Part shown: piece by piece, positions 1 through 64,000 of the stretch
Position numbering within the stretch: position 1 is the stretch's first letter
How the letters are laid out: every line of letters starts with the position of its first letter
Assembly: GCA_903900705.1 (NCBI GenBank)
Contig: CAIUOG010000179.1
Span: 1-64,000, forward strand
Direction of reading: 5' to 3'
Origin: an uncultured Acidobacteriia bacterium
GTDB lineage: Bacteria; Acidobacteriota; Terriglobia; Bryobacterales; Bryobacteraceae
DNA length: 64,000 nt
The notes under the pieces: generated by a model
Seen by the model: the letters and a program-made list of their open reading frames with translations, nothing else
Databases searched by the model: none
What the model was told of the DNA's origin: nothing
Translations under genes and position numbers: made by a program

Positions 1-1886
1 AGTATGCGGGCGGAAACCGGCTGTATGTCCCGGTGACGCGCATGGACCTGGTGCAGCGGTTCCGCGGCGAGGGTGAGGCGAAGCCGCAGCTGGACAAGAT
101 GGGCGGGGCCACGTGGACGCGGACCCGGACGCGCATCAAGGCCAAGATGCGTGACATGGCGGATGAGCTGCTGAAGCTCTACGCGCAGCGCAAGCTGGCC
201 GAGGGATTTGCGTTTTCGCCGGACAGCAACTGGCAGCGGGAGTTTGAAGACGCGTTTGAGTTCACCGAGACCCGGGACCAGAAAGCGGCCATCGCGGATA
301 TCAAACGCGACATGGAGAACGAGACTCCGATGGACCGGCTGCTGTGCGGCGACGTGGGTTACGGGAAGACGGAAGTGGTGATGCGGGCAGCGTTCAAGGC
401 GATGGGGGATGGCAAGCAGGTGGCCGTACTCGCGCCGACGACGGTGCTTTGCTTCCAGCACTTCAATTCCTTCCGGAAGCGCTTTCAGCAATTCCCGGTG
501 CGGATTGAAATGCTGAGCCGGTTCCGGAGCGCGAAAGAAATCAAAGCGACGCTGGACGAACTGGCCGAGGGCAAGGTGGATCTGGTGGTGGGGACGCACC
601 GGCTGTTTTCCAAAGACGTGTTGTGGAAAGACCTGGGCCTGGTAATTATCGACGAGGAACAGCGGTTCGGGGTGAAGCACAAGGAGCGTCTCAAAGAGAT
701 CTGCAAGGGTGTAGATACGGTGGCGATGAGCGCGACGCCGATTCCGCGTACCTTACATATGTCCCTGCTGGGGCTGCGGGACATGTCCGTGATCGACACG
801 CCGCCGAAGGACCGGCTGGCGATCCACACGGTGGTTGCGCCTTTTGATCCGCAACTGATCAAGCCGGCCATTGAACTGGAACTGGCACGCGGAGGGCAGG
901 TTTATTTTGTGCATAACCGGATCGACTCGATCTGGCACCGGGCGGCGATGATTCAGGAGATGTTCCCGAATGTGCGGGTCGGTGTGGGTCATGGCCAGAT
1001 GGCGGAGGCGGAACTCGAAAAAGTGATGCTGCAGTTTATGCGGCACGAGTTCGACGTGTTTGTCTCGACCACGATTGTGGAGAACGGCATTGACGTCTCA
1101 CTGGCCAACACGATGATTATCGAGAAAGCCGAGAATTACGGGCTTTCCGAGTTGTATCAGCTGCGCGGGCGCGTGGGGCGTTCGAACCGTCGCGCTTATT
1201 GTTACCTCTTAGTAGAGCCGGACACGGAACTGACGGAGGTGGCGCGCAAGAGGCTGGCGGCGCTGAAGGAGTTCAGCGATCTGGGCGCGGGATTCAAAAT
1301 TGCGGCGCTTGATCTGGAACTGCGCGGCGCGGGGAATCTGCTGGGAGGGGAGCAACACGGACATATCAATGCGATCGGGTTCGATATGTATATCCGGATG
1401 CTGGAGGAGACGGTGCGGGAACTGCGCGGCGAAGAGGTTGCGCCGGAGATCCACACGGCGTTGAATCTGGGGCTGGATCTGCGGATACCGGCTAAGTACA
1501 TCACCGATGAGAACCAGCGGCTGCGGGCTTATAAGAGGATTGCGCAGGCCACCGGACATGAGGAATTAATTAAGGTTGAGCAGGAACTGGCGGACCGGTA
1601 TGGCCCGGTGCCGGAAGATATTCGTCATCTGCTGAAGTATTCGCGGCTGAAGACGGCGGCGGAAAAGATCGGGATTGAGGCAGTGGATAGGCGGAGCACG
1701 GTGTTGAATGTGAAGTTCCATGAGCAGACGCGGGTGGATGCGCAGAAACTGATGGCGCTGGTGAGCCGCACGCGGAATGCGCAGTTCACGCCGGCGGGCG
1801 TTTTGCGATTCCCGATTGAGGGTGTAAGCGGTCCAGGGGCGATACTGGAGTACATTGAGACGCGGCTGATCTCGGCTCTGGAATAG
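1..1886 (+). CDS. mfd: Transcription-repair coupling factor Mfd, C-terminal part (5' truncated by window edge)
   Basis: Mfd is the ATP-driven translocase that removes RNA polymerase stalled at DNA lesions and recruits UvrA. The reading frame is open from base 3, where the translation YAGGNRLYVPVTRMDL matches the RNAP-interaction region of Mfd, so the gene starts left of the window and the GTG at 33 is not a start. About 627 of the usual ~1150 residues are present. Walker A reads GDVGYGKTE (visible residues ~116-124), the DEEQ box is at ~217-220 and motif III reads SATPIPRTL. The C-terminal regulatory domain is complete. Only the UvrB-like N-terminus is missing. The family assignment is secure. 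Confidence 0.97.
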   Translation, partial: YAGGNRLYVPVTRMDLVQRFRGEGEAKPQLDKMGGATWTRTRTRIKAKMRDMADELLKLYAQRKLAEGFAFSPDSNWQREFEDAFEFTETRDQKAAIADIKRDMENETPMDRLLCGDVGYGKTEVVMRAAFKAMGDGKQVAVLAPTTVLCFQHFNSFRKRFQQFPVRIEMLSRFRSAKEIKATLDELAEGKVDLVVGTHRLFSKDVLWKDLGLVIIDEEQRFGVKHKERLKEICKGVDTVAMSATPIPRTLHMSLLGLRDMSVIDTPPKDRLAIHTVVAPFDPQLIKPAIELELARGGQVYFVHNRIDSIWHRAAMIQEMFPNVRVGVGHGQMAEAELEKVMLQFMRHEFDVFVSTTIVENGIDVSLANTMIIEKAENYGLSELYQLRGRVGRSNRRAYCYLLVEPDTELTEVARKRLAALKEFSDLGAGFKIAALDLELRGAGNLLGGEQHGHINAIGFDMYIRMLEETVRELRGEEVAPEIHTALNLGLDLRIPAKYITDENQRLRAYKRIAQATGHEELIKVEQELADRYGPVPEDIRHLLKYSRLKTAAEKIGIEAVDRRSTVLNVKFHEQTRVDAQKLMALVSRTRNAQFTPAGVLRFPIEGVSGPGAILEYIETRLISALE

Positions 1887-1939
1887 ACACACTGGTACCC
1901 AAATTGTTATTTATGGGCGTCATAAGGGTTTGCCGTCCA

Positions 1940-1968
1940 TTGACTTTGCACCTACATGTGTCTATCCT
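1940..1968 (+). promoter_or_regulatory. Sigma70-type promoter for the first giant TonB receptor
   Basis: TTGACT at 1940-1945 and TATCCT at 1963-1968 are separated by 17 bp, about 50 bp upstream of the receptor ATG. The purine-rich AAGGGG just before the ATG is a plausible ribosome binding site. The match is 5/6 and 4/6 to consensus, so this is a prediction. Confidence 0.5.
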
Positions 1969-2020
1969 TTTGGGAATCGGTGTCTCATCGATTTCAAACA
2001 AATTGCATAAGGGGTAGTGT

Positions 2021-5000
2021 ATGAAACGAAGTCTTACCAGCGTAGCTGCGCTTGTCGCGGCGGCGCTGCTGAGTTCCGTACCTGTCTGGGCGCAGGCGAC
2101 ATCGTCTGCCAGCATCTCCGGTCTTGTGACCGATCAATCGCAGGCTGCCATTCCGGGAGCGGAGGTCGTGTTGCTCGACCCCAGCACCAATCAGTCGCAG
2201 ACGGCAAAATCCAATGGCTCCGGTCGCTACATCTTTGTAGGCCTGAAGTCCGGCAGCTACACATTCACAGTTACGAAAGATGGTTTTTCAAAGTTCAAAG
2301 TAGATGCGGTGCCGGTGGAAATCGGCAGTTCGGTCACGATCAACGCGGTGCTGCAGGTTGGTTCGACGACCACAACGGTTGAAGTCACTGCTTCGGCTGG
2401 CGTGGAACTGGTGACGACCAACGCGGCGGTGGGTACGACGCTGAGCGGCCAGACGCTGCAGGACTTGCCGAACATGGGTCGCGACGTTTCCACGCTGGCG
2501 GTGCTGCAGCCGGGCACGACCCTGGGCGGCTACACGGCGGGCGCTTATAACGATCAGAACACTTACCAGATTGACGGTGGCAACGCCACTGACGATATGG
2601 CGGGCAACGTGACCGGTTACCAGACGAACTTCACGGGTCTGGGCGGCACGCAGACGGGCGGCGCACCTTCCGCCAACGTTCCGACTCCGGTCGAGAGCGT
2701 GGAAGAGTTCAAGGTGAACACGTTTAACCAGACGGCCGATTTCAACAACTCCATCGGCGGTCAGGTGCAGATTGCGACCAAGCGCGGCACGAACCAGTTC
2801 CATGGTTCGCTGTATGGCTTCTATTACGCAACGAACATCGGCGCGGCGAACAGCTGGGCCAACAACCACACGCCGAGCGCAATTTTCGGCACGCCGTACA
2901 CGCCGATCGTGAAGAATCACCGGTCGCGTTTCGGTACGTCGATCGGCGGTCCGATGACGCCGAAAATTCTGGGCGGCAAGACCTTCTTCTTCTTCAACTA
3001 TGAAGCAGAGCGGTTCCCGAACGTGGGCAGCTACGAACGTCTGGTTCCGACGGCGGCACTCAAGGCCGGCGTTATCCAGGTTCCGAACGCGCAGGGCACG
3101 TACATTCCGTACAACCTGAATCCGACGCCCGTGACGGTGCCGGGTCTGAACAACAACCAGCCGATCATGCCCGCGCAGTGCGGCACCGGGCTGTGCGATC
3201 CGCGCGGCATCGGCATCAACCCCGACATCGCGAAGATCTGGAACACCTACATGCCGGCGGCGAACGATTTCTCGGGTTCGAACCCGGGTGACGGCATCAA
3301 TACCGCGGGCTTCCTTTCGAGCGTGCGCGCCCCGCTGACGTCGAATGCATTCGTCGGCCGCGTGGATCACGATTTCGGCGACAACTGGAAGCTGATGTCG
3401 AGCTACCGGTATGCGCGTCTGATCAACCTGACCACGAACCAGGTGGACATCGGCGGCTTCTTCAGCGGCGATAAGCTGGGCCAGCCGGTTGCGACCGCGC
3501 CGCGTCCGCAGCTGCCTTCCTTCTATGTGGTGGGTTTCACGGGCAACATTCGCCCGAACCTGATCAACGACTTCCGTTTCAGCTACCAGCGTGAATTCTG
3601 GCAGTGGAGCAACCAGAACGCTCCGGGCCAGCTGCCTGGTTACACGGGCGCGGTGGAAATCGCCCCGGGCAACAGCACGGCGCCGGAAAGCACGAACGCG
3701 CTGATTCCTTACAACGTGAACACGCAGAGCATCCGGCAGCGTTTCTGGGATGCGCATGACGCGTATTTCCGTGACGATCTGACCTGGATCAAGGGCCAGC
3801 ACCTGATTCAGTATGGTGGCGCTTACCAGCGGAACTTCGACTATCACACCCGTACGGACAACGGCGTTGGCACGAACAACCAGCTTGTGGACTGGGTTGG
3901 CAGCACGTACATCAACTGGGCGAACTCGCCTTACATCCCCTCCACGGTGCCTTCCAGCCAGACTTCGCTGTACCAGAACCTGTACTCGGAAGTGCTGGGA
4001 CTTGTAACGCAGTCGCAGCTGGCTTATACGCGTTCGGGCAACAACCTGGCGCTGAATCCGGCTGGTTCTTCGGCGTTCGATAAGAGCACGATTCCCTACT
4101 ACAGCTTCTACTTCAGCGACACCTGGAAGGTGAAGCCGAACCTGACGCTGAGCTACAGCCTGGGTTATGCGCTGGAAATGCCGCCGACCGAACAGACCGG
4201 CAAGCAGGTGATGGTTGTGGACACGGCCGGAAACGCGGTGGACGTGCAGGGCTTCATCGCACAGCGGCAGAAGGCGGCGCTGCAGGGTCAGGTGTACAAC
4301 CCGACGCTGGGCTTCGCGACCGTCGGCAACGTCGGTTCGGGCCGCAAGTACCCGTATGATCCGTTCTATGGCGAATTCAGCCCGCGCGTTTCGGCGGCGT
4401 GGAATCCGCACTTCACGGACGGCATTCTGGGCCAGTTGCTGGGCAATGGCGGCACGGTGATCCGTGGCGGTTACAGCCGCATCTGGGGCCGCACCAACGG
4501 TGTGACGCAGGTGCTGACGCCGCTGCTGGGCGTTGGTTTGATTCAGGCGGTTGTCTGCCAGAACCCGACCAAGATGAATACCTGCGCCGGCCCGGCCGGT
4601 GTGGATCCGAGCAATGCGTTCCGCATTGGCCTGGACGGCAACTCCCCGTTCCTGCCGACCGCGTCTCCGACGCTGGCACAGCCCTTCTTCCCGGGCGTGA
4701 ACGGCAACGCGACGGCGAGCGACACTTCGGCGCTTGACCCGCACTACAAACCGCAGCGGACCGACAACTTCACGCTGAGCATTCAGCGCCAGATCACTTC
4801 GAAGTCGATCATCGAAGTGGGTTACATTGGCCGCAAGATCGCCAATGAAACGCTCGCGACCAACCTGGACGCGGTGCCGTACATGACCACCCTGGGTGGC
4901 CAGCAGTTCTCGCAGGCTTATGCGGCGACGTACTTCGCGCTGCAGGCGGGCACGGCGGCGGCGGCGATTCCGGCGCAGCCGTTCTTCGAAAACGCTTTCG

Positions 5001-6043
5001 GGGGCGCACAGTCGGCCAGCTGCAAGGCGTATTCGAGCTGCACGGCGTTTATCGCCTCCACGCAGACTTCGCTGTTCAAAAACGCGCAGGTTTCCGATCT
5101 GTGGGCCGCGATGAACAAAGCAGCCAGCTGGACGCTGGGTCGCACGATGATTTCCGGTCCCGCGGTTCCGGGCGGCAACGTCGCGGCGCAGGCGGCGTCG
5201 ATCGATATCCAGAGCTCGCTCGGCTACGGTAACTACAACGCCATGTACGTTACCTGGCGCGCACGCGAATTCCACAACATGACTATCCTGTCGAACTTCA
5301 CGTACGGCAGCGCAAAGGGTACCGCGGCACTGGCGCAGTACAACAGTTCGTACACGCAGTTCGATGCGTTCAACACGCACGCGAACTACGGTCCGAGCAA
5401 CTTCGACTACAAGTTCCTCTACAACTTCGCGGCGACCTACAAAACGCCGTGGTTTGCGAGCCAGAAGGGTATTGCCGGGCATCTGCTGGGCGGATACTCC
5501 GTGGCTCCGCTGTTCTACGCACAGAGCGGCGCTCCGGTCTGCGTGGGTTATGCGGCCGGTTCGGTACAGCAGGCGTTCGGCGCGTCCTCGTCGTCGAGCA
5601 TCACGGGACCGAACTACAGCTCGGGTGACTGCGCTCAGGTGATCAACCCGGGTGCGAAGCTCCAGTGGTCGGAATACCAGAACTTCGGATCGGGTGGTGT
5701 GGGTACCAACAACTCGACCGGTCTGAACGTGTTCGCCGATCCGGCGGCAGTTGCGGCTAACCTCCGCCGCTGCATCCTGGGCTACGACACCAGCTGCGGT
5801 GGCTACGGCAACATGCGTGGTCTGCCGACCTGGAACTTGGACGCTTCGTTCGTGAAGGAAATCGGAGTCTGGAAAGAAGGACGCGTGGGTGCGACGTTTA
5901 CGGCGCAGTTCACGAACCTGCTGAACCACTTCCAACCTTCCAACCCCGGTCCTTCGATCACGAGTCTGACGACTTTCGGTCGCATCACTGGTCAGTCAAA
6001 CACTCCCCGCAACCTCGAAATGGGTCTTCGTATCCACTTCTAG
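2021..6043 (+). CDS. Oar-like TonB-dependent outer-membrane receptor with carboxypeptidase-regulatory domain
   Basis: Predicted outer-membrane transporter for large, probably oligosaccharide-type ligands. The 1340-residue protein has a signal peptide (residues 1-25, cleavage after VWAQA). An Ig-like carboxypeptidase-regulatory domain follows (~30-110, with the typical ISGLVTDQSQAAIPGA opening), then a plug-like region (~120-260) containing QIDGGNATDD, and a very long beta-barrel ending in LRIHF. This architecture is the one expanded in Acidobacteriota. It has its own promoter and terminator and no SusD partner, so it is monocistronic. The ligand cannot be read from sequence. Confidence 0.93.
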   Translation: MKRSLTSVAALVAAALLSSVPVWAQATSSASISGLVTDQSQAAIPGAEVVLLDPSTNQSQTAKSNGSGRYIFVGLKSGSYTFTVTKDGFSKFKVDAVPVEIGSSVTINAVLQVGSTTTTVEVTASAGVELVTTNAAVGTTLSGQTLQDLPNMGRDVSTLAVLQPGTTLGGYTAGAYNDQNTYQIDGGNATDDMAGNVTGYQTNFTGLGGTQTGGAPSANVPTPVESVEEFKVNTFNQTADFNNSIGGQVQIATKRGTNQFHGSLYGFYYATNIGAANSWANNHTPSAIFGTPYTPIVKNHRSRFGTSIGGPMTPKILGGKTFFFFNYEAERFPNVGSYERLVPTAALKAGVIQVPNAQGTYIPYNLNPTPVTVPGLNNNQPIMPAQCGTGLCDPRGIGINPDIAKIWNTYMPAANDFSGSNPGDGINTAGFLSSVRAPLTSNAFVGRVDHDFGDNWKLMSSYRYARLINLTTNQVDIGGFFSGDKLGQPVATAPRPQLPSFYVVGFTGNIRPNLINDFRFSYQREFWQWSNQNAPGQLPGYTGAVEIAPGNSTAPESTNALIPYNVNTQSIRQRFWDAHDAYFRDDLTWIKGQHLIQYGGAYQRNFDYHTRTDNGVGTNNQLVDWVGSTYINWANSPYIPSTVPSSQTSLYQNLYSEVLGLVTQSQLAYTRSGNNLALNPAGSSAFDKSTIPYYSFYFSDTWKVKPNLTLSYSLGYALEMPPTEQTGKQVMVVDTAGNAVDVQGFIAQRQKAALQGQVYNPTLGFATVGNVGSGRKYPYDPFYGEFSPRVSAAWNPHFTDGILGQLLGNGGTVIRGGYSRIWGRTNGVTQVLTPLLGVGLIQAVVCQNPTKMNTCAGPAGVDPSNAFRIGLDGNSPFLPTASPTLAQPFFPGVNGNATASDTSALDPHYKPQRTDNFTLSIQRQITSKSIIEVGYIGRKIANETLATNLDAVPYMTTLGGQQFSQAYAATYFALQAGTAAAAIPAQPFFENAFGGAQSASCKAYSSCTAFIASTQTSLFKNAQVSDLWAAMNKAASWTLGRTMISGPAVPGGNVAAQAASIDIQSSLGYGNYNAMYVTWRAREFHNMTILSNFTYGSAKGTAALAQYNSSYTQFDAFNTHANYGPSNFDYKFLYNFAATYKTPWFASQKGIAGHLLGGYSVAPLFYAQSGAPVCVGYAAGSVQQAFGASSSSSITGPNYSSGDCAQVINPGAKLQWSEYQNFGSGGVGTNNSTGLNVFADPAAVAANLRRCILGYDTSCGGYGNMRGLPTWNLDASFVKEIGVWKEGRVGATFTAQFTNLLNHFQPSNPGPSITSLTTFGRITGQSNTPRNLEMGLRIHF

Positions 6044-6068
6044 TTGAAGGGTCAAAGGCAAGAAAGAA

Positions 6069-6101
6069 AGCGGCGGAGCCTTCGGGCTCCGCCGCTTTTT
6101 T
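6069..6101 (+). terminator. Rho-independent terminator after the TonB receptor
   Basis: A perfect 12-bp GC-rich stem (6069-6080 with 6085-6096) closed by a TTCG tetraloop is followed by five further T residues. It lies 25 bp past the receptor stop codon. The opposite strand also has a pyrimidine-rich tail, so it may also end the convergent gene at 6129-6821. Confidence 0.93.
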
Positions 6102-6128
6102 GCGTTTCGGGGGGGAGGGAAAGAGCGG

Positions 6129-6821
6129 TTAGGGAAAAATAAATGCGCGGCAAGGATCGAATGGATTGATCAGGATAATCCTGTCCCAGTCATGTGGTGG
6201 AACCATAAGGTTTTCGCCGGTGGCCAGACTGATGTGGTCGACCAGTACCAGCCACCACTCGTCATATTTGTGCCGGATGGACGCGACTTTGGCGGTCTTC
6301 TCATCAATACAGATTTTGAGATTGCGCTCCAACTCCGGGGTAACCCATCCACCGGAATCCAAGTCGAAAACGGCGCCCAGAGAAAAGAGCTTGGGTCGTG
6401 CGGAGGGGGCAGGCTCCAGGCGAAGTCCGAAATTTCTGTTAACCATCCTCCAGGTCTGCTTCTGGTCCGGCGCGTCCAGGAACAATTTCAGCTCACTGCA
6501 AACTTTGCGATTGAGAACTTTCCAGCTTTCCTCTTGAGGCCGGGAAAAGCGAATGTCCACAAACCAACTGCAGTCACCCGGCGCAGGGCCAAATGAATCC
6601 AGCACATTTTTCAAGTTTCTTGCGGTGGTGATGGCAAGGCTTTCAATCCCTTCGAGAGATGTCTCGTTGTAGCAGCAGTTCTGATTTAGTCTCCTAACCT
6701 CCACAGCAATCCTTCCGTCCAGAAGGAAATCGGGCGTCTTCTTGCCCTCCGGTTCGAAGACGATCTGCCGGAAGCCCTGATGACTGAAATAATCGTGCGC
6801 TATCTTTTCCGATTGATCCAC
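6129..6821 (-). CDS. Orphan protein with a PD-(D/E)XK nuclease-like N-terminal motif
   Basis: No family is recognised for this 230-residue protein. Near the N-terminus the segment KKTPDFLLDGRIAVEVRR places PD31 and E41-V-R43 at the spacing of a PD-(D/E)XK nuclease core, with Arg in place of the usual Lys. The preceding SHQGF/QIVFEPEG region would form the first strand. The rest is charged, with no signal peptide or membrane segment. Base composition is visibly lower in GC and codon use less biased than in the flanking genes, which suggests acquisition by transfer. It is monocistronic, convergent with the TonB receptor, and has no methylase or partner gene nearby. Nuclease activity is an inference from one motif. 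Confidence 0.7.
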   Translation of the reverse strand: MDQSEKIAHDYFSHQGFRQIVFEPEGKKTPDFLLDGRIAVEVRRLNQNCCYNETSLEGIESLAITTARNLKNVLDSFGPAPGDCSWFVDIRFSRPQEESWKVLNRKVCSELKLFLDAPDQKQTWRMVNRNFGLRLEPAPSARPKLFSLGAVFDLDSGGWVTPELERNLKICIDEKTAKVASIRHKYDEWWLVLVDHISLATGENLMVPPHDWDRIILINPFDPCRAFIFP

Positions 6822-6843
6822 GCAACGATGGTACGTCTCAACC

Positions 6844-9201
6844 TTATTTCGCCGCCTCCACCACCTTCACGCTTTCGGGCCGCGAAAGCGCATAGGGGCG
6901 GGCGACGTCCAGAAAGTGGTTGTTATTGAGCAGGACGCTGCGCGCCTGAGGGCCGACCTGAATGCCGACGGGAGAGTGTTCGATGGTGTTGCCATCGACA
7001 ACGAGGTCGAACAGGCGGATTTCGCCGGTTTGTTCGGAGTTGTCTTTCGGAGTGTCCTGCGCGGCGGGAGGGAGGGCGACGCGCTGGTTATAGCGGAGAT
7101 GGTTGCCGCGGATGATGGCGCCGAGGGTGCCGGGGACTTTTTCTCCGGCCACGTCATCCACCATCACGGTTTGTTTGTCGTACTGAGAGGAGCCGAATTT
7201 GGTGACGCGAAGGCCGCCGCCGGTGAGGCCGACGAAGCTGAACGGGAGAGTCTTTTCGGGCGTGGGGCCGCCGCCGGGGCCGATGCCGGGGTGGTAGGTG
7301 TTGGCGAAGGCGACGTCGTTATAGCGGAACTGGAGGAACCAGCCGTTCTGGCCCCAGATGCCCTGGTTGCGTTCGACCTTGTTGCTGTCGACGATGAAGT
7401 CGTAATAACTGCCCCAGAGTTGTGAGAAGGCGCTGACATCGTAACCTTCGCTCTTGTAGACGATCATGTGCTGCATGACGGACCAGAGGCCGAGGGTACT
7501 GCGAGTATCGGGCTGGACGAGCCAGGGCTTGTCGACGGTGAATTCGGTGGGGGAGTTGGTGGTGATTTCGCGAAACTGGCCGCGACCGGGGCCGTCGAGA
7601 ACCATGAGGTAAAGGCCCTGGAATTCGTCCGGTTTGGCTTTGATGCCGGTGAGGGTGAACTTTGTGCCGTCCACCTGGGCGGGCTTGCCGAACCAGGCAA
7701 TGTTTTTCCCGAGGCCGGCGGTGGGCAGGGCGGAGATGTCAAGAGTCATGCCTTCGCGCTCGCCGCGCACGAAGTTGTACGTGCGGTTGTGGGCGGAGTA
7801 GACATACTTCATGCCGATATGGCCGTAGCCCCAGGAGGACGAGGCGCGGATTTCGTTGGATTCGGAGACGGTATAGTGCGCGCCGCCGCCCATTTCGACC
7901 CAGGCGTAGCCCATGGAGTTGCTGAAGGAGTTGCCGGTCTCGCGGGCATTGCGAATGCCGCGGATGTGGACTGCCCCGCCCTGCAGCTGGGAGTCAGAGA
8001 GTTCGAAATTGGTCGCGCCGTTGATGCCGAGGACGTTGACGCCGTCGATGCCGTACTTGTTGCCGAGGGTAGCGCCGGCGCCGCGGCCGGCGACGATCCA
8101 GTGCTGCAGATTGACGCGGCGAATGAAGATGTCATGCTCTTCGCCTTCGGCGTGGCCGGGTTTGAGGTCCGCCGGGACACCCTGGCCGAAGCTGACGTCT
8201 TCGAGAAGAAAGTTCACTTTGCGGGCGATGACGCTGAGGTCTTCCACGCCGTAAGGGGCCTGGGCGAAGATGGCGGCCTGGGTAAATTCCTCCATGGCTT
8301 TGGGTTCGTCAACGGGCCACATGAGGACGGTGGCGTCGCGCTGTTCGCCGCGCAGGACGGTGTGGGGCGGGATGACGATGGTGCGGGAGAGGCGGTAGAT
8401 GCCCCAGGGGAGATAGACGACGCCTCCACCGTTCTGGCGGGCGGCGGCGAGGGCTGCTTCGATGGCGGCGGTGTCGTCTGTGACGTCATCCCCGTGAGCG
8501 CCGAAATCCTGCTTCACGTTGAAGACTTTGGCGGGCCAGGTTTGGGGCGGCCGGATCTCGACGGTAAGAGGAGCGGCCCAGGCGGCGGCTCCGCCGAAGC
8601 CGTTGTGGACGCGGAGCTCGTAGCGACCGGGGGCGAGGGTGGCGGGGAGTTTGGCGCGGAGGGAAAAACGCTCGGCTTTGGTGACGGGGATATCGAGCCA
8701 GGCGGCGCCGGGGGCGCGAAGGGCGATGCGGGGGTGGCCGAGGTCATCGGGCAGGAGGAAATCTTTGCCGATGATCTGGACCTCGGCTCCGGCGGGGGAT
8801 TGGTTTTGCAGGAGGCCGGGGACAAGGGTGGTGGGCTGGAGGAACCAGAGTTCGGGGCGGTTCAGGAGGACGGGTTTCGAGGGGCCGTCCGGGGTTTCCA
8901 GCCGGACAGCGAAGACGCCATTGCGGAGGCCGGGGGGCAGGATGAATTTGGCGGATTCTTCCGACGCCTGGAGGATGGGGAGGGCCGGGGCGGTGGCAGG
9001 GGGCGTGAGTGCGCCGTCCGCGGCAGGCAGCGCAACGGCGTCGGGCAGACGCCATAGCCGGGCCTGCGCGGCTTTGGCGAGGCCGCCACCGTAGAGGAGG
9101 ACGGCGTTGCCGGGGGCGAGGCTGTCGGACTGCCAGAAGACGACAGGGCCGGCGGGAGCGGAGGCGGCGAGAACGAGGGTGAAGAAGAGTATTCGGGTCA
9201 T
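6844..9201 (-). CDS. Exported pectate-lyase-fold (right-handed beta-helix) protein
   Basis: Likely extracytoplasmic polysaccharide lyase or hydrolase of the Pectate_lyase_3 type. I start it at the ATG at 9201, since the upstream in-frame ATG at 9282 adds a proline-rich tail while 9201 opens directly on a signal peptide (MTRILFFTLVLAASAPAG). Residues ~30-245 look like IPT/Ig-like beta domains. At ~250 the motif FGAHGDDVTDDTAAIEAAL, then GGGVVYLPWGIYRLS, marks the start of the beta-helix, which runs to the C-terminus. The product is 785 residues. Substrate and catalytic residues are not identifiable, and it could be a binding or epimerase-type helix. Confidence 0.85.
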   Translation of the reverse strand: MTRILFFTLVLAASAPAGPVVFWQSDSLAPGNAVLLYGGGLAKAAQARLWRLPDAVALPAADGALTPPATAPALPILQASEESAKFILPPGLRNGVFAVRLETPDGPSKPVLLNRPELWFLQPTTLVPGLLQNQSPAGAEVQIIGKDFLLPDDLGHPRIALRAPGAAWLDIPVTKAERFSLRAKLPATLAPGRYELRVHNGFGGAAAWAAPLTVEIRPPQTWPAKVFNVKQDFGAHGDDVTDDTAAIEAALAAARQNGGGVVYLPWGIYRLSRTIVIPPHTVLRGEQRDATVLMWPVDEPKAMEEFTQAAIFAQAPYGVEDLSVIARKVNFLLEDVSFGQGVPADLKPGHAEGEEHDIFIRRVNLQHWIVAGRGAGATLGNKYGIDGVNVLGINGATNFELSDSQLQGGAVHIRGIRNARETGNSFSNSMGYAWVEMGGGAHYTVSESNEIRASSSWGYGHIGMKYVYSAHNRTYNFVRGEREGMTLDISALPTAGLGKNIAWFGKPAQVDGTKFTLTGIKAKPDEFQGLYLMVLDGPGRGQFREITTNSPTEFTVDKPWLVQPDTRSTLGLWSVMQHMIVYKSEGYDVSAFSQLWGSYYDFIVDSNKVERNQGIWGQNGWFLQFRYNDVAFANTYHPGIGPGGGPTPEKTLPFSFVGLTGGGLRVTKFGSSQYDKQTVMVDDVAGEKVPGTLGAIIRGNHLRYNQRVALPPAAQDTPKDNSEQTGEIRLFDLVVDGNTIEHSPVGIQVGPQARSVLLNNNHFLDVARPYALSRPESVKVVEAAK

Positions 9202-9287
9202 CCAGAAGTGAGGATGCCGGTTTGGACGGGGAAGGTTGGGCGAGTTTGGAAATAAGGCGGGCGGGGGCGCGGGGACATCCAATCGTT

Positions 9288-9776
9288 ATGAAGCGAGTGG
9301 AGCCAAAAGCGGGGCAGGAATCTGTGTGGGATTATCCGCGTCCGCCACGGGTGGAACCGTGTCCTCACCGGGTTTGGGTGGTGTTCAACGGTGAGATTGT
9401 GGTGGATTCGACGCGGGCGTGGCGGTTGCTGGAGACGAGCCATCCGCCGAGCTATTACATTCCGCGGGAGGATGTGCGGATGGAGTTTCTGCGTGCGCGG
9501 GAGCGGCGGAGCTTTTGCGAGTTCAAGGGAGCGGCGGAGTATTGGGACCTGGTGGTGGGGGAAAAGGTGTCGCTGGAAGCGGCGTGGAGTTATCCGTCGC
9601 CGGGCGGCAAGTACGCGGTGCTGCGGGATTGCCTGGCTTTTTACGCGGGGCGGGTGGATGCCTGTTACGTGGGGCAGGAGAAAGTGACGCCGCAGGCCGG
9701 CGGTTTCTACGGGGGCTGGATCACTTCGGACGTGGTGGGGCCGTTTAAGGGCGGGCCGGGAACGATGGGGTGGTAG
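9288..9776 (+). CDS. DUF427 domain protein
   Basis: Small cytoplasmic protein of the DUF427 family. Start chosen at ATG 9288, giving MKRVEPKAGQESVWDYPRPP, which is how family members begin; an earlier in-frame start at 9222 adds a tail not expected for the family. The 162-residue product carries the family hallmarks VVFNGEIVVDSTRAWRLLET, SHPPSYYIPREDV and the C-terminal YPSPGGKYAVLRDCLAFYAGRVD block. The molecular function of the family is not established. It is divergent from the pectate-lyase-fold gene, with 86 bp between the starts, and ends before a bidirectional terminator. Confidence 0.85.
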   Translation: MKRVEPKAGQESVWDYPRPPRVEPCPHRVWVVFNGEIVVDSTRAWRLLETSHPPSYYIPREDVRMEFLRARERRSFCEFKGAAEYWDLVVGEKVSLEAAWSYPSPGGKYAVLRDCLAFYAGRVDACYVGQEKVTPQAGGFYGGWITSDVVGPFKGGPGTMGW

Positions 9777-9797
9777 GGGCGAGGCGGAAATAAAGAA

Positions 9798-9835
9798 AGG
9801 GCGGCCGGGGATGTCCCCGACCGCCCTGTTTGTTT
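9798..9835. terminator. Bidirectional terminator between DUF427 gene and second TonB receptor
   Basis: A 14-bp stem with one mismatch (9798-9811 with 9814-9827) has T-rich sequence on the right (GTTTGTTTG) and, read on the other strand, a T-rich tail on the left (CTTTCTTTATTT). It sits between two convergent genes and can serve both. Confidence 0.85.
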
Positions 9836-9849
9836 GCGGTACAGATTGT

Positions 9850-12800
9850 TTAGAAGTAGAACTTCGCGACAACCTGAACGTTGCGTTCGCCTTCGGAGGA
9901 GCGGATCTGTCCGAACAGCGAGCTGGTGATGGTCTGCGAGGCCGGGCTGAGGAAGATGGGCGTATTCGCAAAGTTGAAGGCTTCGGCACGGACCTGGATG
10001 TACTTGTGTTCCGTGATGTTGAAGTTCTTGCTGAGCGAAAGGTCCATACGGTTCATGCCGGGTCCGCGAACGATGCCGACGCCCGCGTTGCCGAAGGTAC
10101 CGCTGGTCGGCTGCGCGTAGGCGGTGGGATCGAGCCAGAGAGCGCCGGGGCCAATCTGGTGCGGATCATTGGGCGTGCCGATGACATTGGCGCGGAAGCT
10201 GCGCGCGCCGGTGCCGGAGGGGTCGCCGGACATCTTGATGGTGAGCGGGAAGCCGGTGTGAGCGGTGAAGATGCCACCGAGCTGCCAGCCGCCGACCACG
10301 CCGTTCATGTACTTGTTCATGCTCGCGCCATACTTGCGGCCGGTACCGATGGGCAGTTCGTAGACGAACGAGGGAACGAGGGTGAACTTGTTGTCGAAGT
10401 AGGTGGGGCCCCATTCGGACTTCTGGTTGTAGAGGTTCTGCCAGTAGGCCGACTGCGAACCGGCCTGGCCGCCCTGGCCGTAGTAGCCGATGGCGTCCGA
10501 ACGACCATGTGAGTACGTGAAGGCGACCTGGTATTCGAGGCCGGACTTCAGGCGCTTGCGGAGGGTGGACTGGAGAGCATCATACTTCTGATTGCCGATG
10601 GAAGCGGTGCCGGACACCACGCTGATGGCGTTCTTGATAGCCGGGTTGCCGGCAAGGAACGGACCAGGCTGGGCGACGCCGTTGACCAGGATCTTCTGGT
10701 TGTAGGACATCGGGACCATGAGGTGAGTGCTGTGCTGGCCGATGTAGCCGACGGTGAGAACGTTGCCCCTGGGCAATTCGTAGTCCATCGACAGGTTCCA
10801 CTGCTGCGACTCGGCGGGGCGAACCTTGGGATCCCAGATGCGGAGAGTTGCGCCGGCATAGGGGTCTTTCTGGACGAGAGCCGAGAGGCCTTTGTCGAGG
10901 GTTGTGGGCGGCAGCGTATAGGCCGAGGTGTTGTAAAGTGCGCCGTATTCCACGCCGTAGGGCGGGTTCAGAGTGAGGCGGAGGTTGGTGCCGGTGCCTT
11001 CCAGATACGACGAGATGGTGTAAGCGCCGCGGATGACGAGCTTGTCTTTGGTGAATTCCGGAGTGTAGGCAAAACCGACGCGGGGCTGGAAGTCCTTCTT
11101 GTAGGGACTGTAGAGACCGCGGCTGTTGCCGCTCTGGCCGGCGAAGAGGGGCTGGCCGGTGAATTCATCGAAGTTCACCTGACGATCCTTCACTTCGACC
11201 CAGGGGGTATGGTATTCCCAGCGGAGGCCGAGGTTGAGGGTCAGACGGTTGGTGGCGCGCCAGTCATCCTGGAAGTAGAAGCCCCAGATGGTGGAACGCT
11301 GGCCCCAGGTGCCGCTCTGGAGGCCGCGACCAAGCTGGTCGGGCAGGCCGAGCAGCAGATCGGCTTCGCCGAGCAGGGTGCCAGTGGGGGAGGTGGCGTT
11401 GGCGGCGGTGTAGCGGCCGGAGAAGTCAATGAAGCCGCTGCGGCCGTTGTTGCCGGCGTAGAACACGTTGATCCACTCACGCAGCGCCTGTCCGCCCATT
11501 TTCATGGCGTGGCGACCGCGGTTGATGCTGAGGTTATCGGCATAGTGGAAGGTGGTGTTGGCGAAGAGCTGCTGAATGCCGATATTGGCATTGCCAAGAC
11601 CAGAGATGAAGTTGAAGCCCTGAAGAGCAAGCAGGCCCGGTCCGGCATTGTTGATGCCGGCATTCTGAGCGATGTCGCCGAGCCCCTTGTCCGTGCCACC
11701 GTTTTCGAGGAGGGTGTTGTTCACACCGAAACGGACTTCGTTGACGATGGAGGGCGAGATGGTGCGGGTCCAGTTGACGACGCCATTCTGGAACGGCGAG
11801 GTGTTGAAGCTGTTGTAGAGGAAGGGCGCGGTGTTGATACCGGGCGCATCCTGACGGCCCTTGGAGAGGCGGACGCTGAAGTAGTCCTTGTCGTTGGGGC
11901 GGTAGTCGAGCTTGAGGTCACCCTGATCCGAGAGCAGTTTGCTGGCGGAAGAGTACTGCCAGTTGTTCTGGATGGTGTTGAAGGTGGCCGTGGGATAGAC
12001 GGTGGTGTTGTTCAGCAGCTTGACGGCGGCGGAGTTGAGCAGGCTCTGCGGGATGATGTTGCCGGAGAACGGTGCGCGGGTGGCGCCGGTGAGTGCGAAC
12101 GGATTATAAAGCTGAATGGTCTTGTTGAGTGGCACGCCGGTGGTGGTGAGGGTGGCGGGGTTGAGCAGCGACGAGAAATCGCCGTTGCGCCACGCGGTGG
12201 GCATCACGCTGGCATTGTTGACAACCGGGGGGACCGACTGGCGGAGGCCCTGGTAATCGAGGAAGAAGAACAGCTTGTCCTTGAGGATGGGACCGCCGAA
12301 GGTGCCACCAAACTGGTTCCAGCGCAGAGCGGCGCGGGGAAGACCCTGCCAGTTGCGGCCCCAGTTATCGGCATTCAGTTTGTCGTTGCGGAAGAACTCG
12401 AAGACGTTGCCGTGGTAGGAGTTCGTACCGGACTTGATGACGACGTTGATGATGCCGCCCTGGAAGTTGCCGAATTCGGCGGAGGCGTTGTTGGTAATGA
12501 GCTTGAATTCTTCGATGGCGTCCGGATTGGGCTGGTAAGAGACCAGGTTGTCGGAAGCGAAGTTGTTATCCGCGCCGTCGAGGAGGAAGTTATTGGACTC
12601 TTCGCGGTTGCCGTTCACATAGGGACGACCGCCGCCGGTGGTGCGCTGGCCGCTGTTGAAACTGGCGGGATCCGGCGTGGTGACGCCCGGGGTCAGCAGC
12701 GTAAGGGCAACGGGGTTGCGGCTGATGAGGGGGGTGTTGGTGATGGTGGTTTGGTTGATGACAGAGCCGACCTGAGTGGTATCGGTCTGCAGGGGCGGGG

Positions 12801-13164
12801 CCTCGCTGGTGATGGTGACCTTATCGGAAACCGCGCCGATCTGCATGGCGGCGTCGAGGCGGGCGCGCTGGTTCAGTTCCAGTGTGAGGTTGGGATAAAC
12901 GAAGGTCTTGAAGCCCTGGGCTTCGACCTTGACTTCATACGATCCAACGGGTACGCGGGGGAAGAAGTAAATACCTTCCTGGTTGGTTTTTGCGGGCCAT
13001 TCGGTACCGCGCGCGAGGTCTTTCGCGGTAACGGATGCATTGACGATGGCGCCGCCCGAGGGGTCCGTCACGCGACCGGTGATACCGGCGCTGACTTCCT
13101 GGGCGAAAGCCGAGAAGGGAAGCATGGCGATGCTGAGCAGCGCTATGCCGATCCTGCTTTTCAT
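9850..13164 (-). CDS. Oar-like TonB-dependent outer-membrane receptor
   Basis: Second giant receptor, 1104 residues. Signal peptide at 1-21 (ends AFAQE). A carboxypeptidase-regulatory domain at ~24-105 opens with AGITGRVTDPSGGAIVNA and contains EGIYFFPRVPVGSYEVKVEA. The plug-like region includes FLLDGADNNFASDN and IEEFKLITNNASAEFGN, followed by a long barrel ending VAKFYF with the aromatic C-terminus of outer-membrane proteins. It has a well-placed AAGGAG ribosome binding site and its own promoter, and no partner lipoprotein. Ligand unknown. It is related in architecture to the receptor at 2021-6043 but clearly diverged, so this is not a recent duplication. Confidence 0.93.
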   Translation of the reverse strand: MKSRIGIALLSIAMLPFSAFAQEVSAGITGRVTDPSGGAIVNASVTAKDLARGTEWPAKTNQEGIYFFPRVPVGSYEVKVEAQGFKTFVYPNLTLELNQRARLDAAMQIGAVSDKVTITSEAPPLQTDTTQVGSVINQTTITNTPLISRNPVALTLLTPGVTTPDPASFNSGQRTTGGGRPYVNGNREESNNFLLDGADNNFASDNLVSYQPNPDAIEEFKLITNNASAEFGNFQGGIINVVIKSGTNSYHGNVFEFFRNDKLNADNWGRNWQGLPRAALRWNQFGGTFGGPILKDKLFFFLDYQGLRQSVPPVVNNASVMPTAWRNGDFSSLLNPATLTTTGVPLNKTIQLYNPFALTGATRAPFSGNIIPQSLLNSAAVKLLNNTTVYPTATFNTIQNNWQYSSASKLLSDQGDLKLDYRPNDKDYFSVRLSKGRQDAPGINTAPFLYNSFNTSPFQNGVVNWTRTISPSIVNEVRFGVNNTLLENGGTDKGLGDIAQNAGINNAGPGLLALQGFNFISGLGNANIGIQQLFANTTFHYADNLSINRGRHAMKMGGQALREWINVFYAGNNGRSGFIDFSGRYTAANATSPTGTLLGEADLLLGLPDQLGRGLQSGTWGQRSTIWGFYFQDDWRATNRLTLNLGLRWEYHTPWVEVKDRQVNFDEFTGQPLFAGQSGNSRGLYSPYKKDFQPRVGFAYTPEFTKDKLVIRGAYTISSYLEGTGTNLRLTLNPPYGVEYGALYNTSAYTLPPTTLDKGLSALVQKDPYAGATLRIWDPKVRPAESQQWNLSMDYELPRGNVLTVGYIGQHSTHLMVPMSYNQKILVNGVAQPGPFLAGNPAIKNAISVVSGTASIGNQKYDALQSTLRKRLKSGLEYQVAFTYSHGRSDAIGYYGQGGQAGSQSAYWQNLYNQKSEWGPTYFDNKFTLVPSFVYELPIGTGRKYGASMNKYMNGVVGGWQLGGIFTAHTGFPLTIKMSGDPSGTGARSFRANVIGTPNDPHQIGPGALWLDPTAYAQPTSGTFGNAGVGIVRGPGMNRMDLSLSKNFNITEHKYIQVRAEAFNFANTPIFLSPASQTITSSLFGQIRSSEGERNVQVVAKFYF

Positions 13165-13230
13165 TTTATTTGGAATCTCCTTTGATACTGCAGCGATGTG
13201 TACTACTGACTAACCTTGAATTCGTCCCTA

Positions 13231-13260
13231 ATTATCCCGCCGTATGGAGGGCTAAGTCAA
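13231..13260 (-). promoter_or_regulatory. Sigma70-type promoter for the second giant TonB receptor
   Basis: On the minus strand, TTGACT (plus-strand positions 13255-13260) and GATAAT (13231-13236) are separated by 18 bp, each matching consensus at 5 of 6 positions. The start codon is about 67 bp downstream, preceded by AAGGAG. Confidence 0.65.
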
Positions 13261-13319
13261 ACCGAATCAATCCGGGACGGGCAGGCGGCAGCAGGATATT
13301 CGCCGAAAAGGCGGCACAG

Positions 13320-14156
13320 TCAGCTGTTCAGGTTTTCCCAGAGCGCCTTGTAATAGGCCATGAAGCGCTCGGGCTCTTTGCTCTCGGCAACCTCCGCGAG
13401 GGTGTAGCGGGAGTAGCCGGATTCGCGGAGAAGGCGGAAGAATTCGCGGTAGGGGTAGGTGCTGGTGAGTTCGGTGATGTGGCAATTGCGGATATAGCCG
13501 CCGAGCGCGTCAAAGGCCTGGCGGACCGAGCCATCCACCACGTCTGTGGGGTTGGAGTTCCAGCACGCGCCCACATTTTTGTGAGCCACGGTACGGAGAA
13601 TTCGGGAAGCGAGGGGGAATTCCTGGGTTTTTGCGCCGTGGACTTCCATCCAGATTTCGATGCCCTTTGACTGGCCGTATTCGCCGAGCTCCCGGATGCC
13701 GGAAGCGATGTTGTTCACGGTGGTATCGAGCGGAACGCCGGCGGGCAGACCGTTGGGGCGCACTTTGACGGCGATGGCGCCGGTGTCCCGGGCAAGATCG
13801 ACAAAGGCTTTGCCGGTTTCCAGCTGACGGCTGCGGACCGAGGGGTCTGGCGACTGGAATTCGCAGGTGCTGCCGAAGCTGAGCAGCTTCACTTTGGAGC
13901 GCTGGAAGCGTTCTTTGACCTGAGCGCGGGCGGCTGCGTCGAGCGAAGGTTCGACACCGTGCTTGTGGCCGGTGCGCAGTTCCACAGCGGCGAAGCCGGT
14001 CTTTTCAAGGGTGGTGATGACGGTTTCGAGGTCCATGTTCTGCAGCAGGTTGTAGGTGACAGAGCCCAGCTGGAAGCGGGGGGTGGCCGCGGAAGCGGGG
14101 GCGGTCCCGATGAGGGTAGCGGCGGCAGGGGTGGCGAGAAACGATCTGCGGTTCAT
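13320..14156 (-). CDS. Tat-exported sugar phosphate isomerase/epimerase-like TIM barrel
   Basis: Xylose isomerase-like TIM-barrel protein (AP endonuclease 2 superfamily), predicted periplasmic. Start set at ATG 14156, preceded by GGAGG and opening with a twin-arginine signal (MNRRSFLATPAAATLIG, ending ASA); the longer frame from 14255 would overlap the divergent gene. The 278-residue product contains typical barrel strands: LGSVTYNL, FAAVELRTGH, KVRPNGLP, IEIWMEVHGA and NVGACWNSNPTDV, with acidic and His residues placed for a metal site. Such proteins act on sugars or inositols in related families; the substrate here is unknown. Divergent from a sialate O-acetylesterase, suggesting a shared sugar theme. 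Confidence 0.85.
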   Translation of the reverse strand: MNRRSFLATPAAATLIGTAPASAATPRFQLGSVTYNLLQNMDLETVITTLEKTGFAAVELRTGHKHGVEPSLDAAARAQVKERFQRSKVKLLSFGSTCEFQSPDPSVRSRQLETGKAFVDLARDTGAIAVKVRPNGLPAGVPLDTTVNNIASGIRELGEYGQSKGIEIWMEVHGAKTQEFPLASRILRTVAHKNVGACWNSNPTDVVDGSVRQAFDALGGYIRNCHITELTSTYPYREFFRLLRESGYSRYTLAEVAESKEPERFMAYYKALWENLNS

Positions 14157-14174
14157 GGGCGAGGCCTCCCGTTT

Positions 14175-14196
14175 ACTATATCGACCGCAATATAAT
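14175..14196. promoter_or_regulatory. Back-to-back -10 elements in a 50-bp divergent intergenic region
   Basis: TATAAT at 14191-14196 faces the esterase gene and TATAGT (minus strand, plus positions 14175-14180) faces the isomerase gene. The predicted plus-strand start site (~14203) is only a few bases from the ATG at 14207, so the esterase mRNA may be nearly leaderless. No good -35 is visible for either direction. Confidence 0.4.
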
Positions 14197-14206
14197 CGGG
14201 GCATAT

Positions 14207-15760
14207 ATGCGCAGGATTTTGCTTTCACTCGCGTTTGGATTGTTCGCGGCGGCAACCATGCCGGCGGAACTGAAGCTGCCGGCGATCATCGGCGACCACA
14301 TGGTGCTGCAGCAGAAACAGGCGGACCGCCTGTGGGGCTGGGACACGCCGGGCACGCGGGTGACGGTGGCGTTCGCCGGCCAGAGTGTTTCGGCCACGGC
14401 TGGCGGCGACGGCAAATGGACCGTGACGCTGGCGGCGATGCCTGCGAATTCCTCGCCGCAGACGATGACCATCAGCGGGACGTCGAAGATTGAGGTTCAG
14501 GATGTGCTGATTGGCGAGGTGTGGATGTGTTCGGGGCAATCGAACATGGGCTTCACGCTCAATCAGGACTGGAACGGGGATCTGGAGGCCGCGGCTTCCG
14601 ACCTGCCGGGGATGCGGCTGATTGAAGCGCCGCTGGTGGGCACGCAGGAGCCACAGACGGATCTGAAGCCGGGGGAGAAGAGCCGGTGGAAGCTGTCCAC
14701 GCCGGCGACGGCGTACCGGTTCAGCGCGGTGGGCTTCCTGTTCGGGCGGTATATCCACGAGACGCTGCATGTGCCGGTGGGATTGATCAATAACGCGTGG
14801 GGCGGGTCGGCGGCGGAGGCCTGGGTGCGGCGGTCTTCGCTCGAACAGGACGACCGCTTCAAACTGCTGCTGGCGAATGCGGCGAAGCGCGAGGCGACGC
14901 TGCAGTCTGAGAAGGGCAAGGCCGATTTCGAGAAGGCGGTGGCGGACTGGAAGATCGCGGCGGCAAAGGCAAGGGCGGAGAAGCTGCCGGCGCCCGCGCA
15001 GCCGGTGGATTATCTGACGGGCAACGCGCGGCCAGGCAATATTTTCGCGGGCATGGTGTATCCGACGCTGGGTTACGGCATCAAGGGGGTGATCTGGTAT
15101 CAGGGCGAGGCGAACGCGGGGCGTGCCGCCGAATACCGGAACCTGTTTCCATTCCTGATTGAGCAGTGGCGGCGGGAGCAGGGCCAGGGGGATTTTCCGT
15201 TCTACTGGGTGCAGCTGGCGGATTATCAGCCGGAGAAGCCCATTCCGGGTGACAGCGCGTGGGCTGAGTTGCGGGAAGCGCAGACGCTGACGGAGAAGCT
15301 GCCGAATACCGGGCAGGCCGTGATTACGGATCTGGGTGAGGGGAATAATATTCATCCGCGCAACAAGCACGATGTGGCGGCGCGGCTGGTGCGCTGGGCG
15401 CTGGTGAAGGACTACGGAATGAAGCTGCCGTATCGCAGCCCGGAATTTCAGAGCCTGGCGATTGATGGCGCACGGGCCGTGGTGACGCTGAATATGTTCG
15501 GCAGCACGCTGCGGACGTTCGACGTGGCGGAGGTGAAGGGCTTCGCGGTCTGCGGCCAGGACCATGTGTGGCACTGGGCAAAGGGCAAGGTGCTGGGCAA
15601 GGATCAGGTGGAGGTCTGGAGCGACGACGTACCGGCTCCGGCGGCGGTGCGGTTTGCGTGGGCGGATAACCCGGTGTTCAATCTGTACTCGAATGACGGC
15701 CTGCCTGTGACGCCGTTCCGCACGGATGATTTTCCGATGGTAACGGCGCCAAAGCAGTAG
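14207..15760 (+). CDS. Exported sialate O-acetylesterase-like SGNH hydrolase
   Basis: Predicted carbohydrate esterase that removes O-acetyl groups from sialic acid or plant/microbial glycans. The 517-residue protein begins with a signal peptide (MRRILLSLAFGLFAAATMPA) followed by a beta-sandwich region (IIGDHMVLQQKQADRLWGW). The SGNH nucleophile block WMCSGQSNM lies at ~107-114, Ser112 being the likely nucleophile. Later blocks are INNAWGGSAAEAW, GVIWYQGEANAGRA and DLGEGNNIHPRNKHDVAARL, the last carrying the catalytic-type His. All family blocks are intact. It is convergent with the next gene, with only 4 bp between stop codons. Confidence 0.9.
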   Translation: MRRILLSLAFGLFAAATMPAELKLPAIIGDHMVLQQKQADRLWGWDTPGTRVTVAFAGQSVSATAGGDGKWTVTLAAMPANSSPQTMTISGTSKIEVQDVLIGEVWMCSGQSNMGFTLNQDWNGDLEAAASDLPGMRLIEAPLVGTQEPQTDLKPGEKSRWKLSTPATAYRFSAVGFLFGRYIHETLHVPVGLINNAWGGSAAEAWVRRSSLEQDDRFKLLLANAAKREATLQSEKGKADFEKAVADWKIAAAKARAEKLPAPAQPVDYLTGNARPGNIFAGMVYPTLGYGIKGVIWYQGEANAGRAAEYRNLFPFLIEQWRREQGQGDFPFYWVQLADYQPEKPIPGDSAWAELREAQTLTEKLPNTGQAVITDLGEGNNIHPRNKHDVAARLVRWALVKDYGMKLPYRSPEFQSLAIDGARAVVTLNMFGSTLRTFDVAEVKGFAVCGQDHVWHWAKGKVLGKDQVEVWSDDVPAPAAVRFAWADNPVFNLYSNDGLPVTPFRTDDFPMVTAPKQ

Positions 15761-15764
15761 AACT

Positions 15765-16469
15765 TTACGCCATGCGCTGCCAGACGGCGCGCCCGATGAA
15801 GAATGGGCCCATTTCCTGCATGTGGAACGAGGTCTGCTTCGTCTTGCGCATCGCCTGGACGCAGGCGGAGAGCGGGTAGAGTTCCCTGCCGATGAGGCCG
15901 ATAACGAAGTCGTTGTCGCGCTTATCCATGCCGAAGCTGGCGAGGCGAACGTCTTTTGCGAAGCCGGCTTCACCGAACGAGTGGCCGATGCGGCCGTGTT
16001 CGCGCAGAATTGCCGTCTGCTCTTCCGGCGGCAGCGAATTGAATTCGCCCTTGCGGCGCAGCGGATACCAGACGGCCCAGGGCCATTCGGGATCGGTGAC
16101 GGCGACGCGCGAACGGTCGAGCAGCCAGTCTTCGAGATTCGGTTCGTGACCGATGGCGTAGGTGCGGCCCATCATGGAGTATTCGGGCTTGAGCACGAGG
16201 TCGCGGAACGGCCCGGCGTTGACGAAGGCGCGGACGGCGGTGACGAAGTGATCGGGGTTGTCGCTCCAGGTGAGGAGTGCGACGCCGCGCGGGTCATTGG
16301 CGTCTTCGTAGAGCACGGCTTCGAGCGATGAGGCGTCGAGCGCGGCTTTGAGCGGAGCGGTGTCGCCCGCGTTGCCGAAGGCGAGAACCTGCATGAAGAG
16401 GCGGCGGTCGGAGGTCTGCTGCACACCGGCGCGCAGGCCGCCTTTTTCTCTGATGTCGAGTTGTTCCAC
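15765..16469 (-). CDS. Chlorite dismutase-like / HemQ-type heme protein
   Basis: Member of the chlorite dismutase / coproheme decarboxylase fold (two ferredoxin-like repeats). I place the start at GTG 16469 (MEQLDIREKG); the longer frame to 16673 would bury the start inside the upstream anti-sigma gene and adds a His/Arg-rich tail that does not look like protein. The 234-residue product has an N-terminal half with LFMQVLAFGNAGD and a C-terminal half with WAVWYPLRRKGEFNSLPPEE, EHGRIGHSFG and SFGMDKRDNDFVIGL, where heme-contacting residues of the family sit. Whether it is a heme biosynthesis enzyme or a peroxidase-like paralogue cannot be decided. It lies 23 bp behind the anti-sigma gene and may be cotranscribed. 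Confidence 0.82.
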   Translation of the reverse strand: MEQLDIREKGGLRAGVQQTSDRRLFMQVLAFGNAGDTAPLKAALDASSLEAVLYEDANDPRGVALLTWSDNPDHFVTAVRAFVNAGPFRDLVLKPEYSMMGRTYAIGHEPNLEDWLLDRSRVAVTDPEWPWAVWYPLRRKGEFNSLPPEEQTAILREHGRIGHSFGEAGFAKDVRLASFGMDKRDNDFVIGLIGRELYPLSACVQAMRKTKQTSFHMQEMGPFFIGRAVWQRMA

Positions 16470-16492
16470 GTATTCAGGATACGGTACGGGAG

Positions 16493-17182
16493 CTAGAGTT
16501 TGGTCACGATGATGGGCGTGGTGGTGGGCTGGGGTGAGCCGCCATCCGGTTCGACGGAGATGGCCATGGCGGCGGCGCTGACCGGGCCCTGATGGAAGTA
16601 GACGGCGGTGGAATCCGGAAGCGCGTGGAAGGTTCCGGCGGGGATGGGTTTGCCGCCATCGGGGATGACCCACATTTCGAAGGTACGGCCGGGGTCGAGC
16701 GTCGGCAGATGAGCGGCGATGAAGACCACGCCTTTGGAAGGGCTGACGAAGAAGCGGCCGCGCGCGGCGGGCTCACCGAAGGCGGCATCTTTGGTGAGAG
16801 GGTCATTGAGAATATCGATGACTTCTTTGTAGGCGGTCTCGCCGGGGTGCGCGGCAGGCGGCGTGGCGGCGCGGGGTATTACAACGATCAGCAGCGCCAG
16901 CGCGAAAGCCGCGGAGACAGCCCATGGGAGCCAGAAGGAGAACCAGCTTTTGCCGGGTTCCGGCATGACCAGGGCGAGGATGCGTTTGCGCAGACGCCGG
17001 GGCGGGTCCACCTGTCTGACGGCGAGCGACATGGATGTGACGGTGGCGAGGGCGCTGCGCACGCCGGGGACACAGACGTCACAGTCGCGTTCCAGATGCG
17101 CCGTGATTTCGGAGCGCTCGGGATCTTCCGCCGTACCCATTGCCCAGGCGGCGTAATCGGAGCGCAGCTCTTCGCAGTTCAT
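16493..17182 (-). CDS. RskA-like membrane anti-sigma factor
   Basis: Single-pass anti-sigma factor that would hold the adjacent ECF sigma factor at the inner membrane. Start at ATG 17182, overlapping the sigma stop codon (ATGA), which is the usual coupled arrangement. The 229-residue protein has an N-terminal zinc-type anti-sigma domain with H29, C34 and C37 (HLERDCDVC), one transmembrane segment near 88-105 (WLPWAVSAAFALALLIVV) and an extracytoplasmic RskA-type beta domain containing FFVSPSKGVVFIAAHLP and FEMWVIPDGGKPIPAG. Release is expected by regulated proteolysis, as in the SigK/RskA system. Confidence 0.9.
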   Translation of the reverse strand: MNCEELRSDYAAWAMGTAEDPERSEITAHLERDCDVCVPGVRSALATVTSMSLAVRQVDPPRRLRKRILALVMPEPGKSWFSFWLPWAVSAAFALALLIVVIPRAATPPAAHPGETAYKEVIDILNDPLTKDAAFGEPAARGRFFVSPSKGVVFIAAHLPTLDPGRTFEMWVIPDGGKPIPAGTFHALPDSTAVYFHQGPVSAAAMAISVEPDGGSPQPTTTPIIVTKL

Positions 17183-17772
17183 GCGGCGGCCTCCTGACCG
17201 AGTTCGGCGCGCAGGACTTTCAGTGCGCCGCGAACCCACGTCTTAATGGTGCCGAGAGGCTGATCCATGCGATCCGCCATTTCGGTTTGCGAGAGACCTT
17301 CGTAATAGGCGAGCTCAATGACTTTGCGCTGATTCTCATTGAGTTTGGCCATGGCGAGGCGGATGATGCGGGCGTGATCGTTATTGAGAACGTCGCGCTC
17401 CATATCGACGAACAGCGAGGGATGTTCGCGGGCATCGAATTCCGAGGAATTGCGCTGCATGCGGGAGCCGACAGAGCGGATGTGATCGATGGCGCGATTG
17501 CGCGCAATGGTGAGCAGCCAGGGGCCGAGCGCGCCGCGGCCTGGTTCAAAGGCGTGGGCGCGGTTCCAGACGCGCAGGAAGGTTTCCTGAACGAGATCTT
17601 CGGCGAGAGAAGCATCGCGAACAACGGCGAGAATCACGGAATAAGCGAGGCGACCGAAGCGATCATAAAGATCGGCCATGGCCTGCGGCTCTTTGCGCCG
17701 CAGACGCAGCGCGAGCTCTTCATCGTGTTCGCCGCTCAGTTCCAGAGCGAGTATCAGGGCAGGTAGAATCAT
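17179..17772 (-). CDS. ECF sigma factor (SigK/RskA-type)
   Basis: Extracytoplasmic-function RNA polymerase sigma factor, 197 residues. I start it at ATG 17772 (MILPALILALEL); the longer frame to 17952 runs through a non-coding-looking stretch. Region 2 is seen as DLYDRFGRLAYSVILAVV, then LAEDLVQETFLRVWNRA and IARNRAIDHIRS. Region 4 is KLNENQRKVIELAYYEGLSQ followed by MDQPLGTIKTWVR, the helix-turn-helix that reads the -35 element. It is translationally coupled to the anti-sigma gene. Target promoters are unknown; an 11-bp direct repeat lies upstream. Confidence 0.95.
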   Translation of the reverse strand: MILPALILALELSGEHDEELALRLRRKEPQAMADLYDRFGRLAYSVILAVVRDASLAEDLVQETFLRVWNRAHAFEPGRGALGPWLLTIARNRAIDHIRSVGSRMQRNSSEFDAREHPSLFVDMERDVLNNDHARIIRLAMAKLNENQRKVIELAYYEGLSQTEMADRMDQPLGTIKTWVRGALKVLRAELGQEAAA

Positions 17773-17826
17773 GCGGTCGGCGCTTTGGAGATGATACCTC
17801 TGTTGCGATGAGAACGGGTAAGGGTG

Positions 17827-17904
17827 GCTGGTGAGAACCAGCACGAGTGGCGGCGAAAAAGCGGGCGCGGCATGCATGATCACTGTCTGAGATACGAGTG
17901 GCGG
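17827..17904. repeat. 11-bp direct repeat and small palindrome upstream of the ECF sigma gene
   Basis: ACGAGTGGCGG occurs at 17843-17853 and again at 17894-17904, exactly 51 bp apart, about five helical turns. A 6-bp inverted repeat with a 4-base spacer (17827-17842) abuts the first copy. The block lies 70-130 bp upstream of the sigma start codon, where an activator or autoregulatory site would be expected. Confidence 0.45.
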
Positions 17905-17945
17905 GGATGATCGGATTTCGAACGAAGATGCCGCGACTTTTTCGC

Positions 17946-17974
17946 TTGACATTCCCGCGCTGTAACTCTATATA
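17946..17974 (+). promoter_or_regulatory. Near-consensus sigma70 promoter of a candidate small RNA
   Basis: TTGACA at 17946-17951 and TATATA at 17969-17974 are separated by exactly 17 bp. It is the best-matching promoter I found in this window. It points away from the sigma gene, into a stretch with no plus-strand gene for more than 3 kb. Confidence 0.75.
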
Positions 17975-17980
17975 TGAATC

Positions 17981-18088
17981 ACACCGCGATTTTTTCGTGA
18001 TCGCGATTTTTCGATTCGGGAGAATCGAGCCAACGAAGTAAACAGTCCGCTGTGTTGTTCGAAAGGCCCCGTTTTACGGGGCCTTTTC
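17981..18088 (+). ncRNA. Candidate intergenic small RNA, about 106 nt, with its own promoter and terminator
   Basis: From the predicted start (~17981) to the terminator the transcript would hold three clear hairpins. Hairpin 1 is CGCGAT/ATCGCG (17985-18005). Hairpin 2 is a perfect 7-bp stem with a GGGA loop (18011-18028). The last is a 10-bp terminator stem (18062-18086). A short AACAG/CTGT(G)TT hairpin may form in the linker. There is no start codon with an ORF of useful length, and both neighbouring genes are on the other strand. This is a structural prediction; I cannot assign it to a known RNA family. Confidence 0.6.
18062..18087. terminator. Terminator serving the candidate small RNA and probably the convergent isomerase operon
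   Basis: AAAGGCCCCG (18062-18071) pairs with CGGGGCCTTT (18077-18086) across a 5-base loop, with a T tract on the right. On the other strand the stem is followed by TTTC, just downstream of the stop codon at 18090. Confidence 0.88.
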
Positions 18089-18089
18089 G

Positions 18090-19043
18090 TTATGAGAGCT
18101 TCGCGGCGGCGAGATAGCCGCGCAGACTGACAACGTCTTTCCTCATCGCGGCGAAGATGTCCGCCTGGCTCATGGTGAGCCCGGTTTTATTGCCTTTTTC
18201 AGCGCCGCCGAGCGGGTACTCGAAATGCAATTGCAGAGGACCGCTGAAGCGCGCGTCCCGCAGCAGGTCGAAGAACTTCGCGAACTTCACCATGCCTTCG
18301 CCGAGGGGCTTCCATTCCGCCGTCCACTGACCCTTCGCGTTCTTCTCCCACAGGAAGTCTTTGATGGCAACGCCGCGCAGGTATTCGCCGGTGATGCGGA
18401 AGCTTTCGATCCAGCCGCCAAAGCCGCCTTCCACGGTGGCGTGGCCGATGTCGTAATTCACGCCGACGAGCTTCGGATCAAAGCCGCTGAGAATCTCGTG
18501 GAGATCCCAGATGGAAGCGCCGACGAGGTCCACACCGGAGTGCGTGTGATACATGGCGGAGGCCTGATATTTCGCGTTCAGAGACGCAAGCTTCGCGACG
18601 CGCGGCCTGAAGGCTTCGATCTGTTTCGCGAGGGGCTTGTCACCGGAGGAACCGGCGGGCGTCCACTTGAAGCCGCCCCACCGGTAGTGATGAATGCCGA
18701 GGTCCGTCATGGTGGCGAGGATGTCATCGGCGAAGGGTGTGTCCGCATCGATGATATCCGTGGTGATCATGGGCACTTCGAGGCCGTGATCACGGAGGAT
18801 TTTGACGAGAGCGGGAAGGTCCTGACGGACGCGGGCGGGTTCGACGTGGCCTTTGGCGCGGACGGCCAGATCGACGCCATCGAAACCGATTTCCTTACAG
18901 CCTTTGGCGAGGGCTTCTCCTTCGAGAAATTCGAGGTGTTTCGAGAAGATCGCGATTTTGAGTTTGGGCGCGGCGGGCTGGGCGCTGAGCGTGCTGCCGG
19001 CGGCCAGGGCGGCGGCGGACTGGAGAAGGGTGCGACGGGTCAT
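18090..19043 (-). CDS. Tat-exported sugar phosphate isomerase/epimerase-like TIM barrel
   Basis: Second xylose isomerase-like TIM barrel in the window, 317 residues. Start at ATG 19043 (MTRRTLLQSAAALAAG), which opens with a twin-arginine-type signal ending LSAQP. Barrel features include LKIAIFSKHLEFL, IGFDGVDLAVR, VPMITTDIID, SAMYHTHSGVDLVG, LVGVNYDIGHATVEGG and GVAIKDFLWEK; His, Asp and Glu residues in these strands are positioned as in metal-dependent members. It is the last gene of an operon behind a ribose-type ABC importer (28-bp gap), which suggests processing of the same imported polyol or sugar. Substrate unknown. Confidence 0.87.
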   Translation of the reverse strand: MTRRTLLQSAAALAAGSTLSAQPAAPKLKIAIFSKHLEFLEGEALAKGCKEIGFDGVDLAVRAKGHVEPARVRQDLPALVKILRDHGLEVPMITTDIIDADTPFADDILATMTDLGIHHYRWGGFKWTPAGSSGDKPLAKQIEAFRPRVAKLASLNAKYQASAMYHTHSGVDLVGASIWDLHEILSGFDPKLVGVNYDIGHATVEGGFGGWIESFRITGEYLRGVAIKDFLWEKNAKGQWTAEWKPLGEGMVKFAKFFDLLRDARFSGPLQLHFEYPLGGAEKGNKTGLTMSQADIFAAMRKDVVSLRGYLAAAKLS

Positions 19044-19071
19044 ACGGCTCCTTTGATTCGTTATGGAAGTT

Positions 19072-20010
19072 CTAGACGGCCCGGCGCTTGCGGACTTCAT
19101 CGAGAGTGACGGCGAGGATGATGACGGAGCCGATGATCACCTGCTGCCAGTAGTTCGAGATATTCAGCAGGTCTGCGCCGTTCGAAAGCAGACCCATGAT
19201 GAACGCCCCGATGAGTGTGCCGATGACGCTGCCTTCACCGCCGTTGAGACTGCCGCCGCCGATGACGACGGCGGCGATGGCCTGGAGTTCGTAGCCCTGG
19301 CCGGCGGTGGGCTGGCCGGTCATCAGGCGGGAGGCTTCGATCATGCCGGCGAGGCCGGTGAGAGCGCCGCCGATGGCGTAGACGGCGGTGATGTGGAAGT
19401 CGACGGGGATGCCCGCGTAGACCGACGCGATTTTATTGCTGCCGATGGCGAAGGCGTAGCGGCCGAGGCGGGTGTGTTCGAGAACCACGTGGACGATGAC
19501 GGCGCAGATGACGAGCATCCAGGCGACAAAGGGAATGCCGAGCAGGCTGCCTTCGCCCAGGAATGAGAAGCCGGCGGGGATTTTGTGGACCGGCAGACCG
19601 TTGGAAAAGATGAGGGAAGCGCCGCGGTAGATGCCCAGCGTGCCAAGCGTCACGACGAAGGGCGGGATGCGCAGACGCGTCACGAGAAGGCCGTTCAGGA
19701 AGCCGCAGAGCATGCCGACGGCGATGCCGATGAGGACGCCGACGGCGATGGGGAAACCCCGTTCGAGGGCCATGGTGCCGATGAGTCCGCTGAGGCCGAG
19801 AATGGAGCCGACAGAGAGATCGATGCCGCCGGAGATGATGACGATGGTCATGCCGAGCGCCATGGTGTTAAACACGGCGGTCTGGCGGGCAACGCTGGTG
19901 AGATTGTTCGCCGTGAGGAAGTAGGGCGAGGCAATCGACAGCGCCACAAAGAGAATAATGAGACTGAGAAACGGCAGCAGCCGCTGGAGCATCGCTTTAT
20001 TGATCTTCAT
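19072..20010 (-). CDS. rbsC: Ribose/xylose-type sugar ABC transporter permease
   Basis: Inner-membrane permease of the RbsC/XylH family, 312 residues with about nine hydrophobic segments. Family markers are LTSVARQTAVFNTMALGMT followed by IISGGIDLSVGSILGLSG near the N-terminus, GVLIGIAVGMLCGFLNGLLV, PPFVVTLGTLGIYRG and a C-terminal VIGGGSLNGGEGSVIGTLIG. It lies 15 bp after the ATPase gene. The carbohydrate-binding protein normally encoded in such operons is absent here. The gene symbol denotes family, not proven substrate. Confidence 0.92.
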   Translation of the reverse strand: MKINKAMLQRLLPFLSLIILFVALSIASPYFLTANNLTSVARQTAVFNTMALGMTIVIISGGIDLSVGSILGLSGLIGTMALERGFPIAVGVLIGIAVGMLCGFLNGLLVTRLRIPPFVVTLGTLGIYRGASLIFSNGLPVHKIPAGFSFLGEGSLLGIPFVAWMLVICAVIVHVVLEHTRLGRYAFAIGSNKIASVYAGIPVDFHITAVYAIGGALTGLAGMIEASRLMTGQPTAGQGYELQAIAAVVIGGGSLNGGEGSVIGTLIGAFIMGLLSNGADLLNISNYWQQVIIGSVIILAVTLDEVRKRRAV

Positions 20011-20025
20011 GGGCCTTTGTTATTT

Positions 20026-21516
20026 TCATGCGGCCGTTTCCATGACGGCCAGTTTCATAATCTGTTCCTGCGTGCAGCCGCGCGGCAGTTCGCCGGAGAG
20101 GCGGCCCTGGCGCATGACCAGGATGCGGTCCGCCACATGCATCAGTTCGGGCAGTTCGGAGCTGACCATGAGGATGGCGGCGCCGGCGCGGGCCAGTTCA
20201 CTCATGAGTTCGAAGACTTCCGCTTTGGCGCCGATGTCGATGCCGCGCGTGGGTTCGTCGAAGAGGAAGATGCGCGACTCGCGGAAGAGCCACTTCGCGA
20301 TGACGACCTTCTGCTGATTGCCGCCGCTGAGGGTGCCGGCCAGCTGCGCGGGCGAGGCGGCTTTGAGACGCATTTTGCCGCCGAGTTCGGCGGAGCGCGC
20401 CGTTTCGGATTTGAGATCGAGAAAGCCGAAATTGCTGATGCGTTCCACGTTCGCCATGGTGACGTTGTAGCCGATGGGAAGGCGGAGCGCGAGGCCGGAG
20501 ATCTGCCGGTCTTCCGTGACCAGCGCGATTCCGGACTGCACGGCGTCGCGCGGACTGGTGAGCCGGGCGGGCTTGCCTTCGATGAGGATTTCGCCGGAAT
20601 CGACAGGGTCGACACCGAAGATGGCGCGGCAGAGTTCGGTGCGGCCCGCGCCGATGAGGCCCGCCATACCGGTGATCTCGCCCTGGCGAAGGGTGAGCGA
20701 GATGTTTTTGAGCCTGGAAGCTTCCACCGAAACGTTGCGGACCTCGAGGAGCGGCGCGCCGGGCGTGAGGTGGTCGCGTTGGTAGATCTGCGCGACTTCG
20801 CGGCCCACCATGTGGCGGATGAGCTGGTCTGTGGGGATGTCCGCGAGGTTGCCTGTGTGAACGGCGCCGCCATCGCGCAGGACGGTGACGCGGTCGCCGA
20901 TGACGCGCAGTTCATCCATGCGGTGCGTGATGTAGATGATGCCCATGTTGCGGGCCTTGAGGTCACGCACGATGCGGAAGACCTGCCGGGTTTCAGAATC
21001 GGAAAGCGAGGAAGTGGGTTCGTCGAAGATGAGCAGGCTGGAGCCGTGCTGGATGGCGCGGCAGATTTCCACCATCTGGCGGCCGGCGGGGCTGAGGCGG
21101 TCCACACGCCATTCGGCCTGCAGCGGGAAGCCGTACTGTTCGATGAGGTGGCGGGCCTTTTCCGTGATGGCGCGGCGGTTGACCCAGCCGAAGGAGTTGC
21201 GCTCTTCGCGGCCGAGGAAGATGTTTTCGGCCACGGTCATGTGGGGAGCCAGCAGAGACTCCTGATTGACCATGGCGATGCCGATGGCGGCGGCTTCCGA
21301 CGGACTGCCGAGGAAGACTTCGCTGCCGTTCCAGAGCATTTTGCCGGCGTCCCGGCGGACAATGCCGGCCACGATCTTCATGAGCGTGGATTTACCCGCG
21401 CCGTTTTCGCCCAGCAGAAGATGCACTTCTCCCGCATTGACCGTGAGGTTGCCGCCACGGAGCGCGGTGACGCCGCCAAAGCGTTTTTCAATGTCCTGGA
21501 GTTCGAGGAGTGGCAA
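20026..21516 (-). CDS. rbsA: Ribose/xylose-type sugar ABC transporter ATPase (two nucleotide-binding domains)
   Basis: Cytoplasmic ATPase of the RbsA/XylG/MglA family, 496 residues, with two tandem ABC domains. Domain 1 has Walker A GENGAGKST (near residue 36), a degenerate signature LSPAGRQMVEICRA and Walker B LLIFDEPTSSL. Domain 2 has the usual degenerate P-loop GLIGAGRTELCRA, signature LSGGNQQKVVIAKW and Walker B IFLFDEPTRGIDIG. The start codon appears to be TTG at 21516, because no in-frame ATG or GTG lies closer to the conserved LLELQDIEKRFGGVTAL. First gene of the operon, divergent from the kinase gene with 35 bp between starts. Confidence 0.93.
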   Translation of the reverse strand: MPLLELQDIEKRFGGVTALRGGNLTVNAGEVHLLLGENGAGKSTLMKIVAGIVRRDAGKMLWNGSEVFLGSPSEAAAIGIAMVNQESLLAPHMTVAENIFLGREERNSFGWVNRRAITEKARHLIEQYGFPLQAEWRVDRLSPAGRQMVEICRAIQHGSSLLIFDEPTSSLSDSETRQVFRIVRDLKARNMGIIYITHRMDELRVIGDRVTVLRDGGAVHTGNLADIPTDQLIRHMVGREVAQIYQRDHLTPGAPLLEVRNVSVEASRLKNISLTLRQGEITGMAGLIGAGRTELCRAIFGVDPVDSGEILIEGKPARLTSPRDAVQSGIALVTEDRQISGLALRLPIGYNVTMANVERISNFGFLDLKSETARSAELGGKMRLKAASPAQLAGTLSGGNQQKVVIAKWLFRESRIFLFDEPTRGIDIGAKAEVFELMSELARAGAAILMVSSELPELMHVADRILVMRQGRLSGELPRGCTQEQIMKLAVMETAA

Positions 21517-21551
21517 CGGGGTTAGTTTATCGTAGATGTAAATCGCAACGC

Positions 21552-24494
21552 ATGACGCACAGGTTCACCGACGCACAATGGAAGCGGCTACAGGAACTTT
21601 ACACCGCCGCCAGCGTGCTGGATGAGCCGTTGCGGGACGAGTTTCTGCGGCGGGAATGCGCGGGCGACGCGGCGCTGGAACAGCGTGTGCGGGGCCTGCT
21701 GAATCCCGAGGGGATGACGGCGACGAGCCCGGTGGGCGCGGGGCTTCGGTCGGCGGCGGCGGCGGAACTGGGGCCGATTGCGGGAGACCGCATCGGGCCG
21801 TGGGAAGTAGTGCGGCAACTGGGGCGCGGGGGTATGGGGACCGTGGTGCTGGCGGTCCGCGCGGACGACCAGTACCGGCGGCAGGTGGCGATCAAGCTGA
21901 TCCACGCGCCGCTGGCGGGTCCGGAGATGCTGGCGCGCTTTCGGTCTGAACGGCAGATTCTGGCGAATCTGGACCATCCGAATATTGCGCGGCTGCTGGA
22001 CGGCGGCGCGACACCGCAGGGCATGCCGTACGTGGTGATGGAGTACGTGGATGGCAGGACCATCGACGTCTACTGCGTGGAGCACAGGCTGCCGGTACGG
22101 GCGCGGCTGGAGCTGTTCCGGCAGCTGTGCGACGCGGTGACCTGCGCGCATCGCAATCTGGTGGTGCATCGCGATATCAAGCCGGCGAACGTGCTGGTGA
22201 CGAAGGAGGGCACGGCGAAGCTGCTGGATTTCGGCATTGCGAAGCTGCTGAGCGAGGATGACGGCACTCCGCGAACCGTGGTGCTGACCCAGGTGCATGA
22301 GCGCCTGATGACGCCGGATTACGCGAGCCCGGAGCAGGTGATGGGGCAGGCGATCACGACCGCGACCGACACGTATTCGCTGGGCGTGCTGCTGTATGAG
22401 CTGCTGACCGGCAAGCGCCCGTTTCAGCTGGCGATGACGAGCGCGGTGGAGATGCAGCGGCTGGTCTGCGATACGGAACCGCCGCGGCCGAGCCTGCGGG
22501 CGGCGGGGATCGACCCGGATCTGGACAACATTGTGCTGATGGCGATGCGGAAGGAGGCGTCGCGGCGGTACGGGTCCGTGGAGCAGTTTTCTGACGACAT
22601 CCGGCGGTATCTGGAAGGGTTTCCGGTGCTGGCGCGGGAGGACTCCTGGCGGTACCGGGCGGGCAAGTTCGTGCGCCGGCACCGGCTCGCCGTGGGGGCG
22701 GCTGTCGCGCTGGCGGTGATCATCGTGGGTTTCGCGGCGGGCATGGCCCTGCTGGCGCGCAGAGTGTCCGCGGAACGCGATATCGCGCTGACGGAAAGAC
22801 GCAAGGCGGAGCAGGTGTCACAGTTCCTGATCGATTCGTTCCGGGTGGCGGACCGGAGCGGGCAAAAGGGCCGCACGGTGACGGCGCAGGAGGTGCTGGA
22901 CCGGGGTTCGGAGCGCATCTTCCGGCAGCTCACGGACCAGCCTTCCGTGCGGGCCAAGATGATGAACACGATGGGCGAGGTGTATGAGAGCCTGGGCCTG
23001 TATGACCGCGCGCAGGCGCTGCTGACGAATGCGTTGGCGGTGCGGCGGAAGACGGGCGCGGGCGCGGATGTGGCGGAGAGTCTCTCGTCTTTGGGCGAAC
23101 TGGTGGAGACGCGCGGGGACTACGCGGCGGCGGAGGCTTACTACCGCAATGCGCTGGCAACGCAGAGGCGCATTGCGGGCGACGACAGCGCGGCGGTGGC
23201 GGAGATGCAGGCGCGGCTGGGGACGGTGCTGGGGTTGCGCGCGCAGGTGGCGGACGCGGAACGGCTGCTGCAGGCGTCACTGGCGGCGCGGAAGAAGCTG
23301 TTCGGGCCGAAGAGCGCGCCGGTGGCGGACAGTCTGGCGCGGCTGGGGCGGTTTCGCGGCAGTCAGGAGAAGTTCGCAGAGGCCGAGCCGTATTTCCGTG
23401 AGGCACTGGCGATCCGGAGGACGGCGCCGGGCGCGGATGATCCGGACACGGCGGCGAGCATCAATGATCTGGCATCACTGCTGAATACGCTGGGCAAGGG
23501 CAGTGAAGCGGAGGCGCTGGACGAGGAGGCGCTGGCGCTGCACCGGCGGCTGTACGGGGATTCGCACATCCTTGTGGGCGAAGATCTGGCCACTCTGGCG
23601 GTGCTGCGCTTCAACGCGGGTGACTATCCGGGGGCGATCACGCTGAACCGGCAGGCGATTGAGATCTTCCGGAAGGCGCTGGGTCCGGAGAGTCCGCAGC
23701 TGGCGGATGCGATGACGGAATTGTCGAATGCGCTGCTGCGGATGGGGGTGCTGCCGGAGGCGGAGGCGCAGATCCGGGCGGCGCTGGCGATGTATTCGAA
23801 GATGCTGGGGGAACATCATCCCTCGACCGCGAACGCGGTGCACAACCTGATCAATGTGCTGCATGACAAGGGTGATTTTGCGCAGGCGGAGAAGCTGAGC
23901 CGTGAGCTGGTGGCGTGGCAGCGGAAGACGGATGCGACGAGTCCGGCGCTGGCGTTTAATCTGGCGGGGCTGGGCGGTTTGCAGCGGGCGGCGGGGGATT
24001 TCCGGGGGGCGGACGAGTCGTTTCGCGAGGCGCGGCCTCTGTTCCTGCGCGCCTTTGGCGAGAAGCATCCGATGTATGGGCGGGCGCTGGCGAGCCTGGG
24101 GCAGAACCGGATTGCGCTGGGGGATCTGAAGGGCGCGGAAGAGCTGCTGGGGCAGTCGCTCGCGATCCTGCGGCAGGCGGCGAAGCGGAGTCCGCTGGAT
24201 CTGAGCTATCCGCTGGTGGGGCTGGCCGAGACGTATCTGAAGCAGGGGCGCGCGGCGGAGGCGGAGAAGGCGGCGCGGGAGGCGGTGGAGCTGCGGCGGG
24301 CAACGGTGGTGGCGAATGATGCGCGGCTGGCGATTGCGGAAAGTTTGCTGGGCGGGGCGCTGGCGGCGCTGAAGCGGAATGATGAGGCGCTGGAACTGCT
24401 GGAGCGGAGCCATCGGAATTTGCTGAAGTTGCGGGCGGAGAAATCGCTCCAGGGGGAATTGCGGCGGCTGGAGGATTTTAAGAGGGGGCGGTGA
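21552..24494 (+). CDS. Membrane Ser/Thr protein kinase with C-terminal TPR repeats
   Basis: Eukaryotic-type kinase of the PknB class, 980 residues. Start at ATG 21552 (MTHRFTDAQWKRL). A ~75-residue N-terminal helix region precedes the kinase domain: glycine loop GRGGMGTV (91-98), catalytic Lys115, HRDIKPAN (206-213, Asp208) and DFG (226-228), all intact. A transmembrane segment lies at ~379-402. The outer part is a long array of tetratricopeptide repeats (~440-960, with recurring A-E-AL and LA-LG patterns), a likely protein-interaction sensor. This layout is abundant in Acidobacteriota. It is divergent from the sugar importer, but no functional link can be shown. Confidence 0.95.
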   Translation: MTHRFTDAQWKRLQELYTAASVLDEPLRDEFLRRECAGDAALEQRVRGLLNPEGMTATSPVGAGLRSAAAAELGPIAGDRIGPWEVVRQLGRGGMGTVVLAVRADDQYRRQVAIKLIHAPLAGPEMLARFRSERQILANLDHPNIARLLDGGATPQGMPYVVMEYVDGRTIDVYCVEHRLPVRARLELFRQLCDAVTCAHRNLVVHRDIKPANVLVTKEGTAKLLDFGIAKLLSEDDGTPRTVVLTQVHERLMTPDYASPEQVMGQAITTATDTYSLGVLLYELLTGKRPFQLAMTSAVEMQRLVCDTEPPRPSLRAAGIDPDLDNIVLMAMRKEASRRYGSVEQFSDDIRRYLEGFPVLAREDSWRYRAGKFVRRHRLAVGAAVALAVIIVGFAAGMALLARRVSAERDIALTERRKAEQVSQFLIDSFRVADRSGQKGRTVTAQEVLDRGSERIFRQLTDQPSVRAKMMNTMGEVYESLGLYDRAQALLTNALAVRRKTGAGADVAESLSSLGELVETRGDYAAAEAYYRNALATQRRIAGDDSAAVAEMQARLGTVLGLRAQVADAERLLQASLAARKKLFGPKSAPVADSLARLGRFRGSQEKFAEAEPYFREALAIRRTAPGADDPDTAASINDLASLLNTLGKGSEAEALDEEALALHRRLYGDSHILVGEDLATLAVLRFNAGDYPGAITLNRQAIEIFRKALGPESPQLADAMTELSNALLRMGVLPEAEAQIRAALAMYSKMLGEHHPSTANAVHNLINVLHDKGDFAQAEKLSRELVAWQRKTDATSPALAFNLAGLGGLQRAAGDFRGADESFREARPLFLRAFGEKHPMYGRALASLGQNRIALGDLKGAEELLGQSLAILRQAAKRSPLDLSYPLVGLAETYLKQGRAAEAEKAAREAVELRRATVVANDARLAIAESLLGGALAALKRNDEALELLERSHRNLLKLRAEKSLQGELRRLEDFKRGR

Positions 24495-24603
24495 GGGGCG
24501 GAGGGATTCCGAGATCAGCCCGTCCCAAAAATACCGCAGCACGGAGCCGTACCGTTTCAGGTCGATTTGAACCGCCAACTTGCGGTCGCGTAAAACCACC
24601 GTA

Positions 24604-24633
24604 AATCTAATTCCGGGCGCATCATGTTGTCAA
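24604..24633 (-). promoter_or_regulatory. Possible minus-strand promoter antisense to the kinase gene
   Basis: In the 177-bp gap between two convergent genes, TTGACA (plus positions 24628-24633) and TAGATT (24604-24609) are 18 bp apart on the minus strand, reading into the 3' end of the kinase gene. The next minus-strand gene is 3 kb away, so any product would be antisense. The rest of this gap shows no other feature. Confidence 0.25.
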
Positions 24634-24671
24634 CAAAAATTGGAGCGGCGTGAAGGGTCGCCAGAATGTCT

Positions 24672-25622
24672 TCATTGGGGCGTGCGTGAAGCCGAACCAC
24701 CGGCGTCCATCAATCGTATACTCTGTTCAATCAGCTTCCCATTTTCCTCCCAGACCTCCCCCGAGCCTTCCCATTCAATCGAGAACCAGCCTTTGTAACC
24801 CGCTGCCACCGCAATTGCGAAGGTGCGGGCGAGATCGACGCGGAAGGTATTCTTGCCGTCCACTTCGGAATCCTTCACGTGCGAAATATTGTACGCGCGG
24901 CGGAACATGGCGGTGACGGCTTCGTAGTTGAAATTTTCATCATTCTTCAGCATGGAGTTACAGAAGTCCGGCAGGGCGCGGAGCCAGGGGGTTTGGGCGG
25001 CGTCGAGAACCCTGGCGATGAAGAACGCGTCTTCGGTGGCGGGGTCGTCATTTTCGAGATTCACGACGACATCCCGCCGTTCGCCGTACGCCGCGATGGC
25101 GCGGAGAGTTTCGGTGGCCAGGGCGACATCCGGCGGGAAGTCTTTGCCACCCTGGATGTGCACGCGGATGCTGGGGCAATCGACGGCGACGGCGATGTCG
25201 ATCCACTTCTTCGCGTTGTCGAGGGCGAGGGAGCGGCGGGCGGGATCGGGATCGTAGACGCTGACGCCGATGCTGGTGGGGATGTTGACGATGCGGGAGC
25301 CGGCGGCTTTGACGGCGCGGCGGAGGTCAGCCAGCGCTTCGGGTTCGGTGGAGGGGAAATGCTGGCCGAGGAGTTCCACGGCGTGAATGTTGTAGCGGCG
25401 GGCCATTTGCGCGGCGAAGTCGCGGAGGGGGATGAGGGTGGTTTGGGGCACGCGGGCGCGGTTGCGCGGCGTGTCGATGAGGGACCGGAAGGAGTACGAC
25501 GCGATGGCGAGCCGTTCGCGCGGGGTGGTGGGGAAGACGCGGCGGGGCGGCGCGGCGCGGGCGAGAAGGGGCGCGGCGAGCGACAGCACGAATGCGCGGC
25601 GGTTCGTCATGGGGTTCGTCAT
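24672..25622 (-). CDS. Exported sugar phosphate isomerase/epimerase-like TIM barrel
   Basis: Third xylose isomerase-like TIM barrel of the window, 316 residues. Two in-frame ATGs (25622 and 25610) are possible; either gives a signal of twin-arginine character (NRRAFVLSLAAPLLARA). Barrel strands include LAIASYSFRSL, IHAVELLGQHFPS, GVSVYDPDP, SIRVHIQGGK, VVVNLENDDP and NISHVKDSEVDGKN, ending KGWFSIEWEGSGEVWEENG; the Glu/Asp/His set fits a metal-binding centre. Monocistronic, convergent with the kinase gene and starting 23 bp from the divergent ABM gene. Substrate unknown. Confidence 0.86.
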   Translation of the reverse strand: MTNPMTNRRAFVLSLAAPLLARAAPPRRVFPTTPRERLAIASYSFRSLIDTPRNRARVPQTTLIPLRDFAAQMARRYNIHAVELLGQHFPSTEPEALADLRRAVKAAGSRIVNIPTSIGVSVYDPDPARRSLALDNAKKWIDIAVAVDCPSIRVHIQGGKDFPPDVALATETLRAIAAYGERRDVVVNLENDDPATEDAFFIARVLDAAQTPWLRALPDFCNSMLKNDENFNYEAVTAMFRRAYNISHVKDSEVDGKNTFRVDLARTFAIAVAAGYKGWFSIEWEGSGEVWEENGKLIEQSIRLMDAGGSASRTPQ

Positions 25623-25645
25623 GACGCTGAATTTACACTACGGAC

Positions 25646-25972
25646 ATGCGCAAGCCCCCTTACTATGCGGTGATTTTCAGCTCTGTGCTGCGCGAGGACG
25701 CAAAGGAGTACGGCGAGACGGCGGACCGGATGGTGGAACTGGCGGCGGGCATGCCGGGGTATCTGGGAATCGAGAGCGCGCGGGGCGCGGATGGGTTTGG
25801 GATCACGGTGTCCTACTGGGAGACGGAGGCGGATATCGCGCGCTGGAAGCGGGAGGCGGAGCACCGGATCGCGCAGGACCGGGGCCGGAGCGAATGGTAT
25901 CTGCGTTATGACCTGCGGGTGGCGAAGGTGGAGCGGGCTTACGGAATGCCTACTCCGACTTTGGAGCCATAA
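25646..25972 (+). CDS. Antibiotic biosynthesis monooxygenase (ABM) domain protein
   Basis: Small dimeric alpha+beta barrel protein, 108 residues, of the ABM family, which includes heme-degrading and quinone-type monooxygenases as well as proteins of unknown role. Visible features are an N-terminal strand YYAVIFSSV, the helix YGETADRMVELAA, the GYLGIES strand, and the hallmark ISYWETEADIARWKREAEH-like block (here VSYWETEADIARW) followed by WYLRYDLRVAKVERAYG. It overlaps the 3' end of the convergent gene by 23 bp. The substrate cannot be inferred. Confidence 0.85.
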   Translation: MRKPPYYAVIFSSVLREDAKEYGETADRMVELAAGMPGYLGIESARGADGFGITVSYWETEADIARWKREAEHRIAQDRGRSEWYLRYDLRVAKVERAYGMPTPTLEP

Positions 25973-26582
25973 CGCGCGCGCCGAGGGCTCCGCCGGCGGC
26001 GCAGATTCCCACCACGGCGACAAAGGCGAAGAGGAGCGAGAAGAGCAGTCCGGCGGCCAGCATGGGCGGGTCATTGACGATCTGCGCCATGCGGGGGTCC
26101 TGCTGGACCATGAGGTCTGTGAATTCCTTGCCGGCGAAGACGATGGAGAGGGTGAAGACGATCGCCATGCTGACGAAGGCGAGGACGCCGGTGATGGAGC
26201 CGAGGCGAGCGCCGGCGGAGACGCTGAGCGTGGCGCCGGTGAGACGGCGGTAGAGGATCACACCGACCCAGCCCGCGCCGAGCCACCAGATGAGGAAGAG
26301 GATGTTGACGACCGGAATCATGTCGAGCAGCATGATGGCGAGCGACATGAGGAAGCCGACGCGCAGGGCGACGGGATTGCTGAAGCTGACGGGCAACTGA
26401 GCGAGTTTGGAGACCTGCTGAACGAGGCGCGGGTCCGGCTGGAGCGGGGGTGGCTCCACGGGCGGGGCTTCGAAGACTTCTATGGCTTCGTCAGCCGTCA
26501 GTTCGCGCGTCGGGCGGCCACAGCGATGGCAGAACCGGGCGTCTTCCACGAGCTTTGTTCCGCAGGTACAGTAATCGGGCAA
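25950..26582 (-). CDS. Zinc-ribbon membrane protein
   Basis: Unassigned 210-residue protein. The N-terminus carries a zinc-ribbon of CxC...CxxC type (YCTCGTKLVEDARFCHRCG, Cys5, Cys7, Cys18, Cys21). A proline-rich linker (PPVEPPPLQPDP) and three to four transmembrane segments follow: LRVGFLMSLAIMLLDMIPV, ILFLIWWLGAGWVGVILY, GVLAFVSMAIVFTLSIVFA and LLFSLLFAFVAVVGICAAGG. Such proteins are common in Acidobacteriota and are usually annotated only as zinc-ribbon domain proteins. It starts 5 bp after the stop codon of the next gene upstream, so the two probably form an operon. Confidence 0.82.
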   Translation of the reverse strand: MPDYCTCGTKLVEDARFCHRCGRPTRELTADEAIEVFEAPPVEPPPLQPDPRLVQQVSKLAQLPVSFSNPVALRVGFLMSLAIMLLDMIPVVNILFLIWWLGAGWVGVILYRRLTGATLSVSAGARLGSITGVLAFVSMAIVFTLSIVFAGKEFTDLMVQQDPRMAQIVNDPPMLAAGLLFSLLFAFVAVVGICAAGGALGARVMAPKSE

Positions 26583-26587
26583 TGCCT

Positions 26588-27121
26588 TTAGTTTGACGCA
26601 GGGTCTCCGACGGTGGCAACTCCGATGTGTGTGCCGTCATTCTTCTCCTGAATGGCGACGATGCGTTTCTGGCCGCCTTCCTTGAATTCGAAGCGCGTGG
26701 AACCGTCGCGTTCGGTGACGATGACCCAGTTGGGGAGCTGGGCGCGGTACCAGGCGAGGACCTTCGAAGGCGGGTCGGGCGTGAGGAGAGAACCGCCGCT
26801 GACGGCGAGGCCTTTGTCGGTTTTGCCGTCGGCGGAGGTCCACTCGAAGGTTGCGCCGCCGGTGTCTTTGGTGCGCTTTGCGCCGGGGTAGAGGGGCAGG
26901 CCGAGAGTGGCGGGGTCGAGATTTTCGTGGGCGCGGATATTGATGCGACCGGCGGGGGTTTCGATGGCGACGTCGTCTCCGCCGTTGTGTTCACGGGTCT
27001 CGACGTGGACGTTGCGGGCGACGTAGAGGCCGCCGACAACGAGGAGGGCGATGATGGCGAGGAAGATAAACAGCAGGGTGCTGAGGATACCGCCGCGGCG
27101 CGTATGGTGCGAGGTTTTCAC
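26588..27121 (-). CDS. Membrane-anchored hypothetical protein
   Basis: I do not recognise a named family. The 177-residue product has a short basic N-terminus, one transmembrane segment (~12-33, LSTLLFIFLAIIALLVVGGLYVA is the hydrophobic stretch in part) and an exported domain. The exported domain contains LPLYPGAKRTKDTGGATFEW, then KVLAWYRAQLPNWVIVTE and KRIVAIQEKNDGTHIGVATV. The pattern PLYPGA followed by an AWYRAQLP helix and two strands recalls small exported proteins that lack a known function. It precedes the zinc-ribbon gene by 5 bp, and its 5' region lies close to the divergent dehydrogenase gene (79 bp between starts). Confidence 0.75.
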   Translation of the reverse strand: MKTSHHTRRGGILSTLLFIFLAIIALLVVGGLYVARNVHVETREHNGGDDVAIETPAGRINIRAHENLDPATLGLPLYPGAKRTKDTGGATFEWTSADGKTDKGLAVSGGSLLTPDPPSKVLAWYRAQLPNWVIVTERDGSTRFEFKEGGQKRIVAIQEKNDGTHIGVATVGDPASN

Positions 27122-27200
27122 GGGAAGGCCTTTCAGGAATATTGTTACGCAGAAAGCGCGCGGCGTGTTCGCGCGGAAAGGCGTGTTAGTTTTGCCAGTG

Positions 27201-28169
27201 ATGGACCAAATTACCGTAGTTGTACTCGGCGACCCGGCCGAACCGACCCTGGCGAAGCTGGATGCTCTGCGTCCGGAAGTGAAGATCGTGATTGCGAAGA
27301 CGGCTGATGAGCTGGGCGGCGCGTTGCAGGAAGCACGGGTGCTCTACACCACCACCGGCAACCGGAAAGAGGTTTCGGCGGTGCTGGAGCGCGCGCCGAA
27401 GCTGGAATGGATCCAGTCGCGGAGCGCCGGGCTGGACGGTTTTCTTTCGCCGGAACTGATTGAGAGTCCGATTCCGCTGACCAATGGCAGCGGCTGCTTC
27501 AGCCAGAGCCTGGGCGAGTTTGTGCTGACGGGAGCGCTGTATTTCGCGAAGGATCTGCCCAGGATGCTGCGGTCTAAGAAAGAGCACAGGTGGGATGTGT
27601 TCAACGTGCATGAGCTGAGCACGCAGACGATGGGGATTGTGGGGCATGGCGACATTGGGCGGGCGGCGGCGAAGCGCGCGAAGGCGATGGGGATGCGGGT
27701 GCTGGCGCTGCGTCGGGATGTGACGCCCCGGGCCGGGGATGAAGATGTGGACCAGGTGTATTCGAATGCGGAACTGCATGACATGCTGCCGGAGTGCGAT
27801 TACGTGGTGGCGGCCGCGCCGCTGACGCCGGCGACGAAGCACATGCTGAGCACGGCGGAGTTCGCGAAGATGAAGCCGACGGCCGTGGTGATGAATGTGG
27901 GGCGCGGGCCGGTGATTGATGAGGCCGCCATTGCGGAGGCGCTCCGGACCGGCGTGATTCGCGGGGCGGTGCTGGATGTTTTTGAAGTGGAGCCGCTGTC
28001 TGCGGAGAGTCCGCTGTGGGATATGGAGAATGTGCTGATTTCAGCGCACACGGCGGACCACACGCAGACGTGGCTGGCGGATTCGGTGGACTTCTTCCTG
28101 GCGCAGTTTGCGCGCTGGAAGGCGGGCGAGCCGCTGGAAAACATGGTGGATAAGCGGGCCGGTTATTAA
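27201..28169 (+). CDS. D-2-hydroxyacid dehydrogenase (NAD-dependent)
   Basis: NAD-dependent oxidoreductase of 2-keto and 2-hydroxy acids, 322 residues. Start at ATG 27201 (MDQITVVVLGDP); the frame from 27051 would begin inside the divergent gene. The Rossmann motif is GHGDIGRAAAKRAKAMGMRV. The catalytic set is visible as the Arg in NVGRGPVID, the Glu in DVFEVEPL and the His in SAHTADHT. The N-terminal substrate domain carries SRSAGLDGF and NGSGCFSQSLGEF, as in the glyoxylate/phosphoglycerate-type group. The exact substrate is unknown. Apparently monocistronic. Confidence 0.93.
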   Translation: MDQITVVVLGDPAEPTLAKLDALRPEVKIVIAKTADELGGALQEARVLYTTTGNRKEVSAVLERAPKLEWIQSRSAGLDGFLSPELIESPIPLTNGSGCFSQSLGEFVLTGALYFAKDLPRMLRSKKEHRWDVFNVHELSTQTMGIVGHGDIGRAAAKRAKAMGMRVLALRRDVTPRAGDEDVDQVYSNAELHDMLPECDYVVAAAPLTPATKHMLSTAEFAKMKPTAVVMNVGRGPVIDEAAIAEALRTGVIRGAVLDVFEVEPLSAESPLWDMENVLISAHTADHTQTWLADSVDFFLAQFARWKAGEPLENMVDKRAGY

Positions 28170-28182
28170 CCGGCCCCCGCAG

Positions 28183-30180
28183 TTACTTCAACGCTTCTCT
28201 CAATACATCTGAGGCCTCGGCCTGAGCGATCAGGCGCGCGGCGTCATCGGGCAGAAGAAAGCGGTCTTGCACGGCCTGCGCGGCCGCTGCTTTAACTTTG
28301 GCGACGTAGCCCGCGTGATCTTGATAGCGCTCTTCCAGAGACAGGCGCGGGTCGCCTTTGGCAAGCCGCGCGGCTTTGGTTTTTTCAAAGGGAATATAGC
28401 CGCCGCTCAGCGTGCATTGCCTGCCTTTGTCGAAGCCGGTGGCGGTGGGGTTCCAGCCGAGGTAGGTGCCGAGGGGCGCCTGCCGCAGGACGGATGCCAC
28501 GCCGCTGACGTCAATGCCATCGGCATCCGATTTCGGCACAAGCGTGGTGAGCATGCCGCGGATTGCGGGCGGCTCGCGGGTGATGATGCCGGAGACGTCT
28601 TTGTAGTTGAATTGCGGGCCGAAATCATGGTCGGGCACGGCGTTGATGAGGCCGTCGGGAGAGGGAGCGCCGGGGATGTCCGGGAAGCCCATGGCGGCCT
28701 TGTTGGGCTGCACGAGTTCGCCGCGGTCGAGGCGCGGGTAGCGGCTGGCGGGCGGTTCGGCGCCTTTGGTGACCCAATCGACCAGGGCGGCCATGAGGGC
28801 ATTCATGGTCTCGGTTTCGGGGTTCGGATTATTGGGCAGCAGGCAGCCCGCGGGCGGCGCGGGAGTGGCCGTGCTGAAGCCGCCACGTCCGCCGCCGTGC
28901 GTGGTGCCGGGGAAGTAGTAACGGCGCAGGTTGGCGGGGATGGGGATGTCCGCCTTCGCATCGGTACCGACGAGGTTGGGCGATTCGCGCAGGTACCAGA
29001 ATTCGAGGCCGCCGAAGGTCTCGAAGATCTTCGGGCAGGTCTTTGTGACGGTGCAGCGATCCAGCAGGCTGGCGCCGGGGCGATTGCGGGCCTTGTCCGA
29101 ATACTCACTCCACCAGAGCGTGCCTTCGCTGCCGGGTTCGGCCGGACCCGCCGCGCCGGAGGGAACGCCGAAACGGATGTTCAGCACCAGCTGGCGCGCG
29201 GCGATATGGGGGTTCACGCCGTCCCAGACGATGCGGTTATTTTCATCCTGATTGAAGCCCAGATTGAGGAAGCTGCGGATGAAGTTGCCCGACTGCGAAC
29301 TGCCGCGGCTGAGCGACCATTTCACCTGGCCGGCGAGCGGGTTGCCCTCCTTCGCGTAGCGGAGAAAAGAATTGAGGTCGCGGGTGGCGGCGAAACCGAT
29401 GCCGAGCACGAGGGGGTCTTTGGCGGTGAAGATGAGGGTGTAGGAATTGGCGGGATCGAAGCCGTTGCGGGCGCAGATTTTAGTGGGGTCGGGAGTGCCG
29501 GGGAAGGGTTTGGCGGAGCAGTCGGCGAAGGCCCAGTCGGCGGGGGGAAGGGGCTTGCCGGTGTCCGTTTGTGAGGTTCGCACGGTCAGACTGGCCTTGG
29601 TGGTGTCGAGGGTGAGGGTCCGCTGATAGGTAAGCGCGACATAGCGTTCGGTGGCGATGTTGAGCGTTGTCGTGCCCGGGGGCATGTTGATGAAGCGTTC
29701 GATCACGGGGCCGGTGATAGGCGTGCCATCGGGATTCCTGGCGACGGGAACGCTGATGGTCTGGAGCCCTTCGCGCGGGGCGATGTCGCCCTGCCAGCCG
29801 CTGAAGACGCTGATGTGGCCATCGTTGGAGCCGGCGGGTCCGCCATTGCCGCGGTTGGGGACGGAGTAGATGAGGACGCCGCTGGACCGCGACATGTCGA
29901 CGGGTTTCGAAATGGCGAAGGTGCCGGAGTATTCGACTTGCCCGCGGACGTTGCGGGGTGCGTTCTGAATGTCCGTGATGAGGGCGTTGTGGGCGTCTTT
30001 GGGATCGAGTTCGCCATAGAAATGGCCGCTCAGAGTTTCGTACTGGCCGGCATTGCCGAAGACCTTGCCGTTGAAGGCGGGCGATTCGCGCTGCTCAACC
30101 ACGATGCGGGTGATACCGGCGTGCAGAGAGGCGGCAAGAAGCGTGAGGGCGGCCACGAGGGCGAAGGCGCGGTTTTGCAT
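28183..30180 (-). CDS. Exported alpha/beta hydrolase domain protein (putative esterase)
   Basis: 665-residue exported protein of the large alpha/beta-hydrolase domain family found in soil bacteria. Signal peptide at 1-21 (FALVAALTLLAASLHAG). It continues ITRIVVEQRESPAFNGKVFG and YETLSGHFYGELDP, typical of the family's N-terminus. The nucleophile elbow is SLSRGSSQSGNFIRSF, with Ser in GSSQSG. A late YLGWNPTATGFD and GGYIPFEKTKAARLAKGDPR block is also typical. Substrate not established; esterase activity is an inference. It lies 47 bp downstream of the MOSC gene and may be cotranscribed. Confidence 0.88.
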   Translation of the reverse strand: MQNRAFALVAALTLLAASLHAGITRIVVEQRESPAFNGKVFGNAGQYETLSGHFYGELDPKDAHNALITDIQNAPRNVRGQVEYSGTFAISKPVDMSRSSGVLIYSVPNRGNGGPAGSNDGHISVFSGWQGDIAPREGLQTISVPVARNPDGTPITGPVIERFINMPPGTTTLNIATERYVALTYQRTLTLDTTKASLTVRTSQTDTGKPLPPADWAFADCSAKPFPGTPDPTKICARNGFDPANSYTLIFTAKDPLVLGIGFAATRDLNSFLRYAKEGNPLAGQVKWSLSRGSSQSGNFIRSFLNLGFNQDENNRIVWDGVNPHIAARQLVLNIRFGVPSGAAGPAEPGSEGTLWWSEYSDKARNRPGASLLDRCTVTKTCPKIFETFGGLEFWYLRESPNLVGTDAKADIPIPANLRRYYFPGTTHGGGRGGFSTATPAPPAGCLLPNNPNPETETMNALMAALVDWVTKGAEPPASRYPRLDRGELVQPNKAAMGFPDIPGAPSPDGLINAVPDHDFGPQFNYKDVSGIITREPPAIRGMLTTLVPKSDADGIDVSGVASVLRQAPLGTYLGWNPTATGFDKGRQCTLSGGYIPFEKTKAARLAKGDPRLSLEERYQDHAGYVAKVKAAAAQAVQDRFLLPDDAARLIAQAEASDVLREALK

Positions 30181-30227
30181 TCGTTGCTATTGTATGTCCG
30201 CGCCGCTGGTTTGTATTTCCCGGAGAC

Positions 30228-30728
30228 CTACGCGACGTCGGAGAGCAGCGTAACAGGCGCACCGGCCATCACCAGGCCGCCGCGGAGGACGCGGGCATAG
30301 AAGCCGCCGTTGCCCCAGCGGGGCGAGGTGACGTCGCCCGCTTTGCAGCGGGCATCATACATCTCCGCTTTGACGGGCACACCGTAGACATGCAGGTTGG
30401 CGCAGGGCGTGCGGAGTTCCGTGAGTTCAATGACGGCATCCTCGCCAATGCGGTATTGCTGCCCCGAGCGCCACAGGCGGGGATCGAAACCGGTGACGGT
30501 GAAGTTTTCGCCGAGCGAGCCGGCAACCACGGGGAAGCCTTTTTGCGCGACGTCGCGGAGGAATTCGGCGGCGATCATGAGGACGGCTTTGTCCGGGCCG
30601 CCATGATATTTGAGGTTTCGGTGACGGTCACCCTCGATTCCGAGGGGTTCCAGCAGCACGGGTCCGCTCACGGGGAGCTTGGGCAAGCCGCCGTTCGAGC
30701 GATTGATCTGTACGAGGAGCCCCGCCAT
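30228..30728 (-). CDS. MOSC domain protein
   Basis: Molybdenum cofactor sulfurase C-terminal (MOSC) domain protein of the YiiM type, 166 residues. Members bind molybdopterin and some reduce N-hydroxylated compounds. Motifs are the N-terminal GLLVQINRSNGGLPKLPV, IEGDRHRNLKYHGGPDKAV, VAGSLGENFTVTG and ELRTPCANLHVYG, with the conserved cysteine of the family. Family-length and intact. It starts only 17 bp from the divergent membrane hydrolase gene, so its promoter must overlap that gene. Confidence 0.92.
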   Translation of the reverse strand: MAGLLVQINRSNGGLPKLPVSGPVLLEPLGIEGDRHRNLKYHGGPDKAVLMIAAEFLRDVAQKGFPVVAGSLGENFTVTGFDPRLWRSGQQYRIGEDAVIELTELRTPCANLHVYGVPVKAEMYDARCKAGDVTSPRWGNGGFYARVLRGGLVMAGAPVTLLSDVA

Positions 30729-30745
30729 TACGCTAATCTCACGGA

Positions 30746-31759
30746 TTGGATAACATCACGCATTCTCTGGTTGGATTGTTCATCGCCAGAACGGGATTCA
30801 GAGAGCTGACGCCGCGCGGGACGGCGATTCTGGTGCTGGCGGCGAACGCGCCGGACTTCGATGTGGTGTCCTGGCTGGGCGGCAGCGCAACGTATATCGA
30901 ATGGCACCGGCACATCACGCATTCGCTGATTGCGATGCCGGTGATGGCGTTGCTCACGGTGGCGCTGATCCGCCTGGCGATGGTGTTACAAAAAAAGCAG
31001 CCGGAACAGGAGCCGCTGCGCTGGCGGCAGGCTTTTCTGATCGCGCTGCTGGGCGTGGCTTCGCATCTGGTGCTGGACCTGACCAACGTGTACGGCGTGC
31101 GGCTGCTGCTGCCCTTTTCCGGGCAATGGTTTCACTGGGACATCACGCCGGTGGTGGATCTGGCGATCTGGGCGATTTTGCTGCTGGGAGTCGCCGCTCC
31201 GGCGCTGGCGAGGCTGGTGGGGTCTGAGATTGGCGAGCGGCGTCCGCAGGCGGGTCAGGGCGGCTGGGCGGTGGTGGCGCTATTGCTGCTGATGGGCTAC
31301 GACTATGGGCGCAGTATTCTGCATGACCGGGCGGTGGAGGCGGTGGACAGGCATCGCTATAACGGCCTCACGCCGAGGCGGTCGGGGGCATTTCCGACGG
31401 CGAATCCGCTGGTGTGGACGGGCATGGCGGAACTGAGCAACGCGTACGTGCAGATTCCGGTGGACCTGCGCGGGAGTTTCCATGCGTCCGATGCGGAGAC
31501 GTTCTACAAAGCCCCGCGAACGGGCGCGATTGAAGCGGCGCTGCGGACGAAGGAATTTCAGGCATTGCTGCAGTTTGTGCAGTACCCGATCTGGGTGCTG
31601 GATCCGGTGGCGGATGAGCGGGGCAATACGAGAGTTCGGCTGATCGACCTGCGGTTCGGGAATCCGAGACAACCGGGTTTTCTGGCGACGGCGCTGGTGA
31701 ACGGGCGCGACCAGGTGCTGGAGGCGCAGTTCGGCATGAGCGGGACCCGGCCGCGATGA
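30746..31759 (+). CDS. YdjM-type membrane-bound metal-dependent hydrolase
   Basis: Integral membrane protein of the YdjM (predicted metal-dependent hydrolase) family, 337 residues. Start is TTG at 30746; MDNITHSLVGL is the canonical N-terminus of the family, so this start is preferred. Metal-type motifs are NITHS, WHRHITHSLIA and ASHLVLDLTNVYG. About five hydrophobic segments are present, followed by a soluble C-terminal domain with PLVWTGMAELSNAYVQIPVD. Activity is not established experimentally for the family as far as I know. It is translationally coupled (ATGA) to the HNH gene. Confidence 0.88.
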   Translation: MDNITHSLVGLFIARTGFRELTPRGTAILVLAANAPDFDVVSWLGGSATYIEWHRHITHSLIAMPVMALLTVALIRLAMVLQKKQPEQEPLRWRQAFLIALLGVASHLVLDLTNVYGVRLLLPFSGQWFHWDITPVVDLAIWAILLLGVAAPALARLVGSEIGERRPQAGQGGWAVVALLLLMGYDYGRSILHDRAVEAVDRHRYNGLTPRRSGAFPTANPLVWTGMAELSNAYVQIPVDLRGSFHASDAETFYKAPRTGAIEAALRTKEFQALLQFVQYPIWVLDPVADERGNTRVRLIDLRFGNPRQPGFLATALVNGRDQVLEAQFGMSGTRPR

Positions 31760-32238
31760 AGCCGGCGCGCACCAAAGCGGGCGGGTGGGTGAAGCCGTCC
31801 GAGGTGGCTCGCAGTGAGGCGGGGCGTCCTTTGTGCCGCTGGTGCAATGGTGAAGTGGCGAAGGGACGGCGGAGCTTTTGTTCCGACCGGTGCGTGCATG
31901 AGTGGAAGCTGCGCACCAATCCCGGCTACCTTCGCGAGAAAGTATTTGAGCGCGACAGGGGCGTCTGCGCGCAGTGCGGCGTGGACACCGTGGCGCTGCG
32001 GGGCGACATGCGGAAGCTCGACTACGCGGCGCGCCGGAAGTTTCTGAAAGACTGGGGGCTGCGGGAAGGCAGCCGGATTCCATTCCCGCGCCGGACGATG
32101 TGGGACGCCGATCACATCGTACCGGTGGCCGAGGGAGGCGGCCAGTGCGATCTGTCGAATATGCGCACGTTATGCCTGCGCTGCCACAAAGAGGCAACGG
32201 CGGCACTGCGAATGAGGTTGAAAGAACTTAGAGATTAG
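31756..32238 (+). CDS. HNH endonuclease with N-terminal zinc finger
   Basis: 160-residue predicted nuclease. The N-terminal zinc finger is RPLCRWCNGEV...FCSDRCVHEW (two CxxC-like pairs). A second pair, VCAQCG, starts the HNH core. The beta-beta-alpha metal motif is MWDADHIVPVAEGGGQCDLS, then NMRTLCLRCHKEAT with the final His and zinc-ligand cysteines. Layout and spacing resemble the HNH domain of ZRANB3-like and McrA-like nucleases. It begins inside the stop codon of the membrane hydrolase gene. No restriction methylase is near, so a repair or defence role is only a guess. Confidence 0.9.
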   Translation: MKPARTKAGGWVKPSEVARSEAGRPLCRWCNGEVAKGRRSFCSDRCVHEWKLRTNPGYLREKVFERDRGVCAQCGVDTVALRGDMRKLDYAARRKFLKDWGLREGSRIPFPRRTMWDADHIVPVAEGGGQCDLSNMRTLCLRCHKEATAALRMRLKELRD

Positions 32239-32242
32239 AAGC

Positions 32243-32758
32243 TCAGGGCTTCCGGAAAAGGCTTTCGAAGGCATCGCGGGCGTCCGCGGCGCTCTTCGGG
32301 GGCTGCGAATTGAGATTCGGCGCAGGGCGATTCTGCTGGCCATTCCCTGCTCCGACGCCATGCTGTGGTGGGTTGACCATGTCACGGGCGACGGTCACGC
32401 GCGGGGAAAACAGCGTGCAATCGTTCTGCTTGTCCTTGATCGCGATCCGGAGGGGCACGGGTTTCATGCACTGAAAGCGGGTGGACGGTTCAAAGTGAAC
32501 GCACTGTTTGCAGCAGTGCAGTTGGGCCGCGCATTTTGGGCAGGGGCCGGTAAAGTCGGTGCCGGGAGGCAGCGCTGTGGAACAGCTATAGCAGCGGGAC
32601 GCGGTCACGGCCTGGACAAGCCGCGGGAGCCGCGGTCCGGTGATGTCAATGGAAGGACGCGGTCCCGAGGGTTTCGGTTTCGGTCCGGAGCCACTGCCGC
32701 CGGGCAGGCTGAGGTGATCGGAATATCCGTGCTGCCTGTATTTACGATCGGAGTCCAT
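32243..32758 (-). CDS. Cysteine-rich hypothetical protein
   Basis: Unrecognised 171-residue protein. Start taken at ATG 32758 (MDSDRKYRQHG); an in-frame start three codons upstream is equally possible. A disordered Gly/Pro/Ser N-terminus precedes a compact cysteine-rich centre: RCYSCSTALPPG, GPCPKCAAQLHCCKQCVHFEP and FQCMKP. Together these hold at least eight Cys plus a His, consistent with two zinc-binding knuckles. A low-complexity C-terminus ends with DARDAFESLFRKP. It is convergent with the HNH gene (4 bp between stops). Function unknown. Confidence 0.72.
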   Translation of the reverse strand: MDSDRKYRQHGYSDHLSLPGGSGSGPKPKPSGPRPSIDITGPRLPRLVQAVTASRCYSCSTALPPGTDFTGPCPKCAAQLHCCKQCVHFEPSTRFQCMKPVPLRIAIKDKQNDCTLFSPRVTVARDMVNPPQHGVGAGNGQQNRPAPNLNSQPPKSAADARDAFESLFRKP

Positions 32759-33006
32759 GCGGATCAAAACTCCTGGTTCTTTCTGAATACGCCGGGTACG
32801 GACGGGGAGTCCGGGCGTTGAATATGAATTTCCGGATTGCAGGTACTGGAATAGACAACAGTGACCCGAGGGTGGAACGGAAGAATCGGATCCGCGCTGC
32901 TACACCTCATTATTACCACGGAATGTTTCGGCTGTACAGAACATCATCGTCAATAGTTAGTGACAAAGGCCGGTTTTCCGTTGCAGCGGCGGCACGGGAC
33001 GGCGTT

Positions 33007-33012
33007 TATAAT
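33007..33012 (+). promoter_or_regulatory. -10 element TATAAT upstream of the CLC gene
   Basis: A perfect TATAAT at 33007-33012. The nearest -35-like sequence (TTGCAG at 32981) is 20 bp away, which is long. A transcript from here would begin near 33019, excluding the GTG at 32960 as a start and favouring 33026 (TTG) or 33059 (GTG). The rest of 32768-33006 shows no gene or RNA motif I recognise. Confidence 0.4.
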
Positions 33013-33058
33013 TTGGCTAACCCGTTTGACTCGACCGGATTCCAGGCTCCCCGAACAA

Positions 33059-34273
33059 GTGACGCTGCTGCCCTACCTGCTGAAGTGGGTGGTGATCAGT
33101 GTTGCCGCCGGATTACTGGCAGGCACGGCTTCGGCGGTTTTGCTGGCCTCTCTGGAATATGCGACCGTGACGCGGGAGGCGCATCAGTGGCTGATTGCGT
33201 TGCTGCCGGTGGCGGGTTTCGGGGTGGGGTTGCTGTACAAATACTTCGGGAAATCGGTGGAGGCGGGGAATAACCTGCTGATTGATGAGATCCACGATCC
33301 GAAGGCGGTGATTCCGTTCCGCATGACGCCGCTGGTGCTGCTGGGCACTTTCCTGAGCCATTTGTTCGGCGGTTCGGCGGGGCGCGAGGGAACGGCGCTG
33401 CAGACGGGGGCCTCGCTGGCGGATCAGCTGACGCGGCCGCTGGGCCTTGACCCGCATGACCGGCGGGTGCTGCTGATGTCCGGCATCAGCGGGGGCTTCG
33501 CGTCGGTTTTCGGCACGCCGCTGGCCGGGGCGGTGTTCGGCCTGGAGGTGCTCTCCATCGGGCGGCTGCGGTATGACGCGATTCTGCCGTGCTTTCTGAC
33601 GGCGATCGTGGCGAACCGGGTGACGCTGCTGTGGGGCATTCACCATACGCTGTACCGGATTCCGGTGATTCCGACGCCGGACGCGATCGGGTTGCTGGCG
33701 GCGGTGCTGGCCGGGATTGTATTTGGGATCACGGGCATGCTGTTTGCGGCGTCGACGCACACCATCAGCAGCTTCGGGAAAAAATGGATTGCTTACGCGC
33801 CGCTGCGGCCGGTGGCGGGCGGCGTGGTGGTGGCGGCGGCGGTGTTTGCGCTGGGCACAACGAAATATATCGGGCTGGGAATTCCCACAATTGTGGCGGC
33901 GTTTGCGGGTCCGCTGCCGCCGTGGGATTTTGCGGGAAAGTTTGCGTTCACGGCGGTCACGCTGGGCATGGGCTTCAAGGGCGGCGAGGTGACGCCGCTG
34001 TTCTACATTGGCGCGACGCTGGGCAATGCGCTGGGCTACGTGCTGCCGCTGCCGACGCCGCTGCTGGCGGGCATGGGTTTCTGCGCGGTGTTTGCCGGGG
34101 CGGCTAATACGCCGCTTGCCTCCACACTGATGGCCATGGAATTATTCGGGGCGGAGGCGGGCGTCTACGCGGGAATTGCCTGTGTGGTGGCTTACGTATT
34201 TTCCGGACACGCGGGGATCTACCGGGCGCAGAGGATCGGGCAGGCGAAGCATACGCCGGGACTCGCGGGCTGA
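33059..34273 (+). CDS. CLC-family antiporter with fluoride-type (CLC-F) motifs
   Basis: Membrane anion/proton exchanger, about 404 residues with ten or more hydrophobic helices. Start taken as GTG 33059 (MTLLPYLLKWVV), downstream of a TATAAT; TTG 33026 is an alternative. Sequence blocks differ from chloride-type CLCs: the GSGIP position reads EAGNNLLIDEIHD, the gating-glutamate block is GSAGREGT, and the late anion-binding block is FKGGEVTPLF. To my knowledge this combination marks the CLC-F fluoride/proton antiporters that protect bacteria from fluoride. FGTPLAGAVFGLEV and AGAANTPLA are also family-typical. Fluoride specificity is an inference from these motifs. No fluoride riboswitch is seen upstream. 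Confidence 0.85.
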   Translation: MTLLPYLLKWVVISVAAGLLAGTASAVLLASLEYATVTREAHQWLIALLPVAGFGVGLLYKYFGKSVEAGNNLLIDEIHDPKAVIPFRMTPLVLLGTFLSHLFGGSAGREGTALQTGASLADQLTRPLGLDPHDRRVLLMSGISGGFASVFGTPLAGAVFGLEVLSIGRLRYDAILPCFLTAIVANRVTLLWGIHHTLYRIPVIPTPDAIGLLAAVLAGIVFGITGMLFAASTHTISSFGKKWIAYAPLRPVAGGVVVAAAVFALGTTKYIGLGIPTIVAAFAGPLPPWDFAGKFAFTAVTLGMGFKGGEVTPLFYIGATLGNALGYVLPLPTPLLAGMGFCAVFAGAANTPLASTLMAMELFGAEAGVYAGIACVVAYVFSGHAGIYRAQRIGQAKHTPGLAG

Positions 34274-34311
34274 ACACACAGGGCTGACCTTACACTGGTA
34301 GCTTAAGCCCC

Positions 34312-36759
34312 ATGCCCGAAAAGACATACGACCACAAAGAGATCGAACCGAAATGGCACGAACGCTGGGCCGCCGAGCCCGCGCTCTATCAGGCGGAAGA
34401 AAATTCCTCGAAGCCGAAATATTACGTGCTGGAAATGCTGCCGTATCCGTCCGGGGCGCTTCACATCGGGCACATCCGGAACTATTCGATTGGTGATGCG
34501 CTGGCGCGGTACATGTGGATGCGTGGCTACAACGTGCTGCACCCGATGGGCTGGGATGCGTTCGGGCTGCCGGCGGAAAATGCGGCCATCAAGAACAACC
34601 GTCCGCCGCGCGAGTGGACGCTCTCCAATGTGGAGAAGATGAAGACCACGCACCGGCGTTTTGCGTTCTCCTATGACTGGGACCGCGAAGTGACGACGTG
34701 CGAGCCGGACTACTATCGCTGGAACCAGTGGTTCTTCCTGCGCATGTTTGAAAAGGGCCTGGCGTACCGCAAACAGGCTCTGGTGAACTGGTGCGATCAG
34801 TGCGCCACGGTGCTGGCGAACGAGCAGGTGGTGGATGGCTGCTGCTGGCGTCACGAAGATACGCCGGTGGAGCAGCGCGCGCTGGATCAGTGGTTCCTGA
34901 AAACCACAGCCTATGCGGACGAACTGCTGAAAGACATTGCGCTGCTGGAAGGCTCCTGGCCGGACCGCGTGCTGACAATGCAGAAGAACTGGATCGGCCG
35001 CAGCGAAGGCGCGGAAGTGGATTTCGTGATCGAAGGCCATGGCCCGGTTCGCGTGTTCACGACGCGCATCGACACGATTTACGGCGCGACCTGCATGATT
35101 CTCGCGCCAGGGCATCCGCTGGTTGCGACGCTGGGCGCGGAGGCGAGGGCCGAGGCGAAGCGGATGATCGATCTGGCGGCGTCACAGGGTCCCGGGGATG
35201 TGGAGAAGGAAGGGTTCGATACCGGGCTGAAAGCGGTGAACCCCTTCAGCGGCGAACGCATTCCGGTGTGGGTGGGCAACTTTGTGCTGATGGGCTACGG
35301 CACGGGCGCGATTATGGCGGTGCCGGCGCACGATGAGCGCGATTTCGAATTCTGTAAGAAGTACGGGATCAACATCCGCCCGGTGATCAGGCCGGTGGAT
35401 GGGGCGACGCCGGACGTCGCAACCATGAAGGAAGCTTCGGGCGAGTACGGCATTGTGGAGAATTCCGGCCCGTTCAGCGGCATGCCGAGCGAAGAGGCGC
35501 GCCGCACCATGGCGGAGCACGCGGAGAAAGAGGGCTTCGGCAAAGCGGCCATCACGTTCCGGATTAAAGACTGGGGCGTTTCCCGCCAGCGCTACTGGGG
35601 CACGCCGATTCCGATGATCCATTGCCCGAAGTGCGGCGTGGCGCCGGTGCCGGACGATCAACTGCCGGTGGTGCTGCCGCGGCAGATTCAGATTACGGGC
35701 AAGGGGCGGTCGCCGCTGGATGAAGTGCCGGAGTTCGTGAACGTGAACTGCCCGAAATGCGGCGAGGCGGCGCGGCGCGAGACGGACACGATGGATACGT
35801 TTGTCGATTCCAGCTGGTATTTCTACCGCTACTGCGACGCACAGAATTCCAACGCGCCGTTCGACAAGGCGAAGATCGATTACTGGTTCCCGATTGACCA
35901 GTACATCGGCGGCGTGGAGCATGCGATTCTGCACCTGATTTATTCGCGCTTCTGGACAAAGATGATGCGGGACATCGGGCTGATTACGAACGATGAGCCG
36001 GTGCGCAAGCTGTTTACCCAGGGCATGGTGCTGGCGAACGGCATGAAGATGTCGAAGAGCAAGGGCAACGTGGTGGATGCCATCGGCGTGGCGGATTCAC
36101 ACGGCGCCGATACGGCTCGTCTGTTCGCGCTCTTCGCCGCGCCGCCGGAGCGCGACATGGACTGGACCGAGACGGGCGTGGATGGCATTTACCGCTTCCT
36201 CGGGCGCGTGTATCGTTTTGCGACGCGCAATATCGGTGCGCCGGGGGAACTCCCGGGCGGCGATGGCTCGGCGGATGCGAAGATTCTGCGCAAACTCCAT
36301 CAGGTACTGCGCAAGATCACGCAGGATTTCGATCAGCGCTGGCATTTCAACACGTCCATCGCGGCCATGATGGAGCTGGTGAACCAGGCGTATCTGGAAG
36401 AGCAGAAGATTTCGGCGGCGGCAATGGCGCAGCTGATTGAGATACTGACCTTCCTGCTGGCGCCGTTTGCTCCGTATCTGGCGCAGGAACTCTGGGAAGA
36501 GCAGGGCAGGACCGGACCAGTATTCAAGCAGCCCTGGCCGGCTTATGATGATGACCTGGCGCGGGAGACGGAAGTGGAAATTCCGGTGCAGATCAACGGC
36601 AAACTGCGCGGGCGGGTGAACGTGGCGGCGGGCCTCGACAAGGCCGGTCTGGAGGCGGCGGCGCTTTCGGATGATAAAGTGCAGGCGATGCTCGAAGGGA
36701 AAACGGTGGTGAAGGTGATTGCCGTGCCCGACAAGCTGGTCAATATTGTCATTAAATAG
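34312..36759 (+). CDS. leuS: Leucine--tRNA ligase
   Basis: Class I aminoacyl-tRNA synthetase charging tRNA-Leu, 815 residues, normal bacterial length. The HIGH signature is at 51-54 (SGALHIGHIRNY) and KMSKS at 579-583. The CP1 editing domain between them contains the conserved FTTRIDTIYGATCMILAPGH and YGTGAIMAVPAHDERD. The zinc-type CPKCG pairs (IHCPKCGV and VNCPKCGE) and LPxQYIGGVEHAILHLIYSR-like block (here PIDQYIGGVEHAILHL) are intact. The C-terminal anticodon-binding region ends VIAVPDKLVNIVIK. The next gene starts 16 bp later, so they may be cotranscribed. Confidence 0.98.
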   Translation: MPEKTYDHKEIEPKWHERWAAEPALYQAEENSSKPKYYVLEMLPYPSGALHIGHIRNYSIGDALARYMWMRGYNVLHPMGWDAFGLPAENAAIKNNRPPREWTLSNVEKMKTTHRRFAFSYDWDREVTTCEPDYYRWNQWFFLRMFEKGLAYRKQALVNWCDQCATVLANEQVVDGCCWRHEDTPVEQRALDQWFLKTTAYADELLKDIALLEGSWPDRVLTMQKNWIGRSEGAEVDFVIEGHGPVRVFTTRIDTIYGATCMILAPGHPLVATLGAEARAEAKRMIDLAASQGPGDVEKEGFDTGLKAVNPFSGERIPVWVGNFVLMGYGTGAIMAVPAHDERDFEFCKKYGINIRPVIRPVDGATPDVATMKEASGEYGIVENSGPFSGMPSEEARRTMAEHAEKEGFGKAAITFRIKDWGVSRQRYWGTPIPMIHCPKCGVAPVPDDQLPVVLPRQIQITGKGRSPLDEVPEFVNVNCPKCGEAARRETDTMDTFVDSSWYFYRYCDAQNSNAPFDKAKIDYWFPIDQYIGGVEHAILHLIYSRFWTKMMRDIGLITNDEPVRKLFTQGMVLANGMKMSKSKGNVVDAIGVADSHGADTARLFALFAAPPERDMDWTETGVDGIYRFLGRVYRFATRNIGAPGELPGGDGSADAKILRKLHQVLRKITQDFDQRWHFNTSIAAMMELVNQAYLEEQKISAAAMAQLIEILTFLLAPFAPYLAQELWEEQGRTGPVFKQPWPAYDDDLARETEVEIPVQINGKLRGRVNVAAGLDKAGLEAAALSDDKVQAMLEGKTVVKVIAVPDKLVNIVIK

Positions 36760-36774
36760 GCAGGAGTGAGGGGC

Positions 36775-38091
36775 ATGACCGAGAATCGGCGCGATGTTCT
36801 GAAGCTGGGCGCGGCGGCGTTTACGACCGCCATCTTTACGGGGAATGTGAAAGGCGCGAACGACCGGATTCGCGTCGGGTTTATCGGCGTGGGGCGGCAG
36901 GGCCAGGGAAATATGGGCTCGGCGCTGCAGCAGCCGGAGGTGGAGATCGCGACGGTTTGCGACGTCTACCAGCCCAATCTGGAGAAAGCGATTGCGCGCA
37001 GTGCGCGCGGCCCGGCAAACAAGCCGGACTCCGCACCCGCGGCGAAGGGCGTGAAGGACTTCCGCGAGGTGCTGGCCGATAAGTCGATTGACGCGGTCTG
37101 CATCGCGACGCCGGACCACTGGCACGCCTACATGACGGTGGAGGCGTGCAAGGCCGGCAAGGACGTTTACGTCGAGAAGCCGATCAGCGTGGTGGTGGAT
37201 GAGGGCCGCAAGATGGTGCAGGCGGCGCGCAAGTACAACCGCGTGGTGCAGGTGGGCACGCAGCAGCGGTCCGGCATCCACTTCCAGAAGGCGACGGCGC
37301 TGGTGAAGCAGGGCGCTATCGGGAAGGTGACGTTCTGCCGCACGTTCAACTACGGGAACGGGTCGGCGGAGGGGATCGGGAATCCGCCGGATACGGCTCC
37401 GCCGAGCGATCTTGACTGGAACATGTGGCTGGGACCGGCGCCGGAACGTGCCTTCAACAAGAACCGGTTCGGCGTGGATCCGAATGCTTTTTCGCATTTC
37501 CGGTGGTTCTGGGACTATGCGGGCGGCATGATGACGGACTGGGGTGTTCACGTTCTGGACATCGTGCAGATGGCGTTTGATGAGACGCCGCCGAAGTCGA
37601 TTACGGCGATGGGCGGGAAGTACAACATCAAAGACAACCGCGATACGCCGGACACGATGCAGGTGACGTACGAGTATCCGAACGGCATGCTGGCGACGTA
37701 TGAAAACCGCATGTTCAATGGCAATTCGCTGTTCGGAAAAACCTACGGGACCATCTTCCACGGGGACAAAGGCACGCTGTTTGTGGATCGCGCGGGCTAT
37801 ACGATCTATCCGGAAAAAGGCAGTTCACTGACCGAAACCACGGTGCTGAGTTCGAATAACCATGGCAAGGACCACTGGGCGAATTTCATCTCATGCATCA
37901 AAACGCGGCAGAAGCCCGTGGCGGATATCGAGATCGGGCACCGGTCAACGTCGACGGCGCTGCTGGGCAACGCGTCGCTGCGGAGCGGGCTGCGCATTGA
38001 CTGGAATGGCGATAAGGAGACGGCGGCGCAGGCGCAGGTGAAGCAGTATCTGGAGCGCAAGTACCGCAAGCCGTGGGAACTGAAGGTCTGA
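36775..38091 (+). CDS. Tat-type Gfo/Idh/MocA family oxidoreductase
   Basis: NAD(P)-dependent sugar or polyol oxidoreductase, 438 residues. Start at ATG 36775, preceded by GGAGTGAGG; the GTG at 36766 is less likely. The N-terminus MTENRRDVLKLGAAAFTTA is a twin-arginine-like signal. The Rossmann start is IRVGFIGVGRQGQGNMGSAL, and the catalytic EKP motif is YVEKPISVVVDEG. The C-terminal domain contains WFWDYAGGMMTDWGVHVLDI, characteristic of the exported Gfo/Idh/MocA subgroup common in Acidobacteriota and Planctomycetes. Substrate unknown; the window's Tat isomerases are candidates to act in the same periplasmic sugar chemistry. Confidence 0.92.
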   Translation: MTENRRDVLKLGAAAFTTAIFTGNVKGANDRIRVGFIGVGRQGQGNMGSALQQPEVEIATVCDVYQPNLEKAIARSARGPANKPDSAPAAKGVKDFREVLADKSIDAVCIATPDHWHAYMTVEACKAGKDVYVEKPISVVVDEGRKMVQAARKYNRVVQVGTQQRSGIHFQKATALVKQGAIGKVTFCRTFNYGNGSAEGIGNPPDTAPPSDLDWNMWLGPAPERAFNKNRFGVDPNAFSHFRWFWDYAGGMMTDWGVHVLDIVQMAFDETPPKSITAMGGKYNIKDNRDTPDTMQVTYEYPNGMLATYENRMFNGNSLFGKTYGTIFHGDKGTLFVDRAGYTIYPEKGSSLTETTVLSSNNHGKDHWANFISCIKTRQKPVADIEIGHRSTSTALLGNASLRSGLRIDWNGDKETAAQAQVKQYLERKYRKPWELKV

Positions 38092-38130
38092 TTCCGGCCG
38101 GCGCCGGATTTAACCAAAGCTTGATCTTCG

Positions 38131-38171
38131 CGAAGGGCCATCGGATCGACAATGGAGCTGATGGCCCTTCG
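38131..38171 (+). promoter_or_regulatory. 12-bp perfect inverted repeat spanning the start of the phosphoesterase gene
   Basis: CGAAGGGCCATC (38131-38142) is the exact reverse complement of GATGGCCCTTCG (38160-38171), with a 17-base loop that holds the ATG at 38152. The alternative ATG (38161) lies in the 3' arm. The stem is followed by TGTTTTA, so in RNA it could act as a terminator for the oxidoreductase gene or mask translation start of the next gene. Confidence 0.6.
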
Positions 38172-39006
38172 TGTTTTACTCGCGCTTATTCTGTCGCTGC
38201 TGCCCGCTGTGGCGGCCGACCCGTTTTTCTTCGTCCAGGCTTCTGACCCGCAGTTCGGCATGTACACGGCGAACAAGGATTTCCGTCAGGAGACGGCGAA
38301 CTGGGAGTTCGTGATTGCCAATCTGAATCGCCTGAAGCCGGCGTTTCTGGTGGTGACCGGCGATCTGACCAATCAGGCGGGCAATGCGGACCAGATTGCC
38401 GAGTATCAGCGAATCAATAAGAAGCTGGACCCGGCGGTGCATCTTTATAGCGTGGCGGGGAACCATGACGTGGAGAATGAGCCGACGCCCGCCTCGCTGG
38501 CCGCGTATCGGAAGCGGTACGGGGCGGATTACTATTCGTTCCGCGAGGGCCCGGTGTATGGAATTGTGCTGAATTCGAGCCTGTTCAAAGCGCCGCAAAA
38601 TGTACCGGATGAGGCGGCGAAGCAGGAGAAATGGCTGGCCGAAGAACTGGGCAAGGCGCGGGCCGCGGGACTGATGCCGGTGGTGTTTCAGCACATCCCG
38701 TTCTTCCTCGAAAAGGCCGACGAGCCGGATCAGTATTTCAATCTTCCGATGGAAACGCGGCGGCGGGTGCTGCAGTTACTGAAGAGCAATGGCGTGCGGT
38801 ATGTGTTCGCGGGCCACTATCACCGGAATGCGTTCGGGAAAGACGGCGAGCTTGAAATGAGCACGAGCGGGCCTTCGGGCATGCCCATCGGGCCAGACCC
38901 TTCGGGTATCCGGATTGCGGAAGTGAAGGGGACCGGCATTGAGCACAAGTATTTCGGGTTGGGGAATCTGCCGAATGTGTATCCGGTTCCGCCGGCCAAG
39001 CCCTAG
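38152..39006 (+). CDS. Exported calcineurin-like metallophosphoesterase
   Basis: Secreted or periplasmic dinuclear-metal phosphoesterase, 284 residues. Signal peptide LRVLLALILSLLPAVAA. The metal-binding motifs appear in order: FVQASDPQFG (Asp, here with Gln in place of the common His), VVTGDLTNQ, VAGNHDVENEP, VFQHIPFF and FAGHYHRNAF. The phosphoester substrate is unknown. Start is ATG 38152 or 38161; both are inside a strong inverted repeat and neither has a clear ribosome binding site. The gene may depend on its own promoter, since the hairpin could end upstream transcription. Confidence 0.92.
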   Translation: MELMALRVLLALILSLLPAVAADPFFFVQASDPQFGMYTANKDFRQETANWEFVIANLNRLKPAFLVVTGDLTNQAGNADQIAEYQRINKKLDPAVHLYSVAGNHDVENEPTPASLAAYRKRYGADYYSFREGPVYGIVLNSSLFKAPQNVPDEAAKQEKWLAEELGKARAAGLMPVVFQHIPFFLEKADEPDQYFNLPMETRRRVLQLLKSNGVRYVFAGHYHRNAFGKDGELEMSTSGPSGMPIGPDPSGIRIAEVKGTGIEHKYFGLGNLPNVYPVPPAKP

Positions 39007-39009
39007 CTT

Positions 39010-40401
39010 CTAATGCGCGATCGGCGCCTTGTTCGCCGGGATGTGCGAGAGGTACTGGTAGCCGGCGCGGCGCTTCTCAAAACTGGCTTTCGCGGCGGCT
39101 ACCTGAGCGGGGTCAGTGAAAAGATCCATCGCACTCAGCGCCAGCGTCTTCGCGGCGACGACCATGCCTTTGCGGCCAATGCCGCTGCCGGCGCAGGCCG
39201 CGGCCTGCCAGGTGTGCGGCTGAATGCCGGGCACGAAGGTCGCGGTACCGAAGGTTCCGGTGGGCACCACCCAACTGACATCGCCGGCATCCGAAGAAGC
39301 CAGGCCCGTCTCCCGCATGGGCGGCTGAATCTGCTCATGGCTGCTGAGGTCGGCGGCGATGCCCGGCAGTTTTTCCGCGAAGGCCTGTTCTTCCGGCGAA
39401 TAAGTAAAGCCGCCGACGCGGCGCAGGTTGCGGTCAAGCAGCGCGCCCAGCGCATCATTCGGCAGTTCGTTCCAGTAGCTGGAGCTGACCTCCATTTCCA
39501 TGCGGGTTTCACTGGCAAGCGCGCCGGCCTGCGCACATTTCTGAATGCGCTCCCAGATGTCATCGAGCACAGGCATGGAAGGGTTGCGCGCGGTGAGTTG
39601 CAGTTCCGCATATTCCGGCACGATGTTCGAAGCCGCGCCGCCGTTGGTGACGACGTAGTGGATGCGCGTGAAATCCGGCGTGTGCTCGCGCAGGAACTCG
39701 ACGGCGGTGGTCATGATCATCAGGCCGTCCAGCGCGGAACGCCCTTTTTCCGGCGCGATGGCGGCGTGTGAGGCTTTGCCATAGAAGCGGAATGCGCCGC
39801 TGATCATGGCGAGGGAACTGCCGAGGTTCGAAGCATTGTTATCGGCGGGGTGCCAGGTCAGCACGACGTCCACATCTTTGAAGGCGCCCGCGCGGATCAT
39901 ATAAATCTTGCCGCCACCGCCCTCTTCGGCGGGCGTGCCGTAGTAGCGAAGGGTGCCGGGGATTTTGTTCCGCTCCATCCAGCGGCGAACTTCGATGGCG
40001 GCGAAGAGGGACGCGGCGCCGAGCAGATTATGGCCGCAGGCATGGCCGGGGGCGCCGGCGGCGAGGGGTTTCCTTTCCGTGGCGACGTCCTGGGAAAGGC
40101 CCGGCAGGGCGTCGTACTCGCCCATGATGCCGATGACAGGCTGCCCGTGGCCCCAGGTGGCGGTGAAAGCGGTGGGCATGCCGCCCACGTTTTCCGCAAG
40201 GGTAAAGCCGGCGGCTTTGAGTTCACTCCGCAGCAGGGCGGCGCTTTTTGTCTCTTTAAAACCGGTTTCGGCGAAGTTCCAGATCTGGCGGGAGACGTCG
40301 CCGTAGTGGGCTGCGCCGGTATCCATATTGCGCAAAAGATCGGCTTTATCGTCCGCACGCAGGGCAAGGGTTGTCAGAAGAAGCAGCAGGATCCGGAGCA
40401 T
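39010..40401 (-). CDS. Exported M20-family amidohydrolase (AbgB-like)
   Basis: Zinc-dependent peptidase/aminoacylase-type hydrolase, 463 residues. Start at ATG 40401, giving a signal peptide (MLRILLLLLTTLALRA); the frame to 40449 adds a charged tail. Metal motifs are GIMGEYDALPG, GHACGHNLLGAA, EEGGGGKIYMI and TWHPADNNASN; the dimerisation-type domain contains GKASHAAIAPEKGRSALDG. A late SSDAGDVSWVVPTGTF completes the AbgB/p-aminobenzoyl-glutamate hydrolase-like pattern. Actual substrate unknown. It is convergent with the phosphoesterase gene, with 3 bp between stops. Confidence 0.92.
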   Translation of the reverse strand: MLRILLLLLTTLALRADDKADLLRNMDTGAAHYGDVSRQIWNFAETGFKETKSAALLRSELKAAGFTLAENVGGMPTAFTATWGHGQPVIGIMGEYDALPGLSQDVATERKPLAAGAPGHACGHNLLGAASLFAAIEVRRWMERNKIPGTLRYYGTPAEEGGGGKIYMIRAGAFKDVDVVLTWHPADNNASNLGSSLAMISGAFRFYGKASHAAIAPEKGRSALDGLMIMTTAVEFLREHTPDFTRIHYVVTNGGAASNIVPEYAELQLTARNPSMPVLDDIWERIQKCAQAGALASETRMEMEVSSSYWNELPNDALGALLDRNLRRVGGFTYSPEEQAFAEKLPGIAADLSSHEQIQPPMRETGLASSDAGDVSWVVPTGTFGTATFVPGIQPHTWQAAACAGSGIGRKGMVVAAKTLALSAMDLFTDPAQVAAAKASFEKRRAGYQYLSHIPANKAPIAH

Positions 40402-40468
40402 GCCGTCAGTATAAGATTCCGGAAATCTCCTGAGCCGTTTTCGGGGCATTTACGCAGGTGTTAGGTGA

Positions 40469-41350
40469 ATGCAGCATGAGGCGCCGGGAGTGTCGGTCGA
40501 GGTGATCCGTTCCGTGCCGCTGTTTGCGACGCTGGACGACTGGGGGGTCCGCCTGCTGCGCGAGGCGGCGGCGCCAGGGGCATTTCAGGCGGGCGAGCAG
40601 ATCTTCCGCGTGGGCGACATCGGCGACGGGATGTATTTCATTGAGCGGGGGAAAGTGCGGATCCACGCGCCGGATTCGCTGGGCCAGAACGTCACGCTTG
40701 CCGAACTGGGGCCGGGCGATTTCTTTGGCGAGATGGCGGTGCTCTCGCGGAATGCGCGGACCGCCACGGCCACGGCGGCGACGGAGGCGCGGGTGTATCG
40801 TCTGTCGCAGCCGCTGACGCTGACGATCCTGCGGCGGCATCCCGACGCCGCGCTGGAGATTGCGCGGGTCTCCGCGGCGCGCCTGGAACGAACCGACCTG
40901 CTGCTGCGCGAGCGCGTGAGCCGGAATCTGAACGACGAAGAGACGGCGCACATGACGCTCGCGGACCGGATGGCGGACCGCATCGCCGCGTTCGGCGGCA
41001 GCTGGCGTTTCATCTTCGGATCGCTGGCGCTGATTCTGCTCTGGATTGGCCTCAACACATTCCTGTTGCGGCAGAGGGCCTTCGATCCCTATCCCTACGT
41101 GCTGCTGAACCTGGTGCTGGCGGTGATCACCGGGCTGCAGGCGCCGATGATCCTGATGGCGCAGAACCGGCAGAACGAGAAGGACCGGCTGCGGGCGGAT
41201 CTCGATTACAAGCTCAATCTCAAGAACGAACTCGTTCTTTCCGAATTACTCCGGCGCTTTGACGGGCTGGAGGAAGCAGTACGCAGAAAAACCATCAGAG
41301 GAATACATCATGTCGAAAATGGACGCAGTGAAATGGACCCTGACTCGTGA
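40469..41350 (+). CDS. Cyclic nucleotide-binding domain fused to DUF1003 membrane domain
   Basis: 293-residue two-domain protein. Residues ~8-130 form a Crp-type cyclic nucleotide-binding beta-roll (FQAGEQIFRVGDIGDGMYFI, then GPGDFFGEMAVLSRNARTAT, the phosphate-binding cassette with GEMA and R). Residues ~165-260 are DUF1003: two transmembrane helices (FIFGSLALILLWIGLNTFLL and YVLLNLVLAVITGLQAPMIL) and the signature ILMAQNRQNEKDRLRADLDY. The ligand and role are unknown. It overlaps the next gene by 41 bp, so the two proteins are likely made together. Confidence 0.93.
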   Translation: MQHEAPGVSVEVIRSVPLFATLDDWGVRLLREAAAPGAFQAGEQIFRVGDIGDGMYFIERGKVRIHAPDSLGQNVTLAELGPGDFFGEMAVLSRNARTATATAATEARVYRLSQPLTLTILRRHPDAALEIARVSAARLERTDLLLRERVSRNLNDEETAHMTLADRMADRIAAFGGSWRFIFGSLALILLWIGLNTFLLRQRAFDPYPYVLLNLVLAVITGLQAPMILMAQNRQNEKDRLRADLDYKLNLKNELVLSELLRRFDGLEEAVRRKTIRGIHHVENGRSEMDPDS

Positions 41351-41786
41351 CTGGGGTTTCGAATCGATGCCGGAAGCGCCGGACTGGGAGATCTTTGCGA
41401 AATCCCTGCTGACGTGCGCGAGTGGCGACGGAGTGCTGGCGGACTCCGAACGGCAGTGGGTGGTGGGCTTTGCTTCGGCCTACGGCGCGCCCGAAGAGTT
41501 TGTGGATATGCTTCGCGCCTGGCAGCCGGATGGCGTGGTGAAAGAACGCCTGGAGAGCCGGGAGACGGGGCGGAAATCGCGCCGGAGCCTGCTCTATCTG
41601 GCGATTCACGCCTGCTCCGCCGATGGCGAGTACCATCCCGGGGAACAGGCGGCGGTTCGGGCCGTGGCGGCGCAGCTGGAGATTGGGGAAGATGTGGTGT
41701 CTCAGATTGAGGCGGTGGTGGCGGAGGAAGCGGCGCTGAAGGCGAAGCGGCTGCAACTGCTGTACGACGAAGGCGCGCCGTTTTAA
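41310..41786 (+). CDS. TerB-like protein
   Basis: 158-residue soluble protein resembling the TerB/DjlA-type all-helical, metal-binding domain. Start at ATG 41310, preceded by GAGG; the frame start at 41259 is inside the upstream gene. TerB-like features are a pair of acidic turns: LTCASGDGVLADSERQWV and then, after a helix, IHACSADGEYHPGEQAAVRA, each with D-G and E residues suited to cation binding. The C-terminus is a long charged helix. It overlaps the 3' end of the cNMP/DUF1003 gene, suggesting a shared stress-sensing function. Tellurite resistance as such cannot be inferred. Confidence 0.75.
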   Translation: MSKMDAVKWTLTRDWGFESMPEAPDWEIFAKSLLTCASGDGVLADSERQWVVGFASAYGAPEEFVDMLRAWQPDGVVKERLESRETGRKSRRSLLYLAIHACSADGEYHPGEQAAVRAVAAQLEIGEDVVSQIEAVVAEEAALKAKRLQLLYDEGAPF

Positions 41787-41822
41787 CCCGGCAACGCTTG
41801 AATTGCGCGATTATGGGAGTTT

Positions 41823-44480
41823 ATGTCCAACCGGATTCTCCCCATTCTCGCGTTTTCCACTATGATTTGCGGCGTGGCTTTTGCGGCTGACCAGCCGCCG
41901 AAGCTGCGCTTATCGGAGGTTCAGAACGTTCAGCCGAAGAGTTACGATGCTGACCTGACGCTGGACCCCGCGAAGACGACCTTCAGCGGAATCATCACCA
42001 TCCGGATGGAGCTGCCGCAACCGCTGCAGACGCTTTGGCTCAACCAGGCGAAACTCCATATCGACAGCGCGGAACTGGAGGCGGGCGGGAAGAAACTGGC
42101 CGCCAAAACGGTGCCCGGCGGGGATGATTTCGTGGGGCTCCATTTCGATTCCGCGATTCCGGCGGGCGCGGCGGCGGTGACGCTCCGCTACACGGGGATT
42201 GTGGAAGAGAAGAGCCCCACCGGCATTTTCCGCCAGAAGGACGGCGGCAACTGGTACATCTTCACGCAATTCGAAGCGATCGACGCGCGGTCCGCCTTCC
42301 CGTGTTTCGACGAACCGGCTTACAAGACGCCGTGGAAACTGACGCTGCGCGTGCCATCGGGCGCGTCCGCGGTGAGCAATACGCCGGCGGATTCAGAGAA
42401 GGTGTCCGGGGGGACCAAAACGATTGTGTTCCGGCAGACGAAGCCGCTGCCCAGCTATCTGGTGGCGTTCTCGGCAGGGCCGTTTGAATACGTGAATGCG
42501 GGCACGGTGGGCAAGGCGAAGATCCCGGTGCGCATTGTGGTGCCGAAGGGCCGCGCGGCGGAGGCGAAGTATGCGGCAGAAGTGACGGCTCCGATTCTTT
42601 CCCGCCTCGAAGACTACTTCGGAATTCCCTTCCCCTACGAAAAGTCCGACCAGGTGGCGGTGCCGGATTTCCCCGGCGCAATGGAAAACCCGGGCATGGT
42701 GACGTATTCGCAGAGCATGATTCTGGCGGACCCGAAGATGGACGGCATCAACCGGCAGCGCACCTACGCGACAGTGGCCGCGCATGAACTGGCGCACCAG
42801 TGGTTCGGCGATCTGGTGACGACGCAGTGGTGGGACGATATCTGGCTGAATGAAGCCTTTGCGACCTGGATGGAGCGGAAGCTGATTGCCGAATGGAAGC
42901 CGGAGTGGCAGACGCGCGTGGGCGACGTGCGGGCCAAGCTGGGCGCGGCCGGAGAAGACAGCCTGATGACGGCGCGCAAGATCCGGCAGGAGATTGTGGC
43001 GAAGGACGACATCGGGAACGCGTTCGACGGCATTACCTATGAAAAAGGCGCCTCGGTGATTGGCATGTTTGAAGCGTGGATGGGCGCGGAGGAGTTCCGC
43101 AAGGGCGTGCGGGGCTATCTGCAGCACTACGCCTTCAAGGCCACCACGGCGGGGGATTTCCTGGATTCGCTGAGTTCCTCAAGCGGCCGGAATGTGACGA
43201 AGGCGTTCTCGACGTTCCTGAACCAGGCGGGTGTGCCGGTGCTGTCGGTAAAGCTGCAGTGTTCGGGGGGCAAGGCTGCGCTCGAGATCGGGCAGAAGCG
43301 GTTTGTGCCGACGGGGTCAAAGGCGAGCGTCAACCAGACATGGAGTATCCCGGTCTGCGCGCGTTTTGGCACGGGCAAGGCGTCCGCGGAGCAATGCTTT
43401 CTGCTGACGCAGCCGAGGGAGACGGTGGAACTGCGGGACGCGAAGGGCTGCCCGGGCTGGGTGCAGGCGAATGCCGGGGCGGGCGGATACTATCGCGTGG
43501 ATTATGATGCGCCGCTGCTCAGGGCGCTGAATGCGCCGGAGATTGCGACGTCCCTTCCGGCGGTGGAGCGGGTGGACCTGATTGGCAATGCGCAGGCTCT
43601 GGCGGATGGCGGGCAGCTTTCGGCGGCCGATGCGCTGGCGATGGTGGAAACCTTCCACAACGATCCGGAACGGACGGTGGTGCAGAGCGCGATTTCGTTG
43701 GCGCTGGAGCCTTCCACGCATCTGACGCCGCCGGCGCTGATGCCGAACTACCAGCGCTTTTTGCAAAAGAATTTCGGGGCGCGCGCGCATGAGCTTGGCT
43801 GGACGGGACGCCCCGCGGAATCCGATGACACGCGTTTGCTGCGGGGCGCTTTGCTGAAGCCGGTGGCGACGTGGGGCGGCGACCAGCAGCTGGCGAACGA
43901 GGCTCTGGCTTTGACGGAAAAATGGCTGGCGGGGGACCGTGCCGCGATTGAACCGAACATGCTGGCCGCCGTCCTGGGTACGGCAGGGTTCGTGGGCGAC
44001 AAGGCGCTGTTTGACCGCTTCTTCGCGGAGATCGGGAAGACGGAAGACAAGCAGATTCGCGGCGCGCTGCTGGCCGGGATGGGGAATACCCGGAGCCCGG
44101 AAGCGATTGAAGCCGGCATGCGGGCCTTTCTGGACGGCAAGGTGCCGCAGGTGGAAGGGTTGCGGCTGATGTTCGCCGGGCAGAATGAAGAGGCTACGCG
44201 CAAGATTGCGTTCCGCTTTGTGCAAAAGAACTGGGAGGAAATGCTGGCGAAAATGCCCTCGGGCGGCGCGTTTGATCTGGGCTCCTTCCTGCCGCGGGTG
44301 GGCGCGAGTTTCTGCGATGCCGCATCGCGGGACGAACTGAAGGCGTTCTTCGTGCCGCGCCTCGATAAACTGCTGGGCGCGCCGCGCGTGCTGGACCAGG
44401 TGGTGGAGGGAATTGATCTCTGCGCGGCGGGCAAGGCGGCGCAGGGGCCCAGCGTGGAAGCATTTTTGCGCCGGTACTAG
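41823..44480 (+). CDS. Exported M1-family zinc aminopeptidase
   Basis: Metallopeptidase removing N-terminal residues from peptides, 885 residues. Signal peptide (LPILAFSTMICGVAFAA). N-terminal beta-saddle, then the exopeptidase motif GAMEN at 285-289 and the zinc motif HELAH at 321-325 with Glu344, giving the exact HEXXH-18-E spacing. The C-terminal ERAP1-like helical domain (~535-880) is complete. Periplasmic or secreted location follows from the signal peptide. The gene stands alone, with 36 bp before it and 118 bp after. Confidence 0.96.
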   Translation: MSNRILPILAFSTMICGVAFAADQPPKLRLSEVQNVQPKSYDADLTLDPAKTTFSGIITIRMELPQPLQTLWLNQAKLHIDSAELEAGGKKLAAKTVPGGDDFVGLHFDSAIPAGAAAVTLRYTGIVEEKSPTGIFRQKDGGNWYIFTQFEAIDARSAFPCFDEPAYKTPWKLTLRVPSGASAVSNTPADSEKVSGGTKTIVFRQTKPLPSYLVAFSAGPFEYVNAGTVGKAKIPVRIVVPKGRAAEAKYAAEVTAPILSRLEDYFGIPFPYEKSDQVAVPDFPGAMENPGMVTYSQSMILADPKMDGINRQRTYATVAAHELAHQWFGDLVTTQWWDDIWLNEAFATWMERKLIAEWKPEWQTRVGDVRAKLGAAGEDSLMTARKIRQEIVAKDDIGNAFDGITYEKGASVIGMFEAWMGAEEFRKGVRGYLQHYAFKATTAGDFLDSLSSSSGRNVTKAFSTFLNQAGVPVLSVKLQCSGGKAALEIGQKRFVPTGSKASVNQTWSIPVCARFGTGKASAEQCFLLTQPRETVELRDAKGCPGWVQANAGAGGYYRVDYDAPLLRALNAPEIATSLPAVERVDLIGNAQALADGGQLSAADALAMVETFHNDPERTVVQSAISLALEPSTHLTPPALMPNYQRFLQKNFGARAHELGWTGRPAESDDTRLLRGALLKPVATWGGDQQLANEALALTEKWLAGDRAAIEPNMLAAVLGTAGFVGDKALFDRFFAEIGKTEDKQIRGALLAGMGNTRSPEAIEAGMRAFLDGKVPQVEGLRLMFAGQNEEATRKIAFRFVQKNWEEMLAKMPSGGAFDLGSFLPRVGASFCDAASRDELKAFFVPRLDKLLGAPRVLDQVVEGIDLCAAGKAAQGPSVEAFLRRY

Positions 44481-44562
44481 AAACGGCGTTCAATATTTTG
44501 GCGGCATGCTGTATAGTGATCGGCAGCCGGACGTTTTCATCGGAATTATCCGGTCCTGGCGG

Positions 44563-44571
44563 TGGTACAAT
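44563..44571 (+). promoter_or_regulatory. Extended -10 promoter (TGG-TACAAT) upstream of the PIN-TRAM/isp operon
   Basis: TGG directly precedes TACAAT (44566-44571), matching an extended -10 element; no convincing -35 is present. A start site near 44578 leaves about 20 bases before the GTG at 44599. The same TGGTACAATT sequence lies upstream of the flippase gene at 57292. Confidence 0.45.
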
Positions 44572-44598
44572 TTCGACTCATCTTCTTTGTAATGCGGT

Positions 44599-45705
44599 GT
44601 GAGGCGGACTCACCCGGACTGGAAACGCGGCGTGTTGGATTTTCTACTTGTTCGACTGATTTTCGTACTGATACTCGGCATCACTGCCGCCTGTTTCAGA
44701 CCCGCTGAAACCCCGTTGTGGGTTGCGGCGGGGCTGGGCGCCGCCATTGCGGGCCTGGCGATCGTACTCGAAACCCGGGTGCAGCGGTGCAGTCTGCAGC
44801 GGCTGATCGGGATTGCGATCGGCACCACATCGAGCCTGTTTGCGGCGGCGCTGGTGAGCGTGGTGCTGGGGCGCATTGGTTCGGGTTCACCGGCGATTCA
44901 TTTTGTGCAGGTCGCCTGCCTGGTTCTGTTCGTCTATTTCGGCGCGGTTACGGGCGCGGCGAAGGGGGAATTGCTGAATCTGGGCGCATTGGGCGGGGTA
45001 TTTGGCGCGGAAACCAACAAGCGTCACACCCATAAAATCCTGGATACCAGCGTGATTATCGATGGAAGGATCGCGGATATTGCCGATACGGGCTTTCTCG
45101 ACGACGGCGTGATGGTGATCCCGCAGTTTGTTCTGCATGAATTGCAGATGGTGGCGGATTCCGCCGATTCCATGAAGCGCAACCGCGGTCGCCGCGGGCT
45201 GGACGTGCTGCAGCGCATCCAGAAAATGCCGCACATCAAGGTTCAGGTGGTGCAGGACGACTTCCCGGCGGTGAAGGAAGTCGACATGAAGCTGATTGAA
45301 CTGGCCAAGGTGTATGACTGCAAGATTGTCACCAACGACTTCAACCTGAACAAGGTGGCGCATGTGCGCGGGGTGGAAGTGCTGAACATCAATGAACTGG
45401 CCAATGCGCTGAAGCCGATTGTGCTGCCAGGGGAGCTGATGCGGGTGTTCATTCTGAAGGAAGGCAAGGAATACAACCAGGGCGTCGCGTATCTGGATGA
45501 CGGTACCATGGTGGTAGTCGACAACGCGCGGCGGATGATCTCGAAAACCATTGACATATCGGTGACGAGCGTACTGCAAACCACGGCCGGCAAGATGATT
45601 TTCGGCAAGTATGACGAACGCAATCAGGCGGTTGCGGCCGTTGCGCCGCCGGTGGAACGCAGAGATCCCGCGCCGCGTCGGGAACAGGCAGTTGGAGAAA
45701 GCTGA
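44599..45705 (+). CDS. PIN-TRAM domain membrane protein (YacL-like)
   Basis: Membrane-anchored protein with a PIN nuclease-like domain and C-terminal TRAM RNA-binding domain, as in Bacillus YacL. 368 residues from GTG 44599; a GTG at 44632 is an alternative start. Four hydrophobic helices (~12-125) come first. The PIN domain follows, with acidic residues in [40 protein letters not shown] and [14 protein letters not shown]. The TRAM part is [20 protein letters not shown] and [14 protein letters not shown]. The order PIN-TRAM, ispD, ispF is a known conserved arrangement in several phyla. The substrate RNA is unknown. Confidence 0.93.
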
Positions 45706-45708
45706 TAC

Positions 45709-46458
45709 GTGAAACTTGCCGTTATTCTGCCCTCAGCCGGGTTAGGTACCCGGATGCTCAAGGGAACGCCCGCGACCCCCGCGGAAACCACAGGCACCAG
45801 CCGCAAGCAATTCATGCTGCTGGAGAATGCCCCGATTCTGGTGCACACCGTCCGGAAGTTTGTCGCTTCGCCGCTGGTGCACGATGTGGTGGTGGCGGTT
45901 CGTGAAGAAGACATCGAGTGGGTGGAAGACCTGCTGAAAAAAGAAGGGCGCGGTTTGCTGGGTTCCCTGCGTGTGGTGGCGGGCGGCAACACGCGGCAGG
46001 AATCGGTGGAGAACGCGCTGCGCTCGCTCGATGCGGATACGGATCTGGTGGCGGTGCATGACGCGGTCCGGCCTTTTATCGACCTGGACACGATTCGCCG
46101 GGTGGTGGAAGAAGCCGAAATTTCCGGCGCGGCGATTGTTGGTATTGTGCCGGTGGATACGGTGAAGCAGGTGAGCGGGGCACAGGCGGGCGGCGCGAAG
46201 GTACGCTCCACCATCTCCCGCGAGCGCCTGATTCTGGCGCAGACGCCGCAGGTGTTCCGCACGGAGATTCTGCAGCGGGCTTTTGATTCCGCGCGGGCGG
46301 ACAACTTCACGGGCACCGATGAGGCGAGCCTGGTGGAACGGCTGGATCAGGTGGAGATCAGCGTGGTGCTGGGCAGCGAACGGAATATCAAGATCACGCG
46401 GCCGAACGACATGGATCTGGCGCGGCTTTTCTTCGAGCAGGAAACGGCGAAGAAGTGA
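45709..46458 (+). CDS. ispD: 2-C-methyl-D-erythritol 4-phosphate cytidylyltransferase
   Basis: Third step of the MEP isoprenoid pathway: CTP plus MEP gives CDP-ME. 249 residues from GTG 45709. The nucleotide-binding loop LPSAGLGTRM is followed, after an unusually long linker (LKGTPATPAETTGTS), by RKQF, where most IspD proteins have only a few residues between them. Other markers are VHDAVRPFIDLDTIRR, VPVDTVKQV, LILAQTPQVFRTEIL and TDEASLVERL, ending with NIKITRPNDMDLAR. It starts 3 bp after the PIN-TRAM stop and overlaps ispF. Confidence 0.96.
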   Translation: MKLAVILPSAGLGTRMLKGTPATPAETTGTSRKQFMLLENAPILVHTVRKFVASPLVHDVVVAVREEDIEWVEDLLKKEGRGLLGSLRVVAGGNTRQESVENALRSLDADTDLVAVHDAVRPFIDLDTIRRVVEEAEISGAAIVGIVPVDTVKQVSGAQAGGAKVRSTISRERLILAQTPQVFRTEILQRAFDSARADNFTGTDEASLVERLDQVEISVVLGSERNIKITRPNDMDLARLFFEQETAKK

Positions 46459-46937
46459 ACATCCGGATCGGGCAGGGCTGGGATAACCACCGCATTGTGA
46501 CGGGGCGTCCCCTGATTCTGGGCGGCATCACGATTCCGTGCGAATTTGGTCTGGAAGGGCATTCGGACGCCGATGTGCTGTCGCACGCGATTACAGACGC
46601 CATTCTGGGCGCGATTGCGGCGGGCGACATCGGCATGCACTTTCCGGATACCGATCCACGCTGGAAGGGCGCGGGGAGCCTGCGGTTCCTGAAGCATGCC
46701 TGCGATCTGGCGGCGGAGGCCGGTTACACCATCGCCAACGTGGATTCGACGGTGATTCTGGAACGGCCCAAGCTGAAGGACTTCCGGCTTGTGATTCGGG
46801 AAGCGCTGGCTCAGACCATGGGGCTGGCGACGGATCAGGTTTCGGTGAAGTTCAAAACGGCTGAGCGCGTGGGCCCGGTGGGCGAAGGGCGCTCAGCGGA
46901 AGCACAGGCGGCCGTATGTCTCGTTCGCTCCTCTTAA
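46455..46937 (+). CDS. ispF: 2-C-methyl-D-erythritol 2,4-cyclodiphosphate synthase
   Basis: MEP-pathway enzyme forming the cyclodiphosphate ring; a homotrimer with zinc. 160 residues from GTG 46455, which overlaps the ispD stop (GTGA). The metal ligands are in IGQGWDNHR (Asp10, His12) and EGHSDADVLSHAITDAILG; the lid and substrate contacts GDIGMHFPDTDP and VDSTVILERPKL are intact, as is the C-terminal TAERVGPVGEGRSAEAQA. Pairing with ispD is a conserved operon order. The intermediate enzyme IspE is not in the window. Confidence 0.97.
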   Translation: MNIRIGQGWDNHRIVTGRPLILGGITIPCEFGLEGHSDADVLSHAITDAILGAIAAGDIGMHFPDTDPRWKGAGSLRFLKHACDLAAEAGYTIANVDSTVILERPKLKDFRLVIREALAQTMGLATDQVSVKFKTAERVGPVGEGRSAEAQAAVCLVRSS

Positions 46938-47782
46938 TCCTGCTGGCGCTGCCGGCCTTTTCGCAGACGGATCGTGTGCGGGAACTGGCGTCGAAGTTCG
47001 ATGGCAGGGTCAGCATCTTCGCGAAGAATCTGAAGACCGGGGCCACGTACGAACTCGGCGCAGATACCCGAGTCAACACGGCCAGCACCATCAAACTCCC
47101 CATTCTGATTGGCGTTTACACAGCGGTGCAGGCGGGCCGCGCGCGCTGGACAGACACTTCGGAACTTACGAAAGACAACAAGGTGGGCGGCTCCGGCGTG
47201 CTGGGCGAGATGTCCGACGGCGTGAAGATTCCGCTGCGCGATCTGGTGCGCTACATGATGCTGCTGAGCGACAACACCGGCACGAATCTGGTGCTGGACC
47301 ACGTCACCGCCAATGAAGTGAACGCGGTGATGGAAAAACTGGGGATGAAGCAAACGCGGTCGCTGCGGAAGATTCTGAAGGGTTCGGTTCCGGAGGGCGT
47401 GAGCGAGGCGGGGAACGATCCGGCAAACAAGGGGTTCGGGATCGGGGTGTCAACGCCGCGCGAAATGGTGGCTCTGCTGGAAGGGCTGTATAAAGGCGAG
47501 ATCGTCGGCAAAGAAGCTTCGGCGGAGATGCTGGAGATCATGAAGAAACAGCAGTGGCGCGAGGGGCTGGCGCGTCGGTTCGACGTGGACGTGGCGGATA
47601 AGCCCGGCGCTCTGGACCATCTGCGGAGCGATGTGGGAATTGTTTACGCGAAGACAGGCCCGGTGGCGATTGCGATCACGTGCGATGGGATGCCGAAGGT
47701 GGATTGGTCGGCGGACAATGCCGGGTATTTGCTGATTGCGGATGCCGCGAAGATTCTGGTGGACGAACTGGCGGGGAAATAA
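46916..47782 (+). CDS. Exported class A beta-lactamase-like serine hydrolase
   Basis: 288-residue penicillin-binding-fold hydrolase. Signal peptide MSRSLLLILLALPAFSQ. The active-site set is S57-T-I-K60 (NTASTIKLPIL), S118-D-N120 (LLSDNTGTN) and K229-P-G231 in place of the KTG triad. I cannot identify a clear omega-loop Glu166 equivalent, so beta-lactam hydrolysis is uncertain and a cell-wall or other amidase role is possible. The gene overlaps ispF by 22 bp in another frame, an odd but translationally coupled position at the end of the isoprenoid operon. Confidence 0.85.
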   Translation: MSRSLLLILLALPAFSQTDRVRELASKFDGRVSIFAKNLKTGATYELGADTRVNTASTIKLPILIGVYTAVQAGRARWTDTSELTKDNKVGGSGVLGEMSDGVKIPLRDLVRYMMLLSDNTGTNLVLDHVTANEVNAVMEKLGMKQTRSLRKILKGSVPEGVSEAGNDPANKGFGIGVSTPREMVALLEGLYKGEIVGKEASAEMLEIMKKQQWREGLARRFDVDVADKPGALDHLRSDVGIVYAKTGPVAIAITCDGMPKVDWSADNAGYLLIADAAKILVDELAGK

Positions 47783-47789
47783 GCGCCGG

Positions 47790-48359
47790 CTACGGGTGTT
47801 CGGGTAGTTCGGGCTCGTCGGCCACCACAACGGGATGGCTTTCGGCTGCCGGCGGAGTGGGGGGCTGCGTGACGGAAAGCAGCATCGGGAAGGGGTCTAT
47901 GGGCACGCCCCCGGACCATTGACGGCGCGGGCCGGTCAGGCTGACGGCAAAATGCAGGTGCGGAGCATTGCGTTTGGCATTGCCCGTGTAGCCCACATAG
48001 CCGATCAGTTCCCCGCGGTGCACTTCCTGGCCTTCATGCAGGCCTTTCGCGTAATGATCGAGGTGCCCGTAGAAGAAACAGTATTCTTCGCTGCCATCGA
48101 ACAGGTAAATGGAAATGCCCCCGGAGCGGCTGCGGTAGAGCTTACGGATGGTGCCATCGGTGACGGCGAGAACAGGAGTACCGCGGTGGCGCATCAGGTC
48201 TATGGCGTGGTGGATGTGGCCCCGGCGCTTGTCTTTGAACTGGCTGCGCAGCTCACGCGGCTTGATATCGGCCAGCGGGTAGCCGATATCCGGCATGGGC
48301 GGGGCGACAGCCGCAGCGGCGAGCATCCGCATTAATAGAAAGCTAAGGGCAAATCGCAT
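47790..48359 (-). CDS. Exported M23-family (LytM) peptidase
   Basis: Zinc endopeptidase domain acting on peptidoglycan cross-bridges, 189 residues. Start at ATG 48359 (MRFALSFLLMRMLAAAAVA), a signal peptide; the longer frame to 48392 adds 11 residues before it. Zinc ligands are expected in GHIHHAIDLMRHRGTPV (H-x3-D) and HLHFAVSL (HxH); both motifs are intact, together with GSEEYCFFYGHLDHYAKGL. There are no LysM or coiled-coil domains. The C-terminal tail is Pro/Glu-rich. Convergent with the beta-lactamase-fold gene, with 7 bp between stops. Confidence 0.9.
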   Translation of the reverse strand: MRFALSFLLMRMLAAAAVAPPMPDIGYPLADIKPRELRSQFKDKRRGHIHHAIDLMRHRGTPVLAVTDGTIRKLYRSRSGGISIYLFDGSEEYCFFYGHLDHYAKGLHEGQEVHRGELIGYVGYTGNAKRNAPHLHFAVSLTGPRRQWSGGVPIDPFPMLLSVTQPPTPPAAESHPVVVADEPELPEHP

Positions 48360-48424
48360 GCGAATTTTGTAGGATATCTCACGCCCTGTCATGGCGCGGG
48401 GTGGGCATATAGGACGATAGTCTT

Positions 48425-49294
48425 GTGCAGGACCAGATCGCCAGCAGGACGGCTCTCCGCGTTGCCGTGCGCCGGGCGGAACACCAGATTCTCGATGTGC
48501 CCCGGGTATTCGAAGACGCTCTTTCGGTGCGGATTATCGGGCCGGAAGCGGCGGCGAAGATTGTGCCGGGCGTGGTGTCGAGAACGCAGCGCCTTTCGCC
48601 CTCTTTCCGAGCCTACATGGCGGTGCGCAGCCGTTATGCCGAAGATGAACTGGCGGCGGCTGTGGACGCGGGGGTCCGGCAGTATGTGGTGCTGGGCGCG
48701 GGCCTCGACACGTTTGGCTACCGGAATCCTCATGCGGCGGCGGGGCTGCGTGTGTTCGAGGTGGACCATCCGGCGACGCAGGCCTGGAAGCGGGAGCGGC
48801 TGGCGGAGGCCGGCATTCCGATTCCACCGCACACCACACTGGTTCCGGCGAATTTTGAGCAGCACTCGCTGGAAGAAGAACTGCGGCCCACCGGCTTCCG
48901 GTTTGACGAACCGGCGTTTTTCTCGTGGCTGGGCGTAACGCCGTATCTGACGGACCGGGCTTTTGAGCAGACCCTGGCTTTCGTGGCCGCGATGCCCGCG
49001 CCCGGAGGCATAGTTTTCGACTACGCGGTGCCGCGGGAAGGCCTGAATCCGGTGCAACAGAAGGCCTTCGACGCTCTGGCCGAGCGCGTGGCCAATGCGG
49101 GCGAGCCTTTCCAGCTGTTTCTGGACCCCGAAGCGCTGCGGGCGCGGCTTCACTCATTGGGGTTTTCGGGCGTGGAGGATCTGGACTACCTGGCGATGAA
49201 CGCCCGCTACTTCGCGGACCGCACGGATGGCCTCCGCGTGCGGGGGCGTCTGGCGAGGCTGATCAGCGCAACACGATCTCCAGCCCGCCGATAA
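48425..49294 (+). CDS. SAM-dependent methyltransferase (leucine carboxyl methyltransferase type)
   Basis: Class I methyltransferase of the LCM/TIGR00027-like family, 289 residues from GTG 48425. Hallmarks are the N-terminal RTALRVAVRRAEHQ, the RSRYAEDELAAAVDAG helix, motif I YVVLGAGLDTFGYRNP, the acidic VFEVDHPATQAWK and EPAFFSWLGVTPYLT. Members O-methylate small molecules or carboxyl groups, often in secondary metabolism. It overlaps the 3' end of the TonB receptor gene by 32 bp (convergent). It lies just upstream of the carrier-protein cluster, but an involvement there is speculative. Confidence 0.9.
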   Translation: MQDQIASRTALRVAVRRAEHQILDVPRVFEDALSVRIIGPEAAAKIVPGVVSRTQRLSPSFRAYMAVRSRYAEDELAAAVDAGVRQYVVLGAGLDTFGYRNPHAAAGLRVFEVDHPATQAWKRERLAEAGIPIPPHTTLVPANFEQHSLEEELRPTGFRFDEPAFFSWLGVTPYLTDRAFEQTLAFVAAMPAPGGIVFDYAVPREGLNPVQQKAFDALAERVANAGEPFQLFLDPEALRARLHSLGFSGVEDLDYLAMNARYFADRTDGLRVRGRLARLISATRSPARR

Positions 49295-51059
49295 CGCCGC
49301 GCTTCGGCAGCGGAATGTTCGGGATCTCCTGATAGATGGTGCTGGTGATGTTGGTGAGCTGCAGGAACGGCCGGACCCTGCCCTGCGACCACGTGGCGGA
49401 GGCGTCCCAGATCGCGTAGGGGTCTCGATTCAGGCGATCCACCACTCCCAGGCGGGTGCGGGCAATCACGTGATTCGCGATGGCGCCGCGCCACTCCGCG
49501 ACCGCGCTGTGGACCGGGTAGTTGAAGGTGTACTTGCTCTGCAGCACTTCGCCGCCGGCGTTGACGCCATGCAGGGCGGAGAAACTGGCGGAGAGACGCT
49601 GCCCGGCGACGGGTTCCCAGACGGTGGCCGCTTCGACGCCGGTGAAATGCAGTTTGTCGAAATTGGTGGCCTGCCAGACGTCATTCGCCGTGGCGCGAAC
49701 GTAGTCGATGACGTTCGCGTCGCGGCGCTGGAAGACGGTGACGGAGGAGTGCAGGTTCTGCCGCCACCAGGCGTCGAGACCGCCTTCGTAGCTGGTGGCG
49801 CTTTCGGGCTTCAGGTTCGGGTTGCCTTTGTTCGCTGGGTCGGAATAGTAGAGGTCGGTGTAGCTGGGCAGGCGGAAGGCGCGGCTGGCGGAGGCGCGGA
49901 GTTTCAGCTTCTGCGTGAGCCACGCCGCGCCGCTCAGTGAGGGGCTGGTCACGGCCTGGCCGGAGCCGTAGACCTCTTCGCGCAGCCCGGCGGAGAGAGA
50001 GAAGCGGCGGGCGGCGCGGAGGTCGTAAAACGCATAGGCCGCGCCGCGGGTGCGGCTGCGGACGCCGAGGTTGGTGCTCACGATGGACTCGTTGAAGCCT
50101 TCGACGCCGTAGCTGAGCAGGGCGTGCAGCGGAAGCCTGTCGTGCCGGCGCAGGTCGCCCTGCCAGCTATCGAGCAGGTGGCGGTTGGTGTAGATCTGGG
50201 GGGCGTAGCGGAACAGCACGAAGAGGTCGGTGTGGCGGCGGTAAGCAAAGCTGGCTTCGGTGTGGTCGCCCAGATCCTGATGGGCGGAGGCGAACCAGGT
50301 TTTGATGCGCTCCCAGGAGGGGTAAGGCCCATAGAACTGGTCCGCGCCGTAGGGCTTATCGCTGTAAACGAGCAGCAGGCTGGACGCGCCGGCTTTCGAT
50401 TTGAGCGTGGTGAGGGAGCTGAGCGAGAGGTTGCGGTAGTCGCGGTTGGGGGCGAAGCCGCTCGTGAAATCGCGGGCGAGGCTCAGTTGTTCGAACAGGC
50501 GGGAGAAGCCGAAGGAGCCGATGCCGTGCTCCTGGTTCGTCCCGAAGTTCCCGACACCGGTGAGCAGACGTAGTTCGGGCGCTTCGCTCTGGCGGGTGCG
50601 GACGTTGAGGACGCCGCCGATGGCGTCTGAGCCGTAGAGGGCGGAGCCGGAACCTTTGAGGACCTCGATGGTGGAGATGGCTTCGAGCGGCAGGGGCAGG
50701 TCGAGATTGAAGTGGCTGGTTTGTGCGTCGTTGAGACGCATGCCATCGAGCAGGACGAGGGTCTGGCCGTAGGTCGCGCCGCGAATGGAGAGGTCGGCGA
50801 TGAAGCCGCCGGGGGCGCGCTGCTGCAGGTCGAGGGAGGGGTCGAGCCGGAGCAGGCCGAACCAGGAATCGAAGAGGGGACGTTGGGACGCGGGAAGCGG
50901 GAGTTCGGTGACGTCGCGGTCCGCTTCGTCGAGCGGCGTGGGGGCGACGACACCCGTGACCACAACGCTCGAGTGGAGCGGAACTGCCTGTGGCTGTTGG
51001 GTTTGCGGCTGGGCAATCAGAAGTGGCGCCGCTATCAGGAATCCGACGGGGAATCGCAT
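49263..51059 (-). CDS. BtuB-like TonB-dependent receptor
   Basis: Compact outer-membrane receptor, 598 residues, of the vitamin B12/siderophore type and unlike the two giant receptors: there is no carboxypeptidase-regulatory domain. Signal peptide MRFPVGFLIAAPLLIAQP. The plug has SIRGATYGQTLVLLDGMRLN and IEVLKGSGSALYGSDAIGG, which are strongly conserved. The barrel ends GVIGGLEIVLR without the usual terminal aromatic residue. No cobalamin riboswitch fits in the 74-bp gap to the divergent FkbH gene. That divergent arrangement suggests a link to uptake of a compound related to the neighbouring cluster, but the ligand is unknown. Confidence 0.9.
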   Translation of the reverse strand: MRFPVGFLIAAPLLIAQPQTQQPQAVPLHSSVVVTGVVAPTPLDEADRDVTELPLPASQRPLFDSWFGLLRLDPSLDLQQRAPGGFIADLSIRGATYGQTLVLLDGMRLNDAQTSHFNLDLPLPLEAISTIEVLKGSGSALYGSDAIGGVLNVRTRQSEAPELRLLTGVGNFGTNQEHGIGSFGFSRLFEQLSLARDFTSGFAPNRDYRNLSLSSLTTLKSKAGASSLLLVYSDKPYGADQFYGPYPSWERIKTWFASAHQDLGDHTEASFAYRRHTDLFVLFRYAPQIYTNRHLLDSWQGDLRRHDRLPLHALLSYGVEGFNESIVSTNLGVRSRTRGAAYAFYDLRAARRFSLSAGLREEVYGSGQAVTSPSLSGAAWLTQKLKLRASASRAFRLPSYTDLYYSDPANKGNPNLKPESATSYEGGLDAWWRQNLHSSVTVFQRRDANVIDYVRATANDVWQATNFDKLHFTGVEAATVWEPVAGQRLSASFSALHGVNAGGEVLQSKYTFNYPVHSAVAEWRGAIANHVIARTRLGVVDRLNRDPYAIWDASATWSQGRVRPFLQLTNITSTIYQEIPNIPLPKRGVIGGLEIVLR

Positions 51060-51133
51060 GGGTAATCTTTCATTATCCCGTATGGGTGGATTTCCGGCCT
51101 TGACGGCGCACCCGTTAGACTGGAATAGAACCC

Positions 51134-53071
51134 TTGCCGGACCACAACGGAATCGTCATCGCGGCCAATTTTACGGCTGACCCGATCGCGGAAAGTCTCT
51201 ATTTCTGGATTCGCCAGCTGGGCTGGGCGGACGAGGTGACGTTCGCCCCCTACAACCAGGTCTTCCAGACGCTGCTGGACCCGAACGGCGCTTTTGCCGC
51301 GAATCCGAAGGCGGCGCATGTGGTGCTGCTGCGTGGCGACCGTGCCGCGGACGCGAGGGTGGACACGAGGGTGGACGCGGAGGCACTGCGTGCCGCGATC
51401 CGGAGTTTTGGCAGGCCCGTATTGGTGGCCTGCTGCGAACCGGCAGGCGACTTGCCGGAACCAGCCGCGAATGAGATTCGCCTGAATGGCCTGCTGGCGA
51501 AGTATCCCGTTGGGGATGCGCTGGACCCGCATGCCGAACAACTGGGCGACGTTCCCTATACGCCGCTGTATTTCGCCGCTCTGGGAACCGCCGTGGCGCG
51601 CGCCATCCATGCGCTGCGCGCGCGGCCGTTCAAAGTGATCGCGCTCGATTGCGACAACACGCTGTGGCGCGGCACGTGCGGCGAAGATGGCCCGGAAGGC
51701 GTGATGGTCGATGAGCCACGGCGGCAACTGCAGCGGTTTATGCGGACGCAGCGCGATGCCGGGATGCTGCTCACGCTTGCAAGCAAGAACAATGAGGCGG
51801 ATGTGGAGGAGACGTTCCGGGCGCATCCGGAAATGCCGCTCGCGCCAGGCGACTTCATTGCGCGGCGGGTGAACTGGGAGCCGAAGGCGGTGGGGCTGGC
51901 GGGCGTGGCGGAAGAACTGGCGCTGGGGCTGGACAGCTTCATTCTGGTGGACGACAGCGCGAAGGAAATCGCGGAGATGCGGGCGGCGCTGCCGGAGGTT
52001 TTGGGCCTCGAACTGCCGCACAACGAGGCGCGCATTCCGCATTATCTGGAACACGTGTGGGCCTTCGATCATCTGCAGGTGACGGAGGAAGACCGCCAGC
52101 GAAACGAGTCGTATCTGCAGCAGGTTCGCCGTGGCCGTCTGGAACGGCAGGCGGGGTCGCTTGAAGAATTTCTGCGGGAGCTGAAGGTGGAGATCCATAT
52201 TCAGCCCATGACGGAGGCGCAGGTGGCGCGCGTGGCGCAGCTGACGCAGCGGACGAATCAGATGAACACCACGCTGATCCGGCGGAGCGAGGCGGAAGTT
52301 CGCGAGACGGAGTGCTGGACCGTGGATGTGAGCGACCGGTTCGGGTCGTATGGACTGGTGGGCGCGATTTTTCTGCGCGAGACCGATGACGCGCTGGTGG
52401 TGGATGGTTTCCTGCTGAGCTGCCGCGCGTTGGGACGCGGCGTGGAACACCGGATGATGGAGCGGATTCGGGAACTGGCGGCGGAACGCGGGAAGTCCCG
52501 GGTGGAGGTTCCGGTGGTGGAAGGGCCGCGCAATGCCACGGCGCGCGAGTTTGTGCGGGGTGGGGTGCCGGCGCGGGCCGAAGCAAGAACGCCGGACGAA
52601 AAAACGAAGCCAAACGAGCAAGCCCCGGCGACGGCGACGGCGGTCCGGATCGATTACAACCGCATCGCTCGGGAGCTTTCGCGGCCTTCGCAGATTCTGG
52701 ACGCGGTCCGCGCGGAGAAGCGGACTCTGGCGGCGGAACGCGGCGGTTCGCAGCAGCCCCGCACGGACCTCGAACGCCAACTTGCCGCCGTGTGGGCGGA
52801 GACGCTGCAGGTGGCGAATCCCGGTGTGGAGGAGGACTTTTTCGACCTGGGCGGGCATTCGCTGCTGGCTGTGCAGTTATTCTCCGCCGTCCGGCAGGAA
52901 CTGGGCGTGGAACTTTCCATGGATCTGGTTTACGGCGGGCGGCTGACCATCGCTGGCATGGCTGCGGCGGTGGAACTGGCGCAGGCCGACCCCGAAGAGA
53001 TGGCCCGGTTAATGGCTGAAATCGAAGGCCTTTCCGACGAAGAGCTGCGGGCTCTTCTGGCTGAAGAGTAG
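51134..53071 (+). CDS. FkbH-type glyceryl-loading HAD enzyme fused to a C-terminal peptidyl/acyl carrier protein
   Basis: FkbH proteins take the glyceryl unit from 1,3-bisphosphoglycerate, dephosphorylate it and attach it to a carrier protein as glyceryl-S-ACP. 645 residues from TTG 51134. An N-terminal domain (~1-165) precedes the HAD core with DCDNTLWRGTCGEDGPEG (Asp172, Asp174), LTLASKNNEADV and FILVDDSAKEIAEM, then a FkbH-type C-terminal region (TNQMNTTLIRRSEAEV, DRFGSYGLVGAIF). After a charged linker (~490-535), a carrier domain ends with DLGGHSLLA, Ser576 being the phosphopantetheine site. First gene of a four-gene operon; the next starts 3 bp later. No fkbG/I/K genes for methoxymalonyl formation are present. 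Confidence 0.92.
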   Translation: MPDHNGIVIAANFTADPIAESLYFWIRQLGWADEVTFAPYNQVFQTLLDPNGAFAANPKAAHVVLLRGDRAADARVDTRVDAEALRAAIRSFGRPVLVACCEPAGDLPEPAANEIRLNGLLAKYPVGDALDPHAEQLGDVPYTPLYFAALGTAVARAIHALRARPFKVIALDCDNTLWRGTCGEDGPEGVMVDEPRRQLQRFMRTQRDAGMLLTLASKNNEADVEETFRAHPEMPLAPGDFIARRVNWEPKAVGLAGVAEELALGLDSFILVDDSAKEIAEMRAALPEVLGLELPHNEARIPHYLEHVWAFDHLQVTEEDRQRNESYLQQVRRGRLERQAGSLEEFLRELKVEIHIQPMTEAQVARVAQLTQRTNQMNTTLIRRSEAEVRETECWTVDVSDRFGSYGLVGAIFLRETDDALVVDGFLLSCRALGRGVEHRMMERIRELAAERGKSRVEVPVVEGPRNATAREFVRGGVPARAEARTPDEKTKPNEQAPATATAVRIDYNRIARELSRPSQILDAVRAEKRTLAAERGGSQQPRTDLERQLAAVWAETLQVANPGVEEDFFDLGGHSLLAVQLFSAVRQELGVELSMDLVYGGRLTIAGMAAAVELAQADPEEMARLMAEIEGLSDEELRALLAEE

Positions 53072-53074
53072 CCC

Positions 53075-54271
53075 ATGCGGCTGCTGCTGACCTCAAATGC
53101 CACGTACGCGCCGCCGCGCGGCGGTTCCACGCGCAGCAATCTGGTGTGGCTGCGGCATCTGGCGGGGCAGGGCCACGAGTGCGTGGTGGTAGCGGCGGCC
53201 GAAGAGGACACGCCCGCGCCGGAGCTGACGCGGGACGGCATCCGCTTCCTTTCCGAGCGGGAAGCTTCGGAGCGGCCCGCCGCGCTGGGGCGGCAGATCG
53301 CGGAGTTCCGGCCGGACTGGGTGCTGCTTTCGAGCGAAGATCTGGGGCATACGCTGCTGCGCGAGGCCTTTCGCGGCGCGCCGGGGCGCGTGGTGTATCT
53401 GGCGCACACGCCGCAGTTCTTTCCGTTCGGACCGGAGAGCTGGCATCCCGATCCCGGCGCGTCGAAACTGCTGCGGGAGGCGGCGGCGATTGTCGCCATC
53501 AGCCGGACCGTGGCCGATTACGTGGCGGAGCACCTGGGGAAGACGGCGGCCGTGATCCATCCGCCCATGTATGGCGCGGGGCCGTGGCCGAACCTGGCCA
53601 ATCTGAACGGTGTGGTGACGATGGTGAATCCCTGCGCGGTGAAGGGCCTGCCCGTGTTTCTGCGCCTCGCAGAACGCTTCCCGCTGGTGAGTTTTCACGC
53701 GCTGCGCGGCTGGGGCACAACGGCTGCCGATGAGCGGGAAATGGCCCGGCTGGGGAACATCACGGTGGTGGGAACGGTCGGCAACATCGAAGAGCAGCTG
53801 GCGAAGACGCGGGTGATGCTGATGCCGTCGCTCTGGTTCGAGGGCTTCGGGCTGGTGGTGACGGAGGCGATGCTGCGGGGCATTCCGGTGATTGCGAGCG
53901 ATGCGGGCGGGCTGGTGGAGGCGAAGCTGGGCACGGGCTTCGCGGTGCCGGTTTCGCCGATCCGAAAATACGAAGCCAGATTTGACGACCGCAACATGCC
54001 GGTGGCGGAGGCGCCGCCGCAGGACGTCGGGGCGTGGGATACGGCGCTCAGCAAGCTGCTGAGTGACGATGCGCTGTACTGGCGGGAGTCGGAGGCGGAG
54101 CGGGCGGCGGCGACTCGGTTTGTGGAGTCGCTGGACGCGGGGGATTTCGAGCGCCTGCTGCTGGGGCTGCGGCCCGCGGAGGCGCCGGTGGCCGCGCGGA
54201 AAGCGGACAGCCTGACGCCGGAACAGCGCGCGCTGCTGCTGCGGAAGATGCGGCAGAGGGCTGAGGGATAG
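53075..54271 (+). CDS. GT4-like glycosyltransferase
   Basis: Retaining nucleotide-sugar glycosyltransferase of GT-B fold, 398 residues. N-terminal domain begins LLLTSNATYAPPRGGSTRSN, the usual glycine-rich acceptor loop. The donor-binding half has NPCAVKGLPVFLRLAERFP and the E-x7-E type block WFEGFGLVVTEAMLRGIPV, then ASDAGGLVEAKLG. No signal or membrane segment is seen. It starts 3 bp after the FkbH-carrier gene. It is a paralogue of the N-terminal half of the next gene, sharing the start, the GHECVVV strand and the PPQD-x-G-x-W block, so the pair arose by tandem duplication. Donor and acceptor unknown; the carrier-bound glyceryl unit is a candidate acceptor. Confidence 0.9.
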   Translation: MRLLLTSNATYAPPRGGSTRSNLVWLRHLAGQGHECVVVAAAEEDTPAPELTRDGIRFLSEREASERPAALGRQIAEFRPDWVLLSSEDLGHTLLREAFRGAPGRVVYLAHTPQFFPFGPESWHPDPGASKLLREAAAIVAISRTVADYVAEHLGKTAAVIHPPMYGAGPWPNLANLNGVVTMVNPCAVKGLPVFLRLAERFPLVSFHALRGWGTTAADEREMARLGNITVVGTVGNIEEQLAKTRVMLMPSLWFEGFGLVVTEAMLRGIPVIASDAGGLVEAKLGTGFAVPVSPIRKYEARFDDRNMPVAEAPPQDVGAWDTALSKLLSDDALYWRESEAERAAATRFVESLDAGDFERLLLGLRPAEAPVAARKADSLTPEQRALLLRKMRQRAEG

Positions 54272-54281
54272 GGTTTAGGGG

Positions 54282-56228
54282 ATGCGGATTCTGCTGGCGC
54301 ACAACTCGACGTACTACCCGGCGCACGGCGGGGGCGACCTCTCAAATCGCCTGCTGCTGGAGGCTCTGGCCGCGCGGGGCCATGAGTGCGTGGTGGTTTC
54401 GCGGACGGCTGCGCACGGGGCGGAGGCGCACCGGGAACTGCTGGCGGCCCTGTCGCATCGCGACGTTTCGGCGACGGTGGAAGCGCCTGGAATCGTGCGC
54501 TTCCAGCTGCACGGCGTGGAAGTGCATACGGCGACGGAAACACCGAACCTGCGGGAGTATTTTACGCGGCAGATCGGGGCGTTCCAGCCGGAGATCATTC
54601 TCGGTTCCACGGATGACTCGGCGCAACTGCTGCTGCAGGCGGCGCTGGCTTCCGGCGTGCCGGTGGTTTATCTGGCGCGGGCCACCATCGCGCTGCCGTT
54701 CGGGCCGGATTGCGCGTTCGCGAGTTCGGCGAGGACGGACGCACTGCGGCGGGCCGCGGGGGTGGTGGGCGTGAGCCGGTACGTGGCCGATTACATCCGG
54801 CAATGGAGCGGCATTGAAGCGGCGGCGCTGCCAATTTCATTCATGGGCAGCGGGCCGTTTGCGAACGTGGGGCGGTTCGGCAACGAGTTTGTGACGCTGG
54901 TGAACCCGTGCGTGGTGAAGGGAATCGATCTCTTTACGGCGCTGGCGGACGCGCTGCAGGAGACAAAATTCGCGGCTGTTCCGACGTGGGGCACCAACGA
55001 GGAAGACTTCGCGAAGCTGCGGGCGCGGGGCAACATCACGGTGCTGGAGCCGGTAGATAATATCGACCGGATTCTGGAACGGACGCGGGTTTTGCTGTCA
55101 CCATCCATCTGGGCGGAGGCGCGTTCGCGAATCGTGGTGGAAGCGATGCTGCGCGGCGTGCCGGTGGTGGCGAGCAATACAGGCGGGCTGCCGGAGGCGA
55201 AGCTGGGCGTGCCGTATGTGCTGCCGGTGAACGCGATTGCGCAGTATGCGGGCCGGCTGGACGCGAAGATGGTGCCGGTGGCGGTGACGCCCCCGCAGGA
55301 CCTGGGCCCGTGGGTGGAGGCGGTGCGTCGGCTCACGGAGGACGAGGGCCACTGGCGGGAGATCGCGGCGCAATCGAGAGGCGCGGCGCATGGGTATCTG
55401 GAACAGACGCTGCGGATTGAGCCGTTCGAAGAATTTCTGCGGGAGCGGGTGGGGCGGAAGCCGGGGAAGCCGGTGGCGGTGGTGACGGCGAAACCCGCGC
55501 TGCCCGCCGATAAGAAGCGGCTGCTGGCGCTGCGCCTGCGGGAGCAGTGGGCCACGCCGGCGGAGCTGGATCCGGAGGGCCCGAACCTGCTGTGCTTCCC
55601 CTATGCGGGCGCGGGGCCGACCGTGTATCGGGCATGGCGGGAGAAGCTGCCGTCCTGTGTGGTGCGGTATCCGGCGGGGGCGGAGTCTGTGGCCGCGGTG
55701 GTGGCGGGGCTGATGGAGAGCCTCACGCCGAAGCTGCGGGGGCGGTTCGCGTTCTTCGGGCACAGCATGGGCGCGGGGATTGCGTTTGAGTTTACGCGGG
55801 CGCTTCGGCGGGCGGGGTTGCCGATGCCGGTGGCGCTGCTGATCTCGGCCGCGACCGCGCCGCAGTTCCGGACGAAGGTGAATCCGGACCCGACGGAGGA
55901 GGAACTGCTGGCGTCACTGGCGCGCATTCACGGACCCGGTGTGACCGGGGAGAGTCTGCGGGCGTATATGGCGTGGTTTGAGCCGGATGCCCGGATGCAC
56001 CGTCGCTATTTGTACACCGCGGAAGCGCCGTTCGGGATCCCCATCCGGGCGTATGGCGGGGCGAGGGACGTGGCGGTGCCGCCGGAGCGGCTGGAACCGT
56101 GGCGGGAGCAGACGACGGGCGACTTCCGCCTGCGCCTGTTCGAGGGCGGCCACATGTATATCGACCAGCGGACGGCGGAGTTTTTGCCGGTGCTGAAAGA
56201 GGATCTGGATGAGCTGCTGTACGGTTGA
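54282..56228 (+). CDS. Glycosyltransferase fused to a type II thioesterase
   Basis: 648-residue fusion. Residues ~1-390 are a GT4-like transferase closely related to the preceding gene (start MRILLAHNSTYYPAHGGGD, donor block RSRIVVEAMLRGVPVVASN, but lacking the GFG of its paralogue: WAEARSR instead). Residues ~425-648 are a GrsT-type thioesterase: NLLCFPYAGAGPTVY, GHSMGAGIAFEF with Ser495, GGARDVAVP with Asp596 and EGGHMYID with His624, a complete catalytic triad. Type II thioesterases release or edit acyl groups on carrier proteins, so its fusion to a glycosyltransferase ties the transferase to a carrier-bound substrate. The gene overlaps the PPTase gene by 20 bp. Confidence 0.93.
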   Translation: MRILLAHNSTYYPAHGGGDLSNRLLLEALAARGHECVVVSRTAAHGAEAHRELLAALSHRDVSATVEAPGIVRFQLHGVEVHTATETPNLREYFTRQIGAFQPEIILGSTDDSAQLLLQAALASGVPVVYLARATIALPFGPDCAFASSARTDALRRAAGVVGVSRYVADYIRQWSGIEAAALPISFMGSGPFANVGRFGNEFVTLVNPCVVKGIDLFTALADALQETKFAAVPTWGTNEEDFAKLRARGNITVLEPVDNIDRILERTRVLLSPSIWAEARSRIVVEAMLRGVPVVASNTGGLPEAKLGVPYVLPVNAIAQYAGRLDAKMVPVAVTPPQDLGPWVEAVRRLTEDEGHWREIAAQSRGAAHGYLEQTLRIEPFEEFLRERVGRKPGKPVAVVTAKPALPADKKRLLALRLREQWATPAELDPEGPNLLCFPYAGAGPTVYRAWREKLPSCVVRYPAGAESVAAVVAGLMESLTPKLRGRFAFFGHSMGAGIAFEFTRALRRAGLPMPVALLISAATAPQFRTKVNPDPTEEELLASLARIHGPGVTGESLRAYMAWFEPDARMHRRYLYTAEAPFGIPIRAYGGARDVAVPPERLEPWREQTTGDFRLRLFEGGHMYIDQRTAEFLPVLKEDLDELLYG

Positions 56229-56796
56229 TATCCGGACCTTCGACCTGCGGCTGGACGGGCCGGTGGTGCTGTCGGCGGAGGAGGCGGCGCGGGCGGCGCG
56301 ATTCCTGTTTGAGAAGGACCGGAAGCAGTGGGCGCAGGCTCGGTCGGCGCTGCGGCGGACGCTGGCCGGGTATGTGGGCGCGGCGCCGGAAGCGCTGGAG
56401 TTTGTGTATGGGGAGAACGGCAAGCCGGCGCTGGCGGGGCAGGCGGGCGTGGAATTCAATATTTCCCATGCGGGCGGGTGGGCGATGATTGCGGTGACGC
56501 GCGGGGTACCTGTGGGCTCGCCGGTACCGGTAGGCGTGGATATCGAGGTGATCCGGGAGGATGTGGACATCGCGAAACTGCTCCGGCGGCTGGGAGAGAC
56601 GGAGTTGAGCGGGGGGACGGTCGACCTGTTCCATGTGTGGACCCGGCGGGAGGCGCGAACAAAGGCGATGGGCGGGCAGTTGATGATGGCGACGGAGGGG
56701 GACGTGCGGGTGGTGGATGTGCGGGCTCCGGAGGGATTTGCGGGGTCTGTGGCGCTGGTGGGGGCAGACCCGGAACCGCGATATTGCGGGGAGTGA
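56209..56796 (+). CDS. Sfp-like 4'-phosphopantetheinyl transferase
   Basis: Transfers phosphopantetheine from CoA to carrier proteins, here presumably to Ser576 of the FkbH-carrier fusion. 195 residues, short for the Sfp group. Motifs are YGENGKPAL (P1), FNISHAGGWAMIAV, VGVDIEVIRED with Asp111 and Glu113 for Mg2+, and FHVWTRREARTKAMG, where the usual WxxKEAxxKA has Arg147 for the first Lys while Glu148 and Lys152 remain. The C-terminal region is abbreviated. It overlaps the preceding gene by 20 bp, so it belongs to the operon and is probably dedicated to it. Confidence 0.93.
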   Translation: MSCCTVDIRTFDLRLDGPVVLSAEEAARAARFLFEKDRKQWAQARSALRRTLAGYVGAAPEALEFVYGENGKPALAGQAGVEFNISHAGGWAMIAVTRGVPVGSPVPVGVDIEVIREDVDIAKLLRRLGETELSGGTVDLFHVWTRREARTKAMGGQLMMATEGDVRVVDVRAPEGFAGSVALVGADPEPRYCGE

Positions 56797-56852
56797 AGGC
56801 GGCGGGGTTGCGGAACGTGTTAAGATTTTGGGAGTACGGCCTGCATTCTCGC

Positions 56853-56945
<93 letters not shown>

Positions 56946-57294
56946 GTTACTCCCTTCCTGTTCTTCTTCAGAGTTACTCACCAGCAAAGACCCATGGGCT
57001 CTATGCCAGGAATTTCCTTCTGTCTTATTCGCCGGTGATGGTAGTTTTCCGCTGAAACAGGTCTGCGTAATGTGATGGCGTTGCGAAAATGTCATCCCAC
57101 ACTGAATTGTGCCCTGTCCCCCCGCCGGGCAGCCGACTTAACGTCCTCCGATTACCGAACCAACCCAGCCTCTCGGTGCGGGGCGGCGGCGGTGTTTCAG
57201 CCTTCGGGATCGCGACGGCAAATCGAAGCCCGCTGTACAGCTCGACCTGCATCCGGCGCGAGGGCGATTGCGTTTAACAATCCGGCTCGCCTGG
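56946..57294. other. Intergenic region between tRNA-Ser and flippase
   Basis: About 350 bp with somewhat lower coding character. Short open frames on both strands (for example a 75-codon minus-strand frame at 57025-57252) have no recognisable family and no good ribosome binding site. No terminator, repeat or second RNA gene is apparent apart from the extended -10 element at its right edge. Confidence 0.5.
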
Positions 57295-57300
57295 TACAAT
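57292..57300 (+). promoter_or_regulatory. Extended -10 promoter (TGG-TACAAT) for the flippase gene
   Basis: TGG plus TACAAT (57295-57300), identical to the element at 44563-44571. A weak TTTAAC lies 16 bp upstream. The predicted start near 57307 gives a leader of about 54 bases with no obvious ribosome binding site. Confidence 0.4.
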
Positions 57301-57360
57301 TCCATTGTCCGGCAGACTGGCTTTCCGGATTGGATTTCCCGCACCAACTGACTCAAAAGC

Positions 57361-58878
57361 ATGTCGAACATCACTCCCTCAGGGGGAACGGACGCGCCTG
57401 AAGGTTCGCCTTCGGAACGGCAGAAACTGGACCGCGCCTTTGTCGGCGGGGTAGCCTGGACTGCCGGAGCAAAATGGCTATCGCAGCTCATCTCGTGGCC
57501 ATCGGTCCTGATCACGGCACGATTGCTTTCACCCGCCGATTTCGGTCTGGTGGAAATGGCCGGTTTCTATTTTATCGTTACCAATATAATGGCGGAGTTC
57601 GGCATCGGGATGGCTGTGCTCCAGATGCGGGAACTGGATATGGCCGTTACCGCGCAACTCAACACTGTTTCGGCTATGTCCGGGTTGGCGGCATTCCTGA
57701 TTTCGGTGGCGGCTGCGCCGCTGATCGCGTCGTTTTTTCGGGCTCCCGCGCTGCACAACCTGGTGATCGTGACCAGCCTTTCCTTTATTCTGACCTCACT
57801 GGAGGCGATCCCGCTGGGTTTGTTGCAGAGGGATATGAACTACAAGCGCCTTTCCGTTGCGGAATCCGTGCAGGCGATCGTAACCGCCATCGTCTCAGTG
57901 GGGTGCGCTTTCGCCGGAATGGGTTATTGGTCGCTGATCGCGGGCAACCTGCTGGGGCGGGGCGCCAATATCGGCCTCGCGATCTACTGGCGTCCGGCCC
58001 GATTTTCTATTCCCAGGTGGACGGAGATTCGCCAGCCCCTGCGGTTCGGCATGCAAATCGCGGTCCAGCGGGTTACGGGAAGCATTAACGGACTGTCGGA
58101 CGTAATGGTGATCGGACGAACCCTGGGCCAGGCGCAGGTCGGGGCGTACCGCCTTGCAACGAATCTTGCGAGCACTCCCTCCGAAAAGATTGGCGGGCTC
58201 ATCATGCGGGTGACGGGGCCACTCTTTGCCCGGGTTCAGACCGACAAGGCACTGATGCTCCGCTATTTTCTGATTTTCAGCGAAACGATTGCGATGGCCA
58301 CGTTCCCGCTGCTCTTTGGGCTTGCTTTGGTGGCTCCCGAGGCGGTGCAGTTGCTCCTGGGGCCTAAGTGGGCCGAAGCGTCGGATCCACTCCGGTGGCT
58401 TGCCATCTTTATGTCCGTTCGGACGCTTTCGTATCTCATCAATCAGTTACTTGCCACTCTCCGCCTCACTGCGTTTGGAATGCGCATCTCCATGGTCAAT
58501 TTTATATTGATGCCGATTGTGTTCTACATCGCATCCCGCTGGGGGGTCGGCACGGTCGCGATGTCCTGGCTGGTCATGTCACCCATTACGATTTTGCCGG
58601 CGGCGGTGAAAGTCTTCCGCTCCATTGGATGCAGTGTGGGGCAGTATATTCGGGCGCTGGAACCCGGTATTGTGGGCTCAGCCGTCATGCTGGCGGCCGT
58701 TTGCGCCCTCCGACGCTGGGTAACCCTGCGAGGCTGGACCGGTTTGAGCGCTGAGGTCGCGGTGGGCGGCCTGGCCTATTGTGGCGTTCTGGGCGGCCTT
58801 TACCTGCACCGCCTGTCCAGGTTCTTTCGGTTTTTCCGCGATCTTCGGAGTCGCGGGGGCGAATCTGTGGCCGCCTGA
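57361..58878 (+). CDS. Wzx-type oligosaccharide flippase (polysaccharide biosynthesis protein)
   Basis: Integral membrane protein of the MOP superfamily, 505 residues with about 12-14 hydrophobic helices, resembling WzxC/lipopolysaccharide exporters that flip undecaprenyl-linked sugars. Family-typical blocks are AFVGGVAWTAGAKWLSQLIS near the start, FGLVEMAGFYFIVTNIMAEF, RFGMQIAVQRVTGSINGLSD, VMVIGRTLGQAQVGAYRLA and APEAVQLLLGPKWAEA. It starts from its own promoter downstream of tRNA-Ser. Proximity to the glycosyltransferase/carrier operon hints at export of a related glycoside but is not proof. No polymerase or Wzz gene is near. Confidence 0.9.
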   Translation: MSNITPSGGTDAPEGSPSERQKLDRAFVGGVAWTAGAKWLSQLISWPSVLITARLLSPADFGLVEMAGFYFIVTNIMAEFGIGMAVLQMRELDMAVTAQLNTVSAMSGLAAFLISVAAAPLIASFFRAPALHNLVIVTSLSFILTSLEAIPLGLLQRDMNYKRLSVAESVQAIVTAIVSVGCAFAGMGYWSLIAGNLLGRGANIGLAIYWRPARFSIPRWTEIRQPLRFGMQIAVQRVTGSINGLSDVMVIGRTLGQAQVGAYRLATNLASTPSEKIGGLIMRVTGPLFARVQTDKALMLRYFLIFSETIAMATFPLLFGLALVAPEAVQLLLGPKWAEASDPLRWLAIFMSVRTLSYLINQLLATLRLTAFGMRISMVNFILMPIVFYIASRWGVGTVAMSWLVMSPITILPAAVKVFRSIGCSVGQYIRALEPGIVGSAVMLAAVCALRRWVTLRGWTGLSAEVAVGGLAYCGVLGGLYLHRLSRFFRFFRDLRSRGGESVAA

Positions 58879-58918
58879 CCTTCGGGGCCGCGATCCGGAC
58901 TTCGGTCGAGGAGACATA

Positions 58919-59374
58919 ATGCTTCGCCAAACCTACCTGAATCTGATTTTGGCTGCCGGAGGCTCCGGAGCGGCAGTGTCAGTTCAAAATGGAGGCAATG
59001 CCGTGGGTGCGGAAGGGACCGCTAACTTCGTCGCCGGAAGTGGAATCGTGAATTCGATGACCGCCCTCGGCAATAAGGTCAACATCCAGCAAAGCGTTGA
59101 CAGCGCGGCGGTCTTCTCGAAGGTTGCGGCCCAGACCGGGCAGGGCCTGATTTGCCTGAGTCAGGAGCATACGATGTTCGCTCCTGCGGAGACTTCTACA
59201 GAAGAGGCGAGATCCTTCGCGCCCCAACCGCGGCTTCGCAAAGGCGACATGGCACTGCTGTTGGCGGGCGAGATCGGTCCGTATAAAAATACGGACGCGG
59301 TTTTAGCGGGAAAGAAGCGGGGTAACCAGACCTGGCGCCAGGAGAGCGACCGGGGGGACGCTGATGTTGGATAA
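58919..59374 (+). CDS. Small orphan ORF, hypothetical
   Basis: 151-residue frame from ATG 58919, preceded by a good ribosome binding site (GAGGAG, 6 bp before). The N-terminus MLRQTYLNLILAAGGSGAAV is mildly hydrophobic; ANFVAGSGIVNSMTALGNKV loosely recalls beta-rich tail-fibre-like or adhesin repeats. The C-terminal third is charged with no clear fold. It follows the flippase gene by 40 bp. No family is recognised, and it may be a decayed fragment. Confidence 0.45.
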   Translation: MLRQTYLNLILAAGGSGAAVSVQNGGNAVGAEGTANFVAGSGIVNSMTALGNKVNIQQSVDSAAVFSKVAAQTGQGLICLSQEHTMFAPAETSTEEARSFAPQPRLRKGDMALLLAGEIGPYKNTDAVLAGKKRGNQTWRQESDRGDADVG

Positions 59375-59497
59375 CACAGGCCGTCCCTGGCGGACGCCGG
59401 CCCATTCGTTCGAGCGGCGGCCTCTTCCAGGAACCGCGGCCCCCATGGCAGGACTCCGCTAAAGCCCCCGCCCCTTCCCGCCGATATACACAGCAGG

Positions 59498-60124
59498 ATG
59501 ACTTTCATATCGAAGCTCACTTTTGCAGTGGTTGCTCTGTTGCTCGCCGCGGTCGGATCCGTGGCGAACAATGTTCACGCCGCCGCGCTGCGCCGTCAGA
59601 GAATTGACCTGACTCTCACCTCGATGCGGGGCGCCATTGAGTCCGCGGAAACCGTGCGCGCCATGGTGTCGAATATGCACGCGCATCAGGCATTTAATAC
59701 CGAGGCTCTGATTTCGGAAGCTGCTGCTTCAAAGGACGTGCGGAAGTCCGCGTATTACGATACGGTGCCGATTGTGGCGGCGTGGAAATCGTTGAGCGCG
59801 GCGGCGCAGCGGCAGGGTTACGAACTGCGCGTGGCGAAAAAGAACGCGCGGAATACGAAGAACGAACCGACAGCGGCTGAGGCCGGGATTCTTGACGATC
59901 TCGAGAAGACGGGCCACGCCGAATACATCAAGCTCGACGAGGCGGCGAATTCGGTGATTTATGCCCGGCCAATCCGGCTGACCGCGGACTGCCTCTCCTG
60001 CCACGGCGATCCGGCAACCAGCAAGACCCATGACGGAAAAGACGAAGTTGGCTTCGATATGGAGGGCTGGAAGGCGGGCGAGGTACACGGAGCGTTCATC
60101 CTCACGGCGCAGGTGGATCGGTAG
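59498..60124 (+). CDS. DUF3365 (Tll0287-like) c-type heme protein
   Basis: 208-residue exported or membrane-anchored protein. One N-terminal hydrophobic segment (LTFAVVALLLAAVGSVA) leads into a DUF3365 domain: EALISEAAASKDVRKSAYYD, then NTKNEPTAAEAGILDDLEKT and YARPIRLTADCLSCHGDP, where CLSCH is a CxxCH heme c attachment site. DUF3365 is often the sensor part of chemotaxis receptors or kinases; here the frame stops right after the domain (FILTAQVDR), so it is either a stand-alone periplasmic heme sensor or the remnant of a longer receptor. Standing alone between other genes, its partner is unknown. Confidence 0.87.
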   Translation: MTFISKLTFAVVALLLAAVGSVANNVHAAALRRQRIDLTLTSMRGAIESAETVRAMVSNMHAHQAFNTEALISEAAASKDVRKSAYYDTVPIVAAWKSLSAAAQRQGYELRVAKKNARNTKNEPTAAEAGILDDLEKTGHAEYIKLDEAANSVIYARPIRLTADCLSCHGDPATSKTHDGKDEVGFDMEGWKAGEVHGAFILTAQVDR

Positions 60125-60150
60125 CCAGTGGATGCGCGGCTGAACCGGGA

Positions 60151-60717
60151 TCACTTCTTCCGGAGTCGGAAGGCGGTGGCCAGCGCCGCGCTTGCATCCT
60201 CCACGGAAAAGACGTTGGGGTCAAAGGGGCCGCGCCAGGCGAGCATGTCGTCGTGATCCTCGTGGGTCGGAATTTCAATGGCGTCGAGGTAATGCACGTA
60301 GCCGTGCGGGCCACCGCAATCTTCGGGAGGGCAGGCCAACTTTCCGGCAAGGCATCGGGGACACGGCGCGGACTCATCGCGGGGCCGAATGGCTTCGAGG
60401 CGTATCTCGTGGGACCAGCCATCGCCGAAGTCGTAGAGATACTCGAACGGTGCATCCTTCAGGAAATCTTTCAGCCGGACATTCTTCTCATCGATCAGGT
60501 CAGGGTCGTCCCCGAAATCCGGGTCCGGGACGCCATAGCGCCGATTGGCGATGGTGAACTGGTGGAGATGGTAGTTTTCCCAGCCCATGACCCGCTGAAT
60601 CGCAATATGCAACCGGTCGAGGCGGATCTCGGCGGGGACCAGAAAGCGCCGCCAGATCTGTGGGGAGATGTCCTGAAGATGAACCCGGAGTTGACAGACT
60701 TCGCGCGTTTTCGCCAT
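60151..60717 (-). CDS. pRiA4b ORF-3 family protein
   Basis: 188-residue protein of the plasmid pRiA4b ORF-3 family, whose function is unknown. Start at ATG 60717 (MAKTREVCQLRVHL). Family hallmarks are ISPQIWRRFLVPAEIRLDRLH, MGWENYHLHQFTI, YEYDFGDGW-like block (here YLYDFGDGWSHEIRLEAI) and the cysteine-containing CPRCLAGKLACPPEDCGGP (three or four Cys, possibly zinc-binding). C-terminus GPFDPNVFSVEDASAAL. Despite the name, nothing nearby indicates a plasmid. Convergent with the DUF3365 gene (26 bp between stops). Confidence 0.93.
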   Translation of the reverse strand: MAKTREVCQLRVHLQDISPQIWRRFLVPAEIRLDRLHIAIQRVMGWENYHLHQFTIANRRYGVPDPDFGDDPDLIDEKNVRLKDFLKDAPFEYLYDFGDGWSHEIRLEAIRPRDESAPCPRCLAGKLACPPEDCGGPHGYVHYLDAIEIPTHEDHDDMLAWRGPFDPNVFSVEDASAALATAFRLRKK

Positions 60718-60741
60718 GGCAAATAGAACCATAGCAAATAA

Positions 60742-60769
60742 AAAAGGACCGGTTGCCCGGTCCTTTTAT
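60742..60769 (-). terminator. Rho-independent terminator of the sucC-sucD-ndk operon
   Basis: AAGGACCGG (60744-60752) pairs with CCGGTCCTT (60757-60765) across TTGC. Read on the minus strand the stem is followed by a run of T residues, about 30 bp past the ndk stop codon. Confidence 0.9.
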
Positions 60770-60795
60770 TCTGCTATACCGCGAATTGCAACAGC

Positions 60796-61215
60796 TTAGA
60801 GCTGGTTCAGTTCCACGGTGGTGAAGAAGTAAGCGAGTTCCTGAGCGGCCGTTTCCGGCGCGTCGGAACCGTGAATTGCATTGCGTTCGATGCTTTCCGC
60901 GTACAGCTTGCGGACGGTGCCTTCCGCGGCGTTGGCCGGGTTGGTGGCGCCCATTACTTCGCGGAGCTTCTTCACGGCGTCTTCGCGTTCGAGAGCCATC
61001 AGAACAACCGGACCTTCGGTCATGAAGGTCACCAGGCTGCGGTAGAACGGGCGTTCGGCGTGAACGGCGTAGAAGCCTTCCGCCTGGGAGGTGCTGAGCT
61101 TCGTCATGCGGAGCGCGACGATGCGGAAACCATTGTCTTCGAGAAGAGAAAGGATCTTCCCGGCCTTTCCGGAAGCAACGGCATCCGGCTTAATGATGGA
61201 AAAAGTCTTTTGCAT
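60796..61215 (-). CDS. ndk: Nucleoside diphosphate kinase
   Basis: Transfers the gamma-phosphate from ATP to other NDPs through a phospho-histidine. 139 residues, standard length. Motifs are [19 protein letters not shown] at the N-terminus, [38 protein letters not shown] and the catalytic block [17 protein letters not shown] with its His. Third gene of the operon, 6 bp after sucD; pairing with succinyl-CoA synthetase makes sense because both trade NDP/NTP pools. Confidence 0.98.
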
Positions 61216-61221
61216 AGAAGT

Positions 61222-62094
61222 TTATTTCGAAAGAAGTTTCTGGATGCTTTCGCCAATCTGAGCGGGCGAATCGCAAACGACAATGCCGGCCGCGCGCATT
61301 GCCGCAATCTTGTCGGAAGCCGCGCCGGAGCCGCCGGAGACGATGGCGCCCGCGTGACCCATGCGGCGGCCCGGAGGCGCCGTCTGGCCCGCGATAAAGC
61401 CGACGACCGGCTTCTTCACGTGTTCCTTGATGTAGGCCGCGGCGGTTTCTTCCGCGTTGCCGCCAATTTCGCCGATCATCACGATGGCGTGCGTGTCGGG
61501 ATCTTCGTTGAGCAGCTTGATGGCGTCCGTGTGGGTGGTGCCGATAATGGGGTCGCCACCGATGCCGATGCAGGTGGACTGGCCGATGCCGAGCTTCGTC
61601 AACTGGCCGACCGCTTCATAGGTGAGGGTGCCGGAGCGGGAAACCACGCCGACGTTGCCTTCCAGATGAATGTGGCCGGGCATGATGCCGATCTTGCACT
61701 TGCCGGGCGAGATGACGCCGGGGCAGTTGGGGCCGACGAGGCGCGAGGTCTTGGTTTTGAGGAAGTTCCAGGCCTTGACCATGTCGACCACCGGGATGCC
61801 TTCGGTGATGCAGATGATGAGTTCAATGCCGGCGTCGGCCGCTTCCATGATGGAATCGGCGGCGAACGGCGGGGGAACGAAGATGACGGTGGCATTGGCG
61901 CCGGTTGCTTTGCGCGCTTCGCTGACCGTGTTGAAGACCGGGCGCTCCAGGTGCGAAGCGCCACCCTTGCCAGGCGTGACTCCACCGACCACGTTTGTGC
62001 CATAGGCGATCGCCGTGGTGGCGTGGAAGGTGCCTTCCTTGCCGGTAAAGCCCTGGACGATCAGCCGCGTATTCTTATCGACGAGTACGCTCAT
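61222..62094 (-). CDS. sucD: Succinyl-CoA synthetase alpha subunit (ADP-forming type)
   Basis: TCA-cycle enzyme converting succinyl-CoA and NDP to succinate, CoA and NTP. 290 residues. The CoA-binding Rossmann part has [20 protein letters not shown] and [27 protein letters not shown] and [16 protein letters not shown] follow. The active-site phospho-histidine is in [14 protein letters not shown]. Its start codon overlaps the sucC stop codon by one base (TAATG), so translation is coupled. Confidence 0.98.
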
Positions 62095-63269
62095 TAGTTT
62101 GAACCCCCTGCGGCTCCGGCCGCTGCGACTGCTTTCTCCGCGGCGTCTTTCATGCCGTCCGCGAGGATGAAGTTTAAGCCGGATTCGGCGAGGACCTGTT
62201 TGCCCAGTTCCACGTTCGTGCCTTCCATGCGGATGACGATCGGGATTGTGATGCCGAGGTCGCGGGCCGCGCCGACGACGCCGTTGGCCAGCGTGTCACA
62301 GCGCAGAATGCCGCCGAAGATGTTGATGAGAACGCATTTCACGGCCGGATCGCTGAGCAGAATGCGGAAGGCGTTCTTGACCTGTTCGGCATTGGCGCCG
62401 CCGCCCACATCGAGGAAGTTGGCCGGCGAACCGCCCGCGTACTTGATGATGTCCATGGTGCCCATGGCCAGACCCGCGCCGTTCACCATGCAGGCGATGT
62501 CGCCATCGAGCTTGATGTAGTTGAGGTTGTACTTCGAAGCTTCCACTTCGAGGGGATCCTCTTCATTGACGTCGCGGAGTTCGGCGAGGTCTTTGTGGCG
62601 GAACATGGCGTTGTCGTCGAAGCCGATCTTGGCGTCGAGAGCGTACACCCGGTTGTCCTTCGTCACCATGAAGGGGTTGATTTCAGCGAGGTTGGCGTCG
62701 AGTTCGAGGCAGCACTTCGAAAGCGCCATCATGGCCTGCACCGCGCCATTGACGGCGGGGGCGGGGATGCCGATGCCATAGGCGAGTTTGCGCGCCTGAT
62801 AGGGCAGCAGGCCGATGCCGGGTTCGATGATTTCCTTGAGGATGGCGTCGGGATTGGCGTGCGCCACTTCCTCGATCTCCATGCCGCCCGCGGCGGAGGC
62901 CATGAAGATGATCTTGCCGGTGCCACGATCCAGCACCACGCCCAGATACAGTTCCTTATCGATGGGCAGGGTCTCTTCGATCAGCAGGCGCTGCACGAGA
63001 CGGCCTTCCGGGCCGGTCTGGTGCGTGACGAGCGTCATGCCAAGGATTTTTTCGGCGAGGACTTTAGCCTCCGCCGCGTCCTTCGCTACCTTGACGCCGC
63101 CCCCTTTCCCGCGGCCACCCGCGTGAATCTGCGCTTTGACGACGACACTCCCGCCGAGGTCCTGCGCAACCGCCTCTGCTTCAGCGACGGTGAACGCCAC
63201 CTTCCCGCGAGGCACGGGGACATTGTACTTGGCCAGGATTTCCTTGGCCTGATACTCGTGGATTTTCAT
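62094..63269 (-). CDS. sucC: Succinyl-CoA synthetase beta subunit
   Basis: Partner of SucD; an ATP-grasp subunit carrying the nucleotide and dimer interface. 391 residues, normal length. N-terminus [20 protein letters not shown] is canonical. Further markers are [20 protein letters not shown] (ATP-grasp), [20 protein letters not shown] (Mg binding), [20 protein letters not shown] and [16 protein letters not shown] with [11 protein letters not shown]. First gene of sucC-sucD-ndk, transcribed away from trpD with 55 bp between the starts. Confidence 0.98.
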
Positions 63270-63324
63270 TGTGGAACGTGCGAAGCTACTATGCTGAATT
63301 TAACGCCGGAACCCTCACTTTATC

Positions 63325-64000
63325 ATGACCCTTGAACTGCTCCATCTTGTTGTGGATGGCCATTCCCTGTCGGAAGCGCAGGCGGAACAGGCGATGCGCT
63401 CTTTATTGTCGGGGGAATCGACGCCGGTTCTGACGGCGGCCTTCCTCACGGCGCTGCGGGTGCGGGGCGAGACGGTGGACGAACTGACCGGTTTTGCGCG
63501 GGCGATGCGAGCGGTGGCGGCGGTTTTGCCGATTGATGACAGCTGCCGGCCGGTGCTGGATACCTGCGGGACGGGCGGGAATCCGAAGGCGGGTTTCAAT
63601 ATTTCCACTATTTCCGCGTTTGTGATCGCGGGCGCGGGCGTGCGGGTGGCCAAGCACGGCAACCGGTCGATCACGAGCAAAACAGGCAGCGCGGATCTTC
63701 TCGAAGCGCTGGGCGTGCGGACGGTGGCAGCGCCGGAGGATGTGGCGAATGCGATCCGGGTGGCGGGAATTGGCTTCCTTTTTGCGCCCTCTTTCCATAG
63801 CGCCGTGAAGCATGTGCAGCCGATCCGGATTGAGATGAAGTTCCGAACGGCATTTAATTTTCTGGGGCCGCTGACGAATCCGGCGCGGGCGGAGATGCAG
63901 GTGGCGGGGACGTGGTCGGACGACGGCGCGGAGAAGATTGCGGGCGCGCTGGCGCGGCTGGGGCTGGAACGCGGGTTTGTGGTGCACGGGTCGGACGGCA
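63325..64000 (+). CDS. trpD: Anthranilate phosphoribosyltransferase, N-terminal part (3' truncated by window edge)
   Basis: Second step of tryptophan synthesis: anthranilate plus PRPP gives phosphoribosylanthranilate. The frame is open from ATG 63325 (MTLELLHLVVDGHSLSEAQ) to the right edge, 225 codons without a stop. The PRPP-binding loop DTCGTGGNPKAGFNISTI and the following VAKHGNRSITSKTGSADLLE are unmistakable, as is FLFAPSFHSAVKHVQPIR and FNFLGPLTNPA. The C-terminal third, about 110 residues, is outside the window. Divergent from sucC. Confidence 0.96.
   Translation, partial: MTLELLHLVVDGHSLSEAQAEQAMRSLLSGESTPVLTAAFLTALRVRGETVDELTGFARAMRAVAAVLPIDDSCRPVLDTCGTGGNPKAGFNISTISAFVIAGAGVRVAKHGNRSITSKTGSADLLEALGVRTVAAPEDVANAIRVAGIGFLFAPSFHSAVKHVQPIRIEMKFRTAFNFLGPLTNPARAEMQVAGTWSDDGAEKIAGALARLGLERGFVVHGSDG

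Follow-up and report, generated by a model that had tools for sequence, protein, structure and literature searches.

Knowledge of FkbH enzymes comes mainly from assembly lines for polyketides and peptides. VioA, the loading-module protein of the vioprolide pathway, has the domain order FAAL-ACP-C-FkbH-T. The GpgS/GpgP route employs a GT81 enzyme and a phosphatase on free phosphoglycerate. Among type-II thioesterases, to which RedJ also belongs, those of the RifR kind usually edit instead of releasing. The FAAL-ACP-C-FkbH-carrier architecture has been published for vioprolide and corramycin, with ComK, in the portion of PMC10099666 used here, and that portion and a part of PMC8949500 describe it as making acyl-glycerate in vioprolide. 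As outlined in part of PMC7489565, the tetronate glycerate operon (tetromadurin Mad7/Mad8 and their kin) has a separate ACP plus FabH-like, acyltransferase, and dehydratase proteins. For suomilide, a section of PMC13122637 proposes that an FkbH-like domain loads glycerate on a PCP within a full NRPS, and that the GT of the pathway acts after release, on the tetrapeptide. Glycosylated glycerate is found in the glucosylglycerate/diglucosylglycerate pathway, the start of MGLP, according to the abstract of PMC4555173.

The window analyzed here, a whole stretch of 64,000 nucleotides, came from a soil acidobacterium (an uncultured Acidobacteriia bacterium) and holds three coupled genes resembling parts of antibiotic assembly lines. 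As in the vioprolide and corramycin modules, FkbH is followed by an NRPS-type carrier in one protein, and three relatives have the complete FAAL-ACP-C-FkbH-T order; unlike those modules, the window protein has no FAAL, ACP, or C, and is followed by two glycosyltransferases (GTs) and a thioesterase (TE), with no NRPS modules. The block differs from the tetronate operon in having no FabH-like, acyltransferase, or dehydratase protein, its other proteins being a GT4, a GT4-TE, and a PPTase. It shares predicted glycerate loading and a GT with the suomilide pathway, but not the NRPS. As in the glucosylglycerate pathway, glycosylated glycerate would be formed; unlike the GpgS route, the block has a carrier protein and GT4 enzymes, and no GT81. 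Its TE resembles RifR, SrfAD, and YbtT in profile and in Ser/His motifs, and differs from them in forming the C-terminal part of a GT4 protein. The features of an NRPS/PKS assembly line, of methoxymalonyl-ACP supply, of GpgS-type synthesis, or of glycan-cluster decoration were not found in the block. The locus is laid out as follows:

48425-49294: methyltransferase TIGR00027, beyond the TonB gene as seen from the block
49263-51059, minus strand: TonB-dependent receptor, which bounds the cassette site on the left in genomes of the genus; not itself a cassette gene
51134-53071, plus strand: FkbH-carrier protein, 645 aa (TIGR01686 and PF00550 matches)
51632-52558, plus strand: FkbH domain, HAD phosphatase with GNAT-like part (residues 167-475)
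52778-52972, plus strand: NRPS-type carrier domain (residues 549-613)
52991-53068, plus strand: C-terminal two-helix tail of the EIEGLSDEELRALL type (helices 620-631 and 635-644 in the AlphaFold model)
53075-54271, plus strand: GTa, a GT4 glycosyltransferase (GT-B fold, E256-x7-E264; GT4-type Pfam match)
54212-54268, plus strand: GTa C-terminal tail LTPEQRALLLRKMRQR, like the N-terminal peptide of some C-domain-first NRPS proteins
54282-56228, plus strand: GTb-TE, a GT4 glycosyltransferase with a type-II thioesterase fused to it (profile matches, alignment)
55500-55544, plus strand: linker LPADKKRLLALRLRE between GTb and TE, resembling the GTa tail by eye
55584-56174, plus strand: thioesterase domain (PF00975, 94.9 bits)
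56209-56796, plus strand: Sfp/HetI-like PPTase, a resident gene of the genus, outside the conserved cassette
57361-58878, plus strand: MOP/Wzx-type flippase (profile match), a possible exporter

Domain content and surroundings of the block

The four plus-strand ORFs of the block (51134-53071 to 56209-56796) were spaced by gaps of 3 bp and 10 bp, then by a 20-bp overlap, and the ORF coordinates agreed with the coupling given in a preliminary description of this DNA. Its list of parts stood: FkbH-carrier, GT, thioesterase, and PPTase domains all gave profile matches. The second GT and the thioesterase are one fused protein. Profile search detected neither a KS nor an A nor a C domain in the four block proteins, and the methoxymalonyl-branch genes (two dehydrogenases together with an O-methyltransferase next to FkbH) were absent from the block, both as described before.

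The FkbH-carrier protein begins at a TTG that lines up with the ATG of near relatives. Its FkbH domain scored 275.5 bits against TIGR01686 (curated cut-off 146.65), and D172, D174, T176, and C430, the last of which we take to be the acyl-accepting cysteine of FkbH, were invariant in alignments A2 and A5, as was the attachment serine of the carrier domain (GGHS576; PF00550, 51.4 bits). The score, the HAD aspartates, and the cysteine place the domain in the FkbH family. The AlphaFold model of the protein (pLDDT 85.5) matched the folds of BF1531 (3slr), MDP-1, GNAT, and PCP. Glyceryl loading, as proposed earlier, is the predicted activity, supported by FkbH family membership and by the fused FAAL-ACP-C-FkbH-carrier relatives. 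An HMM of the C-terminal tail matched the test set twice, each time at the C-terminus of a megasynthase protein of one cluster (G186), and gave no match in reversed decoys; the role of this tail is putatively docking.

Both GTs matched GT4-type Pfam models. E256 of GTa was invariant and E264 nearly so, and the GTa model (pLDDT 92.5) had a GT4-like fold, with MshA, sucrose-phosphate synthase, BshA, and PimA as the nearest folds. GT profile and fold searches returned generic GT4 relatives only (BshA, MshA, PimA), and a PDB sequence search with GTa gave no match at 1e-8. The thioesterase domain matched RifR at 209 bits in a profile search, and its GHSMG motif (S495) and H624 were invariant. By RifR-like profile and Ser/His motifs it is of type II, although it is not the separate protein usual for that type; a separate TE without a GT occurs in G045. 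No acyltransferase gene was found among the four ORFs. Over all alignments (16-32 sequences each, 42-64% identity to the window proteins), key catalytic motifs were almost all invariant.

Around the block, a scan for promoters and terminators gave nothing above chance. The flanking proteins that were scanned, part of the flanking ORFs, gave no sign of a polysaccharide cluster apart from the one flippase, and such a cluster was ruled out; many other neighbors examined were housekeeping genes (ispD, NDK, sucCD). Near the cassettes of both same-genus relatives that have one (G024 and G101), neither the flippase nor a counterpart of the methyltransferase TIGR00027 was found. A Wzt-like ABC ATPase adjoins the block in G101, and an MFS gene was adjacent in 19 of 80 loci (best 80 of 132 relatives). 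The cassette neighborhoods seen contained no recurrent flippase and no consistently linked sugar-nucleotide gene or exporter.

Recurrence of the three genes and the resident PPTase

The best 80 of 132 relatives were kept, and a locus was considered to have room for the other genes if more than 3.6 kb lay upstream of its GTb-TE. Since the simple gene caller missed genes (e.g. the PPTase of G024), tblastn counts were used. Among these best 80 of 132 relatives, FkbH-carrier was upstream of GTb-TE in 64 of the 66 Bryobacteraceae loci with room, and a GTa match, counted anywhere within the locus, was present in 63 of the 66, so that their co-location is not chance. With ORF starts assigned by a simple rule, the gap between FkbH and GTa fell within -16 to +6 bp in 57/65 loci, and GTa was fused to GTb-TE in 20/70. 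Genera differ in what flanks the three genes, which are therefore the unit. FkbH-carrier, GTa, and GTb-TE form a tightly coupled cassette that recurs in Bryobacteraceae (Acidobacteriota).

The PPTase scored above the Pfam cut-off of PF22624, below that of PF01648, and far below that of NCBIfam HetI; PF01648 gave no match anywhere in the genome of the window, missing even the PPTase of the block, and was therefore too weak here for PPTase counts. A PPTase match was found in 17 of 68 loci, one of them weak (best 80 of 132 relatives). Within the genus it was found in all 15 genomes, cassette present or absent. It directly adjoined TonB, cassette-free, in seven of the 15, and in four the stretch looked at showed no TonB next to the PPTase. 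The cassette sits between TonB and PPTase in G000 and G024, and beside TonB in G101, where the PPTase is on another contig; in G045, a TE-only ORF lies between TonB and PPTase. The PPTase is not cassette-specific and is probably a general gene. These counts ruled out the four-gene unit of the preliminary description, which had called for a genome search for a block conserved without PKS/NRPS genes: such a block exists with three genes, but not with the PPTase as a fourth.

Relation to assembly-line genes

Among the 66 loci with room (best 80 of 132 relatives), at least four had a condensation domain fused to FkbH-carrier. In G053, G055, and G160, the same GT genes follow a full FAAL-ACP-C-FkbH-carrier protein, and C-FkbH-carrier was seen in G116, where the protein is cut by the contig end. 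The absence of any assembly-line module, as claimed earlier, therefore holds for this genome and most loci seen, but not for these. An FkbH tree was built from 63 cassette rows, including the window, and 6 outgroups, leaving out L110, whose FkbH has an internal stop, and all FkbH ORFs short of full length. The four fused forms made one clade (support 99) nested among unfused ones; as the root was weak (support 69) and the outgroup branches long, FAAL-ACP-C may have been either gained or lost.

A related GT is the N-terminal domain of an NRPS in G165 (GT-C-A-T-TE) and in G250 (GT, two C, two A, two T, one TE). An HMM of the GTa tail was run against ten NRPS loci, in which a motif count put the condensation domains at about 35-39, and gave four matches, short and few like those of the FkbH tail, all shortly before a C domain, with none in reversed decoys. 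Two of the four were at NRPS N-termini, and the other two were inside GT-NRPS fusions and represent the same family's own linker, leaving only two independent ones. The HMM test was used instead of a regex count of the tail motif, which was crude (GTa 44/68, with fused proteins among the misses). Judged by sequence, namely the GT-NRPS fusions, the tail likeness, and the fused FAAL-ACP-C clade, the cassette is built from assembly-line parts.

The genome of the window (99.87% complete) was free of matches to condensation (PF00668) and FAAL (PF23024) domains at E <= 0.001; it has a PfaA-like KS-AT synthase elsewhere, on contig C64. Co-occurrence was examined over 200 genomes of the order with PF00668, TIGR02813, and PF14765, and the four 200-genome samples were taken as the same genomes, judged by matching handles. 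Cassette genomes were defined by GTb-TE alone (match at E <= 1e-100). Of 93 matching genomes, 11 were dropped, namely G165 (GT inside NRPS), G045 (TE only), G174 (partial), and the weak matches G087, G120, G124, G128, G136, G150, G186, and G192, which left 82. The cassette was not associated with condensation domains, type I KS-AT (TIGR02813 at 1e-80 picks up KS-AT proteins in general), or PKS-dehydratase (Fisher p = 0.16, 0.51, and 0.75 respectively, uncorrected for relatedness). Forty-three of the 82 cassette genomes were without all three markers (C, KS-AT, PS-DH), including the single-contig genomes G039 and G049. This lack of association spoke against PKS/NRPS dependence, and supported the stand-alone character proposed earlier.

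Proposed chemistry and competing readings

We propose, at a probability of about one half, that the three genes are a thiotemplated glycoside cassette made from NRPS parts, which loads glyceryl, glycosylates it on the carrier, and releases it. The PPTase, next door but genus-wide, would arm the carrier. The FkbH domain would take the C3 unit of 1,3-bisphosphoglycerate, dephosphorylate it, and charge its own carrier domain with D-glyceryl. With their NRPS-type tail peptides as possible guides, GTa and GTb would put sugars on the hydroxyls of the carrier-bound glyceryl, one each or successively, although their acceptor could instead be a free sugar or the released product. The GTb-fused thioesterase would then hydrolyze the thioester to give mono- or diglycosyl-glycerate, or else clear misloaded carriers. 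In the nested clade, the glyceryl would in addition be acylated by the fused FAAL-ACP-condensation module, giving a glycolipid. We infer every chemical step, which sugars are added and in what order, and the product, a glyceryl glycoside. More tentatively, the cassette may be a carrier-templated glycoside synthase for which Bryobacteraceae repurposed a glyceryl-loading NRPS/PKS starter module, with a TE on the last GT and no chain extension, and which makes glycosyl-glycerates or, with FAAL-ACP-C, their lipids.

Cassette genes without an assembly line suggest a little-known, carrier-protein-based route to small sugar compounds. If this is true, carrier-protein chemistry would serve the building of small glycosides. 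The hosts belong to an abundant, poorly cultured soil group, and the cassette is small enough to be rebuilt in vitro from three proteins and a PPTase. The fused FAAL-ACP-C clade is a natural comparison, predicting a lipid version of the product.

That clade, together with the acyl-glycerate made by the same architecture in vioprolide, also favors a reading in which the product is a lipid, an acyl-glyceryl glycoside. The fused clade would add the acyl group in cis; in the genome of the window, fatty acid synthesis would supply it, and an enzyme encoded outside the block would transfer it to the glyceryl-carrier or the released glycoside. We consider this unlikely, as most cassettes seen lack the fused module, the block has no acyltransferase gene, and the genome of the window has neither a condensation nor a FAAL match. 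Glyceryl could otherwise be a decoration, moved by the TE or an outside acyltransferase onto a sugar built by the GTs, as part of a surface glycan exported by a Wzx-type flippase. The flippase next to the block and the Wzt-like ATPase in G101 point that way; the housekeeping neighbors, the want of a recurrent flippase and of a polysaccharide cluster around the window block, and the RifR type of the TE make it distinctly unlikely.

Less probable still is an in-trans station that loads or tailors for a PKS or NRPS elsewhere, such as the PfaA-like synthase on C64: this would account for the docking-like tails and for related GTs within NRPSs of two genomes, but the cassette showed no co-occurrence over 200 genomes and more than half of its hosts were marker-free. 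Finally, the cassette could be a functionless, decaying remnant of a lost NRPS cluster: G045 keeps only the thioesterase part, and the GTa tail resembles a peptide preceding condensation domains, of which the genome of the window has none. We regard this as very improbable compared with a working glycoside cassette, since the catalytic residues were invariant or nearly so and the gene order was maintained across the family.

Genes, conserved residues and predicted chemistry

The window carries four consecutive ORFs, assigned by Pfam/NCBIfam and spaced by 3 bp, 10 bp and then a 20-bp overlap:

51134-53071, + strand: FkbH-carrier (TIGR01686, 275.5 bits against a cut-off of 146.65, plus a PF00550 carrier)
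53075-54271, + strand: GTa, a GT4 glycosyltransferase
54282-56228, + strand: GTb-TE, a GT4 glycosyltransferase and a PF00975 thioesterase in a single chain
56209-56796, + strand: Sfp/HetI-like PPTase of 195 aa

The first three are hereafter called the cassette. The FkbH-carrier ORF begins with TTG, which aligned with the ATG of near relatives. AlphaFold models compared by Foldseek agreed with the domain search for FkbH-carrier (an HAD part resembling BF1531, a GNAT-like domain and a peptidyl carrier) and gave GTa a GT-B fold nearest to MshA, sucrose-phosphate synthase, BshA and PimA, and the TE domain of GTb-TE was RifR-like in a profile search (209 bits). In FkbH-carrier the HAD residues D172, D174 and T176, the SCR-motif cysteine C430 and the carrier serine S576 were invariant (22 and 32 sequences), as were E256 of GTa, with E264 nearly so (16 and 32 sequences), and E279, E287 and the thioesterase residues S495 and H624 of GTb-TE (16 sequences).

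According to three papers, the FkbH domains of NRPS and tetronate pathways load glyceryl that comes from 1,3-bisphosphoglycerate (PMC8949500, PMC13122637, PMC7489565). Since the cassette includes no chain-extending enzyme, the hydroxyls of the carrier-bound glyceryl are plausible acceptors, which the two GT4 enzymes would glycosylate, and the RifR-like thioesterase fused to the second one would plausibly serve a release or proofreading step. The predicted product is a mono- or diglycosyl-glycerate. It would resemble in outline the free glucosylglycerates of other bacteria (PMC4555173), but the cassette would follow a different synthetic logic. A literature search, which covered few subscription papers, returned neither an FkbH-GT-GT-TE cassette nor FkbH proteins of Bryobacteraceae in the titles and abstracts among the matches listed. 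We rate the enzyme families and the loading step as already known, and their assembly-line-free combination as new.

Distribution and independence from assembly lines

Of 200 genomes from the order, 93 had a GTb-TE match (E <= 1e-20), every one of them within the window's family. Among 396 genomes of the phylum, few of them from that family, the 1e-60 threshold was passed only by the window's own genome and by two matches confined to the GT. Scanning named genomes gave 132 relatives; we retained the best 80, nearly all of them Acidobacteriota MAGs, many of which bear the names Bryobacterales, Bryobacteraceae or Solibacter, and we therefore identify the family as Bryobacteraceae. Three records labelled Arcobacter, Nevskia soli and Phycisphaerales (L123, L157, L158) bore Bryobacterales-like cassette genes and are probably misbinned contigs. 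Within the best 80 of 132, 66 loci had over 3.6 kb of sequence 5' of GTb-TE, and upstream of it FkbH-carrier was found in 64; a GTa match was found in 63. The FkbH-GTa gap was -16 to +6 bp in 57/65 loci, and GTa was fused to GTb-TE in 20/70.

The preliminary description had placed this route outside any PKS or NRPS, a claim that a consistently co-occurring gene set of either kind would contradict. No such set emerged over the 200 genomes, because three assembly-line markers showed no association with the cassette. We compared 82 cassette genomes (the 93 matching GTb-TE minus 11 uncounted) with the 118 others by Fisher tests that ignore kinship: condensation domains occurred in 29/82 versus 30/118 (p = 0.16), type I KS-AT in 18/82 versus 32/118 (p = 0.51) and PKS dehydratases in 23/82 versus 30/118 (p = 0.75). 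Condensation, KS-AT and dehydratase were all missing from 43 of the 82, including the single-contig genomes G039 and G049. The window's own genome gave no condensation match and no FAAL-type AMP-domain match; it encodes, at about 12400-23100 of its contig C64 (loci L002, L004, L005, L014-L017), a PfaA-like synthase of several domains that include four carriers in tandem.

A three-gene unit beside a resident PPTase

The cassette flanks varied from genus to genus. An MFS transporter gene, which could export the product, adjoined the cassette in 19 of the best 80 of 132 loci (for example L111, L103 and L113), and a PPTase lay within 1.5 kb downstream in 17 of 68 loci with room for one. In the window, a MOP/Wzx-type flippase gene (57361-58878) lies just 3' of the PPTase, followed by genes without an evident glycan role.

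The window PPTase (P0004) was matched in 15/15 genomes of the genus. A TonB gene (window 49263-51059, - strand) and the PPTase stood back to back without the cassette in seven of them (G087, G159, G078, G064, G079, G100 and G131), and the three cassette genes lay between the two in the window's own genome and G024. In G101 the cassette adjoins the TonB gene, with the PPTase on a separate contig; in four genomes the TonB gene was not adjacent to the PPTase within the stretch examined. G045 has between them a lone TE ORF (L065:9231-9884, 217 aa, 57% identity to the window TE, GHSMG retained), the rest of the cassette missing; this ORF is either what a deletion left behind or a single ancestral gene. 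Because TonB-PPTase sites of the genus occur with and without the cassette, the three genes come and go together there, next to a PPTase that is resident. Membership of the PPTase in the cassette is thereby ruled out, and the four-gene block of the preliminary description, accurate in ORF order, gaps and overlap, is partly an accident of position. The neighbouring PPTase may well arm the cassette carrier. A PF01648 search of the own genome (E <= 0.001) found no PPTase and a P0004 search returned only P0004 itself; this compact 195-aa protein may be the sole PPTase there.

Assembly-line relatives and terminal peptides

Relatives of the cassette proteins point to its origin from parts of assembly lines. 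FkbH-carrier was N-terminally extended in G053, G055 and G160 by an AMP-binding and DIP2-like (FAAL-type) part, a carrier and a condensation domain; the contig end in G116 left the condensation domain alone visible. The three full fusions share the FAAL-ACP-C-FkbH-T order with the published initial modules of corramycin and vioprolide, and in vioprolide a C domain makes the ester bond between glycerate and fatty acid (PMC10099666 and PMC8949500). When 63 cassette FkbH proteins and six outgroups were placed in a tree, the four fused proteins grouped as a single clade with SH-aLRT 99, nested within the unfused proteins; the tree had a weak root and long outgroup branches. Two NRPS proteins began with a GT4 of the GTa/GTb family, one in G165 (L068:304-5781, order GT-C-A-T-TE) and one in G250 (L079:8169-17060, with two C, two A, two T and one TE), and in both the GT4 was joined to the condensation domain via a GTa-tail-like peptide.

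Terminal peptides of this sort are known as docking or linker regions, so the glycosyltransferases and FkbH-carrier may find each other through their tails, as a few sequence matches suggest. Run on ten NRPS loci, a profile of 49 GTa tails gave four matches, against none in the reversed sequences. All four sat a little upstream of a condensation domain, two inside the G165 and G250 fusions and two in N-terminal peptides of C-domain-first NRPS proteins (one in L068, one in L212). As a motif count puts about 35-39 condensation domains in these loci, most of the domains have no such peptide before them. A profile of 64 FkbH tails gave two matches and none in reversed sequences, both within 9 residues of a megasynthase protein's C-terminus in one cluster (G186).
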